From NCBI RefSeq assembly GCF_900106035.1, contig NZ_FNUC01000003.1, positions 1,302,001 through 1,366,000 of the forward strand: a DNA stretch of 64,000 nucleotides. Reading direction: 5' to 3'. Positions 1 through 64,000 of this stretch are shown here, piece after piece (position 1 is the first letter of the stretch; the number at the start of each line of letters is the position of its first letter). The position numbers and the translations under genes are program-made. Under the pieces are notes generated by a model that saw nothing but the letters and a program-made list of their open reading frames with translations, had not been told where the DNA came from and did not search any database. Source of the stretch: Jiangella alba. GTDB taxonomy: Bacteria; Actinomycetota; Actinomycetes; Jiangellales; Jiangellaceae.

Positions 1-514
1 CCAGCCGCAGCCGCGCGTCGAGGTTCGACAGCGGCTCGTCGAACAGGAACACGTCGGGCTTGCTGGCGACGGCGCGCGCGAGGGCCACGCGCTGCTGCTG
101 CCCGCCGGACAGCTGGCCGGGCCGGCGCGCCGTCAGCCCGCCCAGGGACAGCCCGGCAGCGACGTCTTCGGCGGTGGCCAGCCGCGACGACCGGTCCACC
201 TTCTGGATCTTCAGCGGGTAGGCGATGTTGTCCGCGACGGTCATGTGCGGGAACAGCGCGTAGTCCTGGAACACCATCGCGACGCGGCGCTCGCCGGGCG
301 GCAGCGTCGTCACGTCCCGCGACCCGATGGACAGGCCGCCGGCCGTCGCCGTCTCCAGCCCGGCGATCGTGCGCAGCAGTGTCGTCTTGCCGCAGCCGGA
401 CGGGCCGAGCAGCGCGAAGAACTCGCCGTCCTCGATGGTGAGGTCGAGCCCGTCGACGGCGCGGACGCCGCCCGGGTACTCCTTGACCAGTTCGTGCGTG
501 GTGATCGCCGCCAT
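1..514 (-). CDS. Sugar ABC transporter ATP-binding protein (MalK/UgpC type), 3' part cut by window
   Basis: This is the N-terminal ~171 residues of a cytoplasmic ATPase that powers a carbohydrate importer. It begins [17 protein letters not shown] Walker A motif GPSGCGKTT, a Q-loop in [11 protein letters not shown], the signature [14 protein letters not shown] and a Walker B ending [11 protein letters not shown] can be read in order, matching the CUT1 family. The ATG overlaps the TGA of the upstream permease (ATGA), so it is the last gene of a four-gene operon. The C-terminal regulatory (TOBE) domain lies beyond the window. The sugar transported cannot be told. Confidence 0.93.
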
Positions 515-1335
515 CAGCGCTTGATCCCTCCGTGGAAGCGGAAGCCGTACCGGCGGTTCACGAACAGGTACATGAGCACCACCGGTATGGAGAAGAGCAG
601 GGAGAACGTGGAGATCAGGGCGAGGTTGGGCTGCCCGCCCTCGGTGTAGAAGGTGAACATGACGACGGCGGCCGGCTGCCGGTCGGGGGAGCGGAGCAGG
701 ATGAACGGCACCAGGAAGTTGCCCCACACCTGCACCACGGCCCAGACGGCGATCGTGGCCAGCCCGGGCCGCGCGATCGGGACCACGACGTGCCGCAGGA
801 TCTGCAGCGACGACGCGCCGAACACCCGCGCCGACTCCTCGTAGGAGCGCGGCGTCGAGTCCATGAAGTCCTTCAGGATGAAGATCGCCGTCGGCAGCAG
901 CCCGCCGGTCAGCACCAGCACGACGCCGAGCTGCCGGTCGATCAGCCCCAGCTCCGTCATCAGCAGGAACGTCGGCACCATGGCCGCCGTCCCGGTGACG
1001 ATCGACGACAGCAGGAGCAGCAGGTAGAGCAGCGTGTCGCGGCCGGGGATGCGGACCCGGGACAGCGCGTACGACGCCAGCGCGGCCAGCACGAGCGTGA
1101 TCGCCATCGTCCCGGCTGCGATGATCACGGAGTTGCCGAGCGACCGCATCGCGTACGGGTTGTCCCACAGCGTGCGGAAGTTCTCCAGCGTGAAGTCCGG
1201 CAGCGACACCTGCACCGACGGCGCGGCGTCGAACGGCGCCGTCAGCAGCCACAGCAGCGGCAGCGCGAAGAACACGAACACGAAGCCGATGAACACGTAC
1301 CTGCCGACGGTTCCCAGCGCCTCACGAACCGTCAT
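514..1335 (-). CDS. Carbohydrate ABC transporter permease, MalG type
   Basis: This 273-aa inner-membrane permease has about six hydrophobic segments. The first (after residue ~12) starts YVFIGFVFVFFALPLLWLL. The conserved cytoplasmic EAA loop near residues 165-190 (SYEESARVFGASSLQILRHV) contacts the ATPase. The C-terminus RYGFRFHGGIKR is basic, as usual for MalG-type CUT1 subunits. It overlaps the MalF-type gene by 4 bp at its start and the ATPase by 3 bp at its end, so it is tightly coupled. The substrate is unknown. Confidence 0.93.
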   Translation of the reverse strand: MTVREALGTVGRYVFIGFVFVFFALPLLWLLTAPFDAAPSVQVSLPDFTLENFRTLWDNPYAMRSLGNSVIIAAGTMAITLVLAALASYALSRVRIPGRDTLLYLLLLLSSIVTGTAAMVPTFLLMTELGLIDRQLGVVLVLTGGLLPTAIFILKDFMDSTPRSYEESARVFGASSLQILRHVVVPIARPGLATIAVWAVVQVWGNFLVPFILLRSPDRQPAAVVMFTFYTEGGQPNLALISTFSLLFSIPVVLMYLFVNRRYGFRFHGGIKR

Positions 1336-2291
1336 GACCGGCGCTCCCTCAGCAGTCGCAGGTACACCGACGCCACGATCAGGTTGATGATGATCATGAT
1401 CAGCGAGAGTGCGGCGCCCTCACCGAGCGCGCCGTCGCGCAGCGCCACCCGGTAGATGTAGATGCCGAGGATCTCGGTGCGTCCCTGCGGCCCGCCCGCG
1501 GTGATCAGGTACGGCGCGAACACGTTGAACGTCCACAGCGTGATCAGCAGCGTGTTGGTGAGGATGTGGCCGCGGATGTTCGGCAGGACGACGTCGCGCA
1601 GCGTCGCGAAGGTGCCGGCGCCGGCCATCTTCGCCGTCTCGAACTGCGACGGCGGCACCGACGCCAGCGCCGAGCTGAACAGCAGCATCGAGAACGCGGT
1701 GCCGTTCCAGATGTTGAAGACGATGATCGACTGCATCGGGTACTCGAGCAGCCACGCCGTGCCGTCGGTGCCGAGCAGCGCGTTCAACGTGCCCTCGCGC
1801 CGGTCCAGCAGCGCCAGCCACAGGAACGCGACGACCGACGCCGGGATGATCCACGCCAACAGGACCACGGTCTCGAGCACCGAGCGCACGGCGGGCCGCA
1901 GGCGGCGCGCCGTCCACGCCAGCGCGAAGCCGAGGATCGACTGCCCGATGATCGCGGAGAAGAACACGAACGCCAGCGTCAGCATCAGCGAGTTGCGGAA
2001 CGCCGGGTCGCTCAGCGCGTCGGTGTAGTTCTCGGTGCCGACGAACTCCGGCTCGGCCGCGGCGATGCCGGTCAGCCGCCAGTTGGTCAGCCCCAGGTAG
2101 AGCGTCCAGATCGCCGGGAAGACCAGGAAGACCGCGACGACCAGCAGTGCCGGCGCGACGAACCCGGTGGCCCGCCAGCGCCCGAGCCCGGCGGCGTCAC
2201 CGTCGTCGACCGCGCGGGCCCGGCGGGCACGACCCTCCGGAGAGGGCGCGCCCGCCGGGTCGACGTCAGTCGGCGATGGAACCGTCGTCAC
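1332..2291 (-). CDS. Carbohydrate ABC transporter permease, MalF type
   Basis: This 319-aa permease is the partner of the MalG-type subunit. A ~45-residue polar N-terminus rich in Pro, Ala and Arg precedes the first membrane segment (FVAPALLVVAVFLVFPAIW). The EAA loop near residue 217 (FETAKMAGAGTFATLRDVVL) fits the family. The chosen ATG lies inside the 3' end of the solute-binding protein gene (26-bp overlap). A start nearer the first membrane segment is possible because the N-terminal tail is not conserved in such proteins. It belongs to the same operon as its neighbours. Confidence 0.9.
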   Translation of the reverse strand: MTTVPSPTDVDPAGAPSPEGRARRARAVDDGDAAGLGRWRATGFVAPALLVVAVFLVFPAIWTLYLGLTNWRLTGIAAAEPEFVGTENYTDALSDPAFRNSLMLTLAFVFFSAIIGQSILGFALAWTARRLRPAVRSVLETVVLLAWIIPASVVAFLWLALLDRREGTLNALLGTDGTAWLLEYPMQSIIVFNIWNGTAFSMLLFSSALASVPPSQFETAKMAGAGTFATLRDVVLPNIRGHILTNTLLITLWTFNVFAPYLITAGGPQGRTEILGIYIYRVALRDGALGEGAALSLIMIIINLIVASVYLRLLRERRS

Positions 2292-3690
2292 CGACGATGC
2301 CCTCCAGTTCGCTCTGGTAGGCCGACGCCGCGTCCTCGGCGGACGTGCCGGACGCCACCGCCGCGGTGGCGTTCTGCAGCGCCACCGACACCTGCGGGTA
2401 GATCGCGAGCGCCGGGCGGTAGGCCGTGATCGGCAGCACGTCCGAGGCGATGAACTCCATCAGCGGGTCGCCGGCCAGGGCCTGCGCGTTGACGTCGTCG
2501 CGCGGGGTGATGCGCGCGCCGGCGGTGCTGATCAGCGCCTCGAACGCCTCGGGCGAGTTCATGAACGCGAGCAGCTCCCACGCCTGCTGCGGGAACTCGG
2601 TGTTCGGGTTGATGACGCGGCCGGTGCCGCCGGACATGCTGACGAAGTCCTGGCCGTTCAGGCCGGCGCCGGGCTCGCGGGCCGGGATCTTCGCCCAGCC
2701 GACGACCTCGTCGCGGTTCGCCATCGGCGCGATGCCGCCGTCGGGGTTGATGACCGAACGCCACAGGTAGTCGCTCTCGATCAGCATGCCCAGCTGGCCG
2801 GACGCGAACAGCTGGAAGGAGGTGTCGCGGCCCTGGGCCTCCTGCTGCAGCAGCGGGTCGCCGAGCGCTTCGTCGCCGTAGACCTGGCCGTAGAAGTCGA
2901 GCACCTCGGTGACGCCGTCGGTCGCGCCGGTCCAGGTGTCGTCGGCCCAGACCTGCTCGCCGGTGCCGGCCAGCAGCGGCAGGAAGCCCTGCATCGTCGT
3001 CGCCTCGCCCATCGGGACGCCGGCGTTGATCTGCAGCGGGGTGACGCCGTCGAGCTGCTTGAGCGCCCGCGCGGCCTCCAGGATCTCGTCCCAGCTGGTG
3101 GGCTGCCAGTCCTCCGGTAGCCCGGCCTGCGCGAACAGGTCCTTGTTGAAGTAGATGACGCGGCCGTCGGTGCCGACAGGGATGCCGTAGGCCTGGCCGT
3201 CGAACGACATCGCCTGCTGGACGGCGTCCGGGATCTGGTCCCAGCCGTCCCAGTCGTCGACGGCGTCGCCCGCGACGTCGGTGAGCGGGGTGATGTAGCC
3301 GGCCTCGGCGAACTCGCCGGTCCAGATGCCGTCGATGCTGATGATGTCGCCGCCACCGCCGGACTGCAGGTCGAGGGCGATCTTGGTCTTGTAGTCCTCG
3401 TCGTCGACGCCGTTCTCCTCGAACTCGACGGTGACGTCGACGCCCTTCTCCTCCTGCATGGCGGTGAACTCGGGGATCACGTAGTCGGTGATCCACGCCG
3501 CGCCTTCGGAGTTCTTGCCGCCGGCGATGGCGTTGTCGGTGATGGTCAGTGTGACCTCGGTGGCCTCGGCGTTCTGCGAGGGGTCGCCGCCCGCGGAGCC
3601 TCCGCCGTCGTCGTCGCCACCGCACGCCGCCAGGACGAGCGCCGCCGCGAGCAGGCCGGCCGTGCCGCCGAGCCCGGTGTTGATCCTCAT
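2266..3690 (-). CDS. Extracellular sugar-binding lipoprotein of the ABC importer
   Basis: This 474-aa substrate-binding protein is the first gene of the operon. The N-terminus is a lipoprotein signal: Arg2, a hydrophobic stretch, then the lipobox LAAC with Cys23, followed by a Gly/Asp-rich linker. The mature part fits the SBP_bac_1 fold, with YGIPVGTDGRVIYFNKDLF around residue 168 and an aromatic-rich pocket region. It would be anchored outside the membrane and deliver a sugar or oligosaccharide to the permeases. The divergent GntR regulator at 3872 and the GGTCTAGACC palindrome upstream suggest substrate-controlled expression. Confidence 0.93.
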   Translation of the reverse strand: MRINTGLGGTAGLLAAALVLAACGGDDDGGGSAGGDPSQNAEATEVTLTITDNAIAGGKNSEGAAWITDYVIPEFTAMQEEKGVDVTVEFEENGVDDEDYKTKIALDLQSGGGGDIISIDGIWTGEFAEAGYITPLTDVAGDAVDDWDGWDQIPDAVQQAMSFDGQAYGIPVGTDGRVIYFNKDLFAQAGLPEDWQPTSWDEILEAARALKQLDGVTPLQINAGVPMGEATTMQGFLPLLAGTGEQVWADDTWTGATDGVTEVLDFYGQVYGDEALGDPLLQQEAQGRDTSFQLFASGQLGMLIESDYLWRSVINPDGGIAPMANRDEVVGWAKIPAREPGAGLNGQDFVSMSGGTGRVINPNTEFPQQAWELLAFMNSPEAFEALISTAGARITPRDDVNAQALAGDPLMEFIASDVLPITAYRPALAIYPQVSVALQNATAAVASGTSAEDAASAYQSELEGIVGDDGSIAD

Positions 3691-3752
3691 CGATCCCTCC
3701 AGAGCAACCGAACCTCGATGTCCGGCTGTCAGATTGTCATGACTTCCTGATG

Positions 3753-3764
3753 AGGTCTAGACCT
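3753..3764. promoter_or_regulatory. Palindromic operator AGGTCTAGACCT, GntR/HutC type
   Basis: This perfect 12-bp palindrome lies 62 bp upstream of the binding-protein gene and 107 bp upstream of the divergent GntR gene. GGTCTAGACC is the core of operators known for HutC-subfamily GntR proteins such as DasR. Binding by the adjacent regulator is inferred. Confidence 0.6.
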
Positions 3765-3795
3765 TCTGTGAGCTGTGACCTCACTGGGACCTCAG

Positions 3796-3807
3796 GTGAC
3801 CGGTCAC
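3796..3807. promoter_or_regulatory. Second palindrome GTGACCGGTCAC between the importer and its regulator
   Basis: This perfect 12-bp inverted repeat sits 31 bp from the first site in the same divergent intergenic region and is nearer the GntR gene. A -10-like TAACAT (3832-3837) lies downstream toward that gene, so the palindrome could serve autoregulation. It differs in sequence from the first operator. Confidence 0.4.
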
Positions 3808-3871
3808 ACGAGCCGCGCCATAAATGTCCTAACATACTGACGTACGCAGCAGCGAGGCGAGGGGGTACGGC

Positions 3872-4615
3872 GTGACCGAGGGGATCCCGGAGCTCGTGGT
3901 CGACCGCACCAGTCCGGTGCCGCTGTACTTCCAGGTGGCGCAACATCTGGAGCAGCTGATCGAGTCCGGCGCGTATCCGCCCGGCACCCGGCTCGACAAC
4001 GAGATCCAGCTGGCCGACCAGCTCGGTCTGTCCCGCCCGACCATGCGCCGCGCCATCGAGTACCTCGTCGACCGCGGCCTGCTGGTGCGCAAGCGCGGCG
4101 TCGGCACCCAGGTGGTGCAGCCCAAGGTGCGCCGCCCGGTCGAGCTGTCCAGCCTGTACGACGACCTCACCGCGGCCGGCAAGCACCCGCACACCGAGAT
4201 TCTGTCGTTCGAGGTGCAGGAGCCGAGCGAGGTGGTGGCCGAGGCGCTCGGCCTGGCCGCCGGCGACACCGTCTACGCCGTCCGCCGGCTGCGCTTCACC
4301 GGCGACGAGCCGCTGTCGATCATGAGCAACTACGTGCCCACGGCCATCGTCCGGCTCGACGCCGAGTCGCTGGAACGGACCGGCCTGTACGCCGTCATCC
4401 GCGCCGCCGGCGTCAACCTCAAGATCGCCACCCAGACCATCGGCGGACGGGCGGCGCGGGCGGCGGAGGCGCGGCTGCTCGGCGAGCACTCCGGCGCGCC
4501 GCTGCTCACCATGACCCGCATCGCCTACGACGAGACCGGCCGCGCCGTCGAGTACGGCGCGCACCTCTACCGGGCGTCGATGTACACGTTCGAGCTGACG
4601 CTGACGACCACCTAG
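3872..4615 (+). CDS. GntR-family regulator (HutC subfamily, UTRA domain)
   Basis: This 247-aa repressor has an N-terminal winged helix (residues ~12-75; VPLYFQVAQHLEQLIESG, then TRLDNEIQLADQLGLSRPTM, RRAIEYLVDRGLLVR) and a C-terminal UTRA effector domain (~95-240). Such proteins release DNA when they bind a sugar phosphate or similar metabolite. It starts with GTG and is divergent from the sugar importer operon, which it probably controls through the palindromes in between. It ends in AYDETGRAVEYGAHLYRASMY-type sequence typical of UTRA proteins. Confidence 0.92.
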   Translation: MTEGIPELVVDRTSPVPLYFQVAQHLEQLIESGAYPPGTRLDNEIQLADQLGLSRPTMRRAIEYLVDRGLLVRKRGVGTQVVQPKVRRPVELSSLYDDLTAAGKHPHTEILSFEVQEPSEVVAEALGLAAGDTVYAVRRLRFTGDEPLSIMSNYVPTAIVRLDAESLERTGLYAVIRAAGVNLKIATQTIGGRAARAAEARLLGEHSGAPLLTMTRIAYDETGRAVEYGAHLYRASMYTFELTLTTT

Positions 4616-4693
4616 CGTCCGGCGCCCCGCCGGTCCGGGGGTGTTGGTGCGTGGCGCGGTGACAAGAGCGCCAACGGTTGGCGTTGGTGTCAA

Positions 4694-4730
4694 CCCGCCG
4701 GGACAGCCCCCGCTGGGCGGGGTCGGCGGG
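4694..4730. terminator. Bidirectional hairpin between convergent genes
   Basis: Outer arms CCCGCCG (4694-4700) and CGGCGGG (4724-4730) enclose an inner stem CCCCGC/GCGGGG (4708-4713/4717-4722). It lies between the converging ends of the GntR gene (4615) and the gene ending at 4749. There is no clear T-run, as is common in high-GC actinobacteria. Confidence 0.5.
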
Positions 4731-4748
4731 TCCCGCCTCGTCCCGGCG

Positions 4749-5891
4749 TCAGCGCGGCCGCTCCTGCAGGCGGTCCAGCAGGTCGGGGGCGAGCGCGCCG
4801 AACCCGGTCGAGGCCCAGGGCTCGACGCCGGCGTCCATGTAGTGGACGACGGTGTCGCCGGTGGGGAGGTCGAGGATCTCCGGTTCGCGCCGCTTCCCGA
4901 GGTCGCGACGGCAGGCGCCGCAGCAGGGCACGTCGCGCGTTCCCGCCGAGGTCTTCCACGAGGCCTTCGTCGTCGCCGGGCCGTGCAGGGGGTTGAAGAA
5001 GCAGGCCGCCGCGGGCGTCCACGACCGGCCGTCGGCGGCGGCGCTGAGCGCGTCGTCGCCGCGGCGGGCCAGCACCAGGGCGCCGATCGAGTCGGCCGCC
5101 GCCTCGGAGCGGTCCAGGATCGCCGTCGCCGCCTGGTAGTGGTCCAGCGCGGCCGCCCAGGTGGCGCCGTCGTCGCCGTGCTCGATCTCCAGCGCCTGGA
5201 TGCGCTCGCCCAGCGCGGCGGTCTCGGTCTCGGCCCGGCGCCGCCAGTCGCGGGTCTGCGCCGACGAGATGCGGCGCAGCGCCCGCCGCTTCAGCGCGAC
5301 CTCGCCGCGCGGCCTACGCCGCCGCAGCAGGATCGCGGCGACGACGACGGCCAGCGCGATGCCGAGGCCGATCGCGACCGGCGGATCCATCCCGAGGACC
5401 TGCGACGAGTCGTCGCCGGTGCTCGTGCCCGTCTCGGTCCGCTCCGGGAACTGCTCTTCGTACTGCTGCTCGGCCTCGCCGCTGGCGAAGACCTTGACGG
5501 TCTCGATGACCTGGAGCCCGAGGTCGCTCGGGTACTTGTCGCCGGCGACGTATGTGGCCAGCGCGTCCTCGTTGTTCGTCACCGCGTTGTACTTGGTCGA
5601 CTCGACCCGCCACTCGTCCGACCCGGAGTGCTGCGCGACGAAGTAGACGCCGTCCTCGTCGAACTGGTTGTGGACCAGCGACACCAGCTGGTTGCCGGAC
5701 ACATCGGAGTCGTATCTCAGCGGCACGACCAGCACGAACACCGGCTGGGCGGCGTCGTCGACCAGAGCGGTCAGCTCGGACAGCTGCTCCGCGGACAAGT
5801 ACTCGGCGAGGGACGGGTCGACGTGCACGCCGTCGTCGGCGAGGTCGGCCGCGATGGCCGCCGCGTCGGGCTCGTAGGCGACGTCGCTCAT
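4749..5891 (-). CDS. Uncharacterised membrane protein with C-terminal CFFNPLHG/CxxC module
   Basis: This 380-aa protein is the last of three related leftward genes. Residues ~1-185 form a domain beginning near VHVDPSLAEYL with a beta-strand VFVLVVPL, shared in outline with the two upstream proteins. One membrane segment follows at ~205-225 (IGLGIALAVVVAAILL, then RRRRPRG), then a charged, probably helical cytoplasmic stretch. A C-terminal module carries CFFNPLHG, CGAC and TGFGAL, also present in the 423-aa paralog at 6532-7803, and looks like a small metal site. No signal peptide is seen ahead of the N-domain with the chosen ATG. That ATG overlaps the previous stop (ATGA). The open frame runs further upstream but only as antisense-like, Arg-rich sequence. 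Function unknown. Confidence 0.75.
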   Translation of the reverse strand: MSDVAYEPDAAAIAADLADDGVHVDPSLAEYLSAEQLSELTALVDDAAQPVFVLVVPLRYDSDVSGNQLVSLVHNQFDEDGVYFVAQHSGSDEWRVESTKYNAVTNNEDALATYVAGDKYPSDLGLQVIETVKVFASGEAEQQYEEQFPERTETGTSTGDDSSQVLGMDPPVAIGLGIALAVVVAAILLRRRRPRGEVALKRRALRRISSAQTRDWRRRAETETAALGERIQALEIEHGDDGATWAAALDHYQAATAILDRSEAAADSIGALVLARRGDDALSAAADGRSWTPAAACFFNPLHGPATTKASWKTSAGTRDVPCCGACRRDLGKRREPEILDLPTGDTVVHYMDAGVEPWASTGFGALAPDLLDRLQERPR

Positions 5892-6535
5892 GCCGCCGCC
5901 GCCCTCCGATGCCGCGCGAACGCCCACACGCCCAGCCCGAGCAGTCCCGCGCCGACGCCGCTGAAGCCGCCGATGAGCAGGCCGGCGGCGATGGTGCCGC
6001 CGGTGCCGCCCCAGTAGTGGCTGCCGGTGTCCTCGCCCACCTCGTACTCCCGCCCGTCGTTCTCGTCGATCGCCTGCAGCACCGCCGCCGCCTCGGTCTG
6101 CGTCGTATCGTCGACTGCGGAGTAGATGGAGTAATGCTCGCCCTCGATGCCGACGTCGCTGGTGTAGAGCTCCACGCCGGGGTCGACCTGAATGTACAGC
6201 CCGTGCCGTCCGGTGAGGTCGCCGATGCGATGCAGCACGTCGGACGGCGAGCCGTAGCCGGCCTCGCGGGTGGCCGGCCACACGACGACGAAGACCTGCG
6301 GGTCGGACGCGGCGGCCGCCGCCTCCAGCTGGGCCAGCTCGGCGTCGGTGTACGTGTCCGCGGCGCTCGGGTCGACGTAGACGTGCGCGTCGCCGAGCAC
6401 GTCCGCCGCGGCCCGCGCCCGCTCGGGCACCGGCCGCTCCGGCACGACGTCGGGCGTCGCCAGCCACCAGGCGAGGGCGCCGCCGCCGGCCGCGACGACC
6501 AGCGTGATCAGCAGTCCCGCGATCCACCGTCTCAT
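5888..6535 (-). CDS. Uncharacterised membrane protein, middle gene of the trio
   Basis: This 215-aa protein starts MRRWIAGLLITLVVAAGGG, a signal anchor or signal peptide. The extracytoplasmic domain (~30-170) includes VYVDPSAADTYTDAELAQLE and VFVVVWPAT, matching the same positions in the neighbouring genes. A C-terminal Gly-rich membrane segment (~175-205) ends in a basic tail RHRRAAAA. It lacks the CFxNPLHG/CxxC module of the flanking paralogs. The start overlaps the upstream TGA and the end overlaps the downstream ATG, so the three genes are translationally coupled. The fold of the N-domain recalls TPM-like domains, but this is a guess. Confidence 0.78.
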   Translation of the reverse strand: MRRWIAGLLITLVVAAGGGALAWWLATPDVVPERPVPERARAAADVLGDAHVYVDPSAADTYTDAELAQLEAAAAASDPQVFVVVWPATREAGYGSPSDVLHRIGDLTGRHGLYIQVDPGVELYTSDVGIEGEHYSIYSAVDDTTQTEAAAVLQAIDENDGREYEVGEDTGSHYWGGTGGTIAAGLLIGGFSGVGAGLLGLGVWAFARHRRAAAA

Positions 6536-7803
6536 CGGCGCGCGCTCCGATCGTCGAGGACCTGGGCGGCGAGGTCGCCGACCAGCGCGCCGAACCCGGT
6601 CCGGGCCCACACGGTGGACGTCTCGACGTACGGCGCCCAGCCGCGCAGCCGCCGACGGACCGCCAGGAACCGGTCCTGGGTGCGGCTGCAGTCGCGGCAC
6701 ACCGGCGCGTCGATGGACGAGCCGTCGATGCGGACGGTGGCGCGCGCCTCGCCGTGCAGGGGGTTGATGAAGCACGGCCGGTACGGATCGCGCTTCGGCG
6801 CCGTGGCCCGCTCGGTCTCGCGGACGGCGACCGCCGCCAGCACCGTCGCACCGACCGCGTCGAGCGGGTCGCCGGTGGCGAGCACGAGGTCGCCCGCCTC
6901 GACGGCGTCGGCCGCGGCCGTGCCGGCGGGTGAGGTCAGCTGCTCCGGCGACAGCCCGGCCAGCCGACGCCGCGCGTCGTCGAGCTGCCGCGTGGCCGTG
7001 GCGGCGACGCCGCCGGGCACCGCGGACGTGGTAGGCATGGCCCGCCCGGCCCGGGTGGGGCCCACCCTACGGGCGGGCACCGACACACTCGCCGACCCGG
7101 ACCGCCGTCCCGCGGCGCCCCGGCCGGTCGCGGGCTTGGCCCGGAGCACGACCGGCGTGATGATCGCCCCGGCGACCAGCAGCCCGAACGTCGTGGCGAG
7201 CAGCGCCACCCAGCGGCCGGCCGCCTTGTCGGCGCGGTCGTAGTCGGTCTCGGCGACGAACGCCCACGGCTGGGCCGCGTAGTCGTCGACGAGGGAGTCG
7301 GGCAGCTCGTCCAGGGGCGCGGCCGCCCAGCGCACCGTCAGCACCGCCTCGAACAGCGCCGACGCGCGCGGGTACTCGCCCGCCGCGTTCGACTCGGCCC
7401 GTTCGATCGCGAACGCGACCGGCGCGGTGTAGGCCTCGTCGAGCTCGCCGCCGCCCCACGACCGGGTGTAGGCGATGCCCTCGCGGAACTCGACGTGGTA
7501 GAGCCCGTCGCCGAGCTCGGCGCGGAACAGCGCGGCCGCCTGCTCCGACACCGAGTCGGTGCCGGCGAGGTCGGTCGGGGTGTCGGCCAGCACGACGTAC
7601 ACCGGCACGCCGGCGTCCTCGGCGGCCTCGGTGAGCAGGTCGTGCGCCGCGGCGGAGTCGCCCATGGCCATGGACGGTTCCACCAGGATCGGGTCGGCGC
7701 GCAACTGCTCGATCATCGCGTCGACGGTGCCGGCAGGCGGCTCGGCGGGTGCCCCCAGGAGCAAGGCAGCGGCAGCCAGGGACGGGAGTAGGGGCACCGG
7801 CAC
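6532..7803 (-). CDS. Uncharacterised secreted/membrane protein with C-terminal CFINPLHG/CxxC module
   Basis: This 423-aa protein is the first gene of the trio. It has a signal peptide (MPVPLLPSLAAAALLLGAPA), an extracytoplasmic domain with VYVVLADTPTDLAG, a membrane segment near residue 205 (VALLATTFGLLVAGAIITPVVL) and a basic cytoplasmic part. The C-terminal module has CFINPLHG, CRDC and TGFGALV, the same order as in the protein at 4749-5891. This suggests a receptor-like layout with an outer sensor domain and a Cys-based inner domain. Its promoter faces the drrA-like gene across the repeats at 7829-7880. No database family could be named with confidence. Confidence 0.78.
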   Translation of the reverse strand: MPVPLLPSLAAAALLLGAPAEPPAGTVDAMIEQLRADPILVEPSMAMGDSAAAHDLLTEAAEDAGVPVYVVLADTPTDLAGTDSVSEQAAALFRAELGDGLYHVEFREGIAYTRSWGGGELDEAYTAPVAFAIERAESNAAGEYPRASALFEAVLTVRWAAAPLDELPDSLVDDYAAQPWAFVAETDYDRADKAAGRWVALLATTFGLLVAGAIITPVVLRAKPATGRGAAGRRSGSASVSVPARRVGPTRAGRAMPTTSAVPGGVAATATRQLDDARRRLAGLSPEQLTSPAGTAAADAVEAGDLVLATGDPLDAVGATVLAAVAVRETERATAPKRDPYRPCFINPLHGEARATVRIDGSSIDAPVCRDCSRTQDRFLAVRRRLRGWAPYVETSTVWARTGFGALVGDLAAQVLDDRSARR

Positions 7804-7828
7804 AGCCTACTGACCTCGGCACACATCC

Positions 7829-7880
7829 GTGTCAGCGGCCGTATCAGCGCCGTGTCAGCGCGGTCTCACGGCCGCGTCAG
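7829..7880 (+). promoter_or_regulatory. Five phased heptamer repeats, candidate SARP binding site
   Basis: The heptamers GTGTCAG (7829), GTATCAG (7841), GTGTCAG (7852), GTCTCAC (7863) and GCGTCAG (7874) lie 12, 11, 11 and 11 bp apart. They sit about 50 bp upstream of the drrA-type start. SARP regulators are known to bind direct heptamer repeats with an 11-bp period just upstream of the -10 box. A SARP/AfsR-type gene lies directly after this exporter, which makes it the natural candidate ligand. Confidence 0.55.
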
Positions 7881-7933
7881 GACCCGGACCCAGAGTGGTC
7901 ACATCGGCACCGAAGACCACGAAACGAGGAGCC

Positions 7934-8887
7934 ATGACACTCGACCGACCGGCGGCCATCGCCGCGACCGGCCTGCGCAAGTCGTACGGCGAGCAGGTCG
8001 TCCTCGACGGCATCGACATCACCGTCCCCGAGGCGACGATCTTCTCGCTGCTCGGCCCGAACGGCGCCGGCAAGACGACCACCGTGCAGATCCTCTCCAC
8101 CCTGATCCAGGGCGACGGCGGCAGCCTCAGCGTCGCCGGTCACGACCTGGCCACCGACGCGGACGGCGTGCGCGGCGCGATCGGGGTCACCGGCCAGTTC
8201 TCCGCCGTCGACAACCTGCTCACCGGCGAGGAGAACCTGCTCCTGATGGCCGACCTGCACCACCTGGAGCGCGCCGAGGGCCGCCGCCGGACGGCCGAGC
8301 TGCTGGAGCGGTTCGACCTGGTGGACGCCGCGACGAAGCCGCCGTCGATGTACTCCGGCGGCATGCGCCGCAAGCTGGACCTCGCGATGACGCTGGTCGG
8401 CGACCCGAAGGTGATCTTCCTGGACGAGCCGACGACCGGCCTGGACCCGCGCACCCGGCGCACCATGTGGACGGCGATCCGCGAGCTGGTCGCCGGCGGC
8501 GTCACGATCTTCCTCACCACGCAGTACCTGGAGGAGGCCGACGAGCTGGCCGACCGCATCGCGCTGCTCGATCACGGCAAGATCGTCGCCGAGGGCACGT
8601 CCGACGAGCTCAAGCGGCTGATCCCGGGCGGGCACCTGCGGCTGCAGTTCACCGACCCGGCCGAGCTGGACCAGGCGGCCCGCACGTTCGCCGGCTCCAC
8701 CCGCGACGACGCCGCGCTGGCCCTGCAGATCCCCAGCGACGGCGACGTGCACTCGCTGCGCGCCGTCCTCGACCACCTCGACGTCGCCTCGATCGAGGTC
8801 GCGTCGCTCACCGTCCACACCCCCGACCTCGACGACGTGTTCCTCGCGCTGACGGGTCGCCCCACCGAACAGGAGCTGGTCCGGTGA
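7934..8887 (+). CDS. ABC exporter ATP-binding protein, DrrA type
   Basis: This 317-aa cytoplasmic ATPase belongs to an ABC-2 efflux pump. Walker A GPNGAGKTT is at ~41-49, the signature YSGGMRRKLDLA at ~138, Walker B VIFLDEPTTGLDPRTR follows, then the H-loop region FLTTQYLEEADELADRI. These and the C-terminal DUF4162-like part (DLDDVFLALTG) are typical of daunorubicin-resistance DrrA proteins. The ATG has a strong RBS (GAGGAG). An upstream in-frame start at 7829 would read through the repeat site and was rejected. The last codons overlap the permease GTG. The drug or lipid exported is unknown. Confidence 0.93.
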   Translation: MTLDRPAAIAATGLRKSYGEQVVLDGIDITVPEATIFSLLGPNGAGKTTTVQILSTLIQGDGGSLSVAGHDLATDADGVRGAIGVTGQFSAVDNLLTGEENLLLMADLHHLERAEGRRRTAELLERFDLVDAATKPPSMYSGGMRRKLDLAMTLVGDPKVIFLDEPTTGLDPRTRRTMWTAIRELVAGGVTIFLTTQYLEEADELADRIALLDHGKIVAEGTSDELKRLIPGGHLRLQFTDPAELDQAARTFAGSTRDDAALALQIPSDGDVHSLRAVLDHLDVASIEVASLTVHTPDLDDVFLALTGRPTEQELVR

Positions 8888-9675
8888 GCACCCTCACCCT
8901 CGCCGCCCGCGACTCCCGCACGATGCTGCGGCGGAACATGCGCCGCTGGGTCCGCTACCCGGCGATGACCGTCCAGCTGATCGGCATCCCGGTGATCTTC
9001 CTGCTGATGTTCGCCTACGTCTTCGGCGCGACGCTCGGCGCCGGGCTCGGCGGGCCGGCCGGCGACCGCGGCGACTACATCAACTACCTGGTGCCCGGCA
9101 TCATCCTCATGACGGTGTCGGCGTCGGTGCAGGGGACCGCGATCTCCGTCGCCATGGACATGCACGAGGGCATCATCGCCCGGTTCCGCACCATGGCCAT
9201 CTCCCGCGGCGCGGTGCTCACCGGGCACGTGATCGGCAGCTTCCTGCAGACGCTGGTCGGCCTGGCCATCGTCATCGGGGTGTCCCTGCTGATCGGGTTC
9301 CGGACGAACGGCAACGTGGCCGAGTGGGCCGCCGCGATCGGGCTGATCTGCCCGTTCTCCATCGCGCTGACGTGGCTGGCCGTGGCCTTCGGGCTCAAGG
9401 CGAAGAGCGTCGAGACGGCCAGCAACCTGCCCACGCTGCTCGTGCTGCTGCCGTTCCTGGGCAGCGGGTTCGTGCCCGCCGACTCGCTGCCGGCCGGCAT
9501 GAGCTGGTTCGCCGAGTACCAGCCGTTCAGCCCGGTGATCGAGACCGTGCGCGGGCTGCTGCTGGGCACCGAGATCGGCTCCAACGCCGTCCTCGCGCTG
9601 GCCTGGACCGCGGCGATCGGGATCGCCGGCTACCTCTGGGCGCTCAGGCTGTTCCGCCGGCCTCCGGTCCGGTGA
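8884..9675 (+). CDS. ABC-2 type permease, DrrB type
   Basis: This 263-aa permease has six hydrophobic segments, the first near residue 30 (MTVQLIGIPVIFLLMFAYVFG). It pairs with the ATPase to form the exporter. LVPGIILMTVSASVQGTAI in the second segment and PFSPVIETVRGLLLGT near the end are typical of DrrB and ABC2_membrane proteins. The start is GTG within GTGA, overlapping the ATPase stop by 4 bp. The 3' end overlaps the convergent AfsR-like gene by 32 bp, so the two messages are antisense to each other at their ends. Confidence 0.93.
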   Translation: MSTLTLAARDSRTMLRRNMRRWVRYPAMTVQLIGIPVIFLLMFAYVFGATLGAGLGGPAGDRGDYINYLVPGIILMTVSASVQGTAISVAMDMHEGIIARFRTMAISRGAVLTGHVIGSFLQTLVGLAIVIGVSLLIGFRTNGNVAEWAAAIGLICPFSIALTWLAVAFGLKAKSVETASNLPTLLVLLPFLGSGFVPADSLPAGMSWFAEYQPFSPVIETVRGLLLGTEIGSNAVLALAWTAAIGIAGYLWALRLFRRPPVR

Positions 9676-12600
9676 CCGGCCGCCCCAGCACCGACTCGGC
9701 CATCTCGCGCACCCGCGAGATGGCCGTCGTCGCGTCCAGGTCCGCGAGTTCGCGCTCGGCCGCGGCGGTCAGCTCGGCGGCGGTCTCGTCGCCGAGAGCG
9801 GCGCGGACGGCCGTCTCGGCGGCCACCGGCTCGGCGCGGGACCGGTCCAGACCGCCCGTCAGCGCCGTCGTGGACGCCAGCAGCCAGGCGGCGTCGGCGG
9901 GCCGCCCCACCCGGAGCGCGTGGTCGGCGAGACCGACCAGCACCCGCCCGATGACGTCCTCGTCGCCGACGGTCAGCGCCAGGCCGGCCGCCGCCGCGCG
10001 CTCGCTGCCCGCCGTCGCCAGGTCGCCGCCGGCGGCGGCGAGGTGGCCGCGGGAGTCGTACACCATGGCCCAGAACAGCGGGTGGACGGAGATGGTCGTC
10101 AGCAGCGCCTCGGCCCGGGCCAACTCGCTGCGGGCGGTGCCGAGGTCGCCGGCCCAGCGGGCGAGGTCGCTCCCGTAGAGCGCGAGCCCGGCGACGGAGT
10201 CGGGCCAGGCCAGGCCGGTCGCCTCGCGGTCGGCCCAGGCGAGCGTCGCGGCGCTGCCCTCGGCGTCGCCGAGCAGCCAGCGCAGCTGGGCCTCCTTGCC
10301 GCGCATGAACACGAGGTCCTCGGTGGTGCCGACCTGGCCGGCGGCGCCGGCCGCCTCCTCGTAGTGACGCAGCGCGCCGGCGAGGTCGCCCTGCCGCGCC
10401 AGCAGGTCCGCCAGGGTGGTCAGCGCGAACGAGATGCCCCATCGCTCGCCGGTGCCGCGGAACTCCGCCAGCGCCAGCTCGCACGGCGCCAGCCGGTCGG
10501 CCATCGGCAGCAACCGCGCCTGGTTGAGCCGGCCCAGCGCGCGGACCCACGGGTCCTCGTCGTCGAGCAGCTTCGTCATCGACTCGGTGAAGATCTCGTC
10601 GCCGTACTTCATGAAGTCGCCCATGCCGCCGACCATGCGCAGCAGCGGGTTGGTCCGGTTGCCGCGGGACAGCCGTTCGGCCTCGTCGATCCAGCCGCGC
10701 ACCTCGCGCTCGTCGCCGAGACCGGCCGTGGCGATCATCGCCAGCCCCGCGTAGGCGGTGGCCCGGACGATGTCGTCGCCCTCGCCGGGCGCCGCGAGCG
10801 CCTCGGTCGTCAGCTCGGCGCCCTCAGCCCGGTGACCGGACAGCCACCAGTACCACAGGGCGCCCGTCGCCAGCCGGACCGCCGCCCCGGCGTCTCCGGC
10901 GGCGACGGCGCCGCGCAGGGCGACGGCGAGGTCGTCGTGGACGGCGCCCAGCCGTCGCAGCCACTGCAGTTGCTCGGCCCGGCGCAGGTGCGGCTCGGCC
11001 TGCTCGACGAGATCGGTGACGTAGCCGAGGTGGGCCCGGCGGACGGTGTCGCGCTCGCCGGCGTCGTCGAGCCGCTCGAGGCCGTACGCCTTGATCGTCT
11101 CCAGCATCGCGTACCGCGGCGTGTCGCCGTCGTCGTGCACCATCAGCAGCGACTTGTCGCTCAGCGCGATCAGCTCGTCCAGCACGTCGGCGCCGTCGCC
11201 GCACACCCGCGCCGCCGCCTCCGCCGTGGCGCCGTGCGCGAAGACCGCGAGCCGGCGCAGCACGACCCGCTCCCGCTCGGGCAGCAGCCCCCAGCTCCAG
11301 TCGACGACGGCGCGCAGCGTCTGGTGGCGGGGGAGCGCGGTGCGGCTGCCGCCGGTGAGCAGCCGGAACCGGTCGTCCAGGCGGGCCGCCAGCTGCTCGA
11401 CCGTCATCGTGCGCAGCCGGGCCGCGGCCAGCTCGATCGCCAGCGGCATGCCGTCGAGCGCGCGGCAGATGCGGGCGACGGCGGGCGCGTCGGTCTCGGT
11501 GACGGTGAAGCCGGGACGCGCCGCGCGGGCGCGGTCGGCCAGCAGCCGGACGGCGTCGAAGGCCAGCAGGTCGCCGGCGGCGCCGTCGTGTTCGGGCGGC
11601 AGCGCTAGCGGCTCCACCGGCCAGACCGCCTCGCCGGTGATGCCCAGCGGCTCGCGGCTGGTGGCGAGGATGCGCAGGCCGGGGCACTCGCCGAGCAGCC
11701 GCTCGGCCAGCTCGGCCGCGGCGTCGATGACGTGCTCGCAGTTGTCCAGCACCAGCAGCGCGGCGCGCGAGCGCAGCACCGCGACCAGCCGGCCGGCGGT
11801 GTTGTCGTCGGGCGCGGCGGGGAACATCTGGTCGCGCAGGTCGAGGGCGCTGAGCACCGCGGCGGGCAGGTCGGCGCCGGGCCCGACCGGCGCCAGCTCG
11901 ACCATCCACACGCCGTCGGGCGTCGCCTCGACGAGCCCGCGCGACGCCTCGCCGGCCAGCCGGGTCTTGCCCGACCCGCCCGGCCCGGTCAGCGTCGTCA
12001 GGCGGTATTCGCCGACCAGGGCGCGCACCTGGGCGACGTCGGCGTCACGGCCGACGAAGCTGGTCAGCCCGGCCCGCAGGTTGGTCCGCGGGGCCGGCCG
12101 GTCGGCGGGTGCGGGCGCCGGCGCGGGCATCGGCGCGGACGCCGGCCCCGCGGAAGGCGGCGGCAGCTCGCCGCGCAGGATGGCGGTGTGCAGCGCGGTC
12201 AGCTCGGCCGACGGGTCGGTGCCCAGCTCGTCGGCCAGCGCCTCGCGGGTGCGCTCGTACGCCGCCAGCGCCGCCGCCGGGCGCCCGGCCGCGACCAGCG
12301 CCCGCAGCAGCTGGCCCACCAGCCGCTCGCGCAGCGGGTACTCGGCGACCAGCGTCGTCAGCTCGGTGGTCAGCGCGGCGCCGCGGCCCAGCCGCAGCGC
12401 CGCCTCGACGCGGTCCTCCGTCGCCGTCAGCCGCAGCTCCTCCAGCCGGGTCCGGGCCGCCGCGAAGTACTCCGACTTCGCGACGTCCAGCAGCGCCGGC
12501 CCGCGCCACAGCGCCAGCGCCACCCGCAGCCCGTCCTCCAAGGCCGCGTCGTCGCCCGCCGACCGGGCCGCCGCGGCCGCCCGCTCGAACCGCGCCGCGT

Positions 12601-12895
12601 CGACGGCGTCCGGGTCCAGCGCCAGCCGGTAGCCGGACGGGTGCGACTCGAGCGCCAGCCCTGGGAGCGCGCGCCGCAGCCGCGACACCAGCGCCTGCAG
12701 GGCGTTCGCGGCGCCGGCCGGTGGCTGGTCGCCCCAGATGCCGTCGATCAGCTGGGCGATCGGCACCAGCCGGCCCGGCGCCAGCGCCAGCGCGATGAGC
12801 AGCGTGCGCAGCCGCGCGCCGGCCACGTACACCGACGAGTCGTCGTCGGCACGGACCTCCAGCGGTCCCAGGATCCCGATGCGCACCGCACGCAT
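9644..12895 (-). CDS. AfsR-like regulator (SARP/BTAD, P-loop NTPase, tetratricopeptide region)
   Basis: This 1083-aa transcription regulator starts MRAVRIGILGPLEVRADD. Residues ~1-95 are the winged-helix DNA-binding domain and ~97-245 the bacterial transcriptional activation (BTAD) domain (AALAAYERTREALADELG). A Pro/Ala linker follows, then a STAND-type NTPase with P-loop GPGGSGKTR near 303-311, Walker B LLVLDNCEHV and RILATSREPLGI. The C-terminal ~400 residues are Ala/Leu-rich helical repeats of TPR type. Large SARPs of this kind activate secondary-metabolite or transport genes. The likely target is the adjacent drrAB exporter. The start was set at the first residue of the conserved domain; the frame extends upstream to 13090 without homology. 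Confidence 0.92.
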   Translation of the reverse strand: MRAVRIGILGPLEVRADDDSSVYVAGARLRTLLIALALAPGRLVPIAQLIDGIWGDQPPAGAANALQALVSRLRRALPGLALESHPSGYRLALDPDAVDAARFERAAAAARSAGDDAALEDGLRVALALWRGPALLDVAKSEYFAAARTRLEELRLTATEDRVEAALRLGRGAALTTELTTLVAEYPLRERLVGQLLRALVAAGRPAAALAAYERTREALADELGTDPSAELTALHTAILRGELPPPSAGPASAPMPAPAPAPADRPAPRTNLRAGLTSFVGRDADVAQVRALVGEYRLTTLTGPGGSGKTRLAGEASRGLVEATPDGVWMVELAPVGPGADLPAAVLSALDLRDQMFPAAPDDNTAGRLVAVLRSRAALLVLDNCEHVIDAAAELAERLLGECPGLRILATSREPLGITGEAVWPVEPLALPPEHDGAAGDLLAFDAVRLLADRARAARPGFTVTETDAPAVARICRALDGMPLAIELAAARLRTMTVEQLAARLDDRFRLLTGGSRTALPRHQTLRAVVDWSWGLLPERERVVLRRLAVFAHGATAEAAARVCGDGADVLDELIALSDKSLLMVHDDGDTPRYAMLETIKAYGLERLDDAGERDTVRRAHLGYVTDLVEQAEPHLRRAEQLQWLRRLGAVHDDLAVALRGAVAAGDAGAAVRLATGALWYWWLSGHRAEGAELTTEALAAPGEGDDIVRATAYAGLAMIATAGLGDEREVRGWIDEAERLSRGNRTNPLLRMVGGMGDFMKYGDEIFTESMTKLLDDEDPWVRALGRLNQARLLPMADRLAPCELALAEFRGTGERWGISFALTTLADLLARQGDLAGALRHYEEAAGAAGQVGTTEDLVFMRGKEAQLRWLLGDAEGSAATLAWADREATGLAWPDSVAGLALYGSDLARWAGDLGTARSELARAEALLTTISVHPLFWAMVYDSRGHLAAAGGDLATAGSERAAAAGLALTVGDEDVIGRVLVGLADHALRVGRPADAAWLLASTTALTGGLDRSRAEPVAAETAVRAALGDETAAELTAAAERELADLDATTAISRVREMAESVLGRPVTGPEAGGTA

Positions 12896-12948
12896 TCTGC
12901 CGCAGCCGCGGCGCCACCCTGTCAGTCCCGCCCCGTACCTTTCCCACC

Positions 12949-13642
12949 ATGTCCGTTCAGCCGAATCCGCACGATGCGGTGTTCGACGGGTCCTCGGTGA
13001 ACCCGTGAACGCCGCATCGCAGCTGCGAGCCGTCCTTCCGGCTGGTGTGACCGACCGGCTCGATGGCGGCACTCCGACCCTGTTGTTCACCGCACCCGTC
13101 GAGGGCCGCGAGGCCTTCCTCTACGTCCTGATCGAACACCAGAGCAGCACCGATCCGCTGATGCCGTTCCGGATGCTGCGCTACGTCGTGCGCATCTGGG
13201 AGTGGCCCTGCCGATGTCGCCGACCTGCTCGACCTCGACGGCGAGGTCATCGAGGCGGCGCGAGGGCACCTGCCCCGGTTCCGGTTCCTGCTCGACGACC
13301 TGGCCCGTCTCGACGAGCGGGCGCTGCGGGCTCGGCCACTGACCCCGCCAGCCCGGATCACGCTGCTCCTACTCAAGATCGCCGCCGGCAACCCCCGTCT
13401 CGACGACGACCTCCGTGACTGGACCGACGACCTGCGCCAGCGAGACGCCTGCCGACCAGTTGCACCAGCTGTTCACGCAACTCGGACCCGAGGCGGAGGA
13501 GGCCTACGTGACCACCGCGGAGATGCTTCGTAGCGAAGGCGAGGTCCGCGGGCGCGCCGAGGCTCACGCCGCCTCCAGCGCGCAGCTGGAGAACTGGACC
13601 GCCCGCGTCCTCACTGCCGAATCACTCGGCGACGTCCTGTAG
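12949..13642 (+). pseudogene. Decayed Rpn-family PD-(D/E)XK nuclease/putative transposase
   Basis: Fragments of one Rpn-like protein lie in order but in different frames. MSVQPNPHDAVF starts at ATG 12949. Then RRVLGEPVNAASQLRAVLP and FLYVLIEHQSSTDPLMPFRM continue in a second frame. ADVADLLDLDGEVIEAARG and LLLLKIAAGNPRLDDDL are in another, and ADQLHQLFTQLGPEAEEAYV up to the TAG-ended tail in the last. Compared with the family, about 20 residues are missing after RAVLP and a larger block after VVRIWE, so both frameshifts and deletions occurred. Intact members promote recombination. This copy should be non-functional. Confidence 0.8.
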
Positions 13643-13674
13643 GCGCTCACAGCGCGCCTGAATCGGCCGGCCCG

Positions 13675-14490
13675 TCAGGCCCGCAGCTCGGCGATGACGG
13701 CGTCGCTGTAGGGCGGCCAGGCCTCGGCCGCCCAGCTGCCGAAGTCGCGGTCGGCCAGCGCGACGCAGGCGGCGCCGACGTCGGGGTCGACCCAGAAGAA
13801 CGTGCCGGCCTGGCCGAAGTGGCCGTACGTGCGCGGCGAGTTGGTGCTGCCGGTCCAGTGCGGCGACTTGCCGTCGCGGAGGTCGAAGCCGAGTCCCCAG
13901 TCGTTCGGCCGCTGCATGCCGAACCCCGGCAACACACCGTCGAGACCGGGGAACCGCACCGTCGTGGCCTGCTCGACGGTGGCCGGGTCGAGCAGGGCCG
14001 GGGCCATGAGCTCGGCGACGAACCGCGCGAGGTCGGCCACCGTCGACCGTGCCCCCGACGCCGGCGACCCCTCGAACACCGTGCCGGTCATGCCGAGCGG
14101 CCCGAGCAGGCCGTCGCGGACGTAGTCGGCGAACGGGATGCCGGAGCGCTTGGCGACGTGGTCGGCCAGCTGCTCGAACCCGGAGTTGGAGTAGAGCCGG
14201 CGCCGGCCGGGCGCCCACGCGGCCTTGTGCTCGTCGAAGGCCAGCCCGGACGCGTGCGCCAGCAGGTGCGCGACGGTGGAGCCCTCGGGACCCGCGGGGT
14301 CGTCGAGGTGCACCGCGCCCTCCTCGACGGCGATGAGCGCGGCGTAGGCGGTGAGCGGCTTCGTCACCGACGCCAGCCGGAACTGCCGCTGCTGGTCGCC
14401 GTGCGCGCCGGCCAGGGTGCCGTCGGCGCGCACGACCGCCGTCGCCGCGTGGCCGACCGGCCACTGCTCCACCATGCGAACGCTGTCCAT
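13675..14490 (-). CDS. Serine hydrolase, beta-lactamase/class C esterase family
   Basis: This 271-aa enzyme is short for the family. The SxxK motif is SVTK at ~42-45 (FRLASVTKPLTAYAAL), and the Tyr motif YSNSGFEQLADHV at ~99 matches YxN. The third motif is not an obvious KTG; the HFGQAGTFFW segment near 228 occupies that position. Such proteins are D-alanyl-D-alanine peptidase-like esterases or peptidases. No signal peptide is visible, so it is probably cytoplasmic. It is 9 bp downstream of the MFS gene on the same strand and may share its message. Confidence 0.85.
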   Translation of the reverse strand: MDSVRMVEQWPVGHAATAVVRADGTLAGAHGDQQRQFRLASVTKPLTAYAALIAVEEGAVHLDDPAGPEGSTVAHLLAHASGLAFDEHKAAWAPGRRRLYSNSGFEQLADHVAKRSGIPFADYVRDGLLGPLGMTGTVFEGSPASGARSTVADLARFVAELMAPALLDPATVEQATTVRFPGLDGVLPGFGMQRPNDWGLGFDLRDGKSPHWTGSTNSPRTYGHFGQAGTFFWVDPDVGAACVALADRDFGSWAAEAWPPYSDAVIAELRA

Positions 14491-14499
14491 GGCCCGACT

Positions 14500-15708
14500 C
14501 TATGCGTCGCAGGTGGCCAGGGCGGGACGGCCCACGGCGACGAGCGCGCGCTCGTGTCGTCGCTCCTGGTCCCAGGCCGCGACGGCGACGCCGAGCGCGA
14601 CCAGCGCCAGCCCGGCGGCCAGCCAGACCGGCGCGACGTAGCCCCAGCCGGCCGAGATGGCGGCGCCGCCCAGCCACGGGCCGAGCGTGTTGCCGACGTT
14701 GAACGCCGACGTGTTCACCGACGACGCCAGCGTCGGCGCGTCGCCCGCCACCACGAACACCCGGGCGTTGAGCCCCGGCGCGATGGAGAACCCAGCCACG
14801 CCGACCGCGAACACCGCGGCGATCGCGCCGGCGGTGCTGCCGGACACCAGCGCGAGCACCGTCATCGTCACCGCCAGCGCGACCAGGCTGCCGACGATGT
14901 TGAGGAACAGCCCGCGGTCGGCGATGCGCCCGCCGACGGTGATGCCGAGGAAGCTGCCCACCCCGAACAGCGCCAGCACCAGCGGGACGTCCGCCTCGTC
15001 CAGCCCGGCGACGTCGGTGAGCAGCGGCGCGAAGTAGGAGAACGCCGCGAACATCGCCGCCTGGAACGCCGCGGTCGTGGCCAGCGCCAGCCAGATGCGC
15101 CGGCCGCGGAACACCCGCACCTCGTCGCGCACGCGCGGCGGCGCCGTGCTCGCCCCGGCCGCGCGCGGCACCAGCGCGGCCACCGCGGCCGCCGTCACGA
15201 CGCTCAACGCGGCCACCGACCAGAACGCCGCCCGCCAGCCCAGTTGCTGGCCGACCCACGTGCCCGCGGGCACCCCCAGCACGTTGGCCAGCGTCAGCCC
15301 GCCGACCAGCACGGCCAGCGCCCGCGCCGTCGCGTCCGCCGGGGACAGCCGGACCGCGACCACCGCCGCGACCGCCCAGAACGCGCCCGTCGCGACCGCC
15401 GACACCACCCGCGCGACCATCAGCAGCTCGTACGACGGCGCCAGCGCGGCCAGCACGTGCCCGGCCAGGAACACCGCCGACGCCGCCAGCAGCGTCGCCT
15501 TGCGCGGCAGCCGCAGGGTCGCGACCGCCATCACCGGCGCGCCGATGGTCATGCCGATGGCGAACGCCGAGATCAGCAGCCCCGCCTGCGGAATCGTGAC
15601 GTCGAGGTCGGTGGCGATCTCGGGCAGCAGCCCGGCGATCATGAACTCGGTGGTGCCGAGGACGAAGACGCTCGAGCCGAGGACGTAGACGGCCGGCGGT
15701 ACGCGCAC
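14500..15708 (-). CDS. MFS efflux transporter, Cmx/AraJ-like (DHA1)
   Basis: This 402-aa protein has twelve predicted membrane segments. It begins MRVPPAVYVLGSSVFVLGTT with EFMIAGLLPEIA, the N-terminal signature of AraJ/Cmx chloramphenicol-type pumps. The motif-A-like loop (LRLPRKATLLA) and the motif C region (GGLTLANVLGVPAGTWVGQQ) are present. Start GTG with GGGAG upstream. The TetR gene ends 13 bp before this start and reads the same way, so the pair is probably one unit in which TetR represses the pump. The substrate is unknown. Confidence 0.92.
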   Translation of the reverse strand: MRVPPAVYVLGSSVFVLGTTEFMIAGLLPEIATDLDVTIPQAGLLISAFAIGMTIGAPVMAVATLRLPRKATLLAASAVFLAGHVLAALAPSYELLMVARVVSAVATGAFWAVAAVVAVRLSPADATARALAVLVGGLTLANVLGVPAGTWVGQQLGWRAAFWSVAALSVVTAAAVAALVPRAAGASTAPPRVRDEVRVFRGRRIWLALATTAAFQAAMFAAFSYFAPLLTDVAGLDEADVPLVLALFGVGSFLGITVGGRIADRGLFLNIVGSLVALAVTMTVLALVSGSTAGAIAAVFAVGVAGFSIAPGLNARVFVVAGDAPTLASSVNTSAFNVGNTLGPWLGGAAISAGWGYVAPVWLAAGLALVALGVAVAAWDQERRHERALVAVGRPALATCDA

Positions 15709-15721
15709 GAGGGCTCCCGGT

Positions 15722-16297
15722 TCAGAGGCTGTCGACGAGCGCGTCGACGATGTCGGTGAGACGGGCGCGGTCCTCGGCGACCCTGCCGACGACGTGGATG
15801 CCGGTGAGCGCGGCGTGCACCAGGCGGGCCTTGGCGAGGGCGTCGCCGGGGGACAGTTCGCCGGTGGCCTGGCCGCGCTCGATCAGGGCCCGCATGGTCG
15901 CGACGATCGTGTCGAAGTCGTCGCGGGTCAGCTCGGCGACCGCCGCGTCGGCGCCGCCCAGCTCGACGGCCGCGTTCAGCGCCAGGCAGCCGCGCCGCGC
16001 CGGGTCACCCAGCTGGGTGTCGACGGCGCGCAGCAGGAAGCCGCGGACGACCTCGCGCACCGGCCCGTCGCGCGCCAGCAGCTCGGCCTGCTCGGTGCGG
16101 GTGCGCCGGCCGTAGCGGCGCAGCGCCTCCTCGTAGAGGTCGCGCTTGCTCTTGTACGTGTTGTAGAGGCTGCTGCGAGCCAGGCCGGTGCCCTCGCAGA
16201 GATCGTTCGTCGAGGTGGCGGTGTACCCGCTCACCCAGAACACGTCCATCGCCGCGTCGACGACGGAGTCGGGGTCGAACTCCCTGGGCCGGGCCAT
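15722..16297 (-). CDS. TetR/AcrR-family repressor
   Basis: This 191-aa regulator has its helix-turn-helix at ~22-50 (YTATSTNDLCEGTGLARSSL, YNTYKSKRDLYEEAL). The C-terminal ligand domain resembles the AcrR/YxaF group (VREVVRGFLLRAVDTQL, RRGCLALNAAVELG). The ATG at 16297 was preferred to a GTG three codons upstream. It is upstream of the MFS pump in the same direction. A 14-bp-arm palindrome lies 13 bp before its start and probably mediates autorepression. Confidence 0.9.
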   Translation of the reverse strand: MARPREFDPDSVVDAAMDVFWVSGYTATSTNDLCEGTGLARSSLYNTYKSKRDLYEEALRRYGRRTRTEQAELLARDGPVREVVRGFLLRAVDTQLGDPARRGCLALNAAVELGGADAAVAELTRDDFDTIVATMRALIERGQATGELSPGDALAKARLVHAALTGIHVVGRVAEDRARLTDIVDALVDSL

Positions 16298-16309
16298 GCC
16301 CGTCACCGT

Positions 16310-16343
16310 AGCCGGTTCTGGACCAAGCTGTCCAGAACCGGCT
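16310..16343. promoter_or_regulatory. Perfect inverted repeat upstream of the TetR gene
   Basis: Arms AGCCGGTTCTGGAC (16310-16323) and GTCCAGAACCGGCT (16330-16343) are separated by 6 bp. The position before the TetR start suits an operator. It is also 15 bp past the stop of the M3 peptidase gene, so it could instead act as a factor-independent terminator, but no T-run follows. Confidence 0.6.
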
Positions 16344-16357
16344 GCGCGACCCGGCGC

Positions 16358-18400
16358 CTACCCGGCCAGTCCGCGGCGGACGAGCAGCGGCTCGATCTGC
16401 GGGTCGCGGCCGCGGAAGTCGCGGAAGGCCTGCATGGCGTCGACGCTGCCGCCGCGGGAGAGCAGCGTGCGCCGGAAATGGTCGCCGTTCTCGCGCCGCA
16501 GGCCGCCGTTCTCCTTGAACCACTCGACGGTGTCGGCGTCGAGCACCTCGCTCCAGATGTAGGAGTAGTAGCCCGCGCTGTAGCCGCCGGCGAAGATGTG
16601 CGCGAAGTACGACGTGCGGTAGCGCGGCGGCACGGCGTCGAGCGCGACGCCGGCCCGCTCGAGCGCGGCCGCCTCGAACGCCAGCGGGTCGTCGACGACG
16701 GTCCCGGCCGAGATCTCGTGCCACGCGAGGTCGAGCAGCGTCGCCGCCAGGTACTCCGTCGTCGCGAAGCCCTCGCCCCAGATCTGGGAGTCGAGCAGCC
16801 GCTGCACGAGGTCCTGCGGCAGCGGCGCGCCGGTCTCGTGGTGGACCGCGTAGTTGGCCAGCACCTCGGGCCAGACCGCCCACATCTCGTTGACCTGCGA
16901 CGGGAACTCGACGAAGTCGCGCAGCACGTGGGTGCCCGAGAACGTCGGGTAGGTGACGTCGGAGAACAGGCCGTGCAGGGCGTGGCCGAACTCGTGGAAC
17001 ATCGTGTTGACCTCGTCGAACGTCAGCAGCGCGGGCTCGCCGGCCGGCGGCTTGACGATGTTGAGGTTGTTCACGACGACGGCCTGGGTGCCGTGCAGCG
17101 CCGACTGGTCGACGAACGAGTTCATCCAGGCGCCGCCGCGCTTGGAGTCGCGGGTGAAGAAGTCGCCGATGAACAGGCCCAGCCCGCTGCCGTCGGCGTT
17201 GGACACCTCGAAGACGCGGGCGTCGGGGTGGTAGGCGACGAGGTCGTGCCGCTCGGTGAACGACAGGCCGTAGAGCTTCCCGGCGGCGAAGAAGACGCCG
17301 TCGCGCAGCACCCGGTCGAGCTCGAAGTACGGCCGCAGCTCGGCGGCGTCGATGTCGTACGTCGCGCGCCGCACCTGGTCGGAGTAGTGCGCCCAGTCCC
17401 ACGCGCGCAGCTCGAACTCGTCGCCGATGGCGGCCTGCAGCTGGGCCGCCTCGGCGTGCGCGTTGGCGACGGCGGCCGGGGTCAGCTTGCCGAGCATGTC
17501 GTGGACGGCGGCCGGGGTCTGCGCGGTGCGGTCCTCGAGCACGTATGTCGCGTGGTCGGGGTGGCCGAACAGGGCGGCCCGCTCGGCCCGCAGCGTCGCG
17601 ATGCGCACGGCCGTCTCGCGGGTGTCGTGCTCGTTGCCGTTGGCGCCGCGGCCGACGGACGCGCGGTGGATGCGCTCGCGCAGCCCGCGGTCGGTCAGCG
17701 ACGTCAGCACCGGCTGGCCGCTGGGCAGCCCCAGCGTGATGACGTGCTTGCCGTCGAGGCCGCGCTCGCGGGCGGTCTCGGCGGCGGCCGTGACGGCGTC
17801 GGCGGACAGCCCGGCCAGCTGTGCGGCGTCGTCGACGACGACGGCGGAGGCGTTGGTGTCGGCCAGCAGCTTGTTCTGGAACGCCGTCTCGAGGCCGGAC
17901 AGCTCCTCGTTGACGGCCCGCAGCCGGTCCTGCTGCTCGGCGCTCAGGCCGGCGCCGGCGCGGACGAAGCCGAGGTGGGTGCGTTCCAGCAGCCGCCGCG
18001 ACTCGGGGTCGAGGTCGTCGGCCGACCCCAGCAGCGCGTCGATGCGCGCGAACAGCCGTCCGTCGAGGTGAATGGCGTCGGAGTGCGCCGCCAGCTTCGG
18101 CGACACCTCGGCCTGGATGGCCTGGATCTCGTCGTCGCTGTCGGACGACGCCTGGTTGAAGAACACCGCGGCCACTCGGTGCAGCAGCTGGCCGGAGCGT
18201 TCGAGCGCCACGACGGTGTTCTCGAACGTCGGCGGCTCCGGGTCGGTGGCGATGGCCTCGACCTCGGCCCGCTGATCGGCCATGCCGCGCTCGAACGCCG
18301 GACGGTAGTGGGCGCTCTCGATGCGGTCGAACGGCGGCAGCCGGTAGGGCAGCTCGCTGATCGTGTCGAACGGGTTCTGCTCTTCCGCAGGATTCGGCAT
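16358..18400 (-). CDS. M3-family metallopeptidase (peptidyl-dipeptidase Dcp type)
   Basis: This 680-aa cytoplasmic zinc peptidase cleaves oligopeptides. The zinc motif FHEFGHALHG lies at ~468, followed by FVEFPSQVNEMW, which carries the third zinc ligand Glu. Further M3 landmarks are GLFIGDFFTRDSKRGGAWM and the C-terminal FAGGYSAGYYSYIWSEVLDA. The length matches Dcp/oligopeptidase A. It starts with ATG at MPNPAEEQNPF with no signal peptide. It is preceded by a same-strand amidohydrolase gene with a 37-bp gap. Confidence 0.95.
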   Translation of the reverse strand: MPNPAEEQNPFDTISELPYRLPPFDRIESAHYRPAFERGMADQRAEVEAIATDPEPPTFENTVVALERSGQLLHRVAAVFFNQASSDSDDEIQAIQAEVSPKLAAHSDAIHLDGRLFARIDALLGSADDLDPESRRLLERTHLGFVRAGAGLSAEQQDRLRAVNEELSGLETAFQNKLLADTNASAVVVDDAAQLAGLSADAVTAAAETARERGLDGKHVITLGLPSGQPVLTSLTDRGLRERIHRASVGRGANGNEHDTRETAVRIATLRAERAALFGHPDHATYVLEDRTAQTPAAVHDMLGKLTPAAVANAHAEAAQLQAAIGDEFELRAWDWAHYSDQVRRATYDIDAAELRPYFELDRVLRDGVFFAAGKLYGLSFTERHDLVAYHPDARVFEVSNADGSGLGLFIGDFFTRDSKRGGAWMNSFVDQSALHGTQAVVVNNLNIVKPPAGEPALLTFDEVNTMFHEFGHALHGLFSDVTYPTFSGTHVLRDFVEFPSQVNEMWAVWPEVLANYAVHHETGAPLPQDLVQRLLDSQIWGEGFATTEYLAATLLDLAWHEISAGTVVDDPLAFEAAALERAGVALDAVPPRYRTSYFAHIFAGGYSAGYYSYIWSEVLDADTVEWFKENGGLRRENGDHFRRTLLSRGGSVDAMQAFRDFRGRDPQIEPLLVRRGLAG

Positions 18401-18437
18401 ACCGGAAAACTACCCGAGCAGCGACGCGGCCCGAGCC

Positions 18438-19268
18438 TCAGCGGGCGCCCTCGCCGAGCCGGTAGAACCGCCGCGCCGTCACCGACCGCAGCGGCGTCGC
18501 GACGTCCGGCCCGTACCCGTCGACGACCTCGACGAGCGCGGACCACACCGGGTCGAACCCGCCGGCCCGCTCGGCGATCGGCCAGTCGCTGCCCAGCATC
18601 AGGCGGTCCGGGCCGAACAGCTCGACCGCGGTGTCGATCCACGGGCGCAGGTCGGTGCCGGGCTCGGGGTACAGGCCGGACACCTTCGCGTGCACCCGCG
18701 GGTTCGCCGCGACGGCGGCCAGCCGCTCGCGCCACGGCCCGGGGTCGGCGCCGAACGGCGGCGCCGCCAGGTGGTCGACGACGACGCGCAGCTCAGGCAG
18801 CAGCTCGCTCAGCTCCAGCAGCACCTCCAGGTGACGGGGGAGCACCGCGACCAGGTCGAACGGGACGTCCGCGCGTTCCAGCAGCCGCAGCCCGTCGATC
18901 ACCTCGGGACGCAGCAGCCAGTCGGGGTCGGGCCGGTCGTGGATGAGGTTGCGGACGCCCACGAAGCCGGGCCGCGCCGCCAGCTCGGCGAGCCGGTCCG
19001 CGGCGCGCGCCGGGTCCTCCAGCGGCACGTACCCGACGACGCCGAGCACGGCCGGGAACCCCGCGGCGACGGCGAACATGGCGTCGGTGTCCTCGTCGCT
19101 GTCGGCCGACTGCACCAGCACCGTCCCGGCGATTCCGTGCCGCTCCAGGTGCGGCGCCAGGTGCTCCGGACCGTAGTGCCGGTGGATGACGGTGTCGGCC
19201 GGATCCATCCACGGATACGCGACCGCCGACGGGTCCCAGAAGTGCTGGTGCGCGTCGATCAGCGGCAT
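18438..19268 (-). CDS. Amidohydrolase-family lactonase (fuconolactonase-like)
   Basis: This 276-aa TIM-barrel hydrolase has the N-terminal metal motif DAHQHFWDPSAVAYPW, a central histidine in VVDHLAAPP, and the late active-site Asp in LMLGSDWPIAERAGG. This order matches the amidohydrolase_2 group that opens sugar lactones such as L-fuconolactone or L-rhamnonolactone. It is divergent from the aldose epimerase-like gene at 19364, so both may serve sugar metabolism. The exact lactone is not evident. Confidence 0.88.
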   Translation of the reverse strand: MPLIDAHQHFWDPSAVAYPWMDPADTVIHRHYGPEHLAPHLERHGIAGTVLVQSADSDEDTDAMFAVAAGFPAVLGVVGYVPLEDPARAADRLAELAARPGFVGVRNLIHDRPDPDWLLRPEVIDGLRLLERADVPFDLVAVLPRHLEVLLELSELLPELRVVVDHLAAPPFGADPGPWRERLAAVAANPRVHAKVSGLYPEPGTDLRPWIDTAVELFGPDRLMLGSDWPIAERAGGFDPVWSALVEVVDGYGPDVATPLRSVTARRFYRLGEGAR

Positions 19269-19363
19269 GCGGGCCCTCCGTGCGTCGATGGCGTCGCGGG
19301 CAGGTTATCGGGCGCCCGGCTACAGTGACCGCGGCCGGACCGTCACCTGAGCGAGGAGAGCCC

Positions 19364-20263
19364 GTGGAGAGCACCCATGCGATCCAGCTCGGCGACACCC
19401 GTGCGGTCGTGTCCGAGTTCGCGGCGGCGCTGCGCTCGCTGAGCGTCGGCGGCACCGAGCTGGTCGAGCCGCACACCGCCTTCGGCCCGCCGCCGCTGGC
19501 CGCCGGCGCCGTCCTCGTCCCCTGGCCCAACCGCGTCGACGGCGGCCGCTGGAACTACGCCGGGGTCGAGCAGCAGCTGAACATCACCGAGGCCGCCGGG
19601 CACGCCGTGCACGGACTGCTGCTGACCGCCCGCTACACCCACGCCGGCGGCGGCGCCGCGTCCGTCACGCTGGCCGCGCCGATCACGCCGCAGGCCGGCT
19701 ACCCGTTCACGCTCGACACCTCCGTCGACTACCAGCTCACCCCCGACGGCGTGAACGTCAGGCACCGCATCCGCAACGCCGGCGCCGGGCCCGCGCCCGT
19801 CGCCGTCGGGGCGCACCCGTACCTGCGCATCGGCGACGTGCCCGCGCGCGACCTCACCCTCACCCTGCCCGCCGGCCGGGCCTTCCACCTCGACGAGCGG
19901 AGCATCCCCACCGGCACGTTCGACGTCACCGGCACCGGTCACGACCTCCGCGGCGGCGTCCGGCCCGGCGAGGGCACCGCGCACGGCTGCTTCACCGACC
20001 TCGACGTCGCCGGCGGCGTCGTCACCACGTCGCTGCGGGCGCCAGACGGCCGCACGCTCGAGCTGTGGCAGGAGCCCGCGTTCGGCTACGTCCAGCTGTG
20101 GGTCACCGACTACTTCCCGGGCCCCGACGGCCCCGTCGACGCCGTCGCCGTCGAGCCGATGACGGCGCCGCCGAACGCGCTGCGCACCGGTGAGGCGCTG
20201 CGCTGGCTGCTGCCCGACGAGACGTGGACGCTCACCTGGGGTCTGCGCCTCGTCGGGGGATAG
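19364..20263 (+). CDS. Aldose 1-epimerase family protein
   Basis: This 299-aa galactose-mutarotase-like beta-sandwich protein interconverts sugar anomers. Conserved sites are NRVDGGRWNYAG, the His in HAVHGLLL, the second His in VGAHPYLRIG and the C-terminal VEPMTAPPNAL with the catalytic Glu. GTG at 19364 was chosen for the AGGAG before it; the frame is open further up. The LigD-like gene starts 9 bp downstream and probably shares its message, although the functions are unrelated. Confidence 0.9.
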   Translation: MESTHAIQLGDTRAVVSEFAAALRSLSVGGTELVEPHTAFGPPPLAAGAVLVPWPNRVDGGRWNYAGVEQQLNITEAAGHAVHGLLLTARYTHAGGGAASVTLAAPITPQAGYPFTLDTSVDYQLTPDGVNVRHRIRNAGAGPAPVAVGAHPYLRIGDVPARDLTLTLPAGRAFHLDERSIPTGTFDVTGTGHDLRGGVRPGEGTAHGCFTDLDVAGGVVTTSLRAPDGRTLELWQEPAFGYVQLWVTDYFPGPDGPVDAVAVEPMTAPPNALRTGEALRWLLPDETWTLTWGLRLVGG

Positions 20264-20272
20264 GTTGGCTCC

Positions 20273-21220
20273 ATGAGCGCCGACGAGGAACGCGACGGCG
20301 TCCCGCTGACCCACCTCGACCAGCCGCTGTCCGACGACGACGGCGCCACCAAGCGCGACCTCGTCGACTACCTCGACGCCGTGCACGAGCGCCTGCTGCC
20401 GGGGCTGGCCGGCCGGCCGCTGTCGGTGGTCCGGGTCCGGCCCGGACAGCCCGGCTTCATGCAGAAGAACGTGCCCAAGTACGCGCCGTCCTGGATCCCG
20501 ACCGTCAAGCTGTGGGCGCAGGCGTCCAAGCGCGAGGTGTCGTACGCGCTGTGCAACGACCGCCGCACGCTGCTGTGGTTCGCCAACCAGCGGGCCGTCG
20601 AGTACCACCCGACGCTGGTGCTGGCCGAGCGGTGGGACGTCCCGACGCACCTCATCATGGACATCGACCCGCCCGAGGGCGAGCCGTTCGCCGTCGCCGC
20701 GGCCGCCGCACACCTCGTCCGCCGCGCCCTCGAGAACGACGGCCTGGCCGGCGCGGTGAAGACCAGCGGCTCGAAGGGCGTGCACATCTTCGTGCCGCTC
20801 CAACCGCACTCGCACGAGGACGTCGCCGCCGCCACCCGGGCGCTGGCCGCCCGCGCCGAGCGGCTCGACCCCGCGCTGGCCACCACGGCGTACATCAAGG
20901 ACGACCGCGACGGCAAGGTGTTCCTCGACTCCACCCGGGCTGGCGGCGCCACCGTCGTCGCGGCGTACAGCCCGCGGCTGCGGCCGGGCCTGCCGGTCTC
21001 GTTCCCGGTCGGCTGGGATCGCCTCGACTCCGTCTCCCCGCTCGACTTCACCGTCCACTCCGCTCCCGCCCTCCTCGGCGGCGCCGATCCCTGGGCCGCT
21101 GCCATGCCTGAGCCCCAGCGTCTCCCCTCCGATCTCGTCGACGAAGGCCACACCATTCCGGTCGCGCGGGTCGCCGCCATGCACGAGGGCAAGAGGCGTG
21201 CGCGGGAGCGGCAGCAATAG
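20273..21220 (+). CDS. Stand-alone LigD-type polymerase/primase domain protein
   Basis: This 315-aa protein has the archaeo-eukaryotic primase fold seen in the polymerase domain of bacterial LigD, used in non-homologous end joining. Diagnostic segments are FMQKNVPKYAPSWI, the metal site LIMDIDPPEGEPF, the nucleotide-binding KTSGSKGVHIFVPL and TAYIKDDRDGKVFLDSTR. There is no ligase or 3'-phosphoesterase domain, and no Ku or ligase gene is in the window. Actinobacteria often keep such separate polymerase genes. It lies just after the epimerase and before cspA. Confidence 0.92.
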   Translation: MSADEERDGVPLTHLDQPLSDDDGATKRDLVDYLDAVHERLLPGLAGRPLSVVRVRPGQPGFMQKNVPKYAPSWIPTVKLWAQASKREVSYALCNDRRTLLWFANQRAVEYHPTLVLAERWDVPTHLIMDIDPPEGEPFAVAAAAAHLVRRALENDGLAGAVKTSGSKGVHIFVPLQPHSHEDVAAATRALAARAERLDPALATTAYIKDDRDGKVFLDSTRAGGATVVAAYSPRLRPGLPVSFPVGWDRLDSVSPLDFTVHSAPALLGGADPWAAAMPEPQRLPSDLVDEGHTIPVARVAAMHEGKRRARERQQ

Positions 21221-21286
21221 GGCCGGTCAGCGGCGTGCTAGGGTCTGCGGCGGTTGATACCAACCCACGAAGAGGAGCAACACAGC

Positions 21287-21490
21287 ATGGCGCAGGGCAC
21301 TGTCAAGTGGTTCAACGGTGAGAAGGGCTTCGGCTTCATCGAGCAGGACGGTGGCGGCGCGGACGTCTTCGTGCACTACAGCGCGATCGCTTCCAGCGGC
21401 TTCCGCACGCTCGAGGACAACGCCCGGGTCGAGTTCGACATCACCCAGGGCCAGAAGGGCCCGCAGGCGGAGAACGTCCGCACCATCTGA
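21287..21490 (+). CDS. cspA: Cold-shock domain protein
   Basis: This 67-aa single-domain nucleic-acid-binding protein begins [20 protein letters not shown], with RNP1 KGFGFI and RNP2 VFVHY. It acts as an RNA chaperone or antiterminator. The ATG has an AGAGGAG RBS. It is followed by a strong hairpin and ends the block of native chromosome before the island. Confidence 0.97.
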
Positions 21491-21504
21491 AGCGTGGTCA
21501 CGTC

Positions 21505-21530
21505 AGGCCCCGCCGGATTCGGCGGGGCCT
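21505..21530 (+). terminator. Intrinsic terminator after the cold-shock gene
   Basis: Arms AGGCCCCGCCG (21505-21515) and CGGCGGGGCCT (21520-21530) form an 11-bp stem with the loop GATT, 14 bp past the stop codon and followed by TGTCGT. Confidence 0.8.
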
Positions 21531-21561
21531 TGTCGTACGTCCACCGTCACACCGTGGGCTC

Positions 21562-21613
21562 TCAGGCCGGGACGGTGCCGCCCATGATCTCGGCGCGCAG
21601 CGGCCAGTGTGAC
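21562..21613. repeat. Left copy of the island-flanking direct repeat
   Basis: This segment matches 47601-47652 at 51 of 52 positions (21569-21613 is identical to 47608-47652). Read leftward it encodes HWPLRAEIMGGTVPA and a TGA, the exact C-terminus of the radical SAM protein. There is no body of that gene here, so it is an orphan 3' end. It lies 31 bp past the cspA terminator. Confidence 0.92.
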
Positions 21614-21643
21614 GCGTCGTAGTGCAGTTGCCCGACGCGCCCG

Positions 21644-22087
21644 TTACGAGCTCCGCTGGTGCTGCAGAATCTCGACGGCGATGTCGTCCGGGTCGAGCAG
21701 ATAGGCGAAGCGGAAGCCCCTGCCGTCCATGTGCGACGGGCTCGGTGGCGCGATGAAGCGCGCGCCCTTCGCGGACAGGTCGTTGTAAGCCTCCTCGATG
21801 TCGAGGACGGGAAAGCAGATGTGGGCCGCGCCGACATCGTTGTTCCGCGGCGCATCGGGTCTCCCAGGCGGCTCAACGTACTGGATCAACTCGAGCCGGA
21901 TGTTCTCGCCCTCGAGGTGTGCCGTAGCGAGCTTGACCTGGGCGAATCCCAGACCGCGCGCGATCCAGTCGGCGTCTCCATCGCCTCGGCCGATCACGGT
22001 GAGATCGAACATAGACGTATAGAAGTCTACTGATCGGTCAACATCACCGACGGTGAGTCCAACGTGATCGATCCTGCGGTAGTCCAT
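21644..22087 (-). CDS. VOC-family (glyoxalase-like) protein
   Basis: This 147-aa protein has two beta-alpha-beta-beta-beta modules. It starts MDYRRIDHVGLTVGDVDRSV, with the metal-ligand His at 8, a Glu in IRLELIQYV, His in AAHICFPVLDIEEAY and Glu in FAYLLDPDDIAVEILQ. These are the four ligand positions of VOC lyases, epimerases and dioxygenases. The start is set by GGAGA upstream of the ATG. It lies 32 bp downstream of the Gfo/Idh/MocA gene in one leftward operon, so it probably handles an intermediate of that sugar or aglycone pathway. Confidence 0.88.
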   Translation of the reverse strand: MDYRRIDHVGLTVGDVDRSVDFYTSMFDLTVIGRGDGDADWIARGLGFAQVKLATAHLEGENIRLELIQYVEPPGRPDAPRNNDVGAAHICFPVLDIEEAYNDLSAKGARFIAPPSPSHMDGRGFRFAYLLDPDDIAVEILQHQRSS

Positions 22088-22119
22088 CAAGTCTCCATCT
22101 CCCGGCTGGTCGGCGCTGT

Positions 22120-23121
22120 TCAGGAGCGCGCGTCGATCTCGTCGAGGCACACGACGCGCAGCTCTTGGGCCGAGTGTCTGATCGCGTCGTAGACCCTCAT
22201 GGTCTCGTAGCTGCTGGCAATCGACGATTCAGGCTCGCGTCGATCTCGAACGGCAGAGACGAACTCGGCCAACTCACCCTGATAGCCGATGTCCACCAGG
22301 CTGTCCTGGAGGGCGAGTGGCCGATCATAGTAGTCCAACACGGTATTGCCGCGGTACCTCATCAAGCGCCCAGAGCGGTCGATGGTCAGATGGTTCCCGT
22401 AGCTGCCGGTGAGGTGTACTTCTTCGGTGATGTCGAGACCTCTATTCGCGGTCATGCTCAGGGTGCCGACAGCTCCGTTGGCGAAGGTCAAAGTCACGGC
22501 GTACGCGACACCGAAGTGATCGCGCGCAAACACTTCGGTGACCTCGCCGAACATATAGCGGGCCAGATCCACCATGTGCACTCCGAAGTCGAGAAGGAAC
22601 ATCTCCAACCAGCTGCTCTCCGCTACGCCGAAGGACCAGTCGATTGCAAGAAGGCACGGCGGTCCGAAGTCCGGCGACGCCACAGCTGAACGAGCGCGCC
22701 GATATACGGGCGCGAATCGCTTCATGAAACCCGTCATGCAGATCTGGCCGGTCCTTCGGCTGGCCGCCAAGACAGCGGCGGCGTCTGCCGCCGACGCGGC
22801 CGGCGGCTTCTCCGTCCAGACGGGCAGTCCGGCTTCCATGACGTCAATCGCCAATTTGGAATGGTGGTCAGCGCCCACACACACGATGACCGCATCCAGG
22901 CTCGCGTCGCTGAGCATGGTCGAATGGTCGGCGTACACGGAGTCGGCTCCGAACCTTCGCGCATTGTGTTCGGCCTTGACCTCGTCGATATCGCAGACGG
23001 CGGCAAGTCGGACCGGAAGGGAGTCTAGGCACGGATAGATCTGGTGTGTCGCGTGGCCGCCTGCGCCGATAATGCCGATGCGGAGGCCCACGCCCTGGTT
23101 GGGTCCTGCGTCGCCGATCAT
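22120..23121 (-). CDS. Gfo/Idh/MocA-family oxidoreductase (first copy)
   Basis: This 333-aa NAD(P)-dependent sugar dehydrogenase has the Rossmann motif IGIIGAGGHATHQIY at ~14 and the EKP motif (VWTEKPPA) at ~102. The second half begins near FMKRFAPVYRRARS and includes FLLDFGVHMVDLARYMFGEV with the catalytic His. It resembles the second copy at 35401 (shared MKRFAP-Y and DLARY). ATG 23121 has GAGG 7 bp upstream; a GTG one codon earlier is possible. It is divergent from the FAD oxidoreductase gene. Confidence 0.9.
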   Translation of the reverse strand: MIGDAGPNQGVGLRIGIIGAGGHATHQIYPCLDSLPVRLAAVCDIDEVKAEHNARRFGADSVYADHSTMLSDASLDAVIVCVGADHHSKLAIDVMEAGLPVWTEKPPAASAADAAAVLAASRRTGQICMTGFMKRFAPVYRRARSAVASPDFGPPCLLAIDWSFGVAESSWLEMFLLDFGVHMVDLARYMFGEVTEVFARDHFGVAYAVTLTFANGAVGTLSMTANRGLDITEEVHLTGSYGNHLTIDRSGRLMRYRGNTVLDYYDRPLALQDSLVDIGYQGELAEFVSAVRDRREPESSIASSYETMRVYDAIRHSAQELRVVCLDEIDARS

Positions 23122-23531
23122 CACAGCACCTCGTTGAGATCTTGATGAAGATACTGGCTCCTCGGCTTGACGCTAAGCGGTCGGATATCACGGGCGTAGG
23201 GGGCGGATTCTGCCCGGTCACGGTACGCGCGTGCCCGGCGCAGGGCGCCCCGCAGGAGGCGCCTCAGCGGCGACTCCAGTAGCAGGAGCAGCTTCTAGAC
23301 ACGCCCGCTGAAGGGTGTCGACGTCCCCGTTCCGCCGAAGCGGCTCCTTGGAACTGGGGCCTCGCGGCCGAGGTGGCCGGCGACTATCCAGTCGAGTCTG
23401 ACGGGTGTGGTGCCGCTTGCCCAGTCCGACTCGTCATCCGGGAACAATGATCGATGAATCGGGAATGTCACGGGACGAAACCGAGTGGCACGGTCAGTTA
23501 TGCCAAGACATCGAGTGGTGGGGATTCTGTT
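23122..23531. other. Divergent intergenic region with a palindrome
   Basis: These 410 bp contain no supported gene. They separate the leftward Gfo/Idh operon from the rightward FAD oxidoreductase and must hold both promoters. A perfect palindrome GAGGCGCCTC lies at 23256-23265. An in-frame ATG at 23454 could extend the FAD protein, but it lacks a good RBS. Confidence 0.4.
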
Positions 23532-25094
23532 ATGAGCTTCGATCCCGAACGATCGACGCTTCGCGTGTCGGTGGAGGCAACACAGTGGCCAGACCTACGG
23601 CACACTGCGGCGGGTCTTGCGCGGACCCGGTCCAACGGTGGTGCTGAGGGACCGCCTGGGTCCGGAGTGGTGCGTGCCACGAGTGCTCCACCTGTGGAGA
23701 TCCGCGCATGGGTCCACGAGGAAGCGCGTGAGCTTCCGGTCCTGGCGGATGTCGACGTCCTAGTCTGCGGCGGCGGCCCGGCGGGTACAGCGGCAGCCAT
23801 CGCCTCCGCGCGGAGCGGCTCGAAGACGCTGCTCCTCGAACGGCACGGCTTCCTCGGCGGCATGGCGACCGCAGGGCTGGTCGTGCCTCATTGGGACTCG
23901 CACCAGAACGGTGGAGTCAACGCTGACGTGATCGATCGCCTTGGGTCGCGAGGGGGATGGGGAGCGGAGGGCTGGAAGATCTCGTTCGATCCGGAGCTCT
24001 GGAAGCACGTGAGTGAGGATCTCGTCCTGGACAGTGGCAGCGACTTGCTCTACCACACCTTCGTCGTCGGGACGTTGCGTGCGGGGCGTGCTGTCAAGGG
24101 CGTGGTGATCGAGACCAAATCCGGCCGATTTGCGGTGCTCGCCAGGGTGGTCGTCGACTGCACGGGTGATGGCGACGTAGCCGCTCGGGCAGGAGCTCAT
24201 TTCGAGAAGGGCCGGGACGACGGGCTGATGCAGCCCATGACCACGATGTTCCGACTAGGCGGCGTGACGTGGGTACAGCGGCGCAACGCGGAACTACGTG
24301 ATCTCATCGAACAGGCGATCGAGCGGACCGGCGACGAATATCGACTGCCGTACGACTACCCGTGGGCTATTCACCTGCCGAATCCGGGTGAGGTGGCCGT
24401 CATGCTCGTCCACGTCCGGGACGTGGACGGCACGGATGTACGTGACTTGACGAGAGCCGAGATCGACGGACGCCGTCAGACGCTCGCCGTGGTGGACTTC
24501 CTCCGCAGGCACGTTGCGGAGTTCGCCGACGCCCATCTCATCGAGACTGCTCCGCAGGTCGGTGTCCGCGAAACGCGCCGGATCACGGGGGAGTATGTGT
24601 TGACAGGCGATGACGTCGCCAGCGGTCGATCGTTCGAGGACGCTGTCGCGACTGTGTCCTTTCCTGCTGACATCCATGAGCCGGCCGGCACCGGCCAGGT
24701 TGGCTTCCGAGTGGGCAGCGGGCCGGTGAGGCGGGGCAGGTACGACATTCCTTATCGCGCCTTGATTCCGCGCGACATCGACCAGCTCGTGGTGGCGGGC
24801 AGGTGCATCTCCGGCACGTTCGAGGCGCATGCTTCCTACCGTGTCAAGGGTCCGTGTATGGCAATGGGCCAAGCCGCCGGGGTTGCTGCGTCGCTGTCGG
24901 CGAGCTCTGGCGTGGCGCCACGAGACCTGGCGGTCCGTGACCTGCGTCGTGCGCTGCTCGAGCAGAACGTGAAACTCGATACCGATTCCACTGACGTTCG
25001 GGACTGGCGGTGGGAGACCGTCGAGAACGATCCGACCTACCGTCCCGATCGAGGAACAATGCGGCAGTTATCCGCATATCACGGGCCCGGATGA
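23532..25094 (+). CDS. FAD-dependent oxidoreductase (FAD_oxidored family)
   Basis: This 520-aa flavoenzyme has its dinucleotide motif in VDVLVCGGGPAGTAAAIASA near residue 80, then LLLERHGFLGGMATAGLV, VVDCTGDGDVAARAGAHFE, and the C-terminal FAD site LVVAGRCISGTFEAHASYRV with MAMGQAAGVAAS. This layout is that of FAD_oxidored proteins found in polysaccharide and natural-product catabolic clusters. About 60 residues precede the usual start of the family and look unconserved; a later start is possible. ATG 23532 has GGGGAT upstream. The substrate is unknown; the Gfo/Idh and rhamnosidase neighbours suggest a sugar or an aglycone. Confidence 0.88.
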   Translation: MSFDPERSTLRVSVEATQWPDLRHTAAGLARTRSNGGAEGPPGSGVVRATSAPPVEIRAWVHEEARELPVLADVDVLVCGGGPAGTAAAIASARSGSKTLLLERHGFLGGMATAGLVVPHWDSHQNGGVNADVIDRLGSRGGWGAEGWKISFDPELWKHVSEDLVLDSGSDLLYHTFVVGTLRAGRAVKGVVIETKSGRFAVLARVVVDCTGDGDVAARAGAHFEKGRDDGLMQPMTTMFRLGGVTWVQRRNAELRDLIEQAIERTGDEYRLPYDYPWAIHLPNPGEVAVMLVHVRDVDGTDVRDLTRAEIDGRRQTLAVVDFLRRHVAEFADAHLIETAPQVGVRETRRITGEYVLTGDDVASGRSFEDAVATVSFPADIHEPAGTGQVGFRVGSGPVRRGRYDIPYRALIPRDIDQLVVAGRCISGTFEAHASYRVKGPCMAMGQAAGVAASLSASSGVAPRDLAVRDLRRALLEQNVKLDTDSTDVRDWRWETVENDPTYRPDRGTMRQLSAYHGPG

Positions 25095-25116
25095 TGCCAC
25101 CCACCGCGCTGCGCTC

Positions 25117-26016
25117 TCACAACCCCGCAGTGACGCCAGGCCCGACGTGCTGCTGGCGGCGGTAGCTCGCGGGCGTCTGTCCGTGATATCGGTGGAAGGC
25201 TTCGTACATGCGGCTCGTCGAGCTGAATCCGGAGCGGTGGCACACCGCGAGGATCGGCAGATCGGTGGTGGCGAGAAGGCGTTGAGCCTCATTGAGCCTG
25301 AGCCGGGTGACGTACTCCCACAAGGTGACGCCGCAGATGCGACGAAAACTCGCCATCAGGTGGTCGTGGTGCTTGTCGACCGCTTGTGCGACGTCCTTGA
25401 TGGTGATCTCTTCGACGAAATGCCGTGTCACATATCGGATGGCGCGGGCTACGAGATCGGCAGTAGCCGTTCCGGTGTGAGGTGCAGCTGAGCGTGTCAT
25501 CGAGGCGGTGTCGACGAGGAGACGGAGGAGGCGAGCCTGGATCTCCATCTCGACCGCGGCGCGGAGGCGATGATCGCCGGTGGCCAGGTGAGAGGTCCAG
25601 CGGGCGAAGGCGAGTTGGTCCGCGGTGCGATCGAGCAATTCCGGCGCCGACCGTACGACCTCGCCCGCGAGTAGGCGGTCGAGGATCTCGGCCGATCCCT
25701 CCCATGTCAGCACGTTGACGATCGGGAGCTGCGCGACGTGATAGACGGTCAGTGGCGGTTCCGGGTCGACGTCGCGATGAGGGATACCGCCCCAGAACGC
25801 CTGGAGCTCACCGCGGTGCAAGCGGTCTTCTCGACCGCCACAGTCGAGGCTGATCGCTCCGCACTCGACGAAATGCAACTCGATCTCGAGGTGCGTGTGT
25901 AGCGGCGATCCGCGCAGGTCGTGTGGCTGGCCGAATTTGCGCTCGCGGCGGAAGGTGAACGCGGTCAGCCCGAAGTCCTCGAATCGGGTCGCCACCGACT
26001 GTGCCGGGCGTGTCAT
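25117..26016 (-). CDS. AraC-family regulator of the rhamnosidase region
   Basis: This 299-aa regulator has an N-terminal cupin-like sensing domain (~20-120; PLHTHLEIELHFVECG, GGIPHRDVDPEPPL) and a C-terminal double helix-turn-helix (~195-290; ITIKDVAQAVDKHHDHLMAS, LPILAVCHRSGFSSTSRMYE, ASYRRQ). It binds a small ligand, probably a sugar, and activates nearby genes. The ATG at 26016 has GAGG at a proper distance; the open frame extends to 26121. It is divergent from the GH78 gene, with the palindrome at 26074-26088 in between. Confidence 0.92.
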   Translation of the reverse strand: MTRPAQSVATRFEDFGLTAFTFRRERKFGQPHDLRGSPLHTHLEIELHFVECGAISLDCGGREDRLHRGELQAFWGGIPHRDVDPEPPLTVYHVAQLPIVNVLTWEGSAEILDRLLAGEVVRSAPELLDRTADQLAFARWTSHLATGDHRLRAAVEMEIQARLLRLLVDTASMTRSAAPHTGTATADLVARAIRYVTRHFVEEITIKDVAQAVDKHHDHLMASFRRICGVTLWEYVTRLRLNEAQRLLATTDLPILAVCHRSGFSSTSRMYEAFHRYHGQTPASYRRQQHVGPGVTAGL

Positions 26017-26073
26017 CGGCCACCTCGCTATCCGGGAAGAGAATCGCCTGAACTGACAATGTCGTCCAGTGAA

Positions 26074-26088
26074 ACGATCTGGGATCGT
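26074..26088. promoter_or_regulatory. Palindrome ACGATC-TGG-GATCGT between araC-type and GH78 genes
   Basis: This perfect inverted repeat with 6-bp arms and a 3-bp centre lies 58 bp from the regulator start and about 170 bp from the rhamnosidase start. The position suits an operator of the divergent pair; the binder is not known. Confidence 0.45.
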
Positions 26089-26254
26089 CAACGTTACGTC
26101 AAGGTGACCGGTCGGCGGCATCCAGGCATCCGGTCCCTAGCGATGTGTGGGTGATCCGAGATGTGGCCACCGGGACCGGCCTGTTCCACCGCAGGTCACC
26201 CGAGGCGAGGGACTCAACGACGTCCGCGATCGGCTCAGAAGGAGTTTGCGGCTG

Positions 26255-28849
26255 ATGATGGTACCGACCCAGTTGCGCGTCGAGCACGTCGAACACCCTT
26301 TGGGACTGACGGTCGCGACTCCCAGGCTGTCGTGGCGTCTGCCGTCCGGCGCCAACAGGCAAACTGCCTATCGTCTGCGGGCCGGCGGCTGGGATTCCGG
26401 CCGCGTTGCATCAGATCAGTCCCTGCTCGTCCCCTACGCTGGGCGGCCACTGCGCTCCGGGGAGCGGCTCGACTGGACGGTGAAGGTGTGGACCGACGCG
26501 GGCGAGAGTGCGTGGGCAGAGCCGGCCTGGTGGGAGATGGGCCTGCTCGCTGCGGATGACTGGGTTGCACAGTGGATCGAGCCGCCTCAGCCGCCGGCCG
26601 GCTCGACGTCGCCGCATCCCGCGCATCTCGTCAGCGGTGTGGCGCGCGTTGATCGTTCCTGTGAGCGGGCACGACTGCATGTGACGGCGCACGGCATCTA
26701 CGAGTTCTTCATCAACGGCGAACGCGTTGGCGACGCCGAGCTGACGCCAGGTTTCACGAGTTACGAATCGACCCTGCAGGTGCAGACATTCGACGTTACT
26801 GACCTGATCGTCGTCGGGCAGAACAAGCTAGACGCGGTCTTGTCCGGCGGCTGGGTCAAGTGGACGCGGCGTTACCGGCACGTTCCACTTGGCCTCTTGG
26901 CTCAACTCCATGTGCTTCAGACCGACGGCTCGCTGGCCAGGTTCGGGACCGGACCGGACTGGATCGCGGCTGCCAGCGTCGTGCGGACTGCCGACCTTTG
27001 GCATGGGCAGGTCGTCGACCTGCGGGCGGAGCGGGGTACCGGTGACCCGGTACGCACGCGGGACTTCGATCCGAAGCGGCTTCGCAGTTCGCCGGCGCCT
27101 CCGGTACGCCGCATTGAGGAGCTGCGTGCGGTATCCGTCACGCGTGTGTCCGCCACGCGCCAGGTCATCGACCTCGGACAGAACGTCAATGGCTGGATCC
27201 GGCTCTCCAAGCTTGGTCCCGAAGGTACAACCCTGACGGTGACATACGGAGAGGCGCTGGACCATGACGGCGACGTGACCGTCGATCACGTCACAGGGCT
27301 CGACCCCGAGCACTCCGGGTCGTTCCAGACCGACAAGGTGACGACTACGGGTCGGCCAGGGGCCACGTTCGAGCCTCGGCACACCACCCACGGATTCCGC
27401 TACGCACGGGTCGAAGGCCATCCGGAGGACTTTGACGTCGACGACGTGACCGGAGTCGTCGTGCACACCGACCTGCGCCGCACAGGTTGGTTCGAATGCA
27501 GTGATGACCGTGTGAACAAGCTGCACGAGGCGGCCGTCTGGAGCTTCCGCGGCAATGCCTGCGACATACCCACTGACTGTCCGACCCGTGAGCGAGCGGG
27601 TTGGAGCGGCGACTGGCAGATCTTCGTTTCTACGGCGGCGTTTCTGTACGACGTCGCCGGATTCTCGGTGAAATGGCTCCGGGACCTGGCCGCCGACCAG
27701 CGTCCTGACGGTGTCGTGTCGCATTGCGTACCGAACCCGGAGCCGGACTCGTTCTACGCCGATTTCCCGCCCGGATCGGCGGGGTGGGGCGATGCCGCCG
27801 TCATCGTCCCTTGGGAGGTCTACCGTGCCTATGGCGACCTCGAGGTGCTCGAACAACAGTGGCCCTCGATGACCTCATGGGTGGACTACGCCGCGCGCAC
27901 TGCTCGTGAGCACCGACACCTCCTCAGGAAGGCCGCAAGGCCGGCGTCGGCACCGCATGAGCCGTTCCTCTGGGACACCGGGTTCCACTGGGGTGAGTGG
28001 CTTGAGCCGGGCGCGGACATGAGCGGTGCCACCATCGCCGAGCTCAGGGCCCGAGACCACGGCACCATCGCTACCGCGTACCTCTATCACTCGGCGCGAT
28101 TGCTCGCACAGGTCGCGGCAGCGCTGGACCGCGCGACCGACGCCGGCCGGTACTCGGACCTCGCAGAGTCTGTGCGGCTCGCTTGGCAGACCGAGTTCAT
28201 CCGCGAGGACGGCACCATCGAACCCGACACCCAAGCCAGCTATGTACGCGCGCTCGCTTTCGACCTGCTGCCTCCGGAGTTCCGGCCAGGTGCCACGGAA
28301 CGCCTGGTCGACCTGATCAGGAAGGCGGACAACCACCTCGGCACAGGATTCCTGGCCACGCCGTATCTGCTTCCGGTCCTGGCGGACAACGGGCACCTCG
28401 ACGTCGCCTACGAGCTGCTGTTCCAGGACACGGAGCCCTCGTGGCTCGCCATGATCGACCGCGGTGCCACGACCATCTGGGAACAGTGGAACGGCATCGA
28501 CAAGACCGGAACGCCGAACGCCTCACTCAACCACTACAGCAAGGGCGCGGTCGTGTCATTCCTCCACCGCTACACCGCCGGGATCAGAATGCTGGACTCG
28601 GCACCCGCATACAGGAGATTCATGATCGAGCCGCGGCCCGGCGGCGGCATCACGTCGGCGCAGGCGACCCACGACAGCCCGTACGGACGGATTCGGTCGT
28701 CCTGGCGGGTCGACGGAGAGCGGTTCAGCCTCGACGTCACCGTGCCTCCCGGGACGACCGCGGAGGTCCGCCTTCCCGACGGCAGGACGTTCGAGGCACG
28801 ACCAGGGCATCACCGAACTCGCAGTCCGTTCCATGCCCCGGCCTGGTGA
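26255..28849 (+). CDS. Alpha-L-rhamnosidase, GH78
   Basis: This 864-aa glycosidase removes terminal L-rhamnose from glycosides. An N-terminal beta-domain includes LRVEHVEHPLGL and TPRLSWRLP. A rhamnosidase_N carbohydrate-binding module covers ~150-280 (IYEFFINGERVGDAELTPGF). The (alpha/alpha)6 catalytic domain covers ~400-760, with the acid motif DCPTRERAGWSGDWQIF and the later ATTIWEQWNGID holding the second Glu. A C-terminal beta-domain closes the protein. There is no signal peptide, so it acts inside the cell on imported substrate. The start follows AAGGAG (26239-26244). It heads an operon with the Dpp-like importer. Confidence 0.95.
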   Translation: MMVPTQLRVEHVEHPLGLTVATPRLSWRLPSGANRQTAYRLRAGGWDSGRVASDQSLLVPYAGRPLRSGERLDWTVKVWTDAGESAWAEPAWWEMGLLAADDWVAQWIEPPQPPAGSTSPHPAHLVSGVARVDRSCERARLHVTAHGIYEFFINGERVGDAELTPGFTSYESTLQVQTFDVTDLIVVGQNKLDAVLSGGWVKWTRRYRHVPLGLLAQLHVLQTDGSLARFGTGPDWIAAASVVRTADLWHGQVVDLRAERGTGDPVRTRDFDPKRLRSSPAPPVRRIEELRAVSVTRVSATRQVIDLGQNVNGWIRLSKLGPEGTTLTVTYGEALDHDGDVTVDHVTGLDPEHSGSFQTDKVTTTGRPGATFEPRHTTHGFRYARVEGHPEDFDVDDVTGVVVHTDLRRTGWFECSDDRVNKLHEAAVWSFRGNACDIPTDCPTRERAGWSGDWQIFVSTAAFLYDVAGFSVKWLRDLAADQRPDGVVSHCVPNPEPDSFYADFPPGSAGWGDAAVIVPWEVYRAYGDLEVLEQQWPSMTSWVDYAARTAREHRHLLRKAARPASAPHEPFLWDTGFHWGEWLEPGADMSGATIAELRARDHGTIATAYLYHSARLLAQVAAALDRATDAGRYSDLAESVRLAWQTEFIREDGTIEPDTQASYVRALAFDLLPPEFRPGATERLVDLIRKADNHLGTGFLATPYLLPVLADNGHLDVAYELLFQDTEPSWLAMIDRGATTIWEQWNGIDKTGTPNASLNHYSKGAVVSFLHRYTAGIRMLDSAPAYRRFMIEPRPGGGITSAQATHDSPYGRIRSSWRVDGERFSLDVTVPPGTTAEVRLPDGRTFEARPGHHRTRSPFHAPAW

Positions 28850-28880
28850 CCAGGTCCTGCGTGGATAGAAGGGAACCACG

Positions 28881-30476
28881 ATGAACCGTACGTCGCGAGA
28901 CACACGCGTATCCAGGCGCCAGGCCGTGCTGGTGTCGTCGATCATGATGACTCTGCTGGCATTGAGCGCTTGCTCCACAGAGTCGACCGACCCTGGCGCT
29001 GGTGGAGGGGATGCCGGGAGTGCCGGCAGCTCGCCGAGCATTCTGAGATACCAGGCGCGACCGACGCCACCGGCGACACTCGATCCTGCCAGGGACCCAC
29101 ATTGGAACGACATGTTGGCCTTGGCCTATGACGTCCTGATCTACCAAGCACCGGACGGCAGTCTGCAACCGCAGCTCGCGACCTCGTGGGAGTACGTGGG
29201 TGATGGCAACACCACCTTCGAGCTGTCGCTCCGTCCCGACATCGCGTTCGTCGACGGGACGCCTCTGGACGCCCAGGCAGTCAAGGCCAATCTCGAGTAC
29301 CGGCGCGACCCGGCGGTTGGCAGTCAGTCCGCGGCGCAGCTCGCCGCGGTCTCGGAGGTCGAGGTGGTCGACGACCTCACGGTCCGCATCCATCTCGCAA
29401 CGCCGAATCCCTTGTTGCCGTCGCTGTTCACGCAGAGTGGCGCCGGCGCCATGATCAGCCCGGCCGCGCTGGCCGATCCGGCTGGTCTTGCTACTGAGAC
29501 CTTCGGTGTGGGGCGATATCAGCTGGACGCGAGCAGGACGGTTCACGGAGACCACTACACGTTCGTGTCGAATCCCGACTACTGGAGCCCCGACGATGTC
29601 CACTGGGACGAGGTCGTCGTCTCATTCCTGCCAGAGGAGAGTGCTGCGCTCGCCTCACTGCAGGCAGGGCAGCTGGACGCGGGGATGGCGACGTCCGCCA
29701 CCGTTGACTCAGGCCGGGCGGCCGGTCTCTCGGTCGCGGGACCTGGCTTTCCGATCGTCGCGGGCCTCAACATCTGGGATCGCGACGGGGAGGTCGTGCC
29801 AGCGCTCGGTGACGTGCGAGTCCGGCAAGCGCTCAACTATGCCGTCGACCGTGAGGCGATCGCGTCCGCGTTGGTCGGTGACTCGGGAAGCCCGACCGAC
29901 CAGCTGTCGGCTCCCGACCAAAGTGGATGGAACGACGACGGGTACTACCCGTACGATCCGGACAAAGCGAGGGAGCTGCTGGCCGAAGCGGGATACGCAG
30001 ACGGTTTCACGCTGCCGGTCCGAACTTTTGCCGGCGAACAGCTGACGCAAGCCATCGCCGACAATCTGGGCGATGTCGGTGTCGTGCTCGAGATCAACGC
30101 CGATGAACAGATGGACCAGGCGGACGATGCCGGAAACAGCGAATACGGAGCCGGTTTCCTCGGCTGGGGCATCTCCCCGCCGGTCCAGATGGCCACCTAC
30201 TTCTGGCTGCCCGACGCGCTCAACAACCCGGCGGACAGTCTGGACGACACCCTGGTCGAACTGCACCAGCAGGCCTTGGTCGCGGACGAGAAGACCTTGG
30301 ACGAGCTCAACGGCCAGATCGTCGCCCGCGTGGCCGAGTTGGCCTGGTTTCTTCCGGTCTATCTCCAGGGGGAGTCCGTCTTGTACGACGCCGACGTCGT
30401 GGACGTCCCCTGGGCGAACTTCCAGAGCGTGCCGACAGTGACGGAACTCCGGCCGGCGTCGTCGAACGGTGGGTAA
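28881..30476 (+). CDS. Dpp/Opp-type substrate-binding lipoprotein
   Basis: This 531-aa protein has an N-terminal SRRQ sequence, a hydrophobic run and the lipobox LSAC with Cys31, then a Gly/Ser linker. SBP_bac_5 landmarks follow: TLDPARDPHWNDMLALAYDV, YVGDGNTTFELSLRPDIAF with DGTPLDAQAVKANLEY, and VRQALNYAVDREAIASALV. Such proteins bind peptides, nickel or, in some actinobacteria, oligosaccharides and glycosides. Its place 31 bp after the rhamnosidase points to a rhamnosylated ligand; this is inferred. Confidence 0.93.
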   Translation: MNRTSRDTRVSRRQAVLVSSIMMTLLALSACSTESTDPGAGGGDAGSAGSSPSILRYQARPTPPATLDPARDPHWNDMLALAYDVLIYQAPDGSLQPQLATSWEYVGDGNTTFELSLRPDIAFVDGTPLDAQAVKANLEYRRDPAVGSQSAAQLAAVSEVEVVDDLTVRIHLATPNPLLPSLFTQSGAGAMISPAALADPAGLATETFGVGRYQLDASRTVHGDHYTFVSNPDYWSPDDVHWDEVVVSFLPEESAALASLQAGQLDAGMATSATVDSGRAAGLSVAGPGFPIVAGLNIWDRDGEVVPALGDVRVRQALNYAVDREAIASALVGDSGSPTDQLSAPDQSGWNDDGYYPYDPDKARELLAEAGYADGFTLPVRTFAGEQLTQAIADNLGDVGVVLEINADEQMDQADDAGNSEYGAGFLGWGISPPVQMATYFWLPDALNNPADSLDDTLVELHQQALVADEKTLDELNGQIVARVAELAWFLPVYLQGESVLYDADVVDVPWANFQSVPTVTELRPASSNGG

Positions 30477-30579
30477 TGTCGACGATCCACAGCAGAAAGG
30501 CGCCAGTATTTGGCGTCGCTGACAGCGCGCGGGGTCCAGGGTCGGTATCGGCCGCGGTGAGACGAAGGAGTGCGCGACC

Positions 30580-31536
30580 ATGACGCGACTGGTGGCACGT
30601 CGACTGTTCATCTCCGTGGCCCTGGTGTTCTTCATCTCCCTGTTGACGTTCGTCCTGCAGACGTTGGCGCCCGGCGATGTCGCCAAGACGATCCTCGGCT
30701 GCGCGGGGGAGACGGCGAGCTGTCCCGAGCAGCAGTATCAGGCCTTGCGTCACGAGCTCGGCTTGGACCAACCGCTGATGGTGCAGTACTGGCAGTGGTT
30801 CAGCCAGGCGATCACCGGTGATCTCGGCGTCTCGCCCGTCAGCGGGCTCGACGTGAGTTCCGCCATCCTCAGCCGACTGCCCGTGACTGCGTCGCTGGTG
30901 CTCCTGGGCACGGCGGCGACGGCGCTGGTCGGTGTCTCGGTCGGCGTTCTCAGCGCCGTTCGTGGCGGACGGCTCGGACGCGTTGTCGACGTCCTCTCCC
31001 TGGTGGGCTATGCACTCCCCAACTTCTGGCTCGCCCTCGTCTTCATGACCCTGTTCTCGGTGACGCTCGGACTCCTGCCAGCCACGGGGTACGTGCCCAT
31101 CGATGTGTCACCACGGGGCTGGGTTCTCAGCCTGATCCTGCCCGTGGGGACACTGATGCTCGCGAGTATGGCGGGGTTCGCCAAGCAGACCCGCGATTCG
31201 ATGTTGGAGTCGCTTTCTCAGGAGTATGTCCGGTTCCTGCGTGCCAACGGCGCGTCGGAGCCTTCCATCGTGTTCCGCCACGCGTTGCGCAACGCCGCGA
31301 TACCGGTGGTGACCATGGTCGGCATGCTCTTCGTCGGTCTCTTCAGCGGTGCGGTCTTCATCGAGAGCGTGTTCGCCCTGCCAGGCATGGGCCGGCTCGC
31401 CGTTCAAGCGACCCTCGGCCACGATCTCCCCATCGTCCAAGGCGTCGTCGTCATCTTCACATTGATCGTCGTCATCACGAATCTGGTGGTGGACCTCGTC
31501 TATGGCTGGCTCAACCCGAAGGTGCGTGTGACATGA
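30580..31536 (+). CDS. Dpp-type ABC permease (DppB)
   Basis: This 318-aa inner-membrane permease begins MTRLVARRLFISVALVFFIS, a standard DppB start. It shows six membrane segments, and the EAA loop near residue 210 (SQEYVRFLRANGASEPSIVF) faces the ATPase. A 103-bp gap separates it from the binding protein. Its last codons overlap the next gene by 4 bp. Start ATG. Confidence 0.93.
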   Translation: MTRLVARRLFISVALVFFISLLTFVLQTLAPGDVAKTILGCAGETASCPEQQYQALRHELGLDQPLMVQYWQWFSQAITGDLGVSPVSGLDVSSAILSRLPVTASLVLLGTAATALVGVSVGVLSAVRGGRLGRVVDVLSLVGYALPNFWLALVFMTLFSVTLGLLPATGYVPIDVSPRGWVLSLILPVGTLMLASMAGFAKQTRDSMLESLSQEYVRFLRANGASEPSIVFRHALRNAAIPVVTMVGMLFVGLFSGAVFIESVFALPGMGRLAVQATLGHDLPIVQGVVVIFTLIVVITNLVVDLVYGWLNPKVRVT

Positions 31537-33521
31537 CGACGACAGTCCCGCACAGCGAGGGTGCCGTCGACATGGACGGCATCGCCTCCCCCCTGGGCGC
31601 TTCCGGGCGGAATCGACCGGACGGGCGGGGGCGCAGCCTTTGGCGTGCCGTGTTCCAGCAACCACTCGCGGTACTGTCGCTCGGGTACCTACTCGCCGTG
31701 GTTCTCGCGGCGGTCACCGCCGGCTTCCTGGCGCCCTACGATCCGTCTGACGTCGACCTGAACCACATCCTGTCCGGGCCGACAGCAGGCCACTGGCTCG
31801 GTACCGACTCACTCGGCAGGGATGTGCTGAGCCGGCTGATGTTCGGCGGCCGACTGAGCATGGCACACGCCGCGATCGCCGTGACGACATTCCTCCTGGT
31901 CGGAGTGAGCTGGGGCCTCGTCGCGGGGTTCTTCGGCGGGTGGGCGGACCGCGTGTTCACCTGGCTGATCGATGTCGTCATCGCCATCCCCGCTCTGGTC
32001 ATCCTGCTGGTGGTGCTCAGCGTGTTCGACGGCGACATGACCATCGCGATGATCGCGTTGGGCGTGCTCGCGGCTCCGGGGTTCGCGCGAATCGTGCGCG
32101 GCGTCACGCTCGGGGTCAGGGAAGAACTGTATGTTTCGGCAGCGCGCGTGTTCGGGATCCCGAACCGGCACATCGTCGTGAAGCACGTCCTGCCCCGCGT
32201 GGCTGGGCCGATCCTCGTGCACGCCTCCTTGTTCGCGGGCGGGGCCTTGCTCATCGACGCTGGCCTTGCATACCTCGGATTCGGGCCCCAGCCGCCCACG
32301 CCGACGTGGGGCGGGATGATTATCGAGGCATCGAGTGTCGTGAGCCGGCAGCCCTGGCTCTTGGTGCCTCCTGGAGTAACGCTGGGCCTGGCGACGCTGG
32401 CTCTGGCTCTACTCGGCGACGCCATACGAGACGCCGGCGCCGAGCGGTCCGGTCGTGCTCCAGCCAGCGGGCGCCGTCCAGGTTCCGACAGCAAGGTTCG
32501 AGCTTCGATCACGAGTCGTCCGGCGGGCGCGAATGCTGACGACGCACTCCTATCCGTCCGCGACGTGTCGATCTCACTCTCGCTGAATGCGCGGGAGGTC
32601 GAGGTCGTGGCTGGCGTCGACCTCGACATCCGGGCAGGCGAAACGGTTGGCCTCGTCGGTGAGTCCGGATGCGGCAAGTCCGTTCTGGGCAGCGCGATCC
32701 TCGGGTTGCTGCCTGCGGCCGGCCAGGTCACCAGCGGCAGCATTGTCTACAACGGGATCGACCTGGCTTCGGCCAGCCCGCGAACGATCCAGGGCCTGCG
32801 TGGATCCGGGATCGCTCTGATCGCACAAGACCCCATCGCTGGTCTGGACCCGGTCTACACAGCGGGTCAGCAGGTAGACGAACTGGTGCGGCGCCATCAT
32901 GGGGGATCGCGGAAGGCGGTTCGCGCACGCAGCCTCGACCTGCTCAGTGATGCTCGGCTGCCGGACCCGATCAGTGTCGCCGGGCGTTTCCCCCATGAGC
33001 TCTCGGGCGGGATGGCACAGCGGGTCGCCATCGCCATGGCGCTCGCCGGCGAACCGAGTCTGCTCATCGCCGACGAGCCGACGACGGCCCTGGACGTCAC
33101 GGTCCAGTCCGAGATTCTCCAACTGCTCCAGAGACTGCAGCGCGACCGCGGCATGGCGATCATGCTGATCACGCATGACTGGGGAGTTGTCGCCGAGATG
33201 TGTCAGCGAGCGCATGTGATGTACGCGGGTCACATCGTGGAGTCGTGCTCGGCCAGGGAGATGTTCGGCCGTCCCTCGCACCCCTACACGCTCGGGCTGT
33301 TGGGTTCCATGCCGCGTCGGTCACTTCCGGGACGGGCGCTTCCGGCGATACCTGGAGTCGTGCCCGCGCCTGGGAGCTGGCCCGTCGGATGCCACTTCGC
33401 GCCACGGTGTGATTTCGCGACGCCCGAATGCACGGAGGAACCGATCCCGATGCTCGACGCCGGAGCAGCTCACAGTGTGCGGTGCCTTCGGTACGAGGAC
33501 GTACACAGGAGCTCGCGATGA
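31533..33521 (+). CDS. Fused Dpp-type permease (DppC) and ATPase (DppD)
   Basis: This 662-aa fusion protein has as residues ~1-305 a DppC-type permease (GHWLGTDSLGRDVLSRLMFG; EAA loop LYVSAARVFGIPNRHIVVKH). A polar linker of ~35 residues leads to a full ATPase: Walker A GESGCGKS near 376, the signature LSGGMAQRVAIAMALA, Walker B LLIADEPTTALD, and the C-terminal oligo_HPY Cys cluster (CHFAPRCDFATPEC). There is no stop or frame change between the parts. Such fusions are known in actinobacteria. It forces one permease and one ATPase to be made in equal number. Confidence 0.93.
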   Translation: MTTTVPHSEGAVDMDGIASPLGASGRNRPDGRGRSLWRAVFQQPLAVLSLGYLLAVVLAAVTAGFLAPYDPSDVDLNHILSGPTAGHWLGTDSLGRDVLSRLMFGGRLSMAHAAIAVTTFLLVGVSWGLVAGFFGGWADRVFTWLIDVVIAIPALVILLVVLSVFDGDMTIAMIALGVLAAPGFARIVRGVTLGVREELYVSAARVFGIPNRHIVVKHVLPRVAGPILVHASLFAGGALLIDAGLAYLGFGPQPPTPTWGGMIIEASSVVSRQPWLLVPPGVTLGLATLALALLGDAIRDAGAERSGRAPASGRRPGSDSKVRASITSRPAGANADDALLSVRDVSISLSLNAREVEVVAGVDLDIRAGETVGLVGESGCGKSVLGSAILGLLPAAGQVTSGSIVYNGIDLASASPRTIQGLRGSGIALIAQDPIAGLDPVYTAGQQVDELVRRHHGGSRKAVRARSLDLLSDARLPDPISVAGRFPHELSGGMAQRVAIAMALAGEPSLLIADEPTTALDVTVQSEILQLLQRLQRDRGMAIMLITHDWGVVAEMCQRAHVMYAGHIVESCSAREMFGRPSHPYTLGLLGSMPRRSLPGRALPAIPGVVPAPGSWPVGCHFAPRCDFATPECTEEPIPMLDAGAAHSVRCLRYEDVHRSSR

Positions 33522-34315
33522 TCGAGCGGATTCTCGAGGTACGTGACCTCAGGGTCCAGTTCGACGGACGCCGACGGGGGGATCGGCCAGTGCTCGCGGT
33601 CGACAACGTCAGCCTGCACGTCGACGACGGCGAGACGCTTGGGCTGGTGGGCGAATCGGGCTCGGGTAAGTCCACCATCGGCAACGCGGTCCTCGGGCTC
33701 GTCCGTCCCACTCGCGGCCAGGTGCTGTTCCGTGGCGCCGACATCACTTCCGTGACCTCCGAGCAGCGCCGTACGCTCGGCCAGCAGCTCCAGGTCATCT
33801 TCCAGGACCCGTACAGTTCACTGAATCCCTCGAGGACGATCGGGAGCACCCTTGCCGAGCCACTGCGCATCGTCCGGCGAGCGTCTCGCCGCGACGCGAC
33901 CACGCAAGTGGAACGTGTCCTCGCACAAGTAGGTATGGCACCCGAGACCTTCCACCGGTATCCCCGCGAGTTCTCCGGCGGTCAACGACAGAGGATCGCG
34001 ATCGCTCGCGCTCTCGTCCTGGGACCGAAGCTGATCATCTGCGACGAGCCGACCAGCGCATTGGATCTCTCTGTGCAGGCGCAGATCCTCAACCTCCTCC
34101 TCGACCTGCAGCGCCAATTTGGGCTCAGCTACCTATTCGTCTCACACGACATCGACGTCATCCGGCACATGTCACACAGGGTCGCCGTCCTGAGCAAGGG
34201 ATCGATCGTCGAACAGGGGCCGACGGATGAGGTAACCGGCTCTCCAGGCCACGTGTACACCCGCGCCCTGCTTGCCGCGGTACCGGTCCCCGAACCTCGG
34301 ACGAGGCCGGGGTAA
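33518..34315 (+). CDS. Dpp-type ABC ATPase (DppF)
   Basis: This 265-aa second ATPase of the importer has Walker A GESGSGKST near 47, a Q-loop in VIFQDPYSSLNP, the signature FSGGQRQRIAIARAL, and Walker B IICDEPTSALD. The C-terminus is shorter than usual and lacks the oligo_HPY Cys cluster present in the fused partner. The ATG lies within the stop of the fusion gene (ATGA). Confidence 0.94.
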   Translation: MIERILEVRDLRVQFDGRRRGDRPVLAVDNVSLHVDDGETLGLVGESGSGKSTIGNAVLGLVRPTRGQVLFRGADITSVTSEQRRTLGQQLQVIFQDPYSSLNPSRTIGSTLAEPLRIVRRASRRDATTQVERVLAQVGMAPETFHRYPREFSGGQRQRIAIARALVLGPKLIICDEPTSALDLSVQAQILNLLLDLQRQFGLSYLFVSHDIDVIRHMSHRVAVLSKGSIVEQGPTDEVTGSPGHVYTRALLAAVPVPEPRTRPG

Positions 34316-34385
34316 ACGCCGGACGGGCAGCCCGTGCGCTGCCACGAAATGCACGGAAGTGGTTCTGACAGTGGGGAGGAGTCCG

Positions 34386-35354
34386 GTGAGAGCGCTACGA
34401 AATCACGGGCAGGGACGAGTGTCCTTGGTCGAAAGCCAGGACCCTGTGCCGGGCCCAGGCGATGCCCTTGTCCGGATCGAGGCGTCGGCGGTATGCGGGT
34501 CGGAGCGCGGTGCGCTGATGGAGGGTGTGGACGGCAACACCGGCCATGAAGCCGCCGGGACCTTGGTCGACCCCGGATCCTCGCGGTTCCGGGCCGGTGA
34601 CCGGGTCGGGCTGTCGGCCGTTGTGGGCTGTGGGGAATGCGATCGATGCACGGCGCGGCAAGAGCTTCATTGCCGCCGGGGCCCATGCTCGGCCGCGAAG
34701 AGTGGCGGCTGGCATGCGGAACTCGCAGTGGTCTCGCCTTCGGCGCTGCGGGAACTGCCGCCCGGCATGGACGCCGGCGTAGGCGCGTTGTTCACCGGTG
34801 ACGCGCTCGGCGTGCCGAGCCGAGGCTACGGCCGTGTCCCATCCGAACCGGCTGAACGCGTCTTGGTCATCGGCCTGGGCCCGGTCGGTCTCGGCCACGT
34901 GCTCGTTCGTGCCTTCGAGGGCGCTGAAGTCGTCGCCATCGAGCCGGCCGAGTTCCGGCGGGACCTGGCCTTGAAACTCGGCGCGAGAGCGGTGGGTAGG
35001 CCAGGGGACGACATCGGTCACCGGCCCCGCCTCGTCATCGAATGCAGCGGGCGTCCAGAGTCCATCGCGTATGCGCTCGACGTCGTCGATAACGGGGGGG
35101 TGGTCCTGCAATCGGGGGAATGCCACAGCGATGTTCTGATCAACCCGTCGGACACTTTCATCCGCCGTGAGATCACCTACACCGGTGCGTGGTACTACGC
35201 CACCGAGGACTACCCGGCTATGTGCGCGCTCCACGAGCGTGGTCTGCCCCTGGCGCACATGTGCACCCATGATGTGGATGCGGCACATGCCCAGGACGCC
35301 ATCACGGACTTCCTCGGACAACGAGCGGGCAAGGTGCTGCTCCGATGGAGTTGA
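34386..35354 (+). CDS. Zinc-binding alcohol/polyol dehydrogenase (MDR family)
   Basis: This 322-aa dehydrogenase has the catalytic zinc region (AVCGSERGALM, then GHEAAGTLV), the structural zinc lobe with four Cys (CGECDRCTARQELHC) and a Rossmann fold (VLVIGLGPVGLGHVLVRA). It is a little shorter than the ~340 aa typical of sorbitol/threonine dehydrogenase types. The GTG start is fixed by GGGGAGGA just upstream. Its position at the end of the importer operon, 46 bp before a Gfo/Idh gene, suggests oxidation of the released sugar or a derivative. Confidence 0.9.
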   Translation: MRALRNHGQGRVSLVESQDPVPGPGDALVRIEASAVCGSERGALMEGVDGNTGHEAAGTLVDPGSSRFRAGDRVGLSAVVGCGECDRCTARQELHCRRGPCSAAKSGGWHAELAVVSPSALRELPPGMDAGVGALFTGDALGVPSRGYGRVPSEPAERVLVIGLGPVGLGHVLVRAFEGAEVVAIEPAEFRRDLALKLGARAVGRPGDDIGHRPRLVIECSGRPESIAYALDVVDNGGVVLQSGECHSDVLINPSDTFIRREITYTGAWYYATEDYPAMCALHERGLPLAHMCTHDVDAAHAQDAITDFLGQRAGKVLLRWS

Positions 35355-35400
35355 CGACCACCGGGCCCGCGAGCGTCACGATGCTGGGAGGACGGCGACG

Positions 35401-36351
35401 ATGCGTATCGGGTTGATCGGTGTCGGCGGGCATTCCACCACCAACCTCCTGCCCCACTTCCGGGCCGCCGGCCTGGAACTGGTCGCCACGTGCGCACGCC
35501 ATCGCGAGCGCGCCCGCATGGTTGCCGATCGCTGGGGCGCGGCCCATGCCTACGACGACGCTGAGCAGATGATCGCGGAGGCGGAGATCGATGGTGTCGT
35601 CGTATGCGTCCAACCCCGGGACTACGCGCCCCTCATCAGACTGTGCCTGACGGCGGGCAAGCCAGTCTTCTGCGACAAACCGGGTGCCGGTTCGTCGTCC
35701 GAAGCTCGCGAGCTGGCCGGTTTGAGCGCCGCGACCGGAGTCCCTGTCGTGGTTGGCTACATGAAGCGTTTCGCGCCCGCCTACCTCCGCGCACGTGAGA
35801 TCGTCCAGTCTCCGGAGTTCGGCGTGCCGTCGCTCGCGTCCTTCACTTTCGCCGTCGGGCAGGGGTTCGGTGATGATCTGCGCACCTATCTGATCGACAA
35901 TCCCGTCCATCCGCTGGATCTGGCGCGATACATCGTTGGCGAGCTCGACGGACTGGAGGCCCGGGTCGTGGACACAGCAGGCCGTGGGTTCGCGGTAGCG
36001 GCGGTCGCCACGGCATCGTCGGGCGCGGTGTGCACGTTCAATCTGTGCACGACGGCCAGCTGGAGTCAGCAGAACGAGCGCGCCGAAGTGTATGGAGCCG
36101 GCCACTCAGTCATCGTTGAGAACATCGACACCTGCATCCACCGCCCGCCGGAGCGACCGGAGCAGAGATGGCGCCCCAATTACACCGTTGGAACGTCGAT
36201 GAACAGCTCGCCGACGATTTCTGGATTCCTGCCTGAGCTGGAGCACTTCCGGCGGGTTGCCGTTGAAGGGGCACCGAACCAATCGGACATGCAGAGTGCG
36301 GCGGCTACACTGGCCCTGGCAGAACGACTCTGTCGCATCGCCGGCGTCTGA
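35401..36351 (+). CDS. Gfo/Idh/MocA-family oxidoreductase (second copy)
   Basis: This 316-aa sugar dehydrogenase has the Rossmann motif MRIGLIGVGGHSTTNLLPHF, the EKP-like motif in VFCDKPGAGSS (Asp replaces Glu) and the substrate domain with NPVHPLDLARYIVGEL carrying the catalytic His. It resembles the copy at 22120 in the VGYMKRFAPAYLRARE block, so the two arose by duplication or act on related substrates. It is last in the rightward operon and ends 1 bp from the convergent pyruvyl transferase-like gene. Confidence 0.9.
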   Translation: MRIGLIGVGGHSTTNLLPHFRAAGLELVATCARHRERARMVADRWGAAHAYDDAEQMIAEAEIDGVVVCVQPRDYAPLIRLCLTAGKPVFCDKPGAGSSSEARELAGLSAATGVPVVVGYMKRFAPAYLRAREIVQSPEFGVPSLASFTFAVGQGFGDDLRTYLIDNPVHPLDLARYIVGELDGLEARVVDTAGRGFAVAAVATASSGAVCTFNLCTTASWSQQNERAEVYGAGHSVIVENIDTCIHRPPERPEQRWRPNYTVGTSMNSSPTISGFLPELEHFRRVAVEGAPNQSDMQSAAATLALAERLCRIAGV

Positions 36352-36352
36352 G

Positions 36353-37591
36353 TCACCTGTGGCCGTCGAGCCCTGCCCGACGCTGTGCTCGTTGCTCGCG
36401 GTCACGGTACGTCTCGCTCTCGACGAGCGCGAGCACTGCTTCCGCCAGACTCTTGAGGTGCGCATGGGCGGCGTCGGAGGTTCTCGCCGCCAGCTGCCTT
36501 ACCTCACGGCGGCGGGCGGCTGCGAGCGCTGCGGACGTCGCATCGTCAAGGTTGCCGAGCGCGACGTCACAAGGCATGTACGGGTCCCACAACGTCAGGT
36601 ATCGCGTCTGCTTGGCGCCGATCTTCAGCGTGACGCGAGGAACGTTGTACGCGCAGGCCGTTATGCGGAGGTGAAGTGATGTCCCGATGACGATGCGAGC
36701 GCGACTGATGTGATCGACCAGGTCGAGTGGCCGCCGGTCGTCGATGATCGTGATGTCTGTGCCAGGTGCGAGTTTCGTGACCGCGTCGACAAGTTCCTCG
36801 TCCAGCGCGCGCGAGTCGCCGAGATCTCGGTACGTACCCGCGAGTAGGACCCGGATCCGCAGGCCACGTAGGTCTGGGTTCCGAATGAGGCTCCGGGCCA
36901 CGGCGGCGGTACCCAAATCGGCCAGGACGGCGCCATTGACCTGGATGATGGCCGTGTCGGTCCGCTGGGTGTCATCGACAGGGCGCACGATGCTGAGCGC
37001 GTGCACGGCATCCGGAGCCAGCTCGTGGTCGATTCCGTGTTTTCGGAGAAGGTCGCTGGACTCGTCGTCCCGGACACTGAGGAACGTGGTCCCCGCGAGC
37101 AACGACACATACTCTCGCTGGCGGCTGGGACTGAGCCCTCGGATGTCCGAGATGCCGACGGAGTTGACAACTGAAGGTGCGCCGGCGTTGAGGGGGTGGT
37201 CGATCGGGGACGGCAGGTACGGATCGACCATGGATGTGGCTCCGGAGACGGATTCCAAGATGCACCGCCGTTCCGCCGGCGAAGCCTGCTCGTAGCGCCT
37301 ATAGAGTTGCTCAGGCGCGGAGATCCGAAACGCGTCCTCGAGCGTCCCCCAGGCACGTTCGCCCCCCACCGTCCAGATAACGTCGAACTGCTCGGACGAC
37401 AGGAGCGGTCCGAAGGCTCGGATCCGTTCATCCATGATCCCGTTCATGTCCCATCCGAAGGGCCCAGCTGGCACGACCTGCGCGTCCCGCAGATACCGCT
37501 CGGTGATCAAGAAGAACAGCAGATCTCCGAAGTTGTCGACGTCACACGAGCCCGCGGTCAGCACGCGGGGAGTCGTAGATCTCGAGCTCAT
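36353..37591 (-). CDS. Polysaccharide pyruvyl transferase family protein
   Basis: This 412-aa protein has family landmarks GSCDVDNFGDLLFFLITER near the N-terminus, VIWTVGGERAWG, a central domain with SVRDDESSDLLRKHGI and the C-terminal VIGTSLHLRITACAYNVPRV. These proteins transfer pyruvate from PEP to a sugar or polymer. Some relatives act in cell-surface glycan or natural-product assembly. It is 37 bp downstream of the asparagine synthetase in one leftward unit. Acceptor unknown. Confidence 0.88.
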   Translation of the reverse strand: MSSRSTTPRVLTAGSCDVDNFGDLLFFLITERYLRDAQVVPAGPFGWDMNGIMDERIRAFGPLLSSEQFDVIWTVGGERAWGTLEDAFRISAPEQLYRRYEQASPAERRCILESVSGATSMVDPYLPSPIDHPLNAGAPSVVNSVGISDIRGLSPSRQREYVSLLAGTTFLSVRDDESSDLLRKHGIDHELAPDAVHALSIVRPVDDTQRTDTAIIQVNGAVLADLGTAAVARSLIRNPDLRGLRIRVLLAGTYRDLGDSRALDEELVDAVTKLAPGTDITIIDDRRPLDLVDHISRARIVIGTSLHLRITACAYNVPRVTLKIGAKQTRYLTLWDPYMPCDVALGNLDDATSAALAAARRREVRQLAARTSDAAHAHLKSLAEAVLALVESETYRDREQRAQRRAGLDGHR

Positions 37592-37628
37592 GGGCTGCTC
37601 ATCCGCTCTCTCGTCCTGATTCGTACGG

Positions 37629-39482
37629 TCAGTTGCTGTCTATCCGAAGCTCCGGCCGATAGATCTCCAGCCAGTGATAGAGATCGAGCGCCATGTTGAT
37701 CTCACCGGACAGGTTTCTGCGTGTCTTGGCCGGATCCTCCTCGGTCGCGGTGTGGAGCCACGCGGGATCGACGAGGTCGAAGACGGGATGTCCTTGCTCA
37801 CTCAGCACGTCTCGCGCCTGTCGCTGCAGCTCCGTGGCGTAGGCGAGGTCACGCGTTCCGGGATAACCGCTCTTCTTTCGCTCGACCACTGACGTTGGGA
37901 GCAGGTCGGTCACAGCGTGCCTGAGGACGCTCTTCTCTCTCCCGTCGAAGATCTTTATCGACCACGGGATGTTGTAGGCGTATTCGACAAGCCGGTGGTC
38001 GCAGTACGGCACGCGCACCTCGAGCCCGACGGCCATCGATAGCCGGTCCTTCCGGTCGAGCAGCATCTGCATGTGCCGGTTCAGGGCGAGGAAGGAGATC
38101 ACCCGCATCCTGCGGTCCAGCGAACTCGACCCTTCGAGGTGTTCGACACCCGACAACGCGACGGCGAGCTGGTCGCCGGTGCGAGTTTGTACGTCGAGCG
38201 TCCTTGCGATCTCCGGCCGGAACATACTCAGGACCGAGCCCGGCGAATATATCGGAAGCTGGGTGAGTGCGCTCCACGGGAAGGCGTTCTCGATCGACGC
38301 CGACTCATCGTGGAACCACGTGTACCCGCCAAAGAGTTCGTCCGAAGACTCTCCCGACAGAGCGACTACCGACTCCTCGCGGATGGATTTGAACAGCAGA
38401 TAGAGCGAGGCGTCCATTTCGCCCAGGCTTGGTGCGTCTCGTGCCCGGATGACTGCTCTACGAACGTTCGGGTCAGCGACGTGGCGCGCATCTACGATGA
38501 CGTTCGTATGTGCCGAGCCGATGCGCTCGGCGACCTGACGCGCGTAGTGCGCGTCTTCGAGTACATCCGGGCGACGGTGAGACGAGTCGCGCGCCTGGCC
38601 GCCGGGATCGACGGAGAACGTTCGGACCCGGACGCTGCGCTTGTCGAGGTGGGACGCGGCAAGCCCGCTGATGGCGCTGGAGTCCAGCCCGCCGGACAGG
38701 AGCACGCACTGGGGGACGTCGGCGACCAGCTGTCGACGCACGATATCCGTCATCAGCTCGCGAACGGTGTGAACGGTCGTCTGAAGATCATCGCCATGAG
38801 GGTTGCTGCGAAGTCGCCAGTAGGTGCGAGTGCGAACACCCGATGCGGCCACAGTGATCATCGTCCCCGGGGGGACCCTATCGATGCCTCGCCAAGGTGA
38901 TCGATCCGGTGACTGAGTGTCGAGGAAGAGGTTATAGAAGCCTTCCGCGTCGATGACGCTCTTGGAGCGTGGATTGGCCAGGATGGCCTTCGGCTCCGAC
39001 CCGAAGATCACGCCGTCGTTGGTGCGATGGTAGAAGAGGGGCTTGATCCCGGCCCGGTCGCGTACCAAGACCAGGTGAGAGCGACGCTCGTCCCAGATGG
39101 CGAAGGCGAACATGCCGTTGAGGTGATCCGGGAGGTACTCGCCCCACTCCAGGTATCCGTGGAGAACGACCTCGGTGTCGCTGTTTGTCGCAAACCGATG
39201 GCCACGCTGCATGAGGCCCCTCTTGAGTTCGATGAAGTTGTAGATCTCACCGCTGTACACGATCACGAGACGACCGGTCGGCGTCTCCAAGGTCATTGGC
39301 TGGATGCCGCCGGGAAGATCGATGACAGCGAGTCGCCGATGGCCGAGCGCGGCTGCGCGGTCGAGCCAAATGCCGGCGGCATCGGGGCCGCGGCAGGCCA
39401 TGGTTGCCGTCATGGCCTCGACAGTCGATCGGCGGCGTCTCAGGTCGTCGTCATACGCGATCCATCCCGTGATTCCGCACAT
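37629..39482 (-). CDS. asnB: Asparagine synthetase (glutamine-hydrolysing)
   Basis: This 617-aa enzyme has the glutaminase domain from Cys2 (MCGITGWIAYDD) through ~210 and the synthetase domain with the PP-loop LLSGGLDSSAISGLA at ~262. LSGESSDELFGGYTWF and RKDRLSMAVGLEVRVPYCDH are standard AsnB blocks. It makes Asn from Asp, or in clusters of this type amidates another carboxylate. Its pairing with a pyruvyl transferase rather than amino-acid genes suggests modification of a glycan or small molecule. It is divergent from the amidase. Confidence 0.92.
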   Translation of the reverse strand: MCGITGWIAYDDDLRRRRSTVEAMTATMACRGPDAAGIWLDRAAALGHRRLAVIDLPGGIQPMTLETPTGRLVIVYSGEIYNFIELKRGLMQRGHRFATNSDTEVVLHGYLEWGEYLPDHLNGMFAFAIWDERRSHLVLVRDRAGIKPLFYHRTNDGVIFGSEPKAILANPRSKSVIDAEGFYNLFLDTQSPDRSPWRGIDRVPPGTMITVAASGVRTRTYWRLRSNPHGDDLQTTVHTVRELMTDIVRRQLVADVPQCVLLSGGLDSSAISGLAASHLDKRSVRVRTFSVDPGGQARDSSHRRPDVLEDAHYARQVAERIGSAHTNVIVDARHVADPNVRRAVIRARDAPSLGEMDASLYLLFKSIREESVVALSGESSDELFGGYTWFHDESASIENAFPWSALTQLPIYSPGSVLSMFRPEIARTLDVQTRTGDQLAVALSGVEHLEGSSSLDRRMRVISFLALNRHMQMLLDRKDRLSMAVGLEVRVPYCDHRLVEYAYNIPWSIKIFDGREKSVLRHAVTDLLPTSVVERKKSGYPGTRDLAYATELQRQARDVLSEQGHPVFDLVDPAWLHTATEEDPAKTRRNLSGEINMALDLYHWLEIYRPELRIDSN

Positions 39483-39787
39483 TGGTGCGCCCTTCGCGTC
39501 GGCTCATGTACTCGGTCCATCGTGAGGCGAGGGCATGAGGACGAGCAGAGGGCGGTTTCCGCCTGGGCTGAGTGGTGGCATGCGTGTTGCTGCGCTCCTG
39601 CTGCCCCCGTACAGTAAAGAGAAACGCACGTTTCACACGCGAACCTGAGTCGCTGACCTTGGGTCGGCCCGTCACATGCGATCGCTCCTGCCGTATCGAG
39701 TTGGACCCAGCGGCCGGCGATACGGACTCATTGCAGACCATGAGATTCGAGAGTGCCGAACGAGGAGGTGGAACGTGACCGAGAGAG
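39483..39787. other. Divergent promoter region between asnB and amidase
   Basis: These 305 bp hold no supported long gene. They contain the amidase-side promoter at 39587-39615, an inverted repeat GGCGG-tttc-CGCC near 39551, and the start of a 23-codon upstream frame at 39775 with a strong GAGGAGGTG ahead of it. Confidence 0.4.
39587..39615 (+). promoter_or_regulatory. Predicted promoter TTGCTG-17 bp-TACAGT
   Basis: A -35-like TTGCTG (39587-39592) and a -10-like TACAGT (39610-39615) have ideal 17-bp spacing. It points toward the amidase and would give a leader of roughly 165 nt. Confidence 0.45.
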
Positions 39788-41377
39788 ATGGCGCGCGGCC
39801 GCGGCCCGGTGGAGATCTCCCCGCCCTGCACTGGCGCCACGGTGAGTGAGGTGCCCGATGTGGCGCACTCCAGGTCGCTGGAGCCGCCGAGCACAGATCA
39901 ACTGGTTGCCTACTCTGTGCGCCAGGGAACCCGTGTTCCGCCGGAGGAACTGGAACGGGCGCGTGCGCAGGTGGCCGACTACCTTCGCGTCTTCGAACGC
40001 TTGGAACGGTTGGCGGACCCCCATGTGCCGGTTCGGCACCACCACCGTGATCCGGGGCGTCCGCCGCTGCCGGCCGAAGACCCATTCCACGCCGTCGTTC
40101 GGTTCTGTGAGGTCCGGGGATCCACGTCGGGACCTCTGGCCGGGATGCGCATCGGTGTCAAGGACAACATCGCGGTCGCGGGCGTGCCAATGACTGGTGG
40201 GCGCCCCCATGCGCGTGCGGTGGTCCCGACGGAGGATGCGGTGGTCGTGGAACGCCTTCTCGACACCGGCGCGGTGATCGTGGCGAAGACGAACATGAGC
40301 GGATCGGTCTTCGAAGAGACACGGAATCCGCTGGATCGCCGCTACTCTGCCGGCGTCTCATCTTCGGGCTCGGCTGCCGCCGTCGCGAGCGGGTTTGCCG
40401 ATGCGGCACTGGGAGTCGACCAAGCGGGCAGCGTGCGGTGGCCGGCCGCGTGGTGTGGTCTTGTCGGGATGAAGGCGACGCACGGCGTCGTGCCCTCATA
40501 CGGCCTGCTGAGCCAGGACCACACCATCGACCACATCGGGCCGATCACGAGATCGGTCGCCGAGAACGCGGCGCTGCTAGAGGTGCTCGCCGGGCACGAC
40601 TGGAGGGATCCCTATCCGATGGCCGTGCCTCCCGTGGAGGCGGGCTACACACGTGCGCTCGATGGGCGAATCAGGGGTCTTCGAATCGCCGTGGTCGGGG
40701 AGTCCCTCGAAGCGTCGGGATGCACGGACGACACGCTGCGCGAGTTCGAGAACGCTCAAAAGGTACTGATCGGACTCGGCGCGGAGGTCGTGCGTGTGTC
40801 GGTGCCGCTCTGGACGGACAGCTTCGCCATCTGGCTGGCCGGGGCGATCGTCGCACAGACCGCAATGATCGACTCCCTCGGCCAGGGATATGGACACTTC
40901 GGCAGGGTGGATGTCTCTCGCGTCGCCAAGATGGCTGCCGAGCAGCTCATCGGCGACCACGGAGCGACGACGATGTTCCTGACGCGTGAGCATGTGCGCA
41001 GCAGGTACCTCGGTGTGCCCTTCGGCCGAGCCCAGAATCTGCGTCTGGAGTTGCGACGCCAGGTCGATGCCGCCCTCCGCGATGCCGATCTGCTGATCAC
41101 ACCCACCTCGCCCATCGGGCCTGCGGAGGCTCCATCGTCTTCATTCGACCTGGTGGATCTTGCCACGAAGCCTCCAGGGATGCGCAGCGAGGCGTTCATG
41201 CGCGCGGCCCCAATCCTGACCTGCTGCCCGTTCAACCTCACGGGACACCCCGCGTTGACGGTGCCGTCGGGTGTGGGCGACGACGGAATGCCGAGAGGAC
41301 TCCAGATTATCGGCCCGCATTTCGGTGAGCACCTCATGTACCGAGCCGGGCATGCGTTGGAGACGGCGACAGCGTAG
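39788..41377 (+). CDS. Amidase signature family hydrolase
   Basis: This 529-aa amidase has the catalytic Lys in MRIGVKDNIAVAGVP, the Gly/Ser region SAGVSSSGSAAAVASG and the nucleophile region VDQAGSVRWPAAWCGLVGMK. In the last the usual GGS is AGS, but Ser and the following Arg are kept. The C-terminal LTVPSGVGDDGMPRGLQIIG is typical. It would hydrolyse an amide, or transfer an acyl group. The start is uncertain: ATG 39788 is used here, and a GTG at 39842 overlaps the stop of a short upstream frame. It converges with the first glycosyltransferase gene. Confidence 0.88.
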   Translation: MARGRGPVEISPPCTGATVSEVPDVAHSRSLEPPSTDQLVAYSVRQGTRVPPEELERARAQVADYLRVFERLERLADPHVPVRHHHRDPGRPPLPAEDPFHAVVRFCEVRGSTSGPLAGMRIGVKDNIAVAGVPMTGGRPHARAVVPTEDAVVVERLLDTGAVIVAKTNMSGSVFEETRNPLDRRYSAGVSSSGSAAAVASGFADAALGVDQAGSVRWPAAWCGLVGMKATHGVVPSYGLLSQDHTIDHIGPITRSVAENAALLEVLAGHDWRDPYPMAVPPVEAGYTRALDGRIRGLRIAVVGESLEASGCTDDTLREFENAQKVLIGLGAEVVRVSVPLWTDSFAIWLAGAIVAQTAMIDSLGQGYGHFGRVDVSRVAKMAAEQLIGDHGATTMFLTREHVRSRYLGVPFGRAQNLRLELRRQVDAALRDADLLITPTSPIGPAEAPSSSFDLVDLATKPPGMRSEAFMRAAPILTCCPFNLTGHPALTVPSGVGDDGMPRGLQIIGPHFGEHLMYRAGHALETATA

Positions 41378-41415
41378 CCAGAAGTTGTTTTGCAGGACAG
41401 CCGCCACTGGTTGCG

Positions 41416-42690
41416 TCAGGCCACCGCCGATTCGATGGTCCTCACCGCGGCGCCCAGTCCGTCTTCGTCGCGTATGCGGCGCCCCACCTCTGCAGCGCGC
41501 TGGGCCATGCCATCGTCGGTGAGCGCGACATTGATCGCCTTGGCCAGTCCGTCGGCAGTAAGGTCGCGTTCCGGCTGGGGAGGTGGAGCTACTCCGATGT
41601 CGTGCATGCACTGTGCGTTGAACGGCTGGTCGAACATGAAGGGGCAGAGCACCTGCGGGCGTCCCGCGGACAGTGCCGCGCCGATCGTGCCGCCACCGTG
41701 GTGCACGACGACGGACACACGTGGAAACAACCAGTCAAACGGCACCTGCTCGAGACAGAAGACGTCCTCTCCGAAGCCATCCGGATCCAGCCCTCCCCAG
41801 GCCGTGGCCACGACTGCGCGGGACTTCGTGTTGCGCAGGGCATCGGCCACAACCCGCGTGGTGCGGCGAGGATCGGCGCCTACCATGCTTCCGAAGCCGA
41901 CGAATATCGGTGGCTCGCCGTCATTGACGAACTCGGCAAGGCCGGCCGGGGGCGACCAACCCGGCGATGCTGGTAGGTACCAGAAGCCGGTCGTCTCGAC
42001 CCAGTCCGGGTAGGTCACCGGGGCTGGGAGCATGTGGCGGCTGAAGGCCTGGAGAAACGTGACCCTTTCTCCGTCGGGTCGGCGGAAGAGATCGTGCTGA
42101 CCGCGTCGCGCTGGCAGCCGCAACGCGTCGCGCCGCCAGCGGCTCAGATGCTTCTTCGAATAGAGTCGGAGCAGAAGATTCGTGGGTAGCGCCTTGTTGA
42201 GGCCGTACGAGGCGCGATTGAGCGAAGGCGGCAGCGCGAAGGGCAGGGTGGGGTCCGGGAACGAACTGGTCGGCACCCAGTAGGGGAACGGGCATACCGG
42301 AACCGCTGGTATGCCCAGCCATTCCGCCAGATGGTGACCGGGCACGTTGGTGTGGTGCACGAGTACGTCCGCGCCTCGCGCCGAGGCGTCAGCGAGCTCC
42401 CGCAGCTTCCCGCTGGGCTTCATCCGATTCTCACGGATGATCCGCAGTGCGAGATGCATGCGCATCAACCCGTTGCGGCCCACCGTATTGGGCGCACGTC
42501 GTTCGACGATCTCTGTCCGCGCACTGTCAGTCAGCGGGACGAAGGGAACGTCGTGTTCTGTCGCGAGGCTCATCGAAGACTCGGGCCCGACGAGTGTCAC
42601 ACGGTGGCCAGCGGTGCGCAGTGCGCTAGCCAATGCTACGAACGGTTGTACGTCGCCGCGGGTGCCGTCAGTCAGAACCAACGTGTCCAT
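41416..42690 (-). CDS. GT1-family glycosyltransferase (first copy)
   Basis: This 424-aa GT-B fold enzyme is of the sterol/macrolide glycosyltransferase type. The N-domain starts MDTLVLTDGTRGDVQPFVAL, and the donor domain has IFVGFGSMVGADPRR, VPFDWLFPRVSVVVHHGGGT and the nucleotide-sugar site SAGRPQVLCPFMFDQPFNAQ. It transfers an activated sugar to a small lipophilic acceptor. It is clearly paralogous to the enzyme at 43933. It is 7 bp downstream of the LLM oxidoreductase gene and probably translated from the same message. Confidence 0.93.
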   Translation of the reverse strand: MDTLVLTDGTRGDVQPFVALASALRTAGHRVTLVGPESSMSLATEHDVPFVPLTDSARTEIVERRAPNTVGRNGLMRMHLALRIIRENRMKPSGKLRELADASARGADVLVHHTNVPGHHLAEWLGIPAVPVCPFPYWVPTSSFPDPTLPFALPPSLNRASYGLNKALPTNLLLRLYSKKHLSRWRRDALRLPARRGQHDLFRRPDGERVTFLQAFSRHMLPAPVTYPDWVETTGFWYLPASPGWSPPAGLAEFVNDGEPPIFVGFGSMVGADPRRTTRVVADALRNTKSRAVVATAWGGLDPDGFGEDVFCLEQVPFDWLFPRVSVVVHHGGGTIGAALSAGRPQVLCPFMFDQPFNAQCMHDIGVAPPPQPERDLTADGLAKAINVALTDDGMAQRAAEVGRRIRDEDGLGAAVRTIESAVA

Positions 42691-42697
42691 CCGGTGA

Positions 42698-43657
42698 TTA
42701 GGTCCCTTCCAATTGTGGCTTGACGTCCGAGGCGATCAGTTCGATCTGCTCAAGGTCCCAGACGTCGGGAAGATCGAGATAGAGGCGGGTGATGCCGGTA
42801 GCCTCGCGGTACCGCCCGATCTGGTCGACCACGTGGTTCGGCGAGCCCGCGATGACCTGCCCGAGGTCCTCGGCCTCAGATCGCAGCCACGGAAGGAACT
42901 GGCGAATCACGCCCAGGCGACGCATCGAGTCGCCGTTGGTCCTGCCGACGGCTGGCGCGACCGCGGCGGATCGGACGATCCCACCCGGGTCTCGCCCGAT
43001 CGCTCGGGCGGCGGTCGCCACCCGAGCGAACTGCGCCGCCGCGTCCGCGGCACCTGCGAAGATCACGTTGAACTCGTTGGCGAAGCGGGCAGCGAGGCGC
43101 GGGGTCCTCTTCTTGCCTACGCCACCGATGATGATCGGTGGCGTAGGCGACTGGACCGGCGTACGCAAGGCCGGTGCGCCGGATAGCGTGTAGTGCTTTC
43201 CGTTGAAGTTGAATTGTGCGCCGGCAGGCGTCGTCCACAATCCGGTGATGATCTCGAGCTGTTCATTATAGAGGTCGAAGCGCTCTTCGATAGCAGGTAT
43301 GGGAACTCCGTAGAGACGATGCTCTTCTTCATCGTGTCCACTGCCAAGTCCGAAATCGAGTCGACCGTGCGACATCCGGTCGACTTGAGCAGCCGAAATG
43401 GCCAGCACCGAGGGATGTCGGAGTGTCGCGGCGGTGACGAGGGTGCCAATGCGAATGGTGGTGGTCTCCCGCGCCAGGCCAGCCAGTGTCGTCCACGCGT
43501 CTGTTGGTCCGGGCCATGCCGACGGATTTGTTCGGTTGAGGTAGTGGTCCGACCTGAAGAATCCGTCGAAGCCCGAAGCTTCGGCAGTGCGCGCTGCGGC
43601 CAGCTGGTCCTCGTAGGTTCCTCCGAACTGCGGCTCGGTCAAGATCCTCAGGTCCAT
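42698..43657 (-). CDS. LLM-class flavin/F420-dependent oxidoreductase
   Basis: This 319-aa TIM-barrel protein begins MDLRILTEPQFGGTYEDQLA with FDGFFRSDHYL, then IRIGTLVTAATLRHPSVLA and RLDFGLGSGHDEEEHRLYGV, which are typical of F420-dependent LLM enzymes of actinobacteria. It oxidises or reduces a small substrate. Its place between the two paralogous glycosyltransferases links it to the same product. Start ATG with a short leader; the 275-bp region upstream is shared with the second glycosyltransferase. Confidence 0.92.
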   Translation of the reverse strand: MDLRILTEPQFGGTYEDQLAAARTAEASGFDGFFRSDHYLNRTNPSAWPGPTDAWTTLAGLARETTTIRIGTLVTAATLRHPSVLAISAAQVDRMSHGRLDFGLGSGHDEEEHRLYGVPIPAIEERFDLYNEQLEIITGLWTTPAGAQFNFNGKHYTLSGAPALRTPVQSPTPPIIIGGVGKKRTPRLAARFANEFNVIFAGAADAAAQFARVATAARAIGRDPGGIVRSAAVAPAVGRTNGDSMRRLGVIRQFLPWLRSEAEDLGQVIAGSPNHVVDQIGRYREATGITRLYLDLPDVWDLEQIELIASDVKPQLEGT

Positions 43658-43932
43658 GTGATGATCTTAGAACTGCTCCTCGACCGCCGGTACGGGGCCG
43701 TTTTTGCCGATGCTGATGCAAACGGCGCGCGGTCAAGGCCTGGGCAAGCTGCTTACTGGCTGGGCGCGAAATTCGCCCCCTTTGAGTATTCACCCAGCGG
43801 AGGGAGGCTCATGGCGCCGGATCTACGTAAAGGGACGAGGACGGTGACTGAAATGGACCGAGGACGGTGGCTGATGCGCACGCATCGGTCGACGTGTGAA
43901 CTCAACGCACGTGTTCGACAGGATTCTGCCGG

Positions 43933-45243
43933 ATGAAGGCCCTACTCATCACCCACGGCAGCCGCGGAGATGTACAGCCGTTCGCTGCACTCGCGAGCGC
44001 GCTCGCGAGTGCCGGTCATACCTCCGTCCTCGCGGCGCCGGCGGCCTCCGCAGATCTGGGCGAGCCGTTCAGTGAGCGCGTGGTCAGGCTCCACGACGGG
44101 CCGAATGAGTTGGCGCGTGACCTGGAGGTCGTTAAAGGCCTTGAAACGGGCTTCCGCGGACTCAATGGGCGAAGACGCCTGGTGACGACTGTGCCGAAGA
44201 CCCGGCGATTGGTCAGAGCCGTGCTCGACGATCTGTCATCCATGGCCCGCGATATCGTGGAGAACCGTCGGGAGTCCTTCGACGTTGTCGTCCACCATGT
44301 CAGCGGCGGTGGGCACGATGTCGCAGAGTTCCTCGGTGTGCCCTCCGTGCTGATGTGTCCGCAGCCGTACTGGGTGCCGACCGGAGCATTTCCCGACCCG
44401 TCGTTCCGATGGCGTCCACCCAGGCGGTTCAACCGAGCAACCTACATCACCAGCCGCGCGATCTGGTGGCTGTTCAGCGGGAGCAGCACCCAGTGGCGTC
44501 GAGAACGGCTCGGTCTGCGTCGTCGTCCTAGCGGGAGGTTCCGACAGGTTGACGGGTCGCCAACCACAGTGTTGCACCCATTCACCAGACGGCTCTTGCC
44601 GCGGACGACAAGTTACCCGCCATGGGTGCACACGACAGGCTTCTGGTCGCAGCCTGCCGCCGGGACCTGGGTGCCGCCGGCATCGCTGGCGGCGTTTCTG
44701 GCCACCGGTCCTCCACCGGTCTACGTGGGATTCGCCAGTACGGTGACTTCGGACCCCCACCGGTTGGCGCGCCTTGTCCGTGAGGCGGTGCGGCTGGCCA
44801 GGGTGAGGGCCGTCGTCGTCGGCGGGTGGAGCGGCATGGCTGCGCCGGACCTCGGGGGCGACATCGCGTTCGTGGACAGCGTCCCCTTCGGTTGGTTGTT
44901 TCCGCAGATGGCCGCGATCGTCCATCATGGCGGCCTTGGCACCACTGGTGAGGCGATGGCGGCCGGGCGGCCTCAGGTCGTCTGTCCATCACTGCCGGAT
45001 CAGCGTTTCAACGCGCACCGGCTCTACGAGCTGGGCGTTGCCGCGCCTACGTCACGCCTGCGTGAGGTCACCGCGGAGCAACTCGCCTTGGCCATCCGGC
45101 GAGCGGCCCATGACAGGCGCTTGGCGGCTCGGGCGGAACAACTCGGACGTGAGATCCGCGGCGAGGACGGCGCGGCCGAAGCTGTTCGCATAGTCGAGGC
45201 GATCGCCACGGGTGATCGTCTGAAGTTGGTCCGCCAGAGCTAG
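43933..45243 (+). CDS. GT1-family glycosyltransferase (second copy)
   Basis: This 436-aa paralog of the enzyme at 41416 has matching blocks: MKALLITHGSRGDVQPFAAL, PYWVPTGAFPDPSFRW, VPFGWLFPQMAAIVHHGGLG and AAGRPQVVCPSLPDQRFNAH. The copies differ enough to use different acceptors or act on different positions. It is first in a rightward operon with rmlA (15-bp gap) and the MFS exporter. Its donor is therefore probably a dTDP-sugar, though the rest of a dTDP-sugar pathway is absent here. Confidence 0.93.
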   Translation: MKALLITHGSRGDVQPFAALASALASAGHTSVLAAPAASADLGEPFSERVVRLHDGPNELARDLEVVKGLETGFRGLNGRRRLVTTVPKTRRLVRAVLDDLSSMARDIVENRRESFDVVVHHVSGGGHDVAEFLGVPSVLMCPQPYWVPTGAFPDPSFRWRPPRRFNRATYITSRAIWWLFSGSSTQWRRERLGLRRRPSGRFRQVDGSPTTVLHPFTRRLLPRTTSYPPWVHTTGFWSQPAAGTWVPPASLAAFLATGPPPVYVGFASTVTSDPHRLARLVREAVRLARVRAVVVGGWSGMAAPDLGGDIAFVDSVPFGWLFPQMAAIVHHGGLGTTGEAMAAGRPQVVCPSLPDQRFNAHRLYELGVAAPTSRLREVTAEQLALAIRRAAHDRRLAARAEQLGREIRGEDGAAEAVRIVEAIATGDRLKLVRQS

Positions 45244-45258
45244 ATTGCGAGGCGTGAG

Positions 45259-46170
45259 GTGAAAGGAATCATCCTGGCCGGCGGACATGGCAGCCGGCTC
45301 CACCCGGTGACGTTGGGTGTGTCGAAGCAGCTCGTCCCGGTTTACAACAAACCCATGATCTATTACCCGCTGTCCGTGCTGATGCTCGCCGGAATTACCG
45401 ACATTCTCATCATCACAAACCCGCAGGACAGGCCGCAGTTTGAGCATCTCCTTACCGACGGCTCGCAATGGGGAATACGACTCGACTATGCAGCACAAGA
45501 TGAGCCGAGAGGGCTGGCAGATGCTTTCATCGTGGGTGCGGATCACGTCGATGGAGATTCGGTGGCGCTGATCTTGGGCGACAACATTTTCCACGGTCCC
45601 GGATTCTCCACCCTACTCTCGAGCGCCGTCAGCGAAATGAAGGGATGCGTGCTCTTCGGGTACCCAGTCGTGGATCCTGAGCGGTACGGCGTTGGCTACA
45701 CCGATGAAACCGGCAATCTGATCGCGCTCGAGGAGAAGCCGCGCCATCCCACATCCAACCGCGCCATCACCGGGTTGTACTTCTATGACAGTGATGTCGT
45801 GGAGATCGCGAGTGGGCTCGAGCCGTCCGCGCGCGGAGAACTCGAGATCACCGATCTGAATCGCGTCTACCTGGACCGTGGGCTGGCCTGCTTGGTCGAG
45901 CTCGGTCGCGGATTCGCCTGGCTGGACACGGGCACACATGACTCGCTGCTCGAGGCCAGTGAGTACGTGCGCACCTTGGAGTACAGGCAAGGGCTGCGCA
46001 TCGCCTGTCTCGAGGAGGTCGCGCTGCGGATGGGCTATATCGACGCCGAGCAGTGTCTGCGTCTCGGCCGGCAGCTCACCTCGTCCGGGTACGGCCGATA
46101 CGTGATCGATGCGGCGCTCGCTGCCGGTGCTCGTGAGGAGATGGGGGTTGGGCCCGGACGGGGGACTTGA
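45259..46170 (+). CDS. rmlA: Glucose-1-phosphate thymidylyltransferase
   Basis: This 303-aa nucleotidyltransferase makes dTDP-glucose from glucose-1-phosphate and dTTP. The motifs are the N-terminal IILAGGHGSRLHPVTLGVSK, LVPVYNKPMIYYPLSVLMLA, the metal site ALILGDNIFHG, GYPVVDPERYGV and ALEEKPRHPTSNRAITGLYF. It is about 10 residues longer than typical RmlA. GTG start. Its TGA overlaps the ATG of the MFS gene. No rmlB, rmlC or rmlD lies in the window. Confidence 0.95.
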   Translation: MKGIILAGGHGSRLHPVTLGVSKQLVPVYNKPMIYYPLSVLMLAGITDILIITNPQDRPQFEHLLTDGSQWGIRLDYAAQDEPRGLADAFIVGADHVDGDSVALILGDNIFHGPGFSTLLSSAVSEMKGCVLFGYPVVDPERYGVGYTDETGNLIALEEKPRHPTSNRAITGLYFYDSDVVEIASGLEPSARGELEITDLNRVYLDRGLACLVELGRGFAWLDTGTHDSLLEASEYVRTLEYRQGLRIACLEEVALRMGYIDAEQCLRLGRQLTSSGYGRYVIDAALAAGAREEMGVGPGRGT

Positions 46171-47651
46171 TGGCTCCAGGCCCTCGGCAGGCGACGGCGA
46201 CGCATGGACACGTCGTTCGCGCGCTCTCCGGCCTGCTGCTCGCCGTATTCGTCGTCTCGCTGTCGGGCACCGTTGTCGCCACCGCGCTGCCACGCATCAT
46301 CGCCGAGCTCGGCGGCAGCCAGCGGCAGTACGCCTGGGTGGTCACGGCGACACTGCTCACGATCACAGCCTCCGGACCCATCTGGGGCAAGCTGGCAGAT
46401 CGTGCGAGCAGGAGAACGCTGGTCCAGCTGGCGTTCTCGATCTTCGCTCTCGGGTCGGTCCTCGCCGGCTTCTCGCCGAACACCGAGATGCTCATCCTGT
46501 TCCGGGCGTTCGAGGGCGCGGGCATGGGTGGGTTGGGAGCTCTGGCCCCGACCGTCATCGCATCGTTGGTTGGTCCGCGGGAACGTAGCCGGTACGTGGG
46601 CTACTTCGTCGCCGTCGGGGCCATTGCGACCCTTGGCGGGCCGCTGATCGGCGGCCTCATCGTCGATGTGCCGCTTCTGGGGTGGCGGTGGTGCTTCTGG
46701 ATCGTCGCACCGATCGCAGTGGCGGCCGTCTTGCTGCTTCGGCGGATGCCGGAGCTCCCGGTGGTTCGGCCAGGCTGTCGCTTTGACTGGCTGGGCGCGT
46801 TCCTCGTACCGATTGCGATCTGCATCCTGATGATCTGGGTCACGTCGGCAGGTGCCGACTTCGGCTGGCGATCGCGCATCAGCCTCGGCCTGCTCGTCGT
46901 GAGTGCGACGCTGATCGTCTGTTCTGTCTTCGTCGAGCACAGAGCGGCCGATCCACTGCTCCCGCTGTGGCTGTTGCGGAATCGCACGATGCCGATCGCT
47001 CTCTTCGCAATCACCGTCGCTGGCGCTTCCCTGGTGGTCTCGTCGGTGTTCCTTGCCCAGTACTTTCAGATCGCTCGTCGGTACTCGCCGACCGAGTCAG
47101 GACTGTTGCTGCTCCCCTTACTCGCCGCGGTCGTCGGCGCGACACTCGTGTGCGGTCGGATCACGAGCCGCACCGGCCGCGTCAAGGCGCCCCTGGTGGT
47201 CGGCGGAGCACTGAGCGTGATGGGCTTCGCACTTCTGGGTGGGGTCGACGACTCGACGTCGCTGGGGTCGTTGTGTCTGAGCATGATGATTCTCGGGCTC
47301 GGGATCGGGTCCTGCGCGCCAAACCTGGTCGTGGTGGCGCAAAATCTCCTCGACTACCCCGACCTCGGCGCCGGCACGTCCCTGCTCACGTTCTTTCAAT
47401 CGTTCGGTGGAGCGGCCGGCATCTCCGTTCTGGGCGCGGTCTTCGCGTCGCAAGTATCGGATCGGGCGTCCGACCACACCGGGATCGAATACGCCTACGG
47501 TGCTGCATCCGGCCGTGTCTTCCTCATCTGCGCAGCCCTCGCTGGTGCCGCGTTCATCGCCGTCCTGTTCGTGCGGGAATCGCACGTCGCTGCCGAACAG
47601 TCAGGCGGGGACGGTGCCGCCCATGATCTCGGCGCGCAGCGGCCAGTGTGA
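46170..47651 (+). CDS. MFS drug exporter, DHA2/EmrB type, with repeat-derived C-terminus
   Basis: This 493-aa transporter has about 14 membrane segments. It starts MAPGPRQATATHGHVV, with the first segment near LSGLLLAVFVVSLSGTVVAT and the motif-C-like region near residue 150. It probably exports the glycosylated product of this island. The last ~16 codons (GGDGAAHDLGAQRPV) lie in the direct repeat at 47601-47652 and are antisense to the end of the radical SAM gene. The original C-terminus was therefore replaced by target sequence on integration. ATG 46170 is used; TTG 46167 is an alternative. Confidence 0.92.
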   Translation: MAPGPRQATATHGHVVRALSGLLLAVFVVSLSGTVVATALPRIIAELGGSQRQYAWVVTATLLTITASGPIWGKLADRASRRTLVQLAFSIFALGSVLAGFSPNTEMLILFRAFEGAGMGGLGALAPTVIASLVGPRERSRYVGYFVAVGAIATLGGPLIGGLIVDVPLLGWRWCFWIVAPIAVAAVLLLRRMPELPVVRPGCRFDWLGAFLVPIAICILMIWVTSAGADFGWRSRISLGLLVVSATLIVCSVFVEHRAADPLLPLWLLRNRTMPIALFAITVAGASLVVSSVFLAQYFQIARRYSPTESGLLLLPLLAAVVGATLVCGRITSRTGRVKAPLVVGGALSVMGFALLGGVDDSTSLGSLCLSMMILGLGIGSCAPNLVVVAQNLLDYPDLGAGTSLLTFFQSFGGAAGISVLGAVFASQVSDRASDHTGIEYAYGAASGRVFLICAALAGAAFIAVLFVRESHVAAEQSGGDGAAHDLGAQRPV

Positions 47652-47652
47652 C
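47601..47652. repeat. Right copy of the island-flanking direct repeat
   Basis: This copy is part of two genes: the end of the MFS gene on the plus strand and the last 17 codons with stop of the radical SAM gene on the minus strand. It differs from 21562-21613 at one base (47607 G versus 21568 C). Confidence 0.92.
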
Positions 47653-49289
47653 CAGAAGGCGCCCTTGTAGCCCAGTTCCGTCAACCGCAGCAGGAACGGG
47701 TTGTCGGCGTAGTTGTTGTCCTCCGGTGTCAGGCCGGGCGCTGTCGGCAGCATGACCCGCGGGCGGTCGTGCAGCGGGACCCACTCCCACAGCAGCTCCA
47801 GGCTGGTCAGCCAGCGGTCGCCGGAGCGGGTGTTGCGTGCGCCCTCGGGCAGCGCGGGGGAGAAGTAGTAGACCGGCCGGAACCCGCCCATCGGGTCGAA
47901 CATGAACTGCCGCTCGTACTCCACCCTGCTGTGGCACTGCTCCAGGGTCGACAGCAGGATCGGCGCCGTCGCGGTGTTGGACTGCAGGCCTGGGACGGCG
48001 CGCGTGCCGCCGCTGCGGGCGGCGAGGTCGCGGCCCAGCGGCGAGTACGGGAACGCGCGGAGGCCGAGCGTGAAGCCGACCACCGTCGCATCCAGCGCGA
48101 GCAGGCCGTCGACGCAGTCGTGCATGGTCTCGGCGGTCTCGCCGGGCATGCCCAGCAGCGCCTCGACCATCGTCAGCATCCCGTACTGCGTCGCCAGGTC
48201 GCACAGCCGCTGCACGTCGGCGTAGCCGTAGAACCGGGTGCCGCGGCCGGTCACCTTCCAGCCGTTCAGGACGTCGTCGCGGACGTGGTCGGGTGCCACG
48301 TTGATGCCCGCGCAGCCGGCCTCGGCCAGCAGCGCCGCGTACTCCTCGTCGAACGGCGCCGGCTGCACGTAGATCCACAGCCGGAGGTCGTGCAGCGGCG
48401 AGGACCGGTCGGTGCGCTTGCGCCGGACGATCTCGCGCAGCACCGCCTTGCTGTGCGCGATGTTGAGGTTGAACTCGCTGTCGGTCGTGTGCAGGTCGTG
48501 CACGCCCTGCGCCGTCAGCAACTCCATCTCGTCGACGACGGCGGCCTCGGCGCGGCGGGCGAACCGGTTGCCCTTCGCGTCCGGTTCGACGCAGTGCGCG
48601 CAGGCGTACGTGCAGCCGTTCTTCGTCAGGATGTTGCCCAGCCCGCCGCGCTCGTAATAGGCGAGGTTGTCGACCTTGTCCGGCCGGCCGGAGCGCCGCA
48701 GGTACGGCGTCGACCGATTCACCAGGTCGACCCGGCCGTCCGCCGTCAGCTGCGTGCGGTGCGGGATCTGCCGGACGTCGCCGCGGCCGAGGTTGATGAT
48801 CAGCCCGGGCACCTTCGCCGGCGAGTCGTCGTTGGCCAGCATCGTCGCCAGCTCGACCAGCGTCATCTCGCCCGGCCCCTTGACGCCGTAGTCGATGCCG
48901 AACCAGTCGACCAGCGCGAACGGCATCGACGAGAACCCCACCCCGCCGCCCACGATCGGCGCCGTCGTCCAGCGCTGCACCTCGCGCACGATGTCGCGGT
49001 GGGAGTCGAGGAAGACGCGCTGCTCCTGCGGGTAGATCGTGTCCGTGTTCCGGAACGTCATGCCGACCAGCACCGGCCGGTGCTCACCGAAGTAGGTCGC
49101 GACGGTGTGCCGCCACCGGTCGCGCACGAGCGTCAGGTCGACCACGTCCACCTCGAAGCCGGCGGCCTCGAGCGACGTGGTGAGGATGTCCAGCGCATAC
49201 GGCGTGATGGGCGGGTGCACCAGGTTCGGGTTCACCAGCGTGACGAGCGGGCGGTTCACGTACGCCTCCCCGGGGATGGAGTCGATCAC
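47601..49289 (-). CDS. B12-binding-domain radical SAM enzyme
   Basis: This 562-aa protein has an N-terminal cobalamin-binding-type Rossmann domain (~14-160; VTLVNPNLVHPPITPYALDI, APIVGGGVGFSSMPFALVDW). The radical SAM core carries CTYACAHC at ~227-234 for the 4Fe-4S cluster, and VEALLGMPGETAETMHDCVD supports the AdoMet site. Such enzymes methylate or rearrange unactivated carbons. Codon use is that of the core chromosome, and the 3' end is the integration site of the island. It is near a tryptophanase-like gene, so an aromatic amino-acid product is possible. Confidence 0.9.
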   Translation of the reverse strand: MIDSIPGEAYVNRPLVTLVNPNLVHPPITPYALDILTTSLEAAGFEVDVVDLTLVRDRWRHTVATYFGEHRPVLVGMTFRNTDTIYPQEQRVFLDSHRDIVREVQRWTTAPIVGGGVGFSSMPFALVDWFGIDYGVKGPGEMTLVELATMLANDDSPAKVPGLIINLGRGDVRQIPHRTQLTADGRVDLVNRSTPYLRRSGRPDKVDNLAYYERGGLGNILTKNGCTYACAHCVEPDAKGNRFARRAEAAVVDEMELLTAQGVHDLHTTDSEFNLNIAHSKAVLREIVRRKRTDRSSPLHDLRLWIYVQPAPFDEEYAALLAEAGCAGINVAPDHVRDDVLNGWKVTGRGTRFYGYADVQRLCDLATQYGMLTMVEALLGMPGETAETMHDCVDGLLALDATVVGFTLGLRAFPYSPLGRDLAARSGGTRAVPGLQSNTATAPILLSTLEQCHSRVEYERQFMFDPMGGFRPVYYFSPALPEGARNTRSGDRWLTSLELLWEWVPLHDRPRVMLPTAPGLTPEDNNYADNPFLLRLTELGYKGAFWSHWPLRAEIMGGTVPA

Positions 49290-49363
49290 TCAGAGTGACA
49301 CCGGAACCAGCCCTTGGGGAGGGGGCCGATTTCGAACCATCCCTGACAAGCCGATCTGACCTG

Positions 49364-49386
49364 CACGTTTTCGCAAACTGGACAGG
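49364..49386 (+). promoter_or_regulatory. Candidate operator TTTCGCAAACTGGACAG upstream of small XRE gene
   Basis: The core TTTCGCAAA-TGGACAG at 49364-49386 recurs inverted at 54185-54205 before the second XRE-type regulator gene with a related DNA-binding domain. An overlapping inverted repeat GGACAG/CTGTCC follows (49380-49385, 49400-49405). Confidence 0.5.
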
Positions 49387-49439
49387 ATTCTTCGTGTTCT
49401 GTCCTGGTGTGACCGCTCAGAATTCATCACGCTCGGTGT

Positions 49440-49748
49440 GTGAAGATGATCGTCCGCGCCGCAGGCGTGACGTCCCCCGACGACACCGTCGGCACCGTGA
49501 TCCGCCAGGCTCGGCGCCGGCTCGGCTACAGCCAGTACGCCGTCGCCGACGAACTCGTGCGCATCTCCGGCAACGGCGCCCTCACCCGCGACGAGGTCGC
49601 TCGCTGGGAGCGGGGCAAACGCATCCCCGGCCCGTACTGGCGGCAGTGGATCAGCCAGGTTCTGGACGTGGGCTCGTCGGACCTGGAGCGAGCCGCCCGG
49701 GCCGCGCGGGTCGCCCGGCGGGCTCGCCGGGCGCGAGCACGGCCGTGA
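49440..49748 (+). CDS. Small XRE-type DNA-binding protein
   Basis: This 102-aa regulator has a helix-turn-helix at ~17-70 (VIRQARRRLGYSQYAVADEL, EVARWERGKRIPGPYWRQWI) and a C-terminal tail of Arg/Ala repeats. The DNA-binding part is closely related to the N-terminus of the protein at 52614-54074. It starts at GTG 49440, or at ATG 49446. The last 98 bp overlap the convergent tryptophanase-like gene. It is divergent from the radical SAM gene, which it may control. Confidence 0.8.
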   Translation: MKMIVRAAGVTSPDDTVGTVIRQARRRLGYSQYAVADELVRISGNGALTRDEVARWERGKRIPGPYWRQWISQVLDVGSSDLERAARAARVARRARRARARP

Positions 49749-51084
49749 AGTGCCGCAGCGGCCCGGTCTGCTCGACGATCCGGTAGCCCGGGATCTCCGC
49801 CGCCTTCGCCACGACGGTGGCCGCGCTCTCGGCGACGTACTCGAGGTGGCTCCTGGTGTAGACCCGCCGGGGCAGCGCGAACCGGACCAGTTCGCGTGGC
49901 GCCGGAAGATCGTCGCCGCCATCCGACGCCGGCCGGCCGAACACCAGCGTCCCCAGCTCCGAGACCCGCACCGCGCCGGCCAGGTACAGCTCGTTGGCCA
50001 GCGCCGTCGCGGGTAGCCGGTGCGGCGGCACGTGCGGCAGCAGGGCCGCGGCGTCGACGTACACGGCGTGGCAGCCGGTGGGCTGCAGCACGGGCAGGCC
50101 GGCCTCGGCCAGCTGCTCGCCGAACCAGCGGGCCGTCTGAGCGCGATACCGCAGGTAGTCCGGGTCGGTCACCTCGAGCAGGCCCTGGGCCAGCGCCTCC
50201 AGGTCGCGTCCGGCCAGCCCGCCGTACGTCGGGAACCCCTCGACGGCGATCAACTGGTCGCGGCATCGGCGGGCCAGCTCGGCGTCGCGCAGTGCGATCA
50301 GTCCGCCGATGTTCGCCACCCCGTCCTTCTTGAGGCTCGCCCAGCAGCCGTCGGCGAGGGCGAACACCTCGCGGGCGACGTCTCGGGGCGCCCGGCCGGC
50401 GTGCGCCGGGTCGCGCTCGGTGATGAGGTAGGCGTTCTCGGCGAACCGCGACGCGTCCAGCAGCAGCGTCACGCCGTGATGGTCGCACAGCTCGCGGACC
50501 GCGGCGACGTTGTCCAGCGACACCGGCTGCCCGCCGCCGGCGTTGTTCGTCACCGTCAGCACGACACACCGCACCCGCGAGCCGCCGGGTCCGGACAGCA
50601 GGTCGCGCAGGGCGGGGACGGACAGGTCGCCGCCGAACGGCGCCGGGCCGGTCTGCTCGGCCGGGAGGTCGACGGCCTCCGCGCCGGCCGCCTCCACGCT
50701 GGCCCGCGTCGTGTCGAAATGCGTGTTCGCCACCGAGACGTCGCCGGGCCGCAGCAACCGGCCGAGCAGGATCCGCTCCGCCGCCCGTCCCTGATGCGCC
50801 GGGATCACCTCCGGGTAGCCGGTCAGCTCGCGCACCACCGTCTCGAACCGCTCGTACGACCGCGCGCCGGCATACGACTCGTCGCCGACCATGAGGGCCG
50901 CCCACTGTGCGGCTGACATCGCGCTCGTCCCCGAGTCGGTGAGCAGGTCGATGGTGATGGCGCGAGCCGGCACCCGGAACAGGTTGAATCCGGCCTCCTT
51001 CAGGGCGCGACGACGCTCGGGCACGCTGGGGAAGGGGATCGGCTCGACGGCCTTGATGCGGAACGGCTCCATGAACGCGGGCAC
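49651..51084 (-). CDS. Tryptophanase/tyrosine phenol-lyase family enzyme
   Basis: This 477-aa PLP enzyme has the family blocks MEPFRIKAVEPIPFPS, TIDLLTDSGTSAMSAAQW, GDESYAGARSYERF, IPAHQGRAAERILLG, TVTNNAGGGQPVSLDN and the PLP-lysine region SLKKDGVANIGGL at ~250. It cleaves or forms the C-beta bond of an aromatic amino acid, giving or using indole or phenol with pyruvate and ammonia. GTG 51084 is preferred because AAGGGA sits 7 bp before it. The C-terminal ~25 residues (Gly/Pro/Arg-rich) are unusual and overlap the XRE gene. Confidence 0.92.
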   Translation of the reverse strand: MPAFMEPFRIKAVEPIPFPSVPERRRALKEAGFNLFRVPARAITIDLLTDSGTSAMSAAQWAALMVGDESYAGARSYERFETVVRELTGYPEVIPAHQGRAAERILLGRLLRPGDVSVANTHFDTTRASVEAAGAEAVDLPAEQTGPAPFGGDLSVPALRDLLSGPGGSRVRCVVLTVTNNAGGGQPVSLDNVAAVRELCDHHGVTLLLDASRFAENAYLITERDPAHAGRAPRDVAREVFALADGCWASLKKDGVANIGGLIALRDAELARRCRDQLIAVEGFPTYGGLAGRDLEALAQGLLEVTDPDYLRYRAQTARWFGEQLAEAGLPVLQPTGCHAVYVDAAALLPHVPPHRLPATALANELYLAGAVRVSELGTLVFGRPASDGGDDLPAPRELVRFALPRRVYTRSHLEYVAESAATVVAKAAEIPGYRIVEQTGPLRHFTAVLAPGEPAGRPARPGRLAPGPTSPRPEPG

Positions 51085-51127
51085 GGATAGTCCCTTCGCA
51101 CGCTGCGACTCGACGTCATCAAGTCTG

Positions 51128-51146
51128 TGCGACGTGAAGCGTCGCA
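51128..51146. promoter_or_regulatory. Inverted repeat TGCGACG-TGAAG-CGTCGCA upstream of the tryptophanase-like gene
   Basis: This 7-bp perfect inverted repeat with a 5-bp loop lies 44 bp before the tryptophanase-type start. It could be an operator or a leader hairpin. Confidence 0.35.
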
Positions 51147-51152
51147 GGTAGG

Positions 51153-51192
51153 GGCCAATTCGAGGACACCGACGATCTTGTGACAATTGGCC
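51153..51192. promoter_or_regulatory. Spaced inverted repeat GGCCAATT...AATTGGCC
   Basis: The arms 51153-51160 and 51185-51192 are separated by 24 bp in the region between the tryptophanase-like gene and the divergent AraC gene. AT-rich half sites in a high-GC context suit a regulator site. The TGTGACA direct repeat at 51180 and 51199 lies alongside. Confidence 0.45.
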
Positions 51193-51349
51193 TGCATCTG
51201 TGACACTCTGCGGTCGTGACTGCCGGCTCCGACCAGCGCTATCGTGACGGAGTCTTGCCCGGCCAGGGCTGCTGACGCGCCGCACGGCATTCTCGCGGCC
51301 GAGGCTGGGTGCCCGCTCCGAGGTCGGGAGAATCCGCAGGGGACCCGCC

Positions 51350-52330
51350 ATGATCGCACCACCGTTGCAACGGTTCGAGCTGTTCTATACCGAGGATCTC
51401 GACGACGCCCGTGACCTCGTGGGTCAGGTCTTCGTGCCTCACCGGCTGGATCTGGCTGGCGGGTGCACGAAAGTGCGCGCACGCATGCACACGAAGCGCC
51501 TCGACCGCCTCGCGGCGAATTATGTGACCTACGGTGGCGGCGTCCTCATCGAACCCGGCGAATTGGGGTCGTTCTTCGTCGTCCAGATGCCGCTGGCCGG
51601 CCAGAGCCTGGTCCGGTACGGCGGCGAAGAACTGCTGTCCACGCCCGATACCGCTTCTGTGGTCTCGCCCACGATCCCGCTCACCCAGCGCTGGTCGACG
51701 GATTGTGCGCAACTCATCCTGCGGCTGGAACGGCCGGCGCTCGAAGCGCACCTGCGCCACCTCACCGGCGCGCCGCTGCCGACACCACTTCGGTTCGACC
51801 TCGGTATGGACATCAGCACGGGATCCGGCCGCACGTGGGCGGGGCACTTCCGTCTGCTGGTCGCCGAGCTCGATCGCACCGACGGCAGCATGGTCACGAA
51901 TCCTCTGGTGTTCACTGAGCTCGAGGACCTGCTCATGACCTCACTACTCGTTGCGCAGCCGCACAACTACTCGCACCTGCTGGCCGAGTCGCAGCTCAGT
52001 CCGATTCCGAACCGTGCCGTCACCATGGTCCGCGAGATGATCGAGAACCACCCCGAGTGGGAGCACACTGTCGCGAGCCTGGCCAAGATGGCCCAGGTGA
52101 GTGTACGGGCGCTCCAACTCGCTTTCCGGCAACACGTCGGCGTCACACCGCGCGAATACCTGTGGTCGGTGCGAATGCGGCGGGCGCGTGAGGAACTGCT
52201 CGCCTCCCAACGCGAGACGACGACGGTTGCCCGGGTCGTCGCCAGGTGGGGCCTGGGCCATCCCGGCCGGTTCGCCGCGTTGTACGTCAAGCAGTATGGT
52301 GAGCTGCCATCGGAAACACTGGCGCGGTGA
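51350..52330 (+). CDS. AraC-family regulator, AraC-binding-like N-domain
   Basis: This 326-aa protein starts MIAPPLQRFELFYTEDLDDA. It has an N-terminal ligand or dimer domain with HTKRLDRLAANYVTYGGGVL and a C-terminal AraC DNA-binding domain at ~220-322 (VASLAKMAQVSVRALQLAFR, REYLWSVRMRRAREELLAS, RWGLGHPGRFAALYVKQYGE). It is divergent from the tryptophanase-like gene and is the likely controller of that gene, through the spaced inverted repeat between them. The RBS is CAGGGGAC. Confidence 0.92.
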   Translation: MIAPPLQRFELFYTEDLDDARDLVGQVFVPHRLDLAGGCTKVRARMHTKRLDRLAANYVTYGGGVLIEPGELGSFFVVQMPLAGQSLVRYGGEELLSTPDTASVVSPTIPLTQRWSTDCAQLILRLERPALEAHLRHLTGAPLPTPLRFDLGMDISTGSGRTWAGHFRLLVAELDRTDGSMVTNPLVFTELEDLLMTSLLVAQPHNYSHLLAESQLSPIPNRAVTMVREMIENHPEWEHTVASLAKMAQVSVRALQLAFRQHVGVTPREYLWSVRMRRAREELLASQRETTTVARVVARWGLGHPGRFAALYVKQYGELPSETLAR

Positions 52331-52613
52331 GCGGCATAGGTGCGATCTGAGCGCGTCTACTCGACCGCCACCCCCGGGTCCTCCTGCGTAGTCCGCTGTC
52401 ACCCGTCTGTGCAGGCACGGCCCGGCGACCGCATCGACGCGTCGTTGATAGCTGGTGAACCGATCTGGTCGCGATCAGCTACCCGATGTGCGGCGCGGAG
52501 GTCCGTACGACCCCGGCCCGCCTGGACTGCCGCGTGCTCCAGATGGTGCCGTCCGGGGTCGTACGCCCTGTGGGCTGCCGAGGCGGCCACGTCGCGGCCG
52601 CCTCAGCCCGGTG

Positions 52614-54074
52614 TCAGCCGAACAGATCCAACTGCGGCGCCAGCGTGCGCGCCTCGTCCACCAGCGACCGGACGGCGGGCAGCGCGGCCTCGACATCGGC
52701 GTCGTCGACCCGGTTGTCCCGGCCGACCGGACGGCCCAGGCTCAGCTGCCGCTGGCGCAGGAGCTCCAGGTGACCGAACCGGTCGCCGAACTGGGCGATG
52801 ACCGACCGCGCGACGACGTCGCCGTCGCGGCCCGGCGCGGGCCGCAGCCCCTGCGCCGCCAGCAGTCCGCAACCCACCAGGTGTGCCGCTTGGCAGACCA
52901 GTACGAACGCCGAGCCCGCCGATGCCGCCATGACGTCCTCCGCTGCCGTCAGGTGGTGTGTGGCGAGGTCGAGATACGGTCGTGCGTCGGCGGCCGGCCC
53001 GCTGAACAACTCCAGCCGGTTGCCGGCCAGCAGTTCCGCGACCACCTCGACGCCGGCCGGCCAGCCGCCGGTCGCGACGGGCGCGCCGTCGGCCGATGCC
53101 GGCGGTGCGACGTGGACCACCGGCACGCGGCCGCGCTGGCGGGGGATGCGGATCCGTTCCGGCTGCCGGGGCCGGGACAGTGTCCGCAGGGGCAGGCGCG
53201 CGTCGTGGCCGGCCGGTACCCGGCGGGCGGCGTAGTCAGGACGTCCGATCAGTGCGAACGCGACTCGCCGGTGCAATCGCCGTTCGGCCCTGCGTGCCGC
53301 CGCTGCCAGTTCCGGCCGCCCGGGCGTGTGGTCGTCGTCGGGGGTCAGTCGCACCAGGATGACGTCGGGCTCCGGCCCGACGACGCCGGCGAACCGTTCG
53401 GCCCAGGTGCCGGTCAACGCGATGCGGGCGACGCCGGTGACCCTGCCGAACTCCTCGCCGACGATCTGCGGCACGCCGTAGGTGCCACGGATCAACTCGG
53501 TGAGCGGCCCGATCGTCGAGCGGTCGGTGGCTGCCCGCATGAGCCGGATGGCGCCCTCGTTCCGCCTGGTCAGGATGCCGGCGTCCTCGAGCAGCTTGGC
53601 TTCTTTCGACACCGACGCGAGTGAGCCGCCGGCGTGTTCGGCCAGCTCCGTCAGGCTGAAGGCGCGGTCCGGGTTCAGCAGAGTGGCCGCGAGAATGCCG
53701 GCCTGGACCCGCGATCGGAACATCGGCAGCAGCGCTGGCGTGCCCTGTGGCCGGCGGGCCGTGCCGTTCTGCGGTGCCGGCGTGACCGCCGCCGCGTGTC
53801 CCAGCCGGCTCTGACGCCGGGCCGTCGCCGCCCCGGCGTCGAGGTGTTCGGACGGGACCTCGAGAACCACCGCGAGCCATTGCCGCCACTCGCGTCGCGG
53901 CACCTGCCTGCCGCGTTCCCACCGGGCGACGCGGTCGCGGCCCATCGTGGGCTTGCCGGAGACCGCCGCGAGGCGGTCCGCAAGGGTGTACTGGCTCATG
54001 CGCAGGCGTTGCCGGGCTGAGCGGATCATCTGTCCGATGGGCTGTTCCGAGTCGCCGTGCGATTCCGCGTTCAT
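52614..54074 (-). CDS. XRE HTH plus winged-helix plus nucleotidyltransferase-like regulator
   Basis: This 486-aa multi-domain protein has as residues ~10-75 an XRE helix-turn-helix (MIRSARQRLRMSQYTLADRL, RVARWERGRQVPRREWRQWL) like that at 49440. Residues ~120-190 form a winged helix (SLTELAEHAGGSLASVSKEA, KLLEDAGILTR). A nucleotidyltransferase-like fold follows (LTGTWAERFAGVVGPEPDVI), in which the usual G-S-W-A and D-x-D residues are only partly kept, so activity is doubtful. The last ~130 residues are helical, like a HEPN tail. The start ATG has AAAGAGG upstream. The TTTCGCAAA motif lies 111 bp before the start. Confidence 0.8.
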   Translation of the reverse strand: MNAESHGDSEQPIGQMIRSARQRLRMSQYTLADRLAAVSGKPTMGRDRVARWERGRQVPRREWRQWLAVVLEVPSEHLDAGAATARRQSRLGHAAAVTPAPQNGTARRPQGTPALLPMFRSRVQAGILAATLLNPDRAFSLTELAEHAGGSLASVSKEAKLLEDAGILTRRNEGAIRLMRAATDRSTIGPLTELIRGTYGVPQIVGEEFGRVTGVARIALTGTWAERFAGVVGPEPDVILVRLTPDDDHTPGRPELAAAARRAERRLHRRVAFALIGRPDYAARRVPAGHDARLPLRTLSRPRQPERIRIPRQRGRVPVVHVAPPASADGAPVATGGWPAGVEVVAELLAGNRLELFSGPAADARPYLDLATHHLTAAEDVMAASAGSAFVLVCQAAHLVGCGLLAAQGLRPAPGRDGDVVARSVIAQFGDRFGHLELLRQRQLSLGRPVGRDNRVDDADVEAALPAVRSLVDEARTLAPQLDLFG

Positions 54075-54184
54075 CTCTGCACACACCTCTTTCGGAGGCA
54101 CTGCTCCGGGGGTATTGCGCTGGCCTCCTGGTCGGAGATTACGGCGATCTTCGTCGCCTCGCCGGTGCACTTCGCGACGAACAC

Positions 54185-54205
54185 TGTCCACTTTGCGAAA
54201 GTGTA
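54185..54205 (-). promoter_or_regulatory. Candidate operator with CACTTTGCGAAAGTG palindrome
   Basis: On the minus strand this reads ACACTTTCGCAAAGTGGACAG, given here in part as CTTTCGCAAAGTGGACAG. It contains a perfect 6-bp-arm palindrome and matches the motif at 49364-49386 over most of 27 bp. It lies upstream of the XRE-winged-helix gene. Confidence 0.55.
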
Positions 54206-54347
54206 GGTTCACCCCCTGATGTCGACGTTTCACCTGGTCAGCGCGATGTTGCGGGGTGGAAATTCGTCCCCTGCCCGGATCGGCCGAAGGGTCGTCACGC
54301 TGACCTCAGTGATGCGACTGGGAGTGTGCGACACGAGCCGACGGGGA

Positions 54348-54476
54348 ATGTCTCTCGATGATGTACTGGTGGGCGGCGACGCGTCGATTCGCGAATGCCT
54401 GACGATCATCGACACCCACGGTGTGGGGACTGTTTTCGTCGTTGATTGCGCCGGGCGGTTGCCCGCGGCCATGGAC
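54348..54476 (+). pseudogene. Truncated CBS-domain fragment
   Basis: MSLDDVLVGGDASIRECLTI and IIDTHGVGTVFVVDCAGRL match the first half of a CBS domain as found fused to sugar nucleotidyltransferases. After about 43 codons the similarity stops and the frame runs into antisense of the SMP-30 gene. GC and codon use are lower than in the neighbours, suggesting a relic of transferred DNA. No promoter is seen. It lies in the 449-bp gap between the XRE fusion and the lactonase. Confidence 0.4.
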
Positions 54477-54523
54477 CACCTCGTTCGGCAGGGACCCTCG
54501 ACCGCCCGGCACGCGTATCGGCG

Positions 54524-55444
54524 TCAGTCCAGTTCGTACGGACGGGGCTCGAGCAGCCGTTGTGGGATGCCGTGCCGCGGGAACGACCTGGTCGGCTGCC
54601 CCTTGACCGGAGTGGTGACGACGAAGACGTCGCCGGCCAGACGGCCCTGGCGGCCATACGACGGAGCCGCCTGGGCCGCCGTCGTGATGTACAGCTCGTT
54701 GCCGTGCGGACCGCCGAACGCGCAGCTGGACACGTTCGGGGTGGGGACCGAGACGGCGCCGAGCGGGCGGCCGTCGGGGGTGTAACGGCGGACCTCGCCG
54801 GCGCCCCAGACGGCCAGCCAGAGGCAGCCCTCGCTGTCGACGGTGAGGCCGTCGGGCAGGCCGTCGCTCGCCGGGATCTCGATGAACGGCTCGGGCTCGG
54901 ACGGGATGCCCGCGACGGCGTCCCACCGGTACCGATTGACCGTCTGCGCGATGGTGTCGGCGTGGTAGAACCAGCGGCCGTCGGGGCTCCAGTCGAGACC
55001 GTTGGACATGCCGATGCCGTCGGCCAGCGCCGCCGTGCTGCCGTCGGCGTCGACGCGGTAGAGCGTGCCGGTGAAGCGTGGGTCGTGTGCGGCGGTCCCA
55101 GCCACGAACCGGCCGCCGGGATCGCACTTGCCGTCGTTGAACTGGGTGGCGCGGTCGGGTTCGACCTGCTGCCAGAGCACGGGCAGATCGTTCCAGCCGG
55201 GCAGCACCAGGAGGCCGCGACGGCTCGCGAGCAGGTAGCCGCCGCCCTCGATGAGCGCCATGCTGCCCAAGGGCTCACCGATCTGGCGGTACGCGACGTC
55301 GCGGCTGGCGCGGTCCCACCGCCACAGGTGGCCGGCCGGGATGTCGACCCAGTAGAGGCTGTCGGTGGAGATGTCGTAGACGGGGCCCTCGCCGACGTCC
55401 GCGCGGCAGTGGACCAGCAGGCGCGGCTGGATCGTGTTCACCAT
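54524..55444 (-). CDS. SMP-30/gluconolactonase-family lactonase
   Basis: This 306-aa six-bladed beta-propeller hydrolyses sugar lactones. The metal ligands fall in VGEGPVYDISTDSLYWVD, FNDGKCDPGGRFVAGTAAHD, GMSNGLDWSPDGRWFYHADT and ASDGLPDGLTVDSEGCLWLA, as in gluconolactonase and SMP-30. ATG start. It is 83 bp downstream of the IclR regulator on the same strand, the usual pair for sugar-acid catabolism genes. The lactone used is not known. Confidence 0.9.
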   Translation of the reverse strand: MVNTIQPRLLVHCRADVGEGPVYDISTDSLYWVDIPAGHLWRWDRASRDVAYRQIGEPLGSMALIEGGGYLLASRRGLLVLPGWNDLPVLWQQVEPDRATQFNDGKCDPGGRFVAGTAAHDPRFTGTLYRVDADGSTAALADGIGMSNGLDWSPDGRWFYHADTIAQTVNRYRWDAVAGIPSEPEPFIEIPASDGLPDGLTVDSEGCLWLAVWGAGEVRRYTPDGRPLGAVSVPTPNVSSCAFGGPHGNELYITTAAQAAPSYGRQGRLAGDVFVVTTPVKGQPTRSFPRHGIPQRLLEPRPYELD

Positions 55445-55527
55445 CGTCGGTCGGCCCGTCCTCTCGTCGCGATGTCGTTCGGGGCGCGGGCCCGGACCGC
55501 CCGCCCCTGCACCACGGGCGGGCCGGG

Positions 55528-56400
55528 TCAGCTGCCGATGCTCTGAGAATTGGGGTCGCCGGCCAGCGCATCGGCGACCTCGGTCAGCCGGGCGGCGACC
55601 GCCGGGATGTCGCCCATCGCGAACCGGCTGGCCGGCGCGCTGACGCTCAGCGCGGCGGGCAGGCGGGTACCGAGGATCGCCACGGCGACGCAGCGGCCGT
55701 CCTCTTCGTTCTCGCCGTCGTCGATCGCGTAGCCCTGGCGTCGAATGCGGTCGAGCTCGGTGAGGAACTGGTCGGACGAGGTGATGGTACGGCCGGTGCG
55801 CGGCTTGAGATCTACCTGCTCGAGCAGCTCGGTGACCTGGGATTCGGGCAGCTGCGCGGCGATGGCCTTGCCCAGCGCGGTGCAGTACAGCGGGTCGCGG
55901 CTGCCGCTGACGCTCACCATGCGCACGGCGCGCGAGCTCTCGGCCACCTCGACGTAGCGGACGGCGGTGCCGTCGAGGACGCCCAGGTTGGTGGTCTCGC
56001 CGGTCTCGTCGCGCAATCGCTCCAGCATGGGCCGGGCGCGGTCCTGCAGGACCTCGAGGTCGCGGGACTGCATACCGACGAAGCCGAGGCCGAGCCGGTA
56101 GCGGCCGTCGCCGTCGCGCTCGACGTAGCGGTGCTTCTCCAGCGTCCACAGATAGCGGAACGCGGTGGCCTTGGCCATGCGGATGGAGCGGTGGATTTCG
56201 ACGAGTGACATGGGCTCCGTCGACTCCTGGAGCACGTTGAGCATGGACACGACCCGTTCGACGGATCGATTGTTGTACTTGCGGGCCTGTTCCGGGGTCG
56301 CGGTGGCCGGATCGGGCGCGGCGTGGATATCGATGTGCTCGTCGGTGGACTCGGGGTAGAGATCGTTTGAGTTACGGCCTGCGGGCCGACTGCGTGGCAT
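55528..56400 (-). CDS. IclR-family regulator
   Basis: This 290-aa regulator carries a ~45-residue N-terminal extension rich in Asp and Pro before the winged helix (~48-110; RSVERVVSMLNVLQESTEPM, LVEIHRSIRMAKATAFRYL). The C-terminal effector domain has TNLGVLDGTAVRYVEVAESS, LYCTALGKAIAAQLPE, YAIDDGENEEDGRCVAVAIL and LPAALSVSAPASRF. It probably controls the lactonase gene directly downstream in response to a sugar acid or lactone. Confidence 0.92.
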   Translation of the reverse strand: MPRSRPAGRNSNDLYPESTDEHIDIHAAPDPATATPEQARKYNNRSVERVVSMLNVLQESTEPMSLVEIHRSIRMAKATAFRYLWTLEKHRYVERDGDGRYRLGLGFVGMQSRDLEVLQDRARPMLERLRDETGETTNLGVLDGTAVRYVEVAESSRAVRMVSVSGSRDPLYCTALGKAIAAQLPESQVTELLEQVDLKPRTGRTITSSDQFLTELDRIRRQGYAIDDGENEEDGRCVAVAILGTRLPAALSVSAPASRFAMGDIPAVAARLTEVADALAGDPNSQSIGS

Positions 56401-57477
56401 GACGCCGCCTCCATCGTTCTGGGCCTGAACCTGCAGTTTCAGAAGATACCGGAATCAAGATCATCTACCAGGGGCCAGTTTCGCGGACCCGCCACCCAGG
56501 CAGTCCTGCAGGACCCATCGCCCCGATCCGTGCCGCAGGTACCGCTGCGAACTCGCCCCCTGGCGCATGGTTTCCATAAGCATAGTGCGATTTGCCAAGT
56601 GGAGCACCAGTTTCGTTAAACAAAACACGCGGGATGATCGATCTTGTCCCCGTCCTGGGCACCTATCGGCCCGACTCGGTTCGCCATGGCGCCGACGGGG
56701 TGGCCGCCCCGCCCGTAGTTCCGGGTGACCCGTTCGACCCACGCCTGAGCCAGATCCTCGTGATCCTTGGCGTTGACCGGAGGGTCCGCAGCGGCTCTCG
56801 TACGCCTCGGCGCACGGCTGTCGGATGCGGTCCAGGTGGTTGGCTGCGCATTGACGGCCTGGAGCACCGGATCGGCGATGCCGGCGTCCTGGTCGGTGGC
56901 TGAAGCGTCGCCGGGAAAGTGTGGGGTCCTGCGTTTTGACTCGCCGCGGGCCGTGTCCGCCGGTTGATCGCGCTGCTGTCGAGGGTGACCGGCCGAGGGT
57001 GGAGGGCGGTGAACTGGGTGACGCCGCGGGCGGGGCGGCTGGCCTGGCGCTCCTGTCGGCTCCGGACGTGCTGGAGCAGTGCGTGCGCGCGTAGCGCCCG
57101 CGGCTGGGTCTCGGCACTGCCGACTGCGGCATCATCGCCTGGTGGTGACGTGGCCGATATTCGCCTGAACCGGTGGGCGTGCAGCCGAATCCGTGGCAGA
57201 CTTCGAGTCGACAGACGATGAGTAGCAGTTCAGGGTGGGGTCGCATGCTGCGGCACGGGCAGCCGGTGGCGCCAGTTCGGCGGGTCACAGCACGTCTCCA
57301 GGTTGCGCATCGTCTGCGTCATAGGAGAATGGTCGATCAAGAGCCGGAGCCCGCCCGGTCACCTCGAACGAGGTGGTGAGGTGTTCGACACTCGCTCGTG
57401 ATCGCACTGTCGGCTGCGACCCCGGCCAGCCGGAGACCCTGCCTGCCCACCATGCCGTGCGAGCGAGGTAACCGGAC
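56401..57477. other. Gene-poor kilobase
   Basis: No supported gene was found on either strand. Short open frames here have atypical amino-acid content and no recognisable family. The segment has mixed GC and includes a lone copy of the XRE-trio promoter motif at 57207-57227. It may hold remnants of a lost gene. Confidence 0.35.
57207..57227. promoter_or_regulatory. Orphan copy of the GTCGACAGACNATG motif
   Basis: The sequence GTCGACAGACGATGAGTAGC matches the motif before the three XRE genes and shares the ATGAGTAGCA extension with the copy at 58722. No XRE gene follows it at the usual distance on the minus strand. Confidence 0.45.
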
Positions 57478-58128
57478 ATGGCCGAGATGCCTGCGAATCC
57501 GATGTCCATCGAACTGAACGTCACCCACCGCATGCTCTGGTGGCAGACGCTCGAGGAGGACGATCTTCCCGAGCACTGGCACGTGTCCGCGGACGTGTGG
57601 AAGCTCGACGTGTGCCGCGACGAGCACCGCCACGTCGGCGACTTCGCGCTGGCCGTCGCCGATCTCAACGGCGACCGCAACCTCCTCGACAGCATCGAGC
57701 TGGGGGAGTGGGCGCTGGAGTTCATCGCCGAGACCGTCATCGACCTCGCGGAAGGAACCCTGGTCCCGGACCTGGACGACCAGATCAGCGAGGGCCTGCC
57801 GCGCATGGTCATCCTGAAGCGGTTCGAACTGGCCGAGGCGTGGCGCGGTCACGGCCTGGCCGCACCACTGATCGCGGCGGCGCTGGGGCGGTTCGCCACC
57901 ACCGCGCGGCTCGCCGTCTGCCGGCTCTCGCCCGCCGACTTCCGTGCCACCGCCGCCGACCGCGTGTCCGCCGAGCTGGCCTGCCTGCGGATGGGGGCGC
58001 TGCTGGAGAGCATCGGCTTCTACCTGTGGCGCGGGGTGTACGTGGTCGACCTGCGCGATCCGGCGCTCGCCGACGCCAGCTTCGACTCGCTCGAGCGATG
58101 GGGCCCGTACAACGACCCGAGTCTGTGA
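57478..58128 (+). CDS. GNAT-like hypothetical protein
   Basis: This 216-aa protein starts MAEMPANPMSIELNVT with AGGTAACCGGAC before the ATG (GAGG at 9 bp). The first half is acidic with Trp-rich segments (LWWQTLEEDDLPEHW). The second half has FELAEAWRGHGLAAPLIAAA, resembling the acetyl-CoA loop of GNAT acetyltransferases, followed by strands and LLESIGFYLWRGVYVVDL. A substrate cannot be named. It converges with the first small XRE gene (14-bp gap). Confidence 0.7.
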   Translation: MAEMPANPMSIELNVTHRMLWWQTLEEDDLPEHWHVSADVWKLDVCRDEHRHVGDFALAVADLNGDRNLLDSIELGEWALEFIAETVIDLAEGTLVPDLDDQISEGLPRMVILKRFELAEAWRGHGLAAPLIAAALGRFATTARLAVCRLSPADFRATAADRVSAELACLRMGALLESIGFYLWRGVYVVDLRDPALADASFDSLERWGPYNDPSL

Positions 58129-58142
58129 CGGCGGGCCGGTCG

Positions 58143-58403
58143 TCAGGCGGGTGGTGGCTGCTGGGTGCCCTTCAGCAGGTCGTACGGGTCGGTCTCGAGA
58201 GCTGCCGCCAGGAGGTAGAGGTTGTCCAGCGTCAGGTTCCGGGTGCCGCGTTCGACGCCGCCGGAGAACTTGCCGCGGTAGCCCATGCGGGCGTCCAGCT
58301 GTCGCTGCGTCAGTCCGAGCGCCGTGCGTCGGGCGCGCGCCGTCTCGCCGAAGGCCATGAGGAACGCGGCCTTGCGGGTCTTGACGTCGTCGTGTGCGGG
58401 CAT
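58143..58403 (-). CDS. Small XRE-family regulator (1 of 3)
   Basis: This 86-aa protein is a single HTH_3 domain (residues ~18-75; ARRTALGLTQRQLDARMGYR, GVERGTRNLTLDNLYLLAAA) with a short Pro-rich tail. ATG 58403 follows GAGGGG closely. The promoter motif begins 36 bases upstream, as in the two related genes, which supports this start over one at 58466. Confidence 0.8.
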   Translation of the reverse strand: MPAHDDVKTRKAAFLMAFGETARARRTALGLTQRQLDARMGYRGKFSGGVERGTRNLTLDNLYLLAAALETDPYDLLKGTQQPPPA

Positions 58404-58434
58404 CCCCTCACCGTCGAGGCATGATGATCGTTTC

Positions 58435-58450
58435 GTCGACAGACTATGGA
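58435..58450 (-). promoter_or_regulatory. XRE-trio promoter motif, copy B
   Basis: GTCGACAGACTATGGA is identical over 16 bases to copy D. Read on the minus strand it gives CATAGT, a likely -10, with the ACAGAC core starting 36 bases before the XRE1 start codon. Confidence 0.6.
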
Positions 58451-58465
58451 GAGCACCCGCCGGCA

Positions 58466-58690
58466 TCAGAGCAGATCGCGGGCGGTGACTCCCAGGGCGC
58501 GGGCGAGCCGATGGATGTTCAGCAGCGCCACGTTGCGTTCGCCGCGCTCGATCGAGCCGACGTAGGTGCGATGGAGGTTGGCGCGGTCGGCGAGGTCCTC
58601 CTGACTGAGGCCCAGCTCACGGCGGAGCTCCCGGACGCGAGTGCCGAACGCGCTGAGGGCGCGGCGCTCGTCGTCGGGAGGCTGGGGCAC
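58466..58690 (-). CDS. Small XRE-family regulator (2 of 3)
   Basis: This 74-aa HTH protein (VRELRRELGLSQEDLADRAN, RTYVGSIERGERNVALLNIH, RLARALGVTARDLL) is an HTH_3 domain with nothing else. It starts at GTG. A GGAGGGG is further upstream than usual. The promoter motif lies 35 bases before the start. It resembles XRE3 more than XRE1. Confidence 0.8.
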   Translation of the reverse strand: MPQPPDDERRALSAFGTRVRELRRELGLSQEDLADRANLHRTYVGSIERGERNVALLNIHRLARALGVTARDLL

Positions 58691-58721
58691 CCGTCTACGC
58701 TGCGGGTCGCCCCCTCCAAGA

Positions 58722-58740
58722 TCTACAGACTATGAGTAGC
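58722..58740 (-). promoter_or_regulatory. XRE-trio promoter motif, copy C
   Basis: TCTACAGACTATGAGTAGC differs from B and D at the 5' edge and shares ATGAGTAGC with copy A. On the minus strand it reads CATAGT, with TTGCCC 17 bp upstream as a possible -35 box. Confidence 0.6.
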
Positions 58741-58772
58741 ATGCCCGGGTTGGGCAACTCTGCGTGAGGGTG

Positions 58773-59042
58773 CTATTCGGGCACAGTGGGCAGAACGGGT
58801 GGCGGGTGATCAGGCAGCAGATCGCTGGCCGAGCGCCCCAACGCCCCTGCTAGGAGGTGCACGACGAAGATCGACGGGGTCCGCTCGGCGCGCTCGAGCA
58901 TCCCGACGTACGAGCGATCCAGCCCGGCGGCGATGGCCAGGGCCTCCTGGCTCAGCTCAGGCTCGGCGGCGTCGCGCAGCTCTTGCAGCCGGGCGCCGAA
59001 CGCCTCGCGCAGGCCGCGGGCGTACTCCTCGGTCGTGGACAC
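58773..59042 (-). CDS. Small XRE-family regulator (3 of 3)
   Basis: This 89-aa HTH_3 protein (LRDAAEPELSQEALAIAAGL, RSYVGMLERAERTPSIFVVH) has a short Pro-rich tail. It starts at GTG 59042; the promoter motif begins 36 bases upstream. It is divergent from the AlkZ-like gene at 59132, with the promoter motif inside the 89-bp gap, so both genes may be controlled together. Confidence 0.8.
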   Translation of the reverse strand: MSTTEEYARGLREAFGARLQELRDAAEPELSQEALAIAAGLDRSYVGMLERAERTPSIFVVHLLAGALGRSASDLLPDHPPPVLPTVPE

Positions 59043-59073
59043 TCGTCCACGGTCGGGGGCGTGGGAACTATGG

Positions 59074-59090
59074 GTCGACAGACTATGGAT
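59074..59090 (-). promoter_or_regulatory. XRE-trio promoter motif, copy D
   Basis: GTCGACAGACTATGGAT matches copy B. A -35-like CCGACA lies 16 bp upstream of CATAGT on the minus strand. It lies between the divergent XRE3 and AlkZ-like genes. Confidence 0.6.
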
Positions 59091-59131
59091 GGCATTCTGA
59101 GGCTGTCGGTGGTGGGTGGCAGGGTGGACTC

Positions 59132-60229
59132 ATGATCACGCGTGCGCAGGTGCTCGCCTATCGAGCCGCGGCCGGCGGGCTGTCGGGCCCGGGGTCGGTG
59201 CTGCTCACGGGCGTGCAGGACCATCCGGTGGGTGCCTCGGCGCGGCTGGCGCTGGCCCTGCGCGGGGCGTCTGCGGCCGCGCCGGATCGGGGCGTACTGG
59301 TGCATTCGGTGCGAGCTGCCATGCATGTGCACCGATCGGACGACCTCGGCCTGCTGGCCGCCGCGCTGCGCGTCGACGACGGGGCGGAGCTGGCGAAGCA
59401 GGCCATCGGCCCGTTCGGCGCCGCCCTCGGTGCCGGCTTCGGCGCCGCCGTCGACGACGTCGCCGCCGTCATGCGCCACGTCATGGCCGACGGCGTGGCG
59501 CGCACCAAGGGCGAGCTGTCCGGCGCCGTCTCACCCCGGGTCGACCGGCGGCTGGCGCCGTGGTGTCAGGGCTGCGGGGTGCATCACGTGCAGGACGCGC
59601 TGTTCCGCTACGCCACGCTGCAGGCCGCCCTCGTCATCGACGTCGAGTCGCCGAAGGTGTTCCGGTTCCGAGTGCTGTCCGCCGAGCCGGGCGACGCGTG
59701 GGCCGGGGCGCCGGCGCGGGCCGAGCTCGTCCGCCGGTTCGTCCACGCGGCCGGGCCGGTGCGTCCGGCTCACCTCGCCGCCTGGCTGGCGCTCGCGCCG
59801 GCGGCGGCGAAACGGTGGTGGTCGCTGGCCGAGCCCGACCTCGCCGACGTCGAGGTCGATGGCCGGCGTGGTTGGGTGCTCGCGGCGGACGTGCCGGTGC
59901 TCGAGGCTCCGCCGGAGCCCGGCGAGCTGCGGCTGCTCGGTCCCTACGATCCGCTCACCGAACTGGCCGACCGCGACTTCCTGCTGCCCGACCCCGCCGC
60001 CCGCCGGCAGGTCTGGGCGGCGACGGCGAACCCCGGCATCGTTCTGCGGGACGGCGAGATCGCCGGCACCTGGCGGCGCCGCACCGCCCGCGGCCGCCTC
60101 ACCCTCACGGTGTCGCCGTTCGACGCGTTGCCGCCTGGTTGGGCCGACCGGCCTGGCGTCGCTGCCGACGCCGACGTCATCGGACGGTACTTCGAGGCCG
60201 AGGAGGTGCTCATCGACACTGCGAACTGA
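59132..60229 (+). CDS. Winged-helix DNA-binding protein, AlkZ-like (HTH_42)
   Basis: This 365-aa protein belongs to the winged-helix family that includes DNA-glycosylase AlkZ. Landmarks are LLTGVQDHPVGASARLALAL near 25, a winged segment with VARTKGELSGAVS, HVQDALFRYATLQAALVIDV, VRRFVHAAGPVRPAHLAAWL and the late LRLLGPYDPLTELADRDFLL. The usual QxQ glycosylase motif is not clear, so enzyme activity is uncertain. ATG 59132 follows AGGGTGG. It is divergent from the third XRE gene. Confidence 0.88.
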   Translation: MITRAQVLAYRAAAGGLSGPGSVLLTGVQDHPVGASARLALALRGASAAAPDRGVLVHSVRAAMHVHRSDDLGLLAAALRVDDGAELAKQAIGPFGAALGAGFGAAVDDVAAVMRHVMADGVARTKGELSGAVSPRVDRRLAPWCQGCGVHHVQDALFRYATLQAALVIDVESPKVFRFRVLSAEPGDAWAGAPARAELVRRFVHAAGPVRPAHLAAWLALAPAAAKRWWSLAEPDLADVEVDGRRGWVLAADVPVLEAPPEPGELRLLGPYDPLTELADRDFLLPDPAARRQVWAATANPGIVLRDGEIAGTWRRRTARGRLTLTVSPFDALPPGWADRPGVAADADVIGRYFEAEEVLIDTAN

Positions 60230-60369
60230 ATATCGAGCCTCCGCGGCGTGGGCGGCGGATGCGAGCTCGGTGGGGACGTCCGAGGGTTCCGGCGCCGGTG
60301 GCGGATGGGCACCGGACGGGGCTGTTGCTGGGCGGACGGAGTGGCCTCTGCGGCTGGGTGGGGTCCGCT

Positions 60370-60660
60370 GGAACCCGCCGATGCCCGCCGGGGCGGCCGA
60401 AGAGCCTTCGGGCCGTGCCGGACCCACGAGGACGGGCCAGGCCCCCGGAACCCGGCAACGCCGGCCGGGCGGCGGGGGCGGCCGAGAGGCCGCCGGGCCG
60501 TGCCGGACCCACCAAGACGGCCGGGGCCCCGCCGGAACCCGCCCACGCCGCCCGGGCGGCCGAAGAGCCCCCGGGCCGTGCCGGACCCACCAGGACGGGC
60601 CGGGGCTCCGCCGGAACCCGCCCACGCCGACCGGGCGGCCGAAGGGCCTCGGGCCGTGGC
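60370..60660. repeat. Degenerate tandem repeats of ~80 bp
   Basis: About four units can be aligned, starting near 60370, 60445, 60533 and 60612. Common segments are GGAACCCGCCCACGCCG, CCGGGCGGCCGAAGAGCC and CGGGCCGTGCCGGACCCACC. Unit lengths are about 75-88 bp. The third and fourth units are the most alike. Confidence 0.6.
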
Positions 60661-60943
60661 GGAACACGTCCACGTCCGCCGGGCAGGCCGGACCGTGCCG
60701 GCCAGGACTGCCGGGGCGCGCCGGGGCGTGCCGGGAGTCAGCAGGCCAGGTCGGCCGGTCGACGCCCGCATGGAGTGCGCCGGAATCTGGCGGCGCGAGC
60801 CAGGGCCGCCGGCCGCGGCGATCGAGGCGGCCGGGGTCCATCGGGAAGCGCTCAGACTCGTCGAGGCTAGCCCGGTCCGGTCGGGAAACGCCGAAGCTCG
60901 TCGGGACGCACCAGGCCCGCGCCGGCCTGGATCGGTCGGGGCG

Positions 60944-60982
60944 CGCCGGGACACGCCGGGACACGCCAGGACACGCCGGGGG
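60944..60982. repeat. Short tandem repeat of ~10-11 bp
   Basis: Four copies of CGCCGGGACA with small changes (one is CGCCAGGACA) are read end to end. They lie upstream of the DUF3145 gene. Confidence 0.6.
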
Positions 60983-61101
60983 GAGAGGCGCGGGGAACGT
61001 GGCGGCGGGAAGGATCGTCGTGCACAATGGAGCCGTCGCAGGTTCACCTGGGCGGAACGAGGTCGCAGGGGAAGGCGTCCCTCGAACCGCAGGAGGATCC
61101 G

Positions 61102-61596
61102 GTGACGACACGTGGCGTTCTGTACATCCACGCCGCTACGTCGGCCTTGTGCCCACACATTGAGTGGGCAGTGGCCGGCGCTCTTGGCGTGCGCGTGAAG
61201 CTGGACTGGAGCGTCCAGCCGGCCGCCCCTGGGATGTACCGTGCCGAGCTGTCCTGGCAGGGTGCATCGGGCACCGGCGCCAAGATCGCGTCTGCGCTGC
61301 GCGGGTGGATGCACCTGCGCTTCGAGGTGACCGAGGAGCCCAGTCCGGGCTGCGAGGGCGCCCGCTACTCCTACACCCCGGAGCTCGGCGTCTTCCACGC
61401 GGTGACCGGCGTCCACGGCGACATCATGATCCCCGAGGACCGCATCAAGGCCGCCGTCGTGAAGGCGGCCATGGGCGAGGTCGACCTCGAGGAGGAGCTG
61501 CGCCGGCTGCTCGGCGCGCCCTGGGACGAGGAGCTCGAACCGTTCCGGTACGCGGGCGACGGGGCGCCGGTGCGGTGGCTGCACCAGGTCGTCTGA
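61102..61596 (+). CDS. DUF3145 family protein
   Basis: This 164-aa conserved actinobacterial protein of unknown function starts at GTG 61102 with a strong AGGAGGA, giving TTRGVLYIHAATSALCPHIEW. Conserved blocks are GTGAKIASALRGWMHLRFEV, YSYTPELGVFHAVTGVHGDI and EELEPFRYAGDGAPVRWLHQ. Members are usually found beside the fatty-acid synthesis genes, as here with the carboxyltransferase and fabF. Confidence 0.93.
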   Translation: MTTRGVLYIHAATSALCPHIEWAVAGALGVRVKLDWSVQPAAPGMYRAELSWQGASGTGAKIASALRGWMHLRFEVTEEPSPGCEGARYSYTPELGVFHAVTGVHGDIMIPEDRIKAAVVKAAMGEVDLEEELRRLLGAPWDEELEPFRYAGDGAPVRWLHQVV

Positions 61597-61762
61597 GCAG
61601 GCCAGCGGGCGGGGCGAAATTGATCCCCGGCAGGGCCTTCACAAGACGCCGTCTCCTCGGTATGGTCACGGTCAAGTAACACACCTCAAGACGTGGCCGC
61701 TCCGGCATCGGTGGTTGTCCCCGGCCCGGTGACCGGGAAATACAGCGGCCTCACCACGTAGT

Positions 61763-61794
61763 AGCGCCCCGGACCGAACGCGGTCCGGGGCGCT
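61763..61794. terminator. Strong hairpin after DUF3145
   Basis: Arms AGCGCCCCGGACC (61763-61775) and GGTCCGGGGCGCT (61782-61794) form a perfect 13-bp stem with a 6-base loop. It lies between converging genes and could act for both. Confidence 0.75.
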
Positions 61795-61821
61795 CCGTCG
61801 TGCGGGGTGCAACCACGCGAA

Positions 61822-61857
61822 CTCCCGCCCCGCCAGACGGCCCTGGCGAGGCGGGAG
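61822..61857 (-). terminator. Hairpin after the carboxyltransferase gene
   Basis: Arms CTCCCGCC...CGCCAG (61822-61836) and CTGGCG...GGCGGGAG (61843-61857) form a long, nearly perfect stem just past the stop at 61869 on the minus strand. Confidence 0.65.
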
Positions 61858-61868
61858 GGTTGGGGTGA

Positions 61869-63314
61869 TCAGAGGGGAATGTTGCCGTGCGCGCCGCGCC
61901 GCTCGGGTGCGTCGGCGATGGCGCGGGCGAGCGCGGAGCGGGTCTGCTCGGGCGTGACGATCTCGTCGATGACCCCGAGCTCCTGGGCGCGGTCGAGGCC
62001 GCCGGCGATGCGGGCGTGCTCCTCGGCCAGCTCCGCCTCGACCCGCGGCCGCACCTCGGGCTCGACCTCGGCCAGCTTGCGCCGGTGCAGGACGCGGACG
62101 GCGGCGACGGCGCCCATGACGGCGACCTCGGCGGTCGGCCAGGCGAAGACGCGCGTGGCGCCGAGGGCACGTGAGTTCATCGCGATGTACGCGCCGCCGT
62201 AGACCTTGCGGGTCACCAGCGTCACCCGCGGCACGGTCGCCTCGGCGAACGCGTGCAGCAGCTTCGCGCCCCGCCGGACGACGCCGTCCCACTCCTGGCC
62301 GACGCCGGGGAGGTAGCCGGGGACGTCGACGATCACGAGGAGGGGCACGCCGAAGGCGTCGCACATGCGGACGAACCGGGCGGCCTTCTCGGCGGACGTG
62401 GAGTCGAGGCAGCCGCCGAGGCGCAGCGGGTTGTTCGCGATGACGCCGACGGTGCGGCCGCCGAAGCGGCCCAGGGTGGTGGTGATGTTCGGCGCCCACC
62501 GCGGGTGCAGCTCGATGCCGGTGTCGTCGTCGAGGACGTCGGCGACGATCGGGTGGACGTCGTAGGCGCGCTTCGCCGACTCAGGGAAGTGCACGCCGAG
62601 GTCGCGGTCGGCGACGGAGGAAACCTCCAGCGACCCCTGTGCGCCGAGCAGCGCGGCGAGGTCACGCGCGCGGTCCAGCGCCTCGCGCTCGGTGCTGGTG
62701 ACGACGTGGACGACGCCGGAGCGGCGGCCGTGCGGCTCGGGCCCGCCGAGGCGCAGCATGTCGACGTCCTCGCCGGTGACCGAGCGGACCACCTCGGGGC
62801 CGGTCACGAAGACCCGGCCCTCGGGCCCCATGATGACGACGTCGGTGAGCGCCGGCCCGTACGCGCCGCCGCCGGCGGCGGGACCGAGCACGACGGACAG
62901 CTGGGGTACGACCCCCGACGCGCGGGTCATGACGGCGAAGATCTGCCCGACGGCGTGCAGGGAGAGCACGCCCTCGGGCAGCCGGGCGCCGCCGGAGTGC
63001 CACAGCCCGATGATCGGGACGCCGTCGGCCAATGCCCGCTCGTACGCGTCGACGACGACCCGGCAGCCGTCGGCGCCCATCGCGCCGCCCATGACCGTGG
63101 CGTCGGAGCAGAACGCGACGACCGGGGCGCCGTGCACCGTGCCGACGGCGGCGAGCATGCCGCTGAGGTCGTCGGCGCTGATCAGCTCCAGCGAACCCTC
63201 GTCGAACAGCGCCCCGAGCCGGTGCTTCGGGTGCCGCGGGTCCTCGTCCCGCGGCGGCTTGGCCGTCGCGGCGGCGGAGCTGGACGATGCCGAACGATCC
63301 GCCAGAGCCGTCAT
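61869..63314 (-). CDS. Acyl-CoA carboxylase carboxyltransferase (AccD/PccB type)
   Basis: This 481-aa protein joins the N- and C-terminal carboxyltransferase domains, as in AccD and PccB subunits of actinobacteria. The first half has HPKHRLGALFDEGSLELI and IGLWHSGGARLPEGVLSLHA. The second half has LVTRKVYGGAYIAMNSRALG and AWPTAEVAVMGAVAAVRVLH. It transfers CO2 from biotin to acetyl- or propionyl-CoA to give the malonyl-type extender. The N-terminus has a Ser/Ala-rich stretch. ATG overlaps the fabF TGA, so it is coupled to the fatty-acid genes. Confidence 0.92.
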   Translation of the reverse strand: MTALADRSASSSSAAATAKPPRDEDPRHPKHRLGALFDEGSLELISADDLSGMLAAVGTVHGAPVVAFCSDATVMGGAMGADGCRVVVDAYERALADGVPIIGLWHSGGARLPEGVLSLHAVGQIFAVMTRASGVVPQLSVVLGPAAGGGAYGPALTDVVIMGPEGRVFVTGPEVVRSVTGEDVDMLRLGGPEPHGRRSGVVHVVTSTEREALDRARDLAALLGAQGSLEVSSVADRDLGVHFPESAKRAYDVHPIVADVLDDDTGIELHPRWAPNITTTLGRFGGRTVGVIANNPLRLGGCLDSTSAEKAARFVRMCDAFGVPLLVIVDVPGYLPGVGQEWDGVVRRGAKLLHAFAEATVPRVTLVTRKVYGGAYIAMNSRALGATRVFAWPTAEVAVMGAVAAVRVLHRRKLAEVEPEVRPRVEAELAEEHARIAGGLDRAQELGVIDEIVTPEQTRSALARAIADAPERRGAHGNIPL

Positions 63315-64000
63315 CAGGTCCTCCTGAAGGCCAGGACGACGTTGTGCCCGCCGAACCCGAACGAGTCGTTCAGCGCGGCCAGCGGACCGTCGTCGAGCTT
63401 TCGCGGGGTGGTGCGGACGATGTCGAGGTTGATGTCGTCGTCGACGTCGTCGACGTTCGCCGTGGGCGGCACCAGGCCGTGGTGCAGCGTGAGCACCGTG
63501 GCCAGCGACTCGACGGCGCCGGCGCCGCCGAGCAGGTGCCCGATCATCGACTTCGGCGCGGTGACCGGGATCGACGACGTGCGGTCGCCGAAGACGGCGT
63601 TCAGCGCCACCGACTCGGCGGCGTCGCCGGTCGGGGTGGACGTGGCGTGGCAGTTCACGTGCGCGATGTCGTCGGGCGACAGGCCGGAGTCGGTCAGCGC
63701 CTTGCGGATGGCCGTGATGACGCCGCGGCCGGTCGGCTCGGGCTGGGCGATGTGGTGGGCATCGGCGCTCATGCCGGAGCCGGCGATCTCGGCGTAGACG
63801 CGGGCGCCGCGGGCCGCGGCGTGCTCGGCCGACTCCAGCACCATCAGCGCGCCGCCCTCGCCGAGGACGAAGCCGTCGCGGTTCTTGTCGAACGGGCGGC
63901 TGACGGCCGTGGGGTCGTCGCTGCGCTTGGACAGCGCCATCATGTTCGCGAACGCGGCGATGGGCAGCGGCGAGATGACCGCCTCGGTGCCGCCGGCGAC
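63314..64000 (-). CDS. fabF: Beta-ketoacyl-ACP synthase II, 5' part cut by window
   Basis: This is the C-terminal ~228 residues of a KAS II enzyme of fatty-acid elongation. It runs from AGGTEAVISPLPIAAFANMM through RPFDKNRDGFVLGEGGALMV. The two active-site His are in NCHATSTPTGDAAE and KSMIGHLLGGAGAVES, and it ends SFGFGGHNVVLAFRRT. The nucleophile Cys lies upstream beyond the window. Its TGA overlaps the ATG of the carboxyltransferase gene. Confidence 0.95.
   Translation of the reverse strand, partial: VAGGTEAVISPLPIAAFANMMALSKRSDDPTAVSRPFDKNRDGFVLGEGGALMVLESAEHAAARGARVYAEIAGSGMSADAHHIAQPEPTGRGVITAIRKALTDSGLSPDDIAHVNCHATSTPTGDAAESVALNAVFGDRTSSIPVTAPKSMIGHLLGGAGAVESLATVLTLHHGLVPPTANVDDVDDDINLDIVRTTPRKLDDGPLAALNDSFGFGGHNVVLAFRRT

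Follow-up and report, generated by a model that had tools for sequence, protein, structure and literature searches.

In some soil actinobacteria a gene for a TsrM-family radical SAM enzyme is conserved together with a gene for a lyase of the tryptophanase family. Judged from their sequences, the two genes probably (roughly three chances in four) form a co-regulated two-enzyme module that would convert tryptophan to 2-methyltryptophan, and this in turn to 2-methylindole, pyruvate and ammonia.

Organization of the locus

The pair lies on one strand of the 64,000-nucleotide stretch of Jiangella alba DNA analysed here (the window; Table 1). The first-pass annotation had placed genes for a B12-type radical SAM enzyme, a tryptophanase-like enzyme and an AraC regulator at 47601-52330, and both the ORFs and their Pfam domains agree with that assignment. 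It had also given each enzyme gene a regulator; each indeed has its own divergent one, but the XRE regulator HTH102 had been missed. The HTH102 gene is located between the lyase and methylase genes and overlaps the 3′ end of the former by 98 bases. In Jiangella each enzyme gene is transcribed as a unit of its own, an arrangement that we counted against a joint module.

Protein-level conservation of both enzymes extends to many relatives, so they are not chance ORFs. For the methylase, the GTG at 49259, preceded by GGGGAGG, is a likelier start than the ORF start at 49289, and this choice fits J. aurantiaca, in which the codon immediately 5′ of that GTG is a stop. The GTG at 51084, before which AAGGGA stands, is likewise the more probable lyase start. 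A search of the window for Rfam RNAs and tRNAs found none. Neighbouring amidase, glycosyltransferase, LLM, rmlA and MFS genes were rejected as members of the module, all six queried genes being matched in only one of 57 loci (L004).

Table 1. Genes and promoter elements of the window.
Feature	Position	Strand	Remarks
B12/radical SAM ORF	47601-49289	-	ORF list; Pfam B12-binding and Radical_SAM
Methylase gene, predicted TsrM-family tryptophan 2-C-methyltransferase (cobalamin, [4Fe-4S], SAM)	47601..49259	-	likely GTG start 49259
Lyase ORF	49651-51351	-	Pfam Beta_elim_lyase
Lyase gene, tryptophanase-family PLP lyase	49651..51084	-	likely GTG start 51084
HTH102, small XRE regulator, 102 aa	49440..49748	+	PF01381; divergent from methylase gene
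AraC-family regulator	51350..52330	+	Pfam AraC_binding_2 and HTH_18; divergent from lyase gene
Larger regulator, possible fifth member	52614..54074	-	tblastn and Pfam; start 54074 taken from homologues
AATTGGCCCCTACC box, lyase promoter	51147..51160	-	exact, one copy in the 7.68 Mb genome
GGCCCCCTCCCC, methylase promoter	49316..49327	-	taken as a variant of the lyase-promoter box
TGTCCAGTTTGCGAA, operator-like site between HTH102 and methylase genes	49370..49384	-	one of only two exact genomic copies
TGTCCACTTTGCGAA, second genomic copy of the operator-like 15-mer	54185..54199	+	upstream of the larger regulator
Direct pair of TGTCAC half-sites with 20-base spacing, lyase promoter	51180..51205	-	possible AraC site

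The methylase

The radical SAM protein has B12-binding and radical-SAM domains as well as the CxxxCxxC motif, and scores 927.5 bits against TIGR04428 (curated cut-off 500). Its best match in the PDB is KsTsrM (6wte; 59% identity). Residues R69, C227/C231/C234, E236, E273 and Y308 (KsTsrM numbering), the last of which we take to belong to the catalytic set of TsrM, are identical in 56 of 56 aligned sequences, that of the window included. Roles of CxxxCxxC, R69, E236 and E273 in TsrM are described in passages of PMC9692996. In PMC8896826, TsrM was produced together with the btu operon for cobalamin uptake and a low-potential ferredoxin. We assign the protein to the TsrM family as a tryptophan 2-C-methyltransferase, with C2 methylation as its predicted activity. 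Sampling of the phylum with TIGR04428 proved uninformative, with matches in 190 of 396 genomes at the default E-value and in one, the J. alba genome itself, above the cut-off.

The lyase

The lyase scores 568 bits against the subfamily model NF009709 (cut-off 285) and stays below the cut-offs of the TnaA equivalog models TIGR02617 (388.5 against 825.8) and NF053783 (435.9 against 750). Its structure model (pLDDT 88.4) has TIL and TPL as top fold matches, and it is 38% identical to E. coli TnaA and 43% identical to P. vulgaris TIL. Equivalents of Asp133, His458, Tyr72, Lys266 and Arg414 are all kept. The roles in tryptophanase of Asp133 and His458, which contact the indole NH, and of Tyr72 are treated in part of PMC11301627. 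Gln occupies the His458 position in 7 of 26 TsrM-linked lyases, these being the seven loci in which all four genes are co-directional, and the replacement was counted against the module.

The annotation's alternative of tyrosine phenol-lyase was rejected both by score (TIGR02618, 427.7 against 720.7 bits) and by residues, Asp, Leu and His standing at positions 133, 391 and 458, where the expectation used for TPL was Thr, Arg and Phe. Position 391 presumably corresponds to Arg381 in TPL numbering. The residue set points to tryptophanase and not to tyrosine phenol-lyase. E. coli TnaA is termed highly promiscuous in a passage of PMC11015028, which makes a ring-substituted substrate plausible for the lyase; by the same token, acceptance of 2-methyltryptophan alone would not prove specialization.

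In the phylogeny, the TsrM-linked lyases form one clade (support 100/97), to which the nearly fixed residues A195, S225, W261, C352 and V395 are particular. The sister clade contains lyases encoded next to a tryptophan prenyltransferase (50–58% identical), a DMATS-like gene being present in 10 of the 11 loci read. Prenyltransferase and histidine kinase genes were found near sister-clade lyases; those of L189, used as queries, gave no match (E 1e-8) anywhere in the window or in 20 linked loci. The S. tauricus lyase, on a long branch, lies inside the TsrM-linked clade and its TsrM outside the main TsrM group, a placement that was also entered against the module.

Conservation of the gene pair

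A neighbourhood search had been set beforehand as a test of the pair, and the two genes do adjoin in relatives: with flanks of 10 kb, a lyase gene was found in 18 of 57 TsrM loci, in several gene orders. Of 22 Jiangellaceae genomes, 15 have the methylase gene, and the lyase gene occurs in exactly these. J. rhizosphaerae retains just the final 184 residues of TsrM, and none of its proteins scores as a lyase above the family cut-off. Among the 80 genomes of the Amycolatopsis jejuensis genus group, all four close lyase copies adjoin TsrM, as do none of the 36 other lyase-family genes. The Pseudonocardiaceae have co-directional runs, with both enzyme genes in one run at seven loci. The aligned ends of the S. 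tauricus pair are 33 bp apart, and an amino-acid permease gene lies directly upstream of the lyase gene.

TsrM also occurs in other clusters without a nearby lyase. Five loci inside the same TsrM clade (L011, L013, L016, L021 and L029) have none in the fetched flank, and these, too, were counted against the module. L011 and L013 are second TsrM copies in genomes that also carry the complete module, L016 is a metagenome bin in which no lyase was found, and L021 and L029 yielded no AraC or XRE gene either.

Regulators and promoter elements

The AraC gene was found in 22 and the HTH102 gene in 19 of 23 linked rows, many of the compared rows being close relatives. The AraC regulator has AndR as its best NCBIfam match, far under the cut-off (150 against 350). 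The larger regulator consists of an N-terminal XRE part like HTH102 followed by a winged-helix-like part (matches below Pfam cut-offs); its structure model (pLDDT 64, low confidence) was too poor to use.

Promoter patterns were picked after the sequences had been inspected. YTGGCCCCT stands upstream of the lyase gene in 17 of 26 rows, or 21 when variants are counted, and the box is missing from the other five. The 31 methylase upstream regions contain the GGCCCCCTCCCC variant in eight cases and exact YTGGCCCCT in eight others; we infer that the two forms represent one site. In Pseudonocardiaceae rows the exact form precedes the methylase gene only at the lyase-less L011 and L013. This distribution and the gaps in box occurrence were both counted against the module. 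With one mismatch allowed, TGGCCCCTRCC was found four times in the window against 3.23 expected, no better than chance, and AAYTGGCCCCTNCC gave six matches in the genome against six for the reversed control; only the exact form of the lyase-promoter box is informative. The operator-like 15-mer has two exact copies in the genome and its reversed control none. The TGTCAC pair with 20-base spacing is present in 6 of 12 Jiangellaceae rows (the window, L002, L003, L004, L006 and L007), all of them Jiangella, and in 0 of 11 other rows. The boxes themselves are observed; by binding to them, the AraC and XRE regulators may coordinate expression.

Proposed pathway and alternatives

In the first step, the TsrM-family enzyme would move a methyl group from SAM via cobalamin onto C2 of L-tryptophan, as its close placement in the family and its intact catalytic residues suggest. 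The lyase would then bind 2-methyltryptophan on PLP, the Tyr72 equivalent protonating indole C3 and the Asp133 equivalent holding the ring NH, with release of 2-methylindole, pyruvate and ammonia; this cleavage is proposed from the tryptophanase residues, the pairing with TsrM and a sister clade partnered with tryptophan prenyltransferase. The first-pass annotation had envisaged methylation or rearrangement of an aromatic amino acid or indole. Methylation followed by cleavage is the reading we favour, with tryptophan, methylated at C2 as in the TsrM family, as the probable substrate and 2-methylindole as the probable product; rearrangement found no support.

The genes might share a locus and not a pathway, with the lyase forming plain indole and 2-methyltryptophan serving another purpose. 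The window lyase keeps every residue for tryptophan cleavage, and both the separate Jiangella transcription units and the TsrM clusters without a nearby lyase would suit such a reading, but close lyase copies occur only beside TsrM in Jiangellaceae and the A. jejuensis genus group, the separate lyase clade has its own nearly fixed substitutions, and related promoter boxes precede both enzyme genes. We consider it unlikely, and the same clade, co-occurrence and boxes speak against the case allowed for by the annotation, in which the lyase simply forms indole and the SAM enzyme is expressed separately. The lyase might also clear 2-methyltryptophan, a tryptophan mimic, for self-protection or recycling rather than to make an indole, and in Jiangellaceae rows the divergent regulators could set the levels of the two enzymes apart; this seems improbable, since the core module of the window has no other gene using 2-methyltryptophan and the seven Pseudonocardiaceae loci have both genes in one co-directional run.

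It is possible, though less likely than not, that 2-methylindole (or 2-methyltryptophan) is a mere intermediate on which further enzymes act, whether their genes lie nearby or elsewhere. A parallel is 6-dimethylallylindole, thought to be converted to its 3-carbaldehyde, and part of PMC3617294 credits the published Type A cluster with an aldehyde. Besides regulators, genes for a CBS-nucleotidyltransferase and a GNAT-like protein (the latter also at L187 and L188) recur in both families, and an IclR gene and the GNAT-like gene bear the box in some loci. However, the CBS-nucleotidyltransferase and GNAT-like genes are absent or broken in many linked loci (the former is full length in 8 of 20, with remnants in the window and L004), and to our knowledge neither is of a kind known to act on indoles. 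A dimethylindole formed by addition of more than one methyl group is very improbable: passages of PMC9692996 report that TsrM is able to methylate 2-methyltryptophan further, at C4, but as a further capacity seen in labelling, analog and probe assays, and nothing in the present sequence points to it. Should the module end in 2-methylindole, its release as a volatile or signal would be speculation; that it serves specifically as an extracellular signal, separate from indole, with the flanking AraC and XRE regulators as receptors and switches of a self-contained actinobacterial signalling system, we regard as doubtful.

Relation to known systems

The product credited to the Type A cluster in Streptomyces sp. 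SN-593 is 6-dimethylallylindole-3-carbaldehyde; the tree does not include the SN-593 lyase itself, of the tryptophanase type that we take to be named IptB. Lyases encoded near DMATS-like genes group as sister to the TsrM-linked ones. IptA/IptB Type A clusters follow the same logic, modification of the tryptophan ring and then tryptophanase cleavage, according to part of PMC3617294. They differ from the module in using prenylation, as opposed to C2 methylation by a cobalamin enzyme, and a conservon in place of AraC/XRE regulators. Membership in a Type A cluster was rejected, no prenyltransferase or conservon component being matched beside the window lyase. TnaA and TIL (E. coli and P. vulgaris) share the fold, the PLP lysine and the Asp133/His458/Tyr72 set with the lyase, which is set apart by its 38%/43% identity, sub-cut-off equivalog scores and clade-specific residues.

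The open-access literature searched yielded no description of a TsrM–tryptophanase pair; in the portion of PMC11015028 consulted, which names both, TsrM and TnaA are used as separate enzymes. According to a passage of a 2018 paper (PMC6017429), 2-methyltryptophan was at that time the sole known setting of the 2-methylindole residue. In part of a 2025 imaging study, 2-methylindole is one of the compounds annotated in microbial colonies, with no genes given there (PMC11987030). If the two-step module operates as proposed, cells would have a genetically encoded way to make a C2-methylated indole, a product readily sought by headspace analysis. The module would widen the principle of modifying and then cleaving tryptophan so that it covers methylation as well as prenylation, through related lyases that appear specialized for each partner, and would give a second job to an enzyme family hitherto associated with the antibiotic thiostrepton. 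TsrM chemistry would then extend beyond thiopeptides, 18 of 57 TsrM loci belonging to a different pathway.

TsrM of thiostrepton and KsTsrM (6wte/6wtf) have family, domains and catalytic residues in common with the window enzyme; in thiostrepton the methylated amino acid becomes quinaldic acid, whereas here the partner lyase would cleave it. A thiopeptide context was rejected, representatives of the four gene clusters that comprise YcaO, the P450s and the resistance methylase giving no match (E 1e-10) anywhere in the window or in 20 linked loci. Thiopeptide-type genes were found in seven other TsrM loci, with P450s in seven, YcaO in four and resistance methylase in two.

Organization of the locus

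As the first-pass annotation proposed, the ORFs and Pfam matches of the window place a cobalamin radical-SAM gene (the methylase) next to a tryptophanase-like gene (the lyase), together with an AraC gene. The genome comprises 7.68 Mb, and the methylase is 96–97% identical to that of Jiangella species, the nearest named relatives. In J. aurantiaca, a stop codon immediately precedes the position of the GTG at which the methylase most likely starts.

Features of the lyase–methylase locus and its surroundings
Feature	Positions	Strand	Remarks
Glycosylation or antibiotic-like region	36353-47651
Methylase (TsrM family)	47601-49289	minus	~390 bases downstream of the lyase gene; most likely start, from sequence, GTG 49259 behind a likely ribosome site
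TGTCCASTTTGCGAA, copy 1			between HTH102 and methylase
HTH102 (XRE regulator, 102 aa)	49440-49748	plus	between lyase and methylase
Lyase (tryptophanase family), ORF	49651-51351	minus	most likely start, from sequence, GTG 51084 behind a likely ribosome site
AraC regulator	51350-52330	plus	divergent from lyase
TGTCCASTTTGCGAA, copy 2			upstream of larger regulator
Larger regulator	52614-54074
CBS-nucleotidyltransferase remnant	54165-54473
Acetyltransferase-like protein	57478-58128

Assignment of the two enzymes

The methylase reached 927.5 bits (cut-off 500) with TIGR04428, the model for tryptophan 2-C-methyltransferase, and its closest solved structure is that of KsTsrM (6wte; 59% identity over the aligned part). 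Arg69, the three cluster cysteines, Glu236, Glu273 and Tyr308 are invariant in all 56 aligned sequences, that of the window included; Tyr308 we take to be a further functional TsrM residue. Passages of PMC9692996 assign roles in TsrM to the cobalt-facing Arg69, the cluster cysteines, Glu236 and Glu273, and describe the formation of 2-methyltryptophan by a non-radical transfer; "radical" in the label of the methylase is therefore structural only.

The lyase exceeded the cut-off of the tryptophanase subfamily model (568 bits; cut-off 285) and, in the profile search, stayed below those of both TnaA equivalogs and of the tyrosine phenol-lyase equivalog. Thr50, Ser52, Tyr72, Arg101, Phe132, Asp133, Asn194, Asp223, Arg226, Ser263, Lys266, Arg414 and Phe459 (P. 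vulgaris numbering) are invariant in the 26 lyases linked to a TsrM; position 458 is His in 19 of them, including that of the window, and Gln in seven. According to passages of PMC11301627, tryptophanase binds the ring NH through Asp133, with His458 in support, and protonates C3 through Tyr72. The earlier label, tryptophanase/tyrosine phenol-lyase, is upheld in its first half by subfamily score and residues; tyrosine phenol-lyase was rejected because its residues are absent and its equivalog cut-off was not reached. The structure model of the lyase, called good at a pLDDT of 88.4, has tryptophanases and tyrosine phenol-lyases as its closest folds. The Gln458 lyases are exactly those of the seven loci (L017, L018, L019, L022, L051, L187 and L188) in which the four genes are all co-directional; in P. 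vulgaris, His458 has an important part in cleaving tryptophan.

Linkage across genomes

The neighbourhood search suggested by the first-pass annotation found the lyase inside the fetched flank in 18 of 57 TsrM-related loci from a genome contig scan, and in several gene orders. In 17 others, TsrM is surrounded by a common set of genes for flavoenzymes, regulators and transporters; seven have thiopeptide-type neighbours and 15 are others or fragments. The groups were set by sequence clusters, for some of which a Pfam run on one representative served as a check. Genomes with a second TsrM contributed two extra linked loci. In the Jiangellaceae rows, lyase and methylase are each divergent from a regulator, consistent with the original claim that each has its own; seven Pseudonocardiaceae rows read lyase-AraC-XRE-methylase, all co-directional, two Sciscionella rows lyase-AraC-methylase, A. 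jejuensis methylase then lyase, and S. tauricus lyase then methylase behind an amino-acid permease, with aligned ends 33 bp apart. AraC accompanies 22 and HTH102 19 of 23 linked rows. Gene order was thus rearranged while the company was retained, which argues for a functional link between the two enzymes.

Since the crystallised KsTsrM groups in the tree with the 17-locus set, its own pathway may be other than thiopeptide. That set (L024, L026, L028, L030, L032-L037, L039-L041, L048, L049, L054 and L055) includes acyl-CoA-dehydrogenase-like and Lys/Orn-monooxygenase-like flavoenzymes and a LuxR-type response regulator, among others.

Of 22 Jiangellaceae genomes, 15 contain a lyase above the cut-off, and the same 15 a full-length TsrM. 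The TsrM of J. rhizosphaerae (L053) is reduced to its last 184 residues, adjoined by a partial SMP-30-like gene; a search of this stretch found no lyase, AraC or XRE gene, and no lyase in the genome scored above the cut-off. A single deletion apparently took out the module. Across 393 genomes of the class, where one search scored at most three candidates per genome, 40 contained a tryptophanase-family gene and 16, all Jiangellaceae, a TsrM match; the candidates scored in the 25 lyase-bearing genomes outside this family included no TsrM match. The 80 genomes surveyed in the A. jejuensis genus group (one search scoring at most 20 candidates per genome; genomes of L011, L013, L018 and L022 left out) hold four lyase copies of 74–78% identity, each ~3 kb or less from TsrM, and 36 further lyase-family genes of ≤53% identity, none near a TsrM. 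Three more genomes of the group combine a TsrM of 59–61% identity with a lyase only of the distant (≤53%) kind. A tryptophanase-family gene is present in 28 of 49 TsrM genomes searched, unlinked in several. One genome of the A. jejuensis group, G846, carries two TsrM–lyase pairs on separate contigs.

Ancestry of lyase and methylase

The lyase phylogeny, also called for by the first-pass annotation, covered 69 lyases and separates the 26 linked ones as one group (support 100/97), with the long-branched S. tauricus within. Their sister group comprises 16 unlinked lyases. Among 11 sister-group loci read, a DMATS-like gene lies next to or near the lyase in 10, together with conservon-like genes (histidine kinase 10, roadblock 11, ATP-binding 11, DUF742 6). 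Pfam was run on one representative of each neighbour gene; the single DMATS-like representative reached 59.8 bits for Trp_DMAT, over the cut-off, and 114 bits for the NCBIfam DMATS model, below its cut-off of 164. L193 has a sister-clade lyase adjoined by conservon-type roadblock and ATP-binding genes, with no DMATS-like gene called. Passages of PMC3617294 describe Type A clusters, credit one with 6-dimethylallylindole-3-carbaldehyde and give the tryptophanase step as inferred; the lyase of that cluster is not among the 69. As their DMATS-like and conservon neighbours resemble those of Type A clusters, the substrate cleaved by the sister-group lyases is probably a ring-substituted tryptophan.

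Ala195 (25/26), Ser225 (26/26), Trp261 (24/26), Cys352 (26/26) and Val395 (25/26) are near-fixed in the linked lyases and differ in nearly all members of the other two groups; some near-fixed residues adjoin PLP-binding or pocket residues in sequence. This pattern fits, rather than proves, an altered pocket.

A methylase tree, built by a quick method without bootstrap, places 19 of 20 linked TsrMs within one group of 24; that of S. tauricus falls outside. The group's five other TsrMs (L011, L013, L016, L021 and L029) have no lyase in the fetched flank. L011 and L013 are second TsrM copies with AraC, XRE and promoter box and without lyase, in genomes where a complete module is present as well. 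Both have genes for a ketosynthase-III, an SDR and a thioesterase nearby (by Pfam in L011, by sequence cluster in L013).

Promoter boxes

Of 26 lyase upstream regions, 17 contain YTGGCCCCT (21 with variants allowed), mostly 75–80 bases ahead of the aligned start and in both Jiangellaceae and Pseudonocardiaceae; in L010, L017, L019, L027 and L051 it was not found there, variants included. Before the methylase it is present in 8 of 31 upstream regions, and GGCCCCCTCCCC, presumably the same site, in eight more. With the sites themselves counted, YTGGCCCCT has a density of 0.065 per kb over both strands of these loci. Across 20 loci, 260 other genes were checked and four have it within 200 bases upstream; three of these four are recurrent neighbours (an IclR gene in two cases, the GNAT-like gene in one). 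The patterns were picked after the sequences were read and many rows are close relatives; it is conservation in two families that carries weight. The regulators may bind these boxes. The lyase-promoter box sequence AAYTGGCCCCTNCC has one exact copy in the genome, at the lyase; with one mismatch, matches were no more frequent than in the control. The operator-like 15-mer TGTCCASTTTGCGAA has two exact copies in the genome and one with a mismatch (reversed control 0), and the larger regulator resembles HTH102 in its N-terminal part.

Proposed pathway

The simplest pathway for the pair would convert tryptophan to 2-methyltryptophan, which the lyase would then cleave to 2-methylindole. Family membership, residues, linkage, ancestry and boxes are observed; both reactions and their order we infer. 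Both enzyme families are already known, as is modify-then-cleave logic from prenylated indoles. The open-access literature searched (PMC) yielded no description of the TsrM–tryptophanase combination, and hence none of its product, in keeping with the initial remark that no such two-gene cluster came to mind.

Neighbouring genes

Two proteins are found repeatedly close to the module in both families and could be part of it: a CBS-nucleotidyltransferase (409 aa), complete or almost complete in 8 of 20 linked loci, and a GNAT-like protein. The remnant in the window matches residues 1-103 of the former; L004 has a similar one. The acetyltransferase-like protein, judged by eye and without a Pfam match, is found again close to the module in Jiangella, Actinophytocola, Haloechinothrix and Amycolatopsis; its counterpart in L017 has the promoter box. 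The glycosylation or antibiotic-like region is separate and contains genes for a glycosyltransferase, RmlA, an F420-type LLM oxidoreductase, MFS efflux, an amidase, asparagine synthase and a pyruvyl transferase; J. anatolica (L004) also has the six genes of 39788-47651 that were used as queries.
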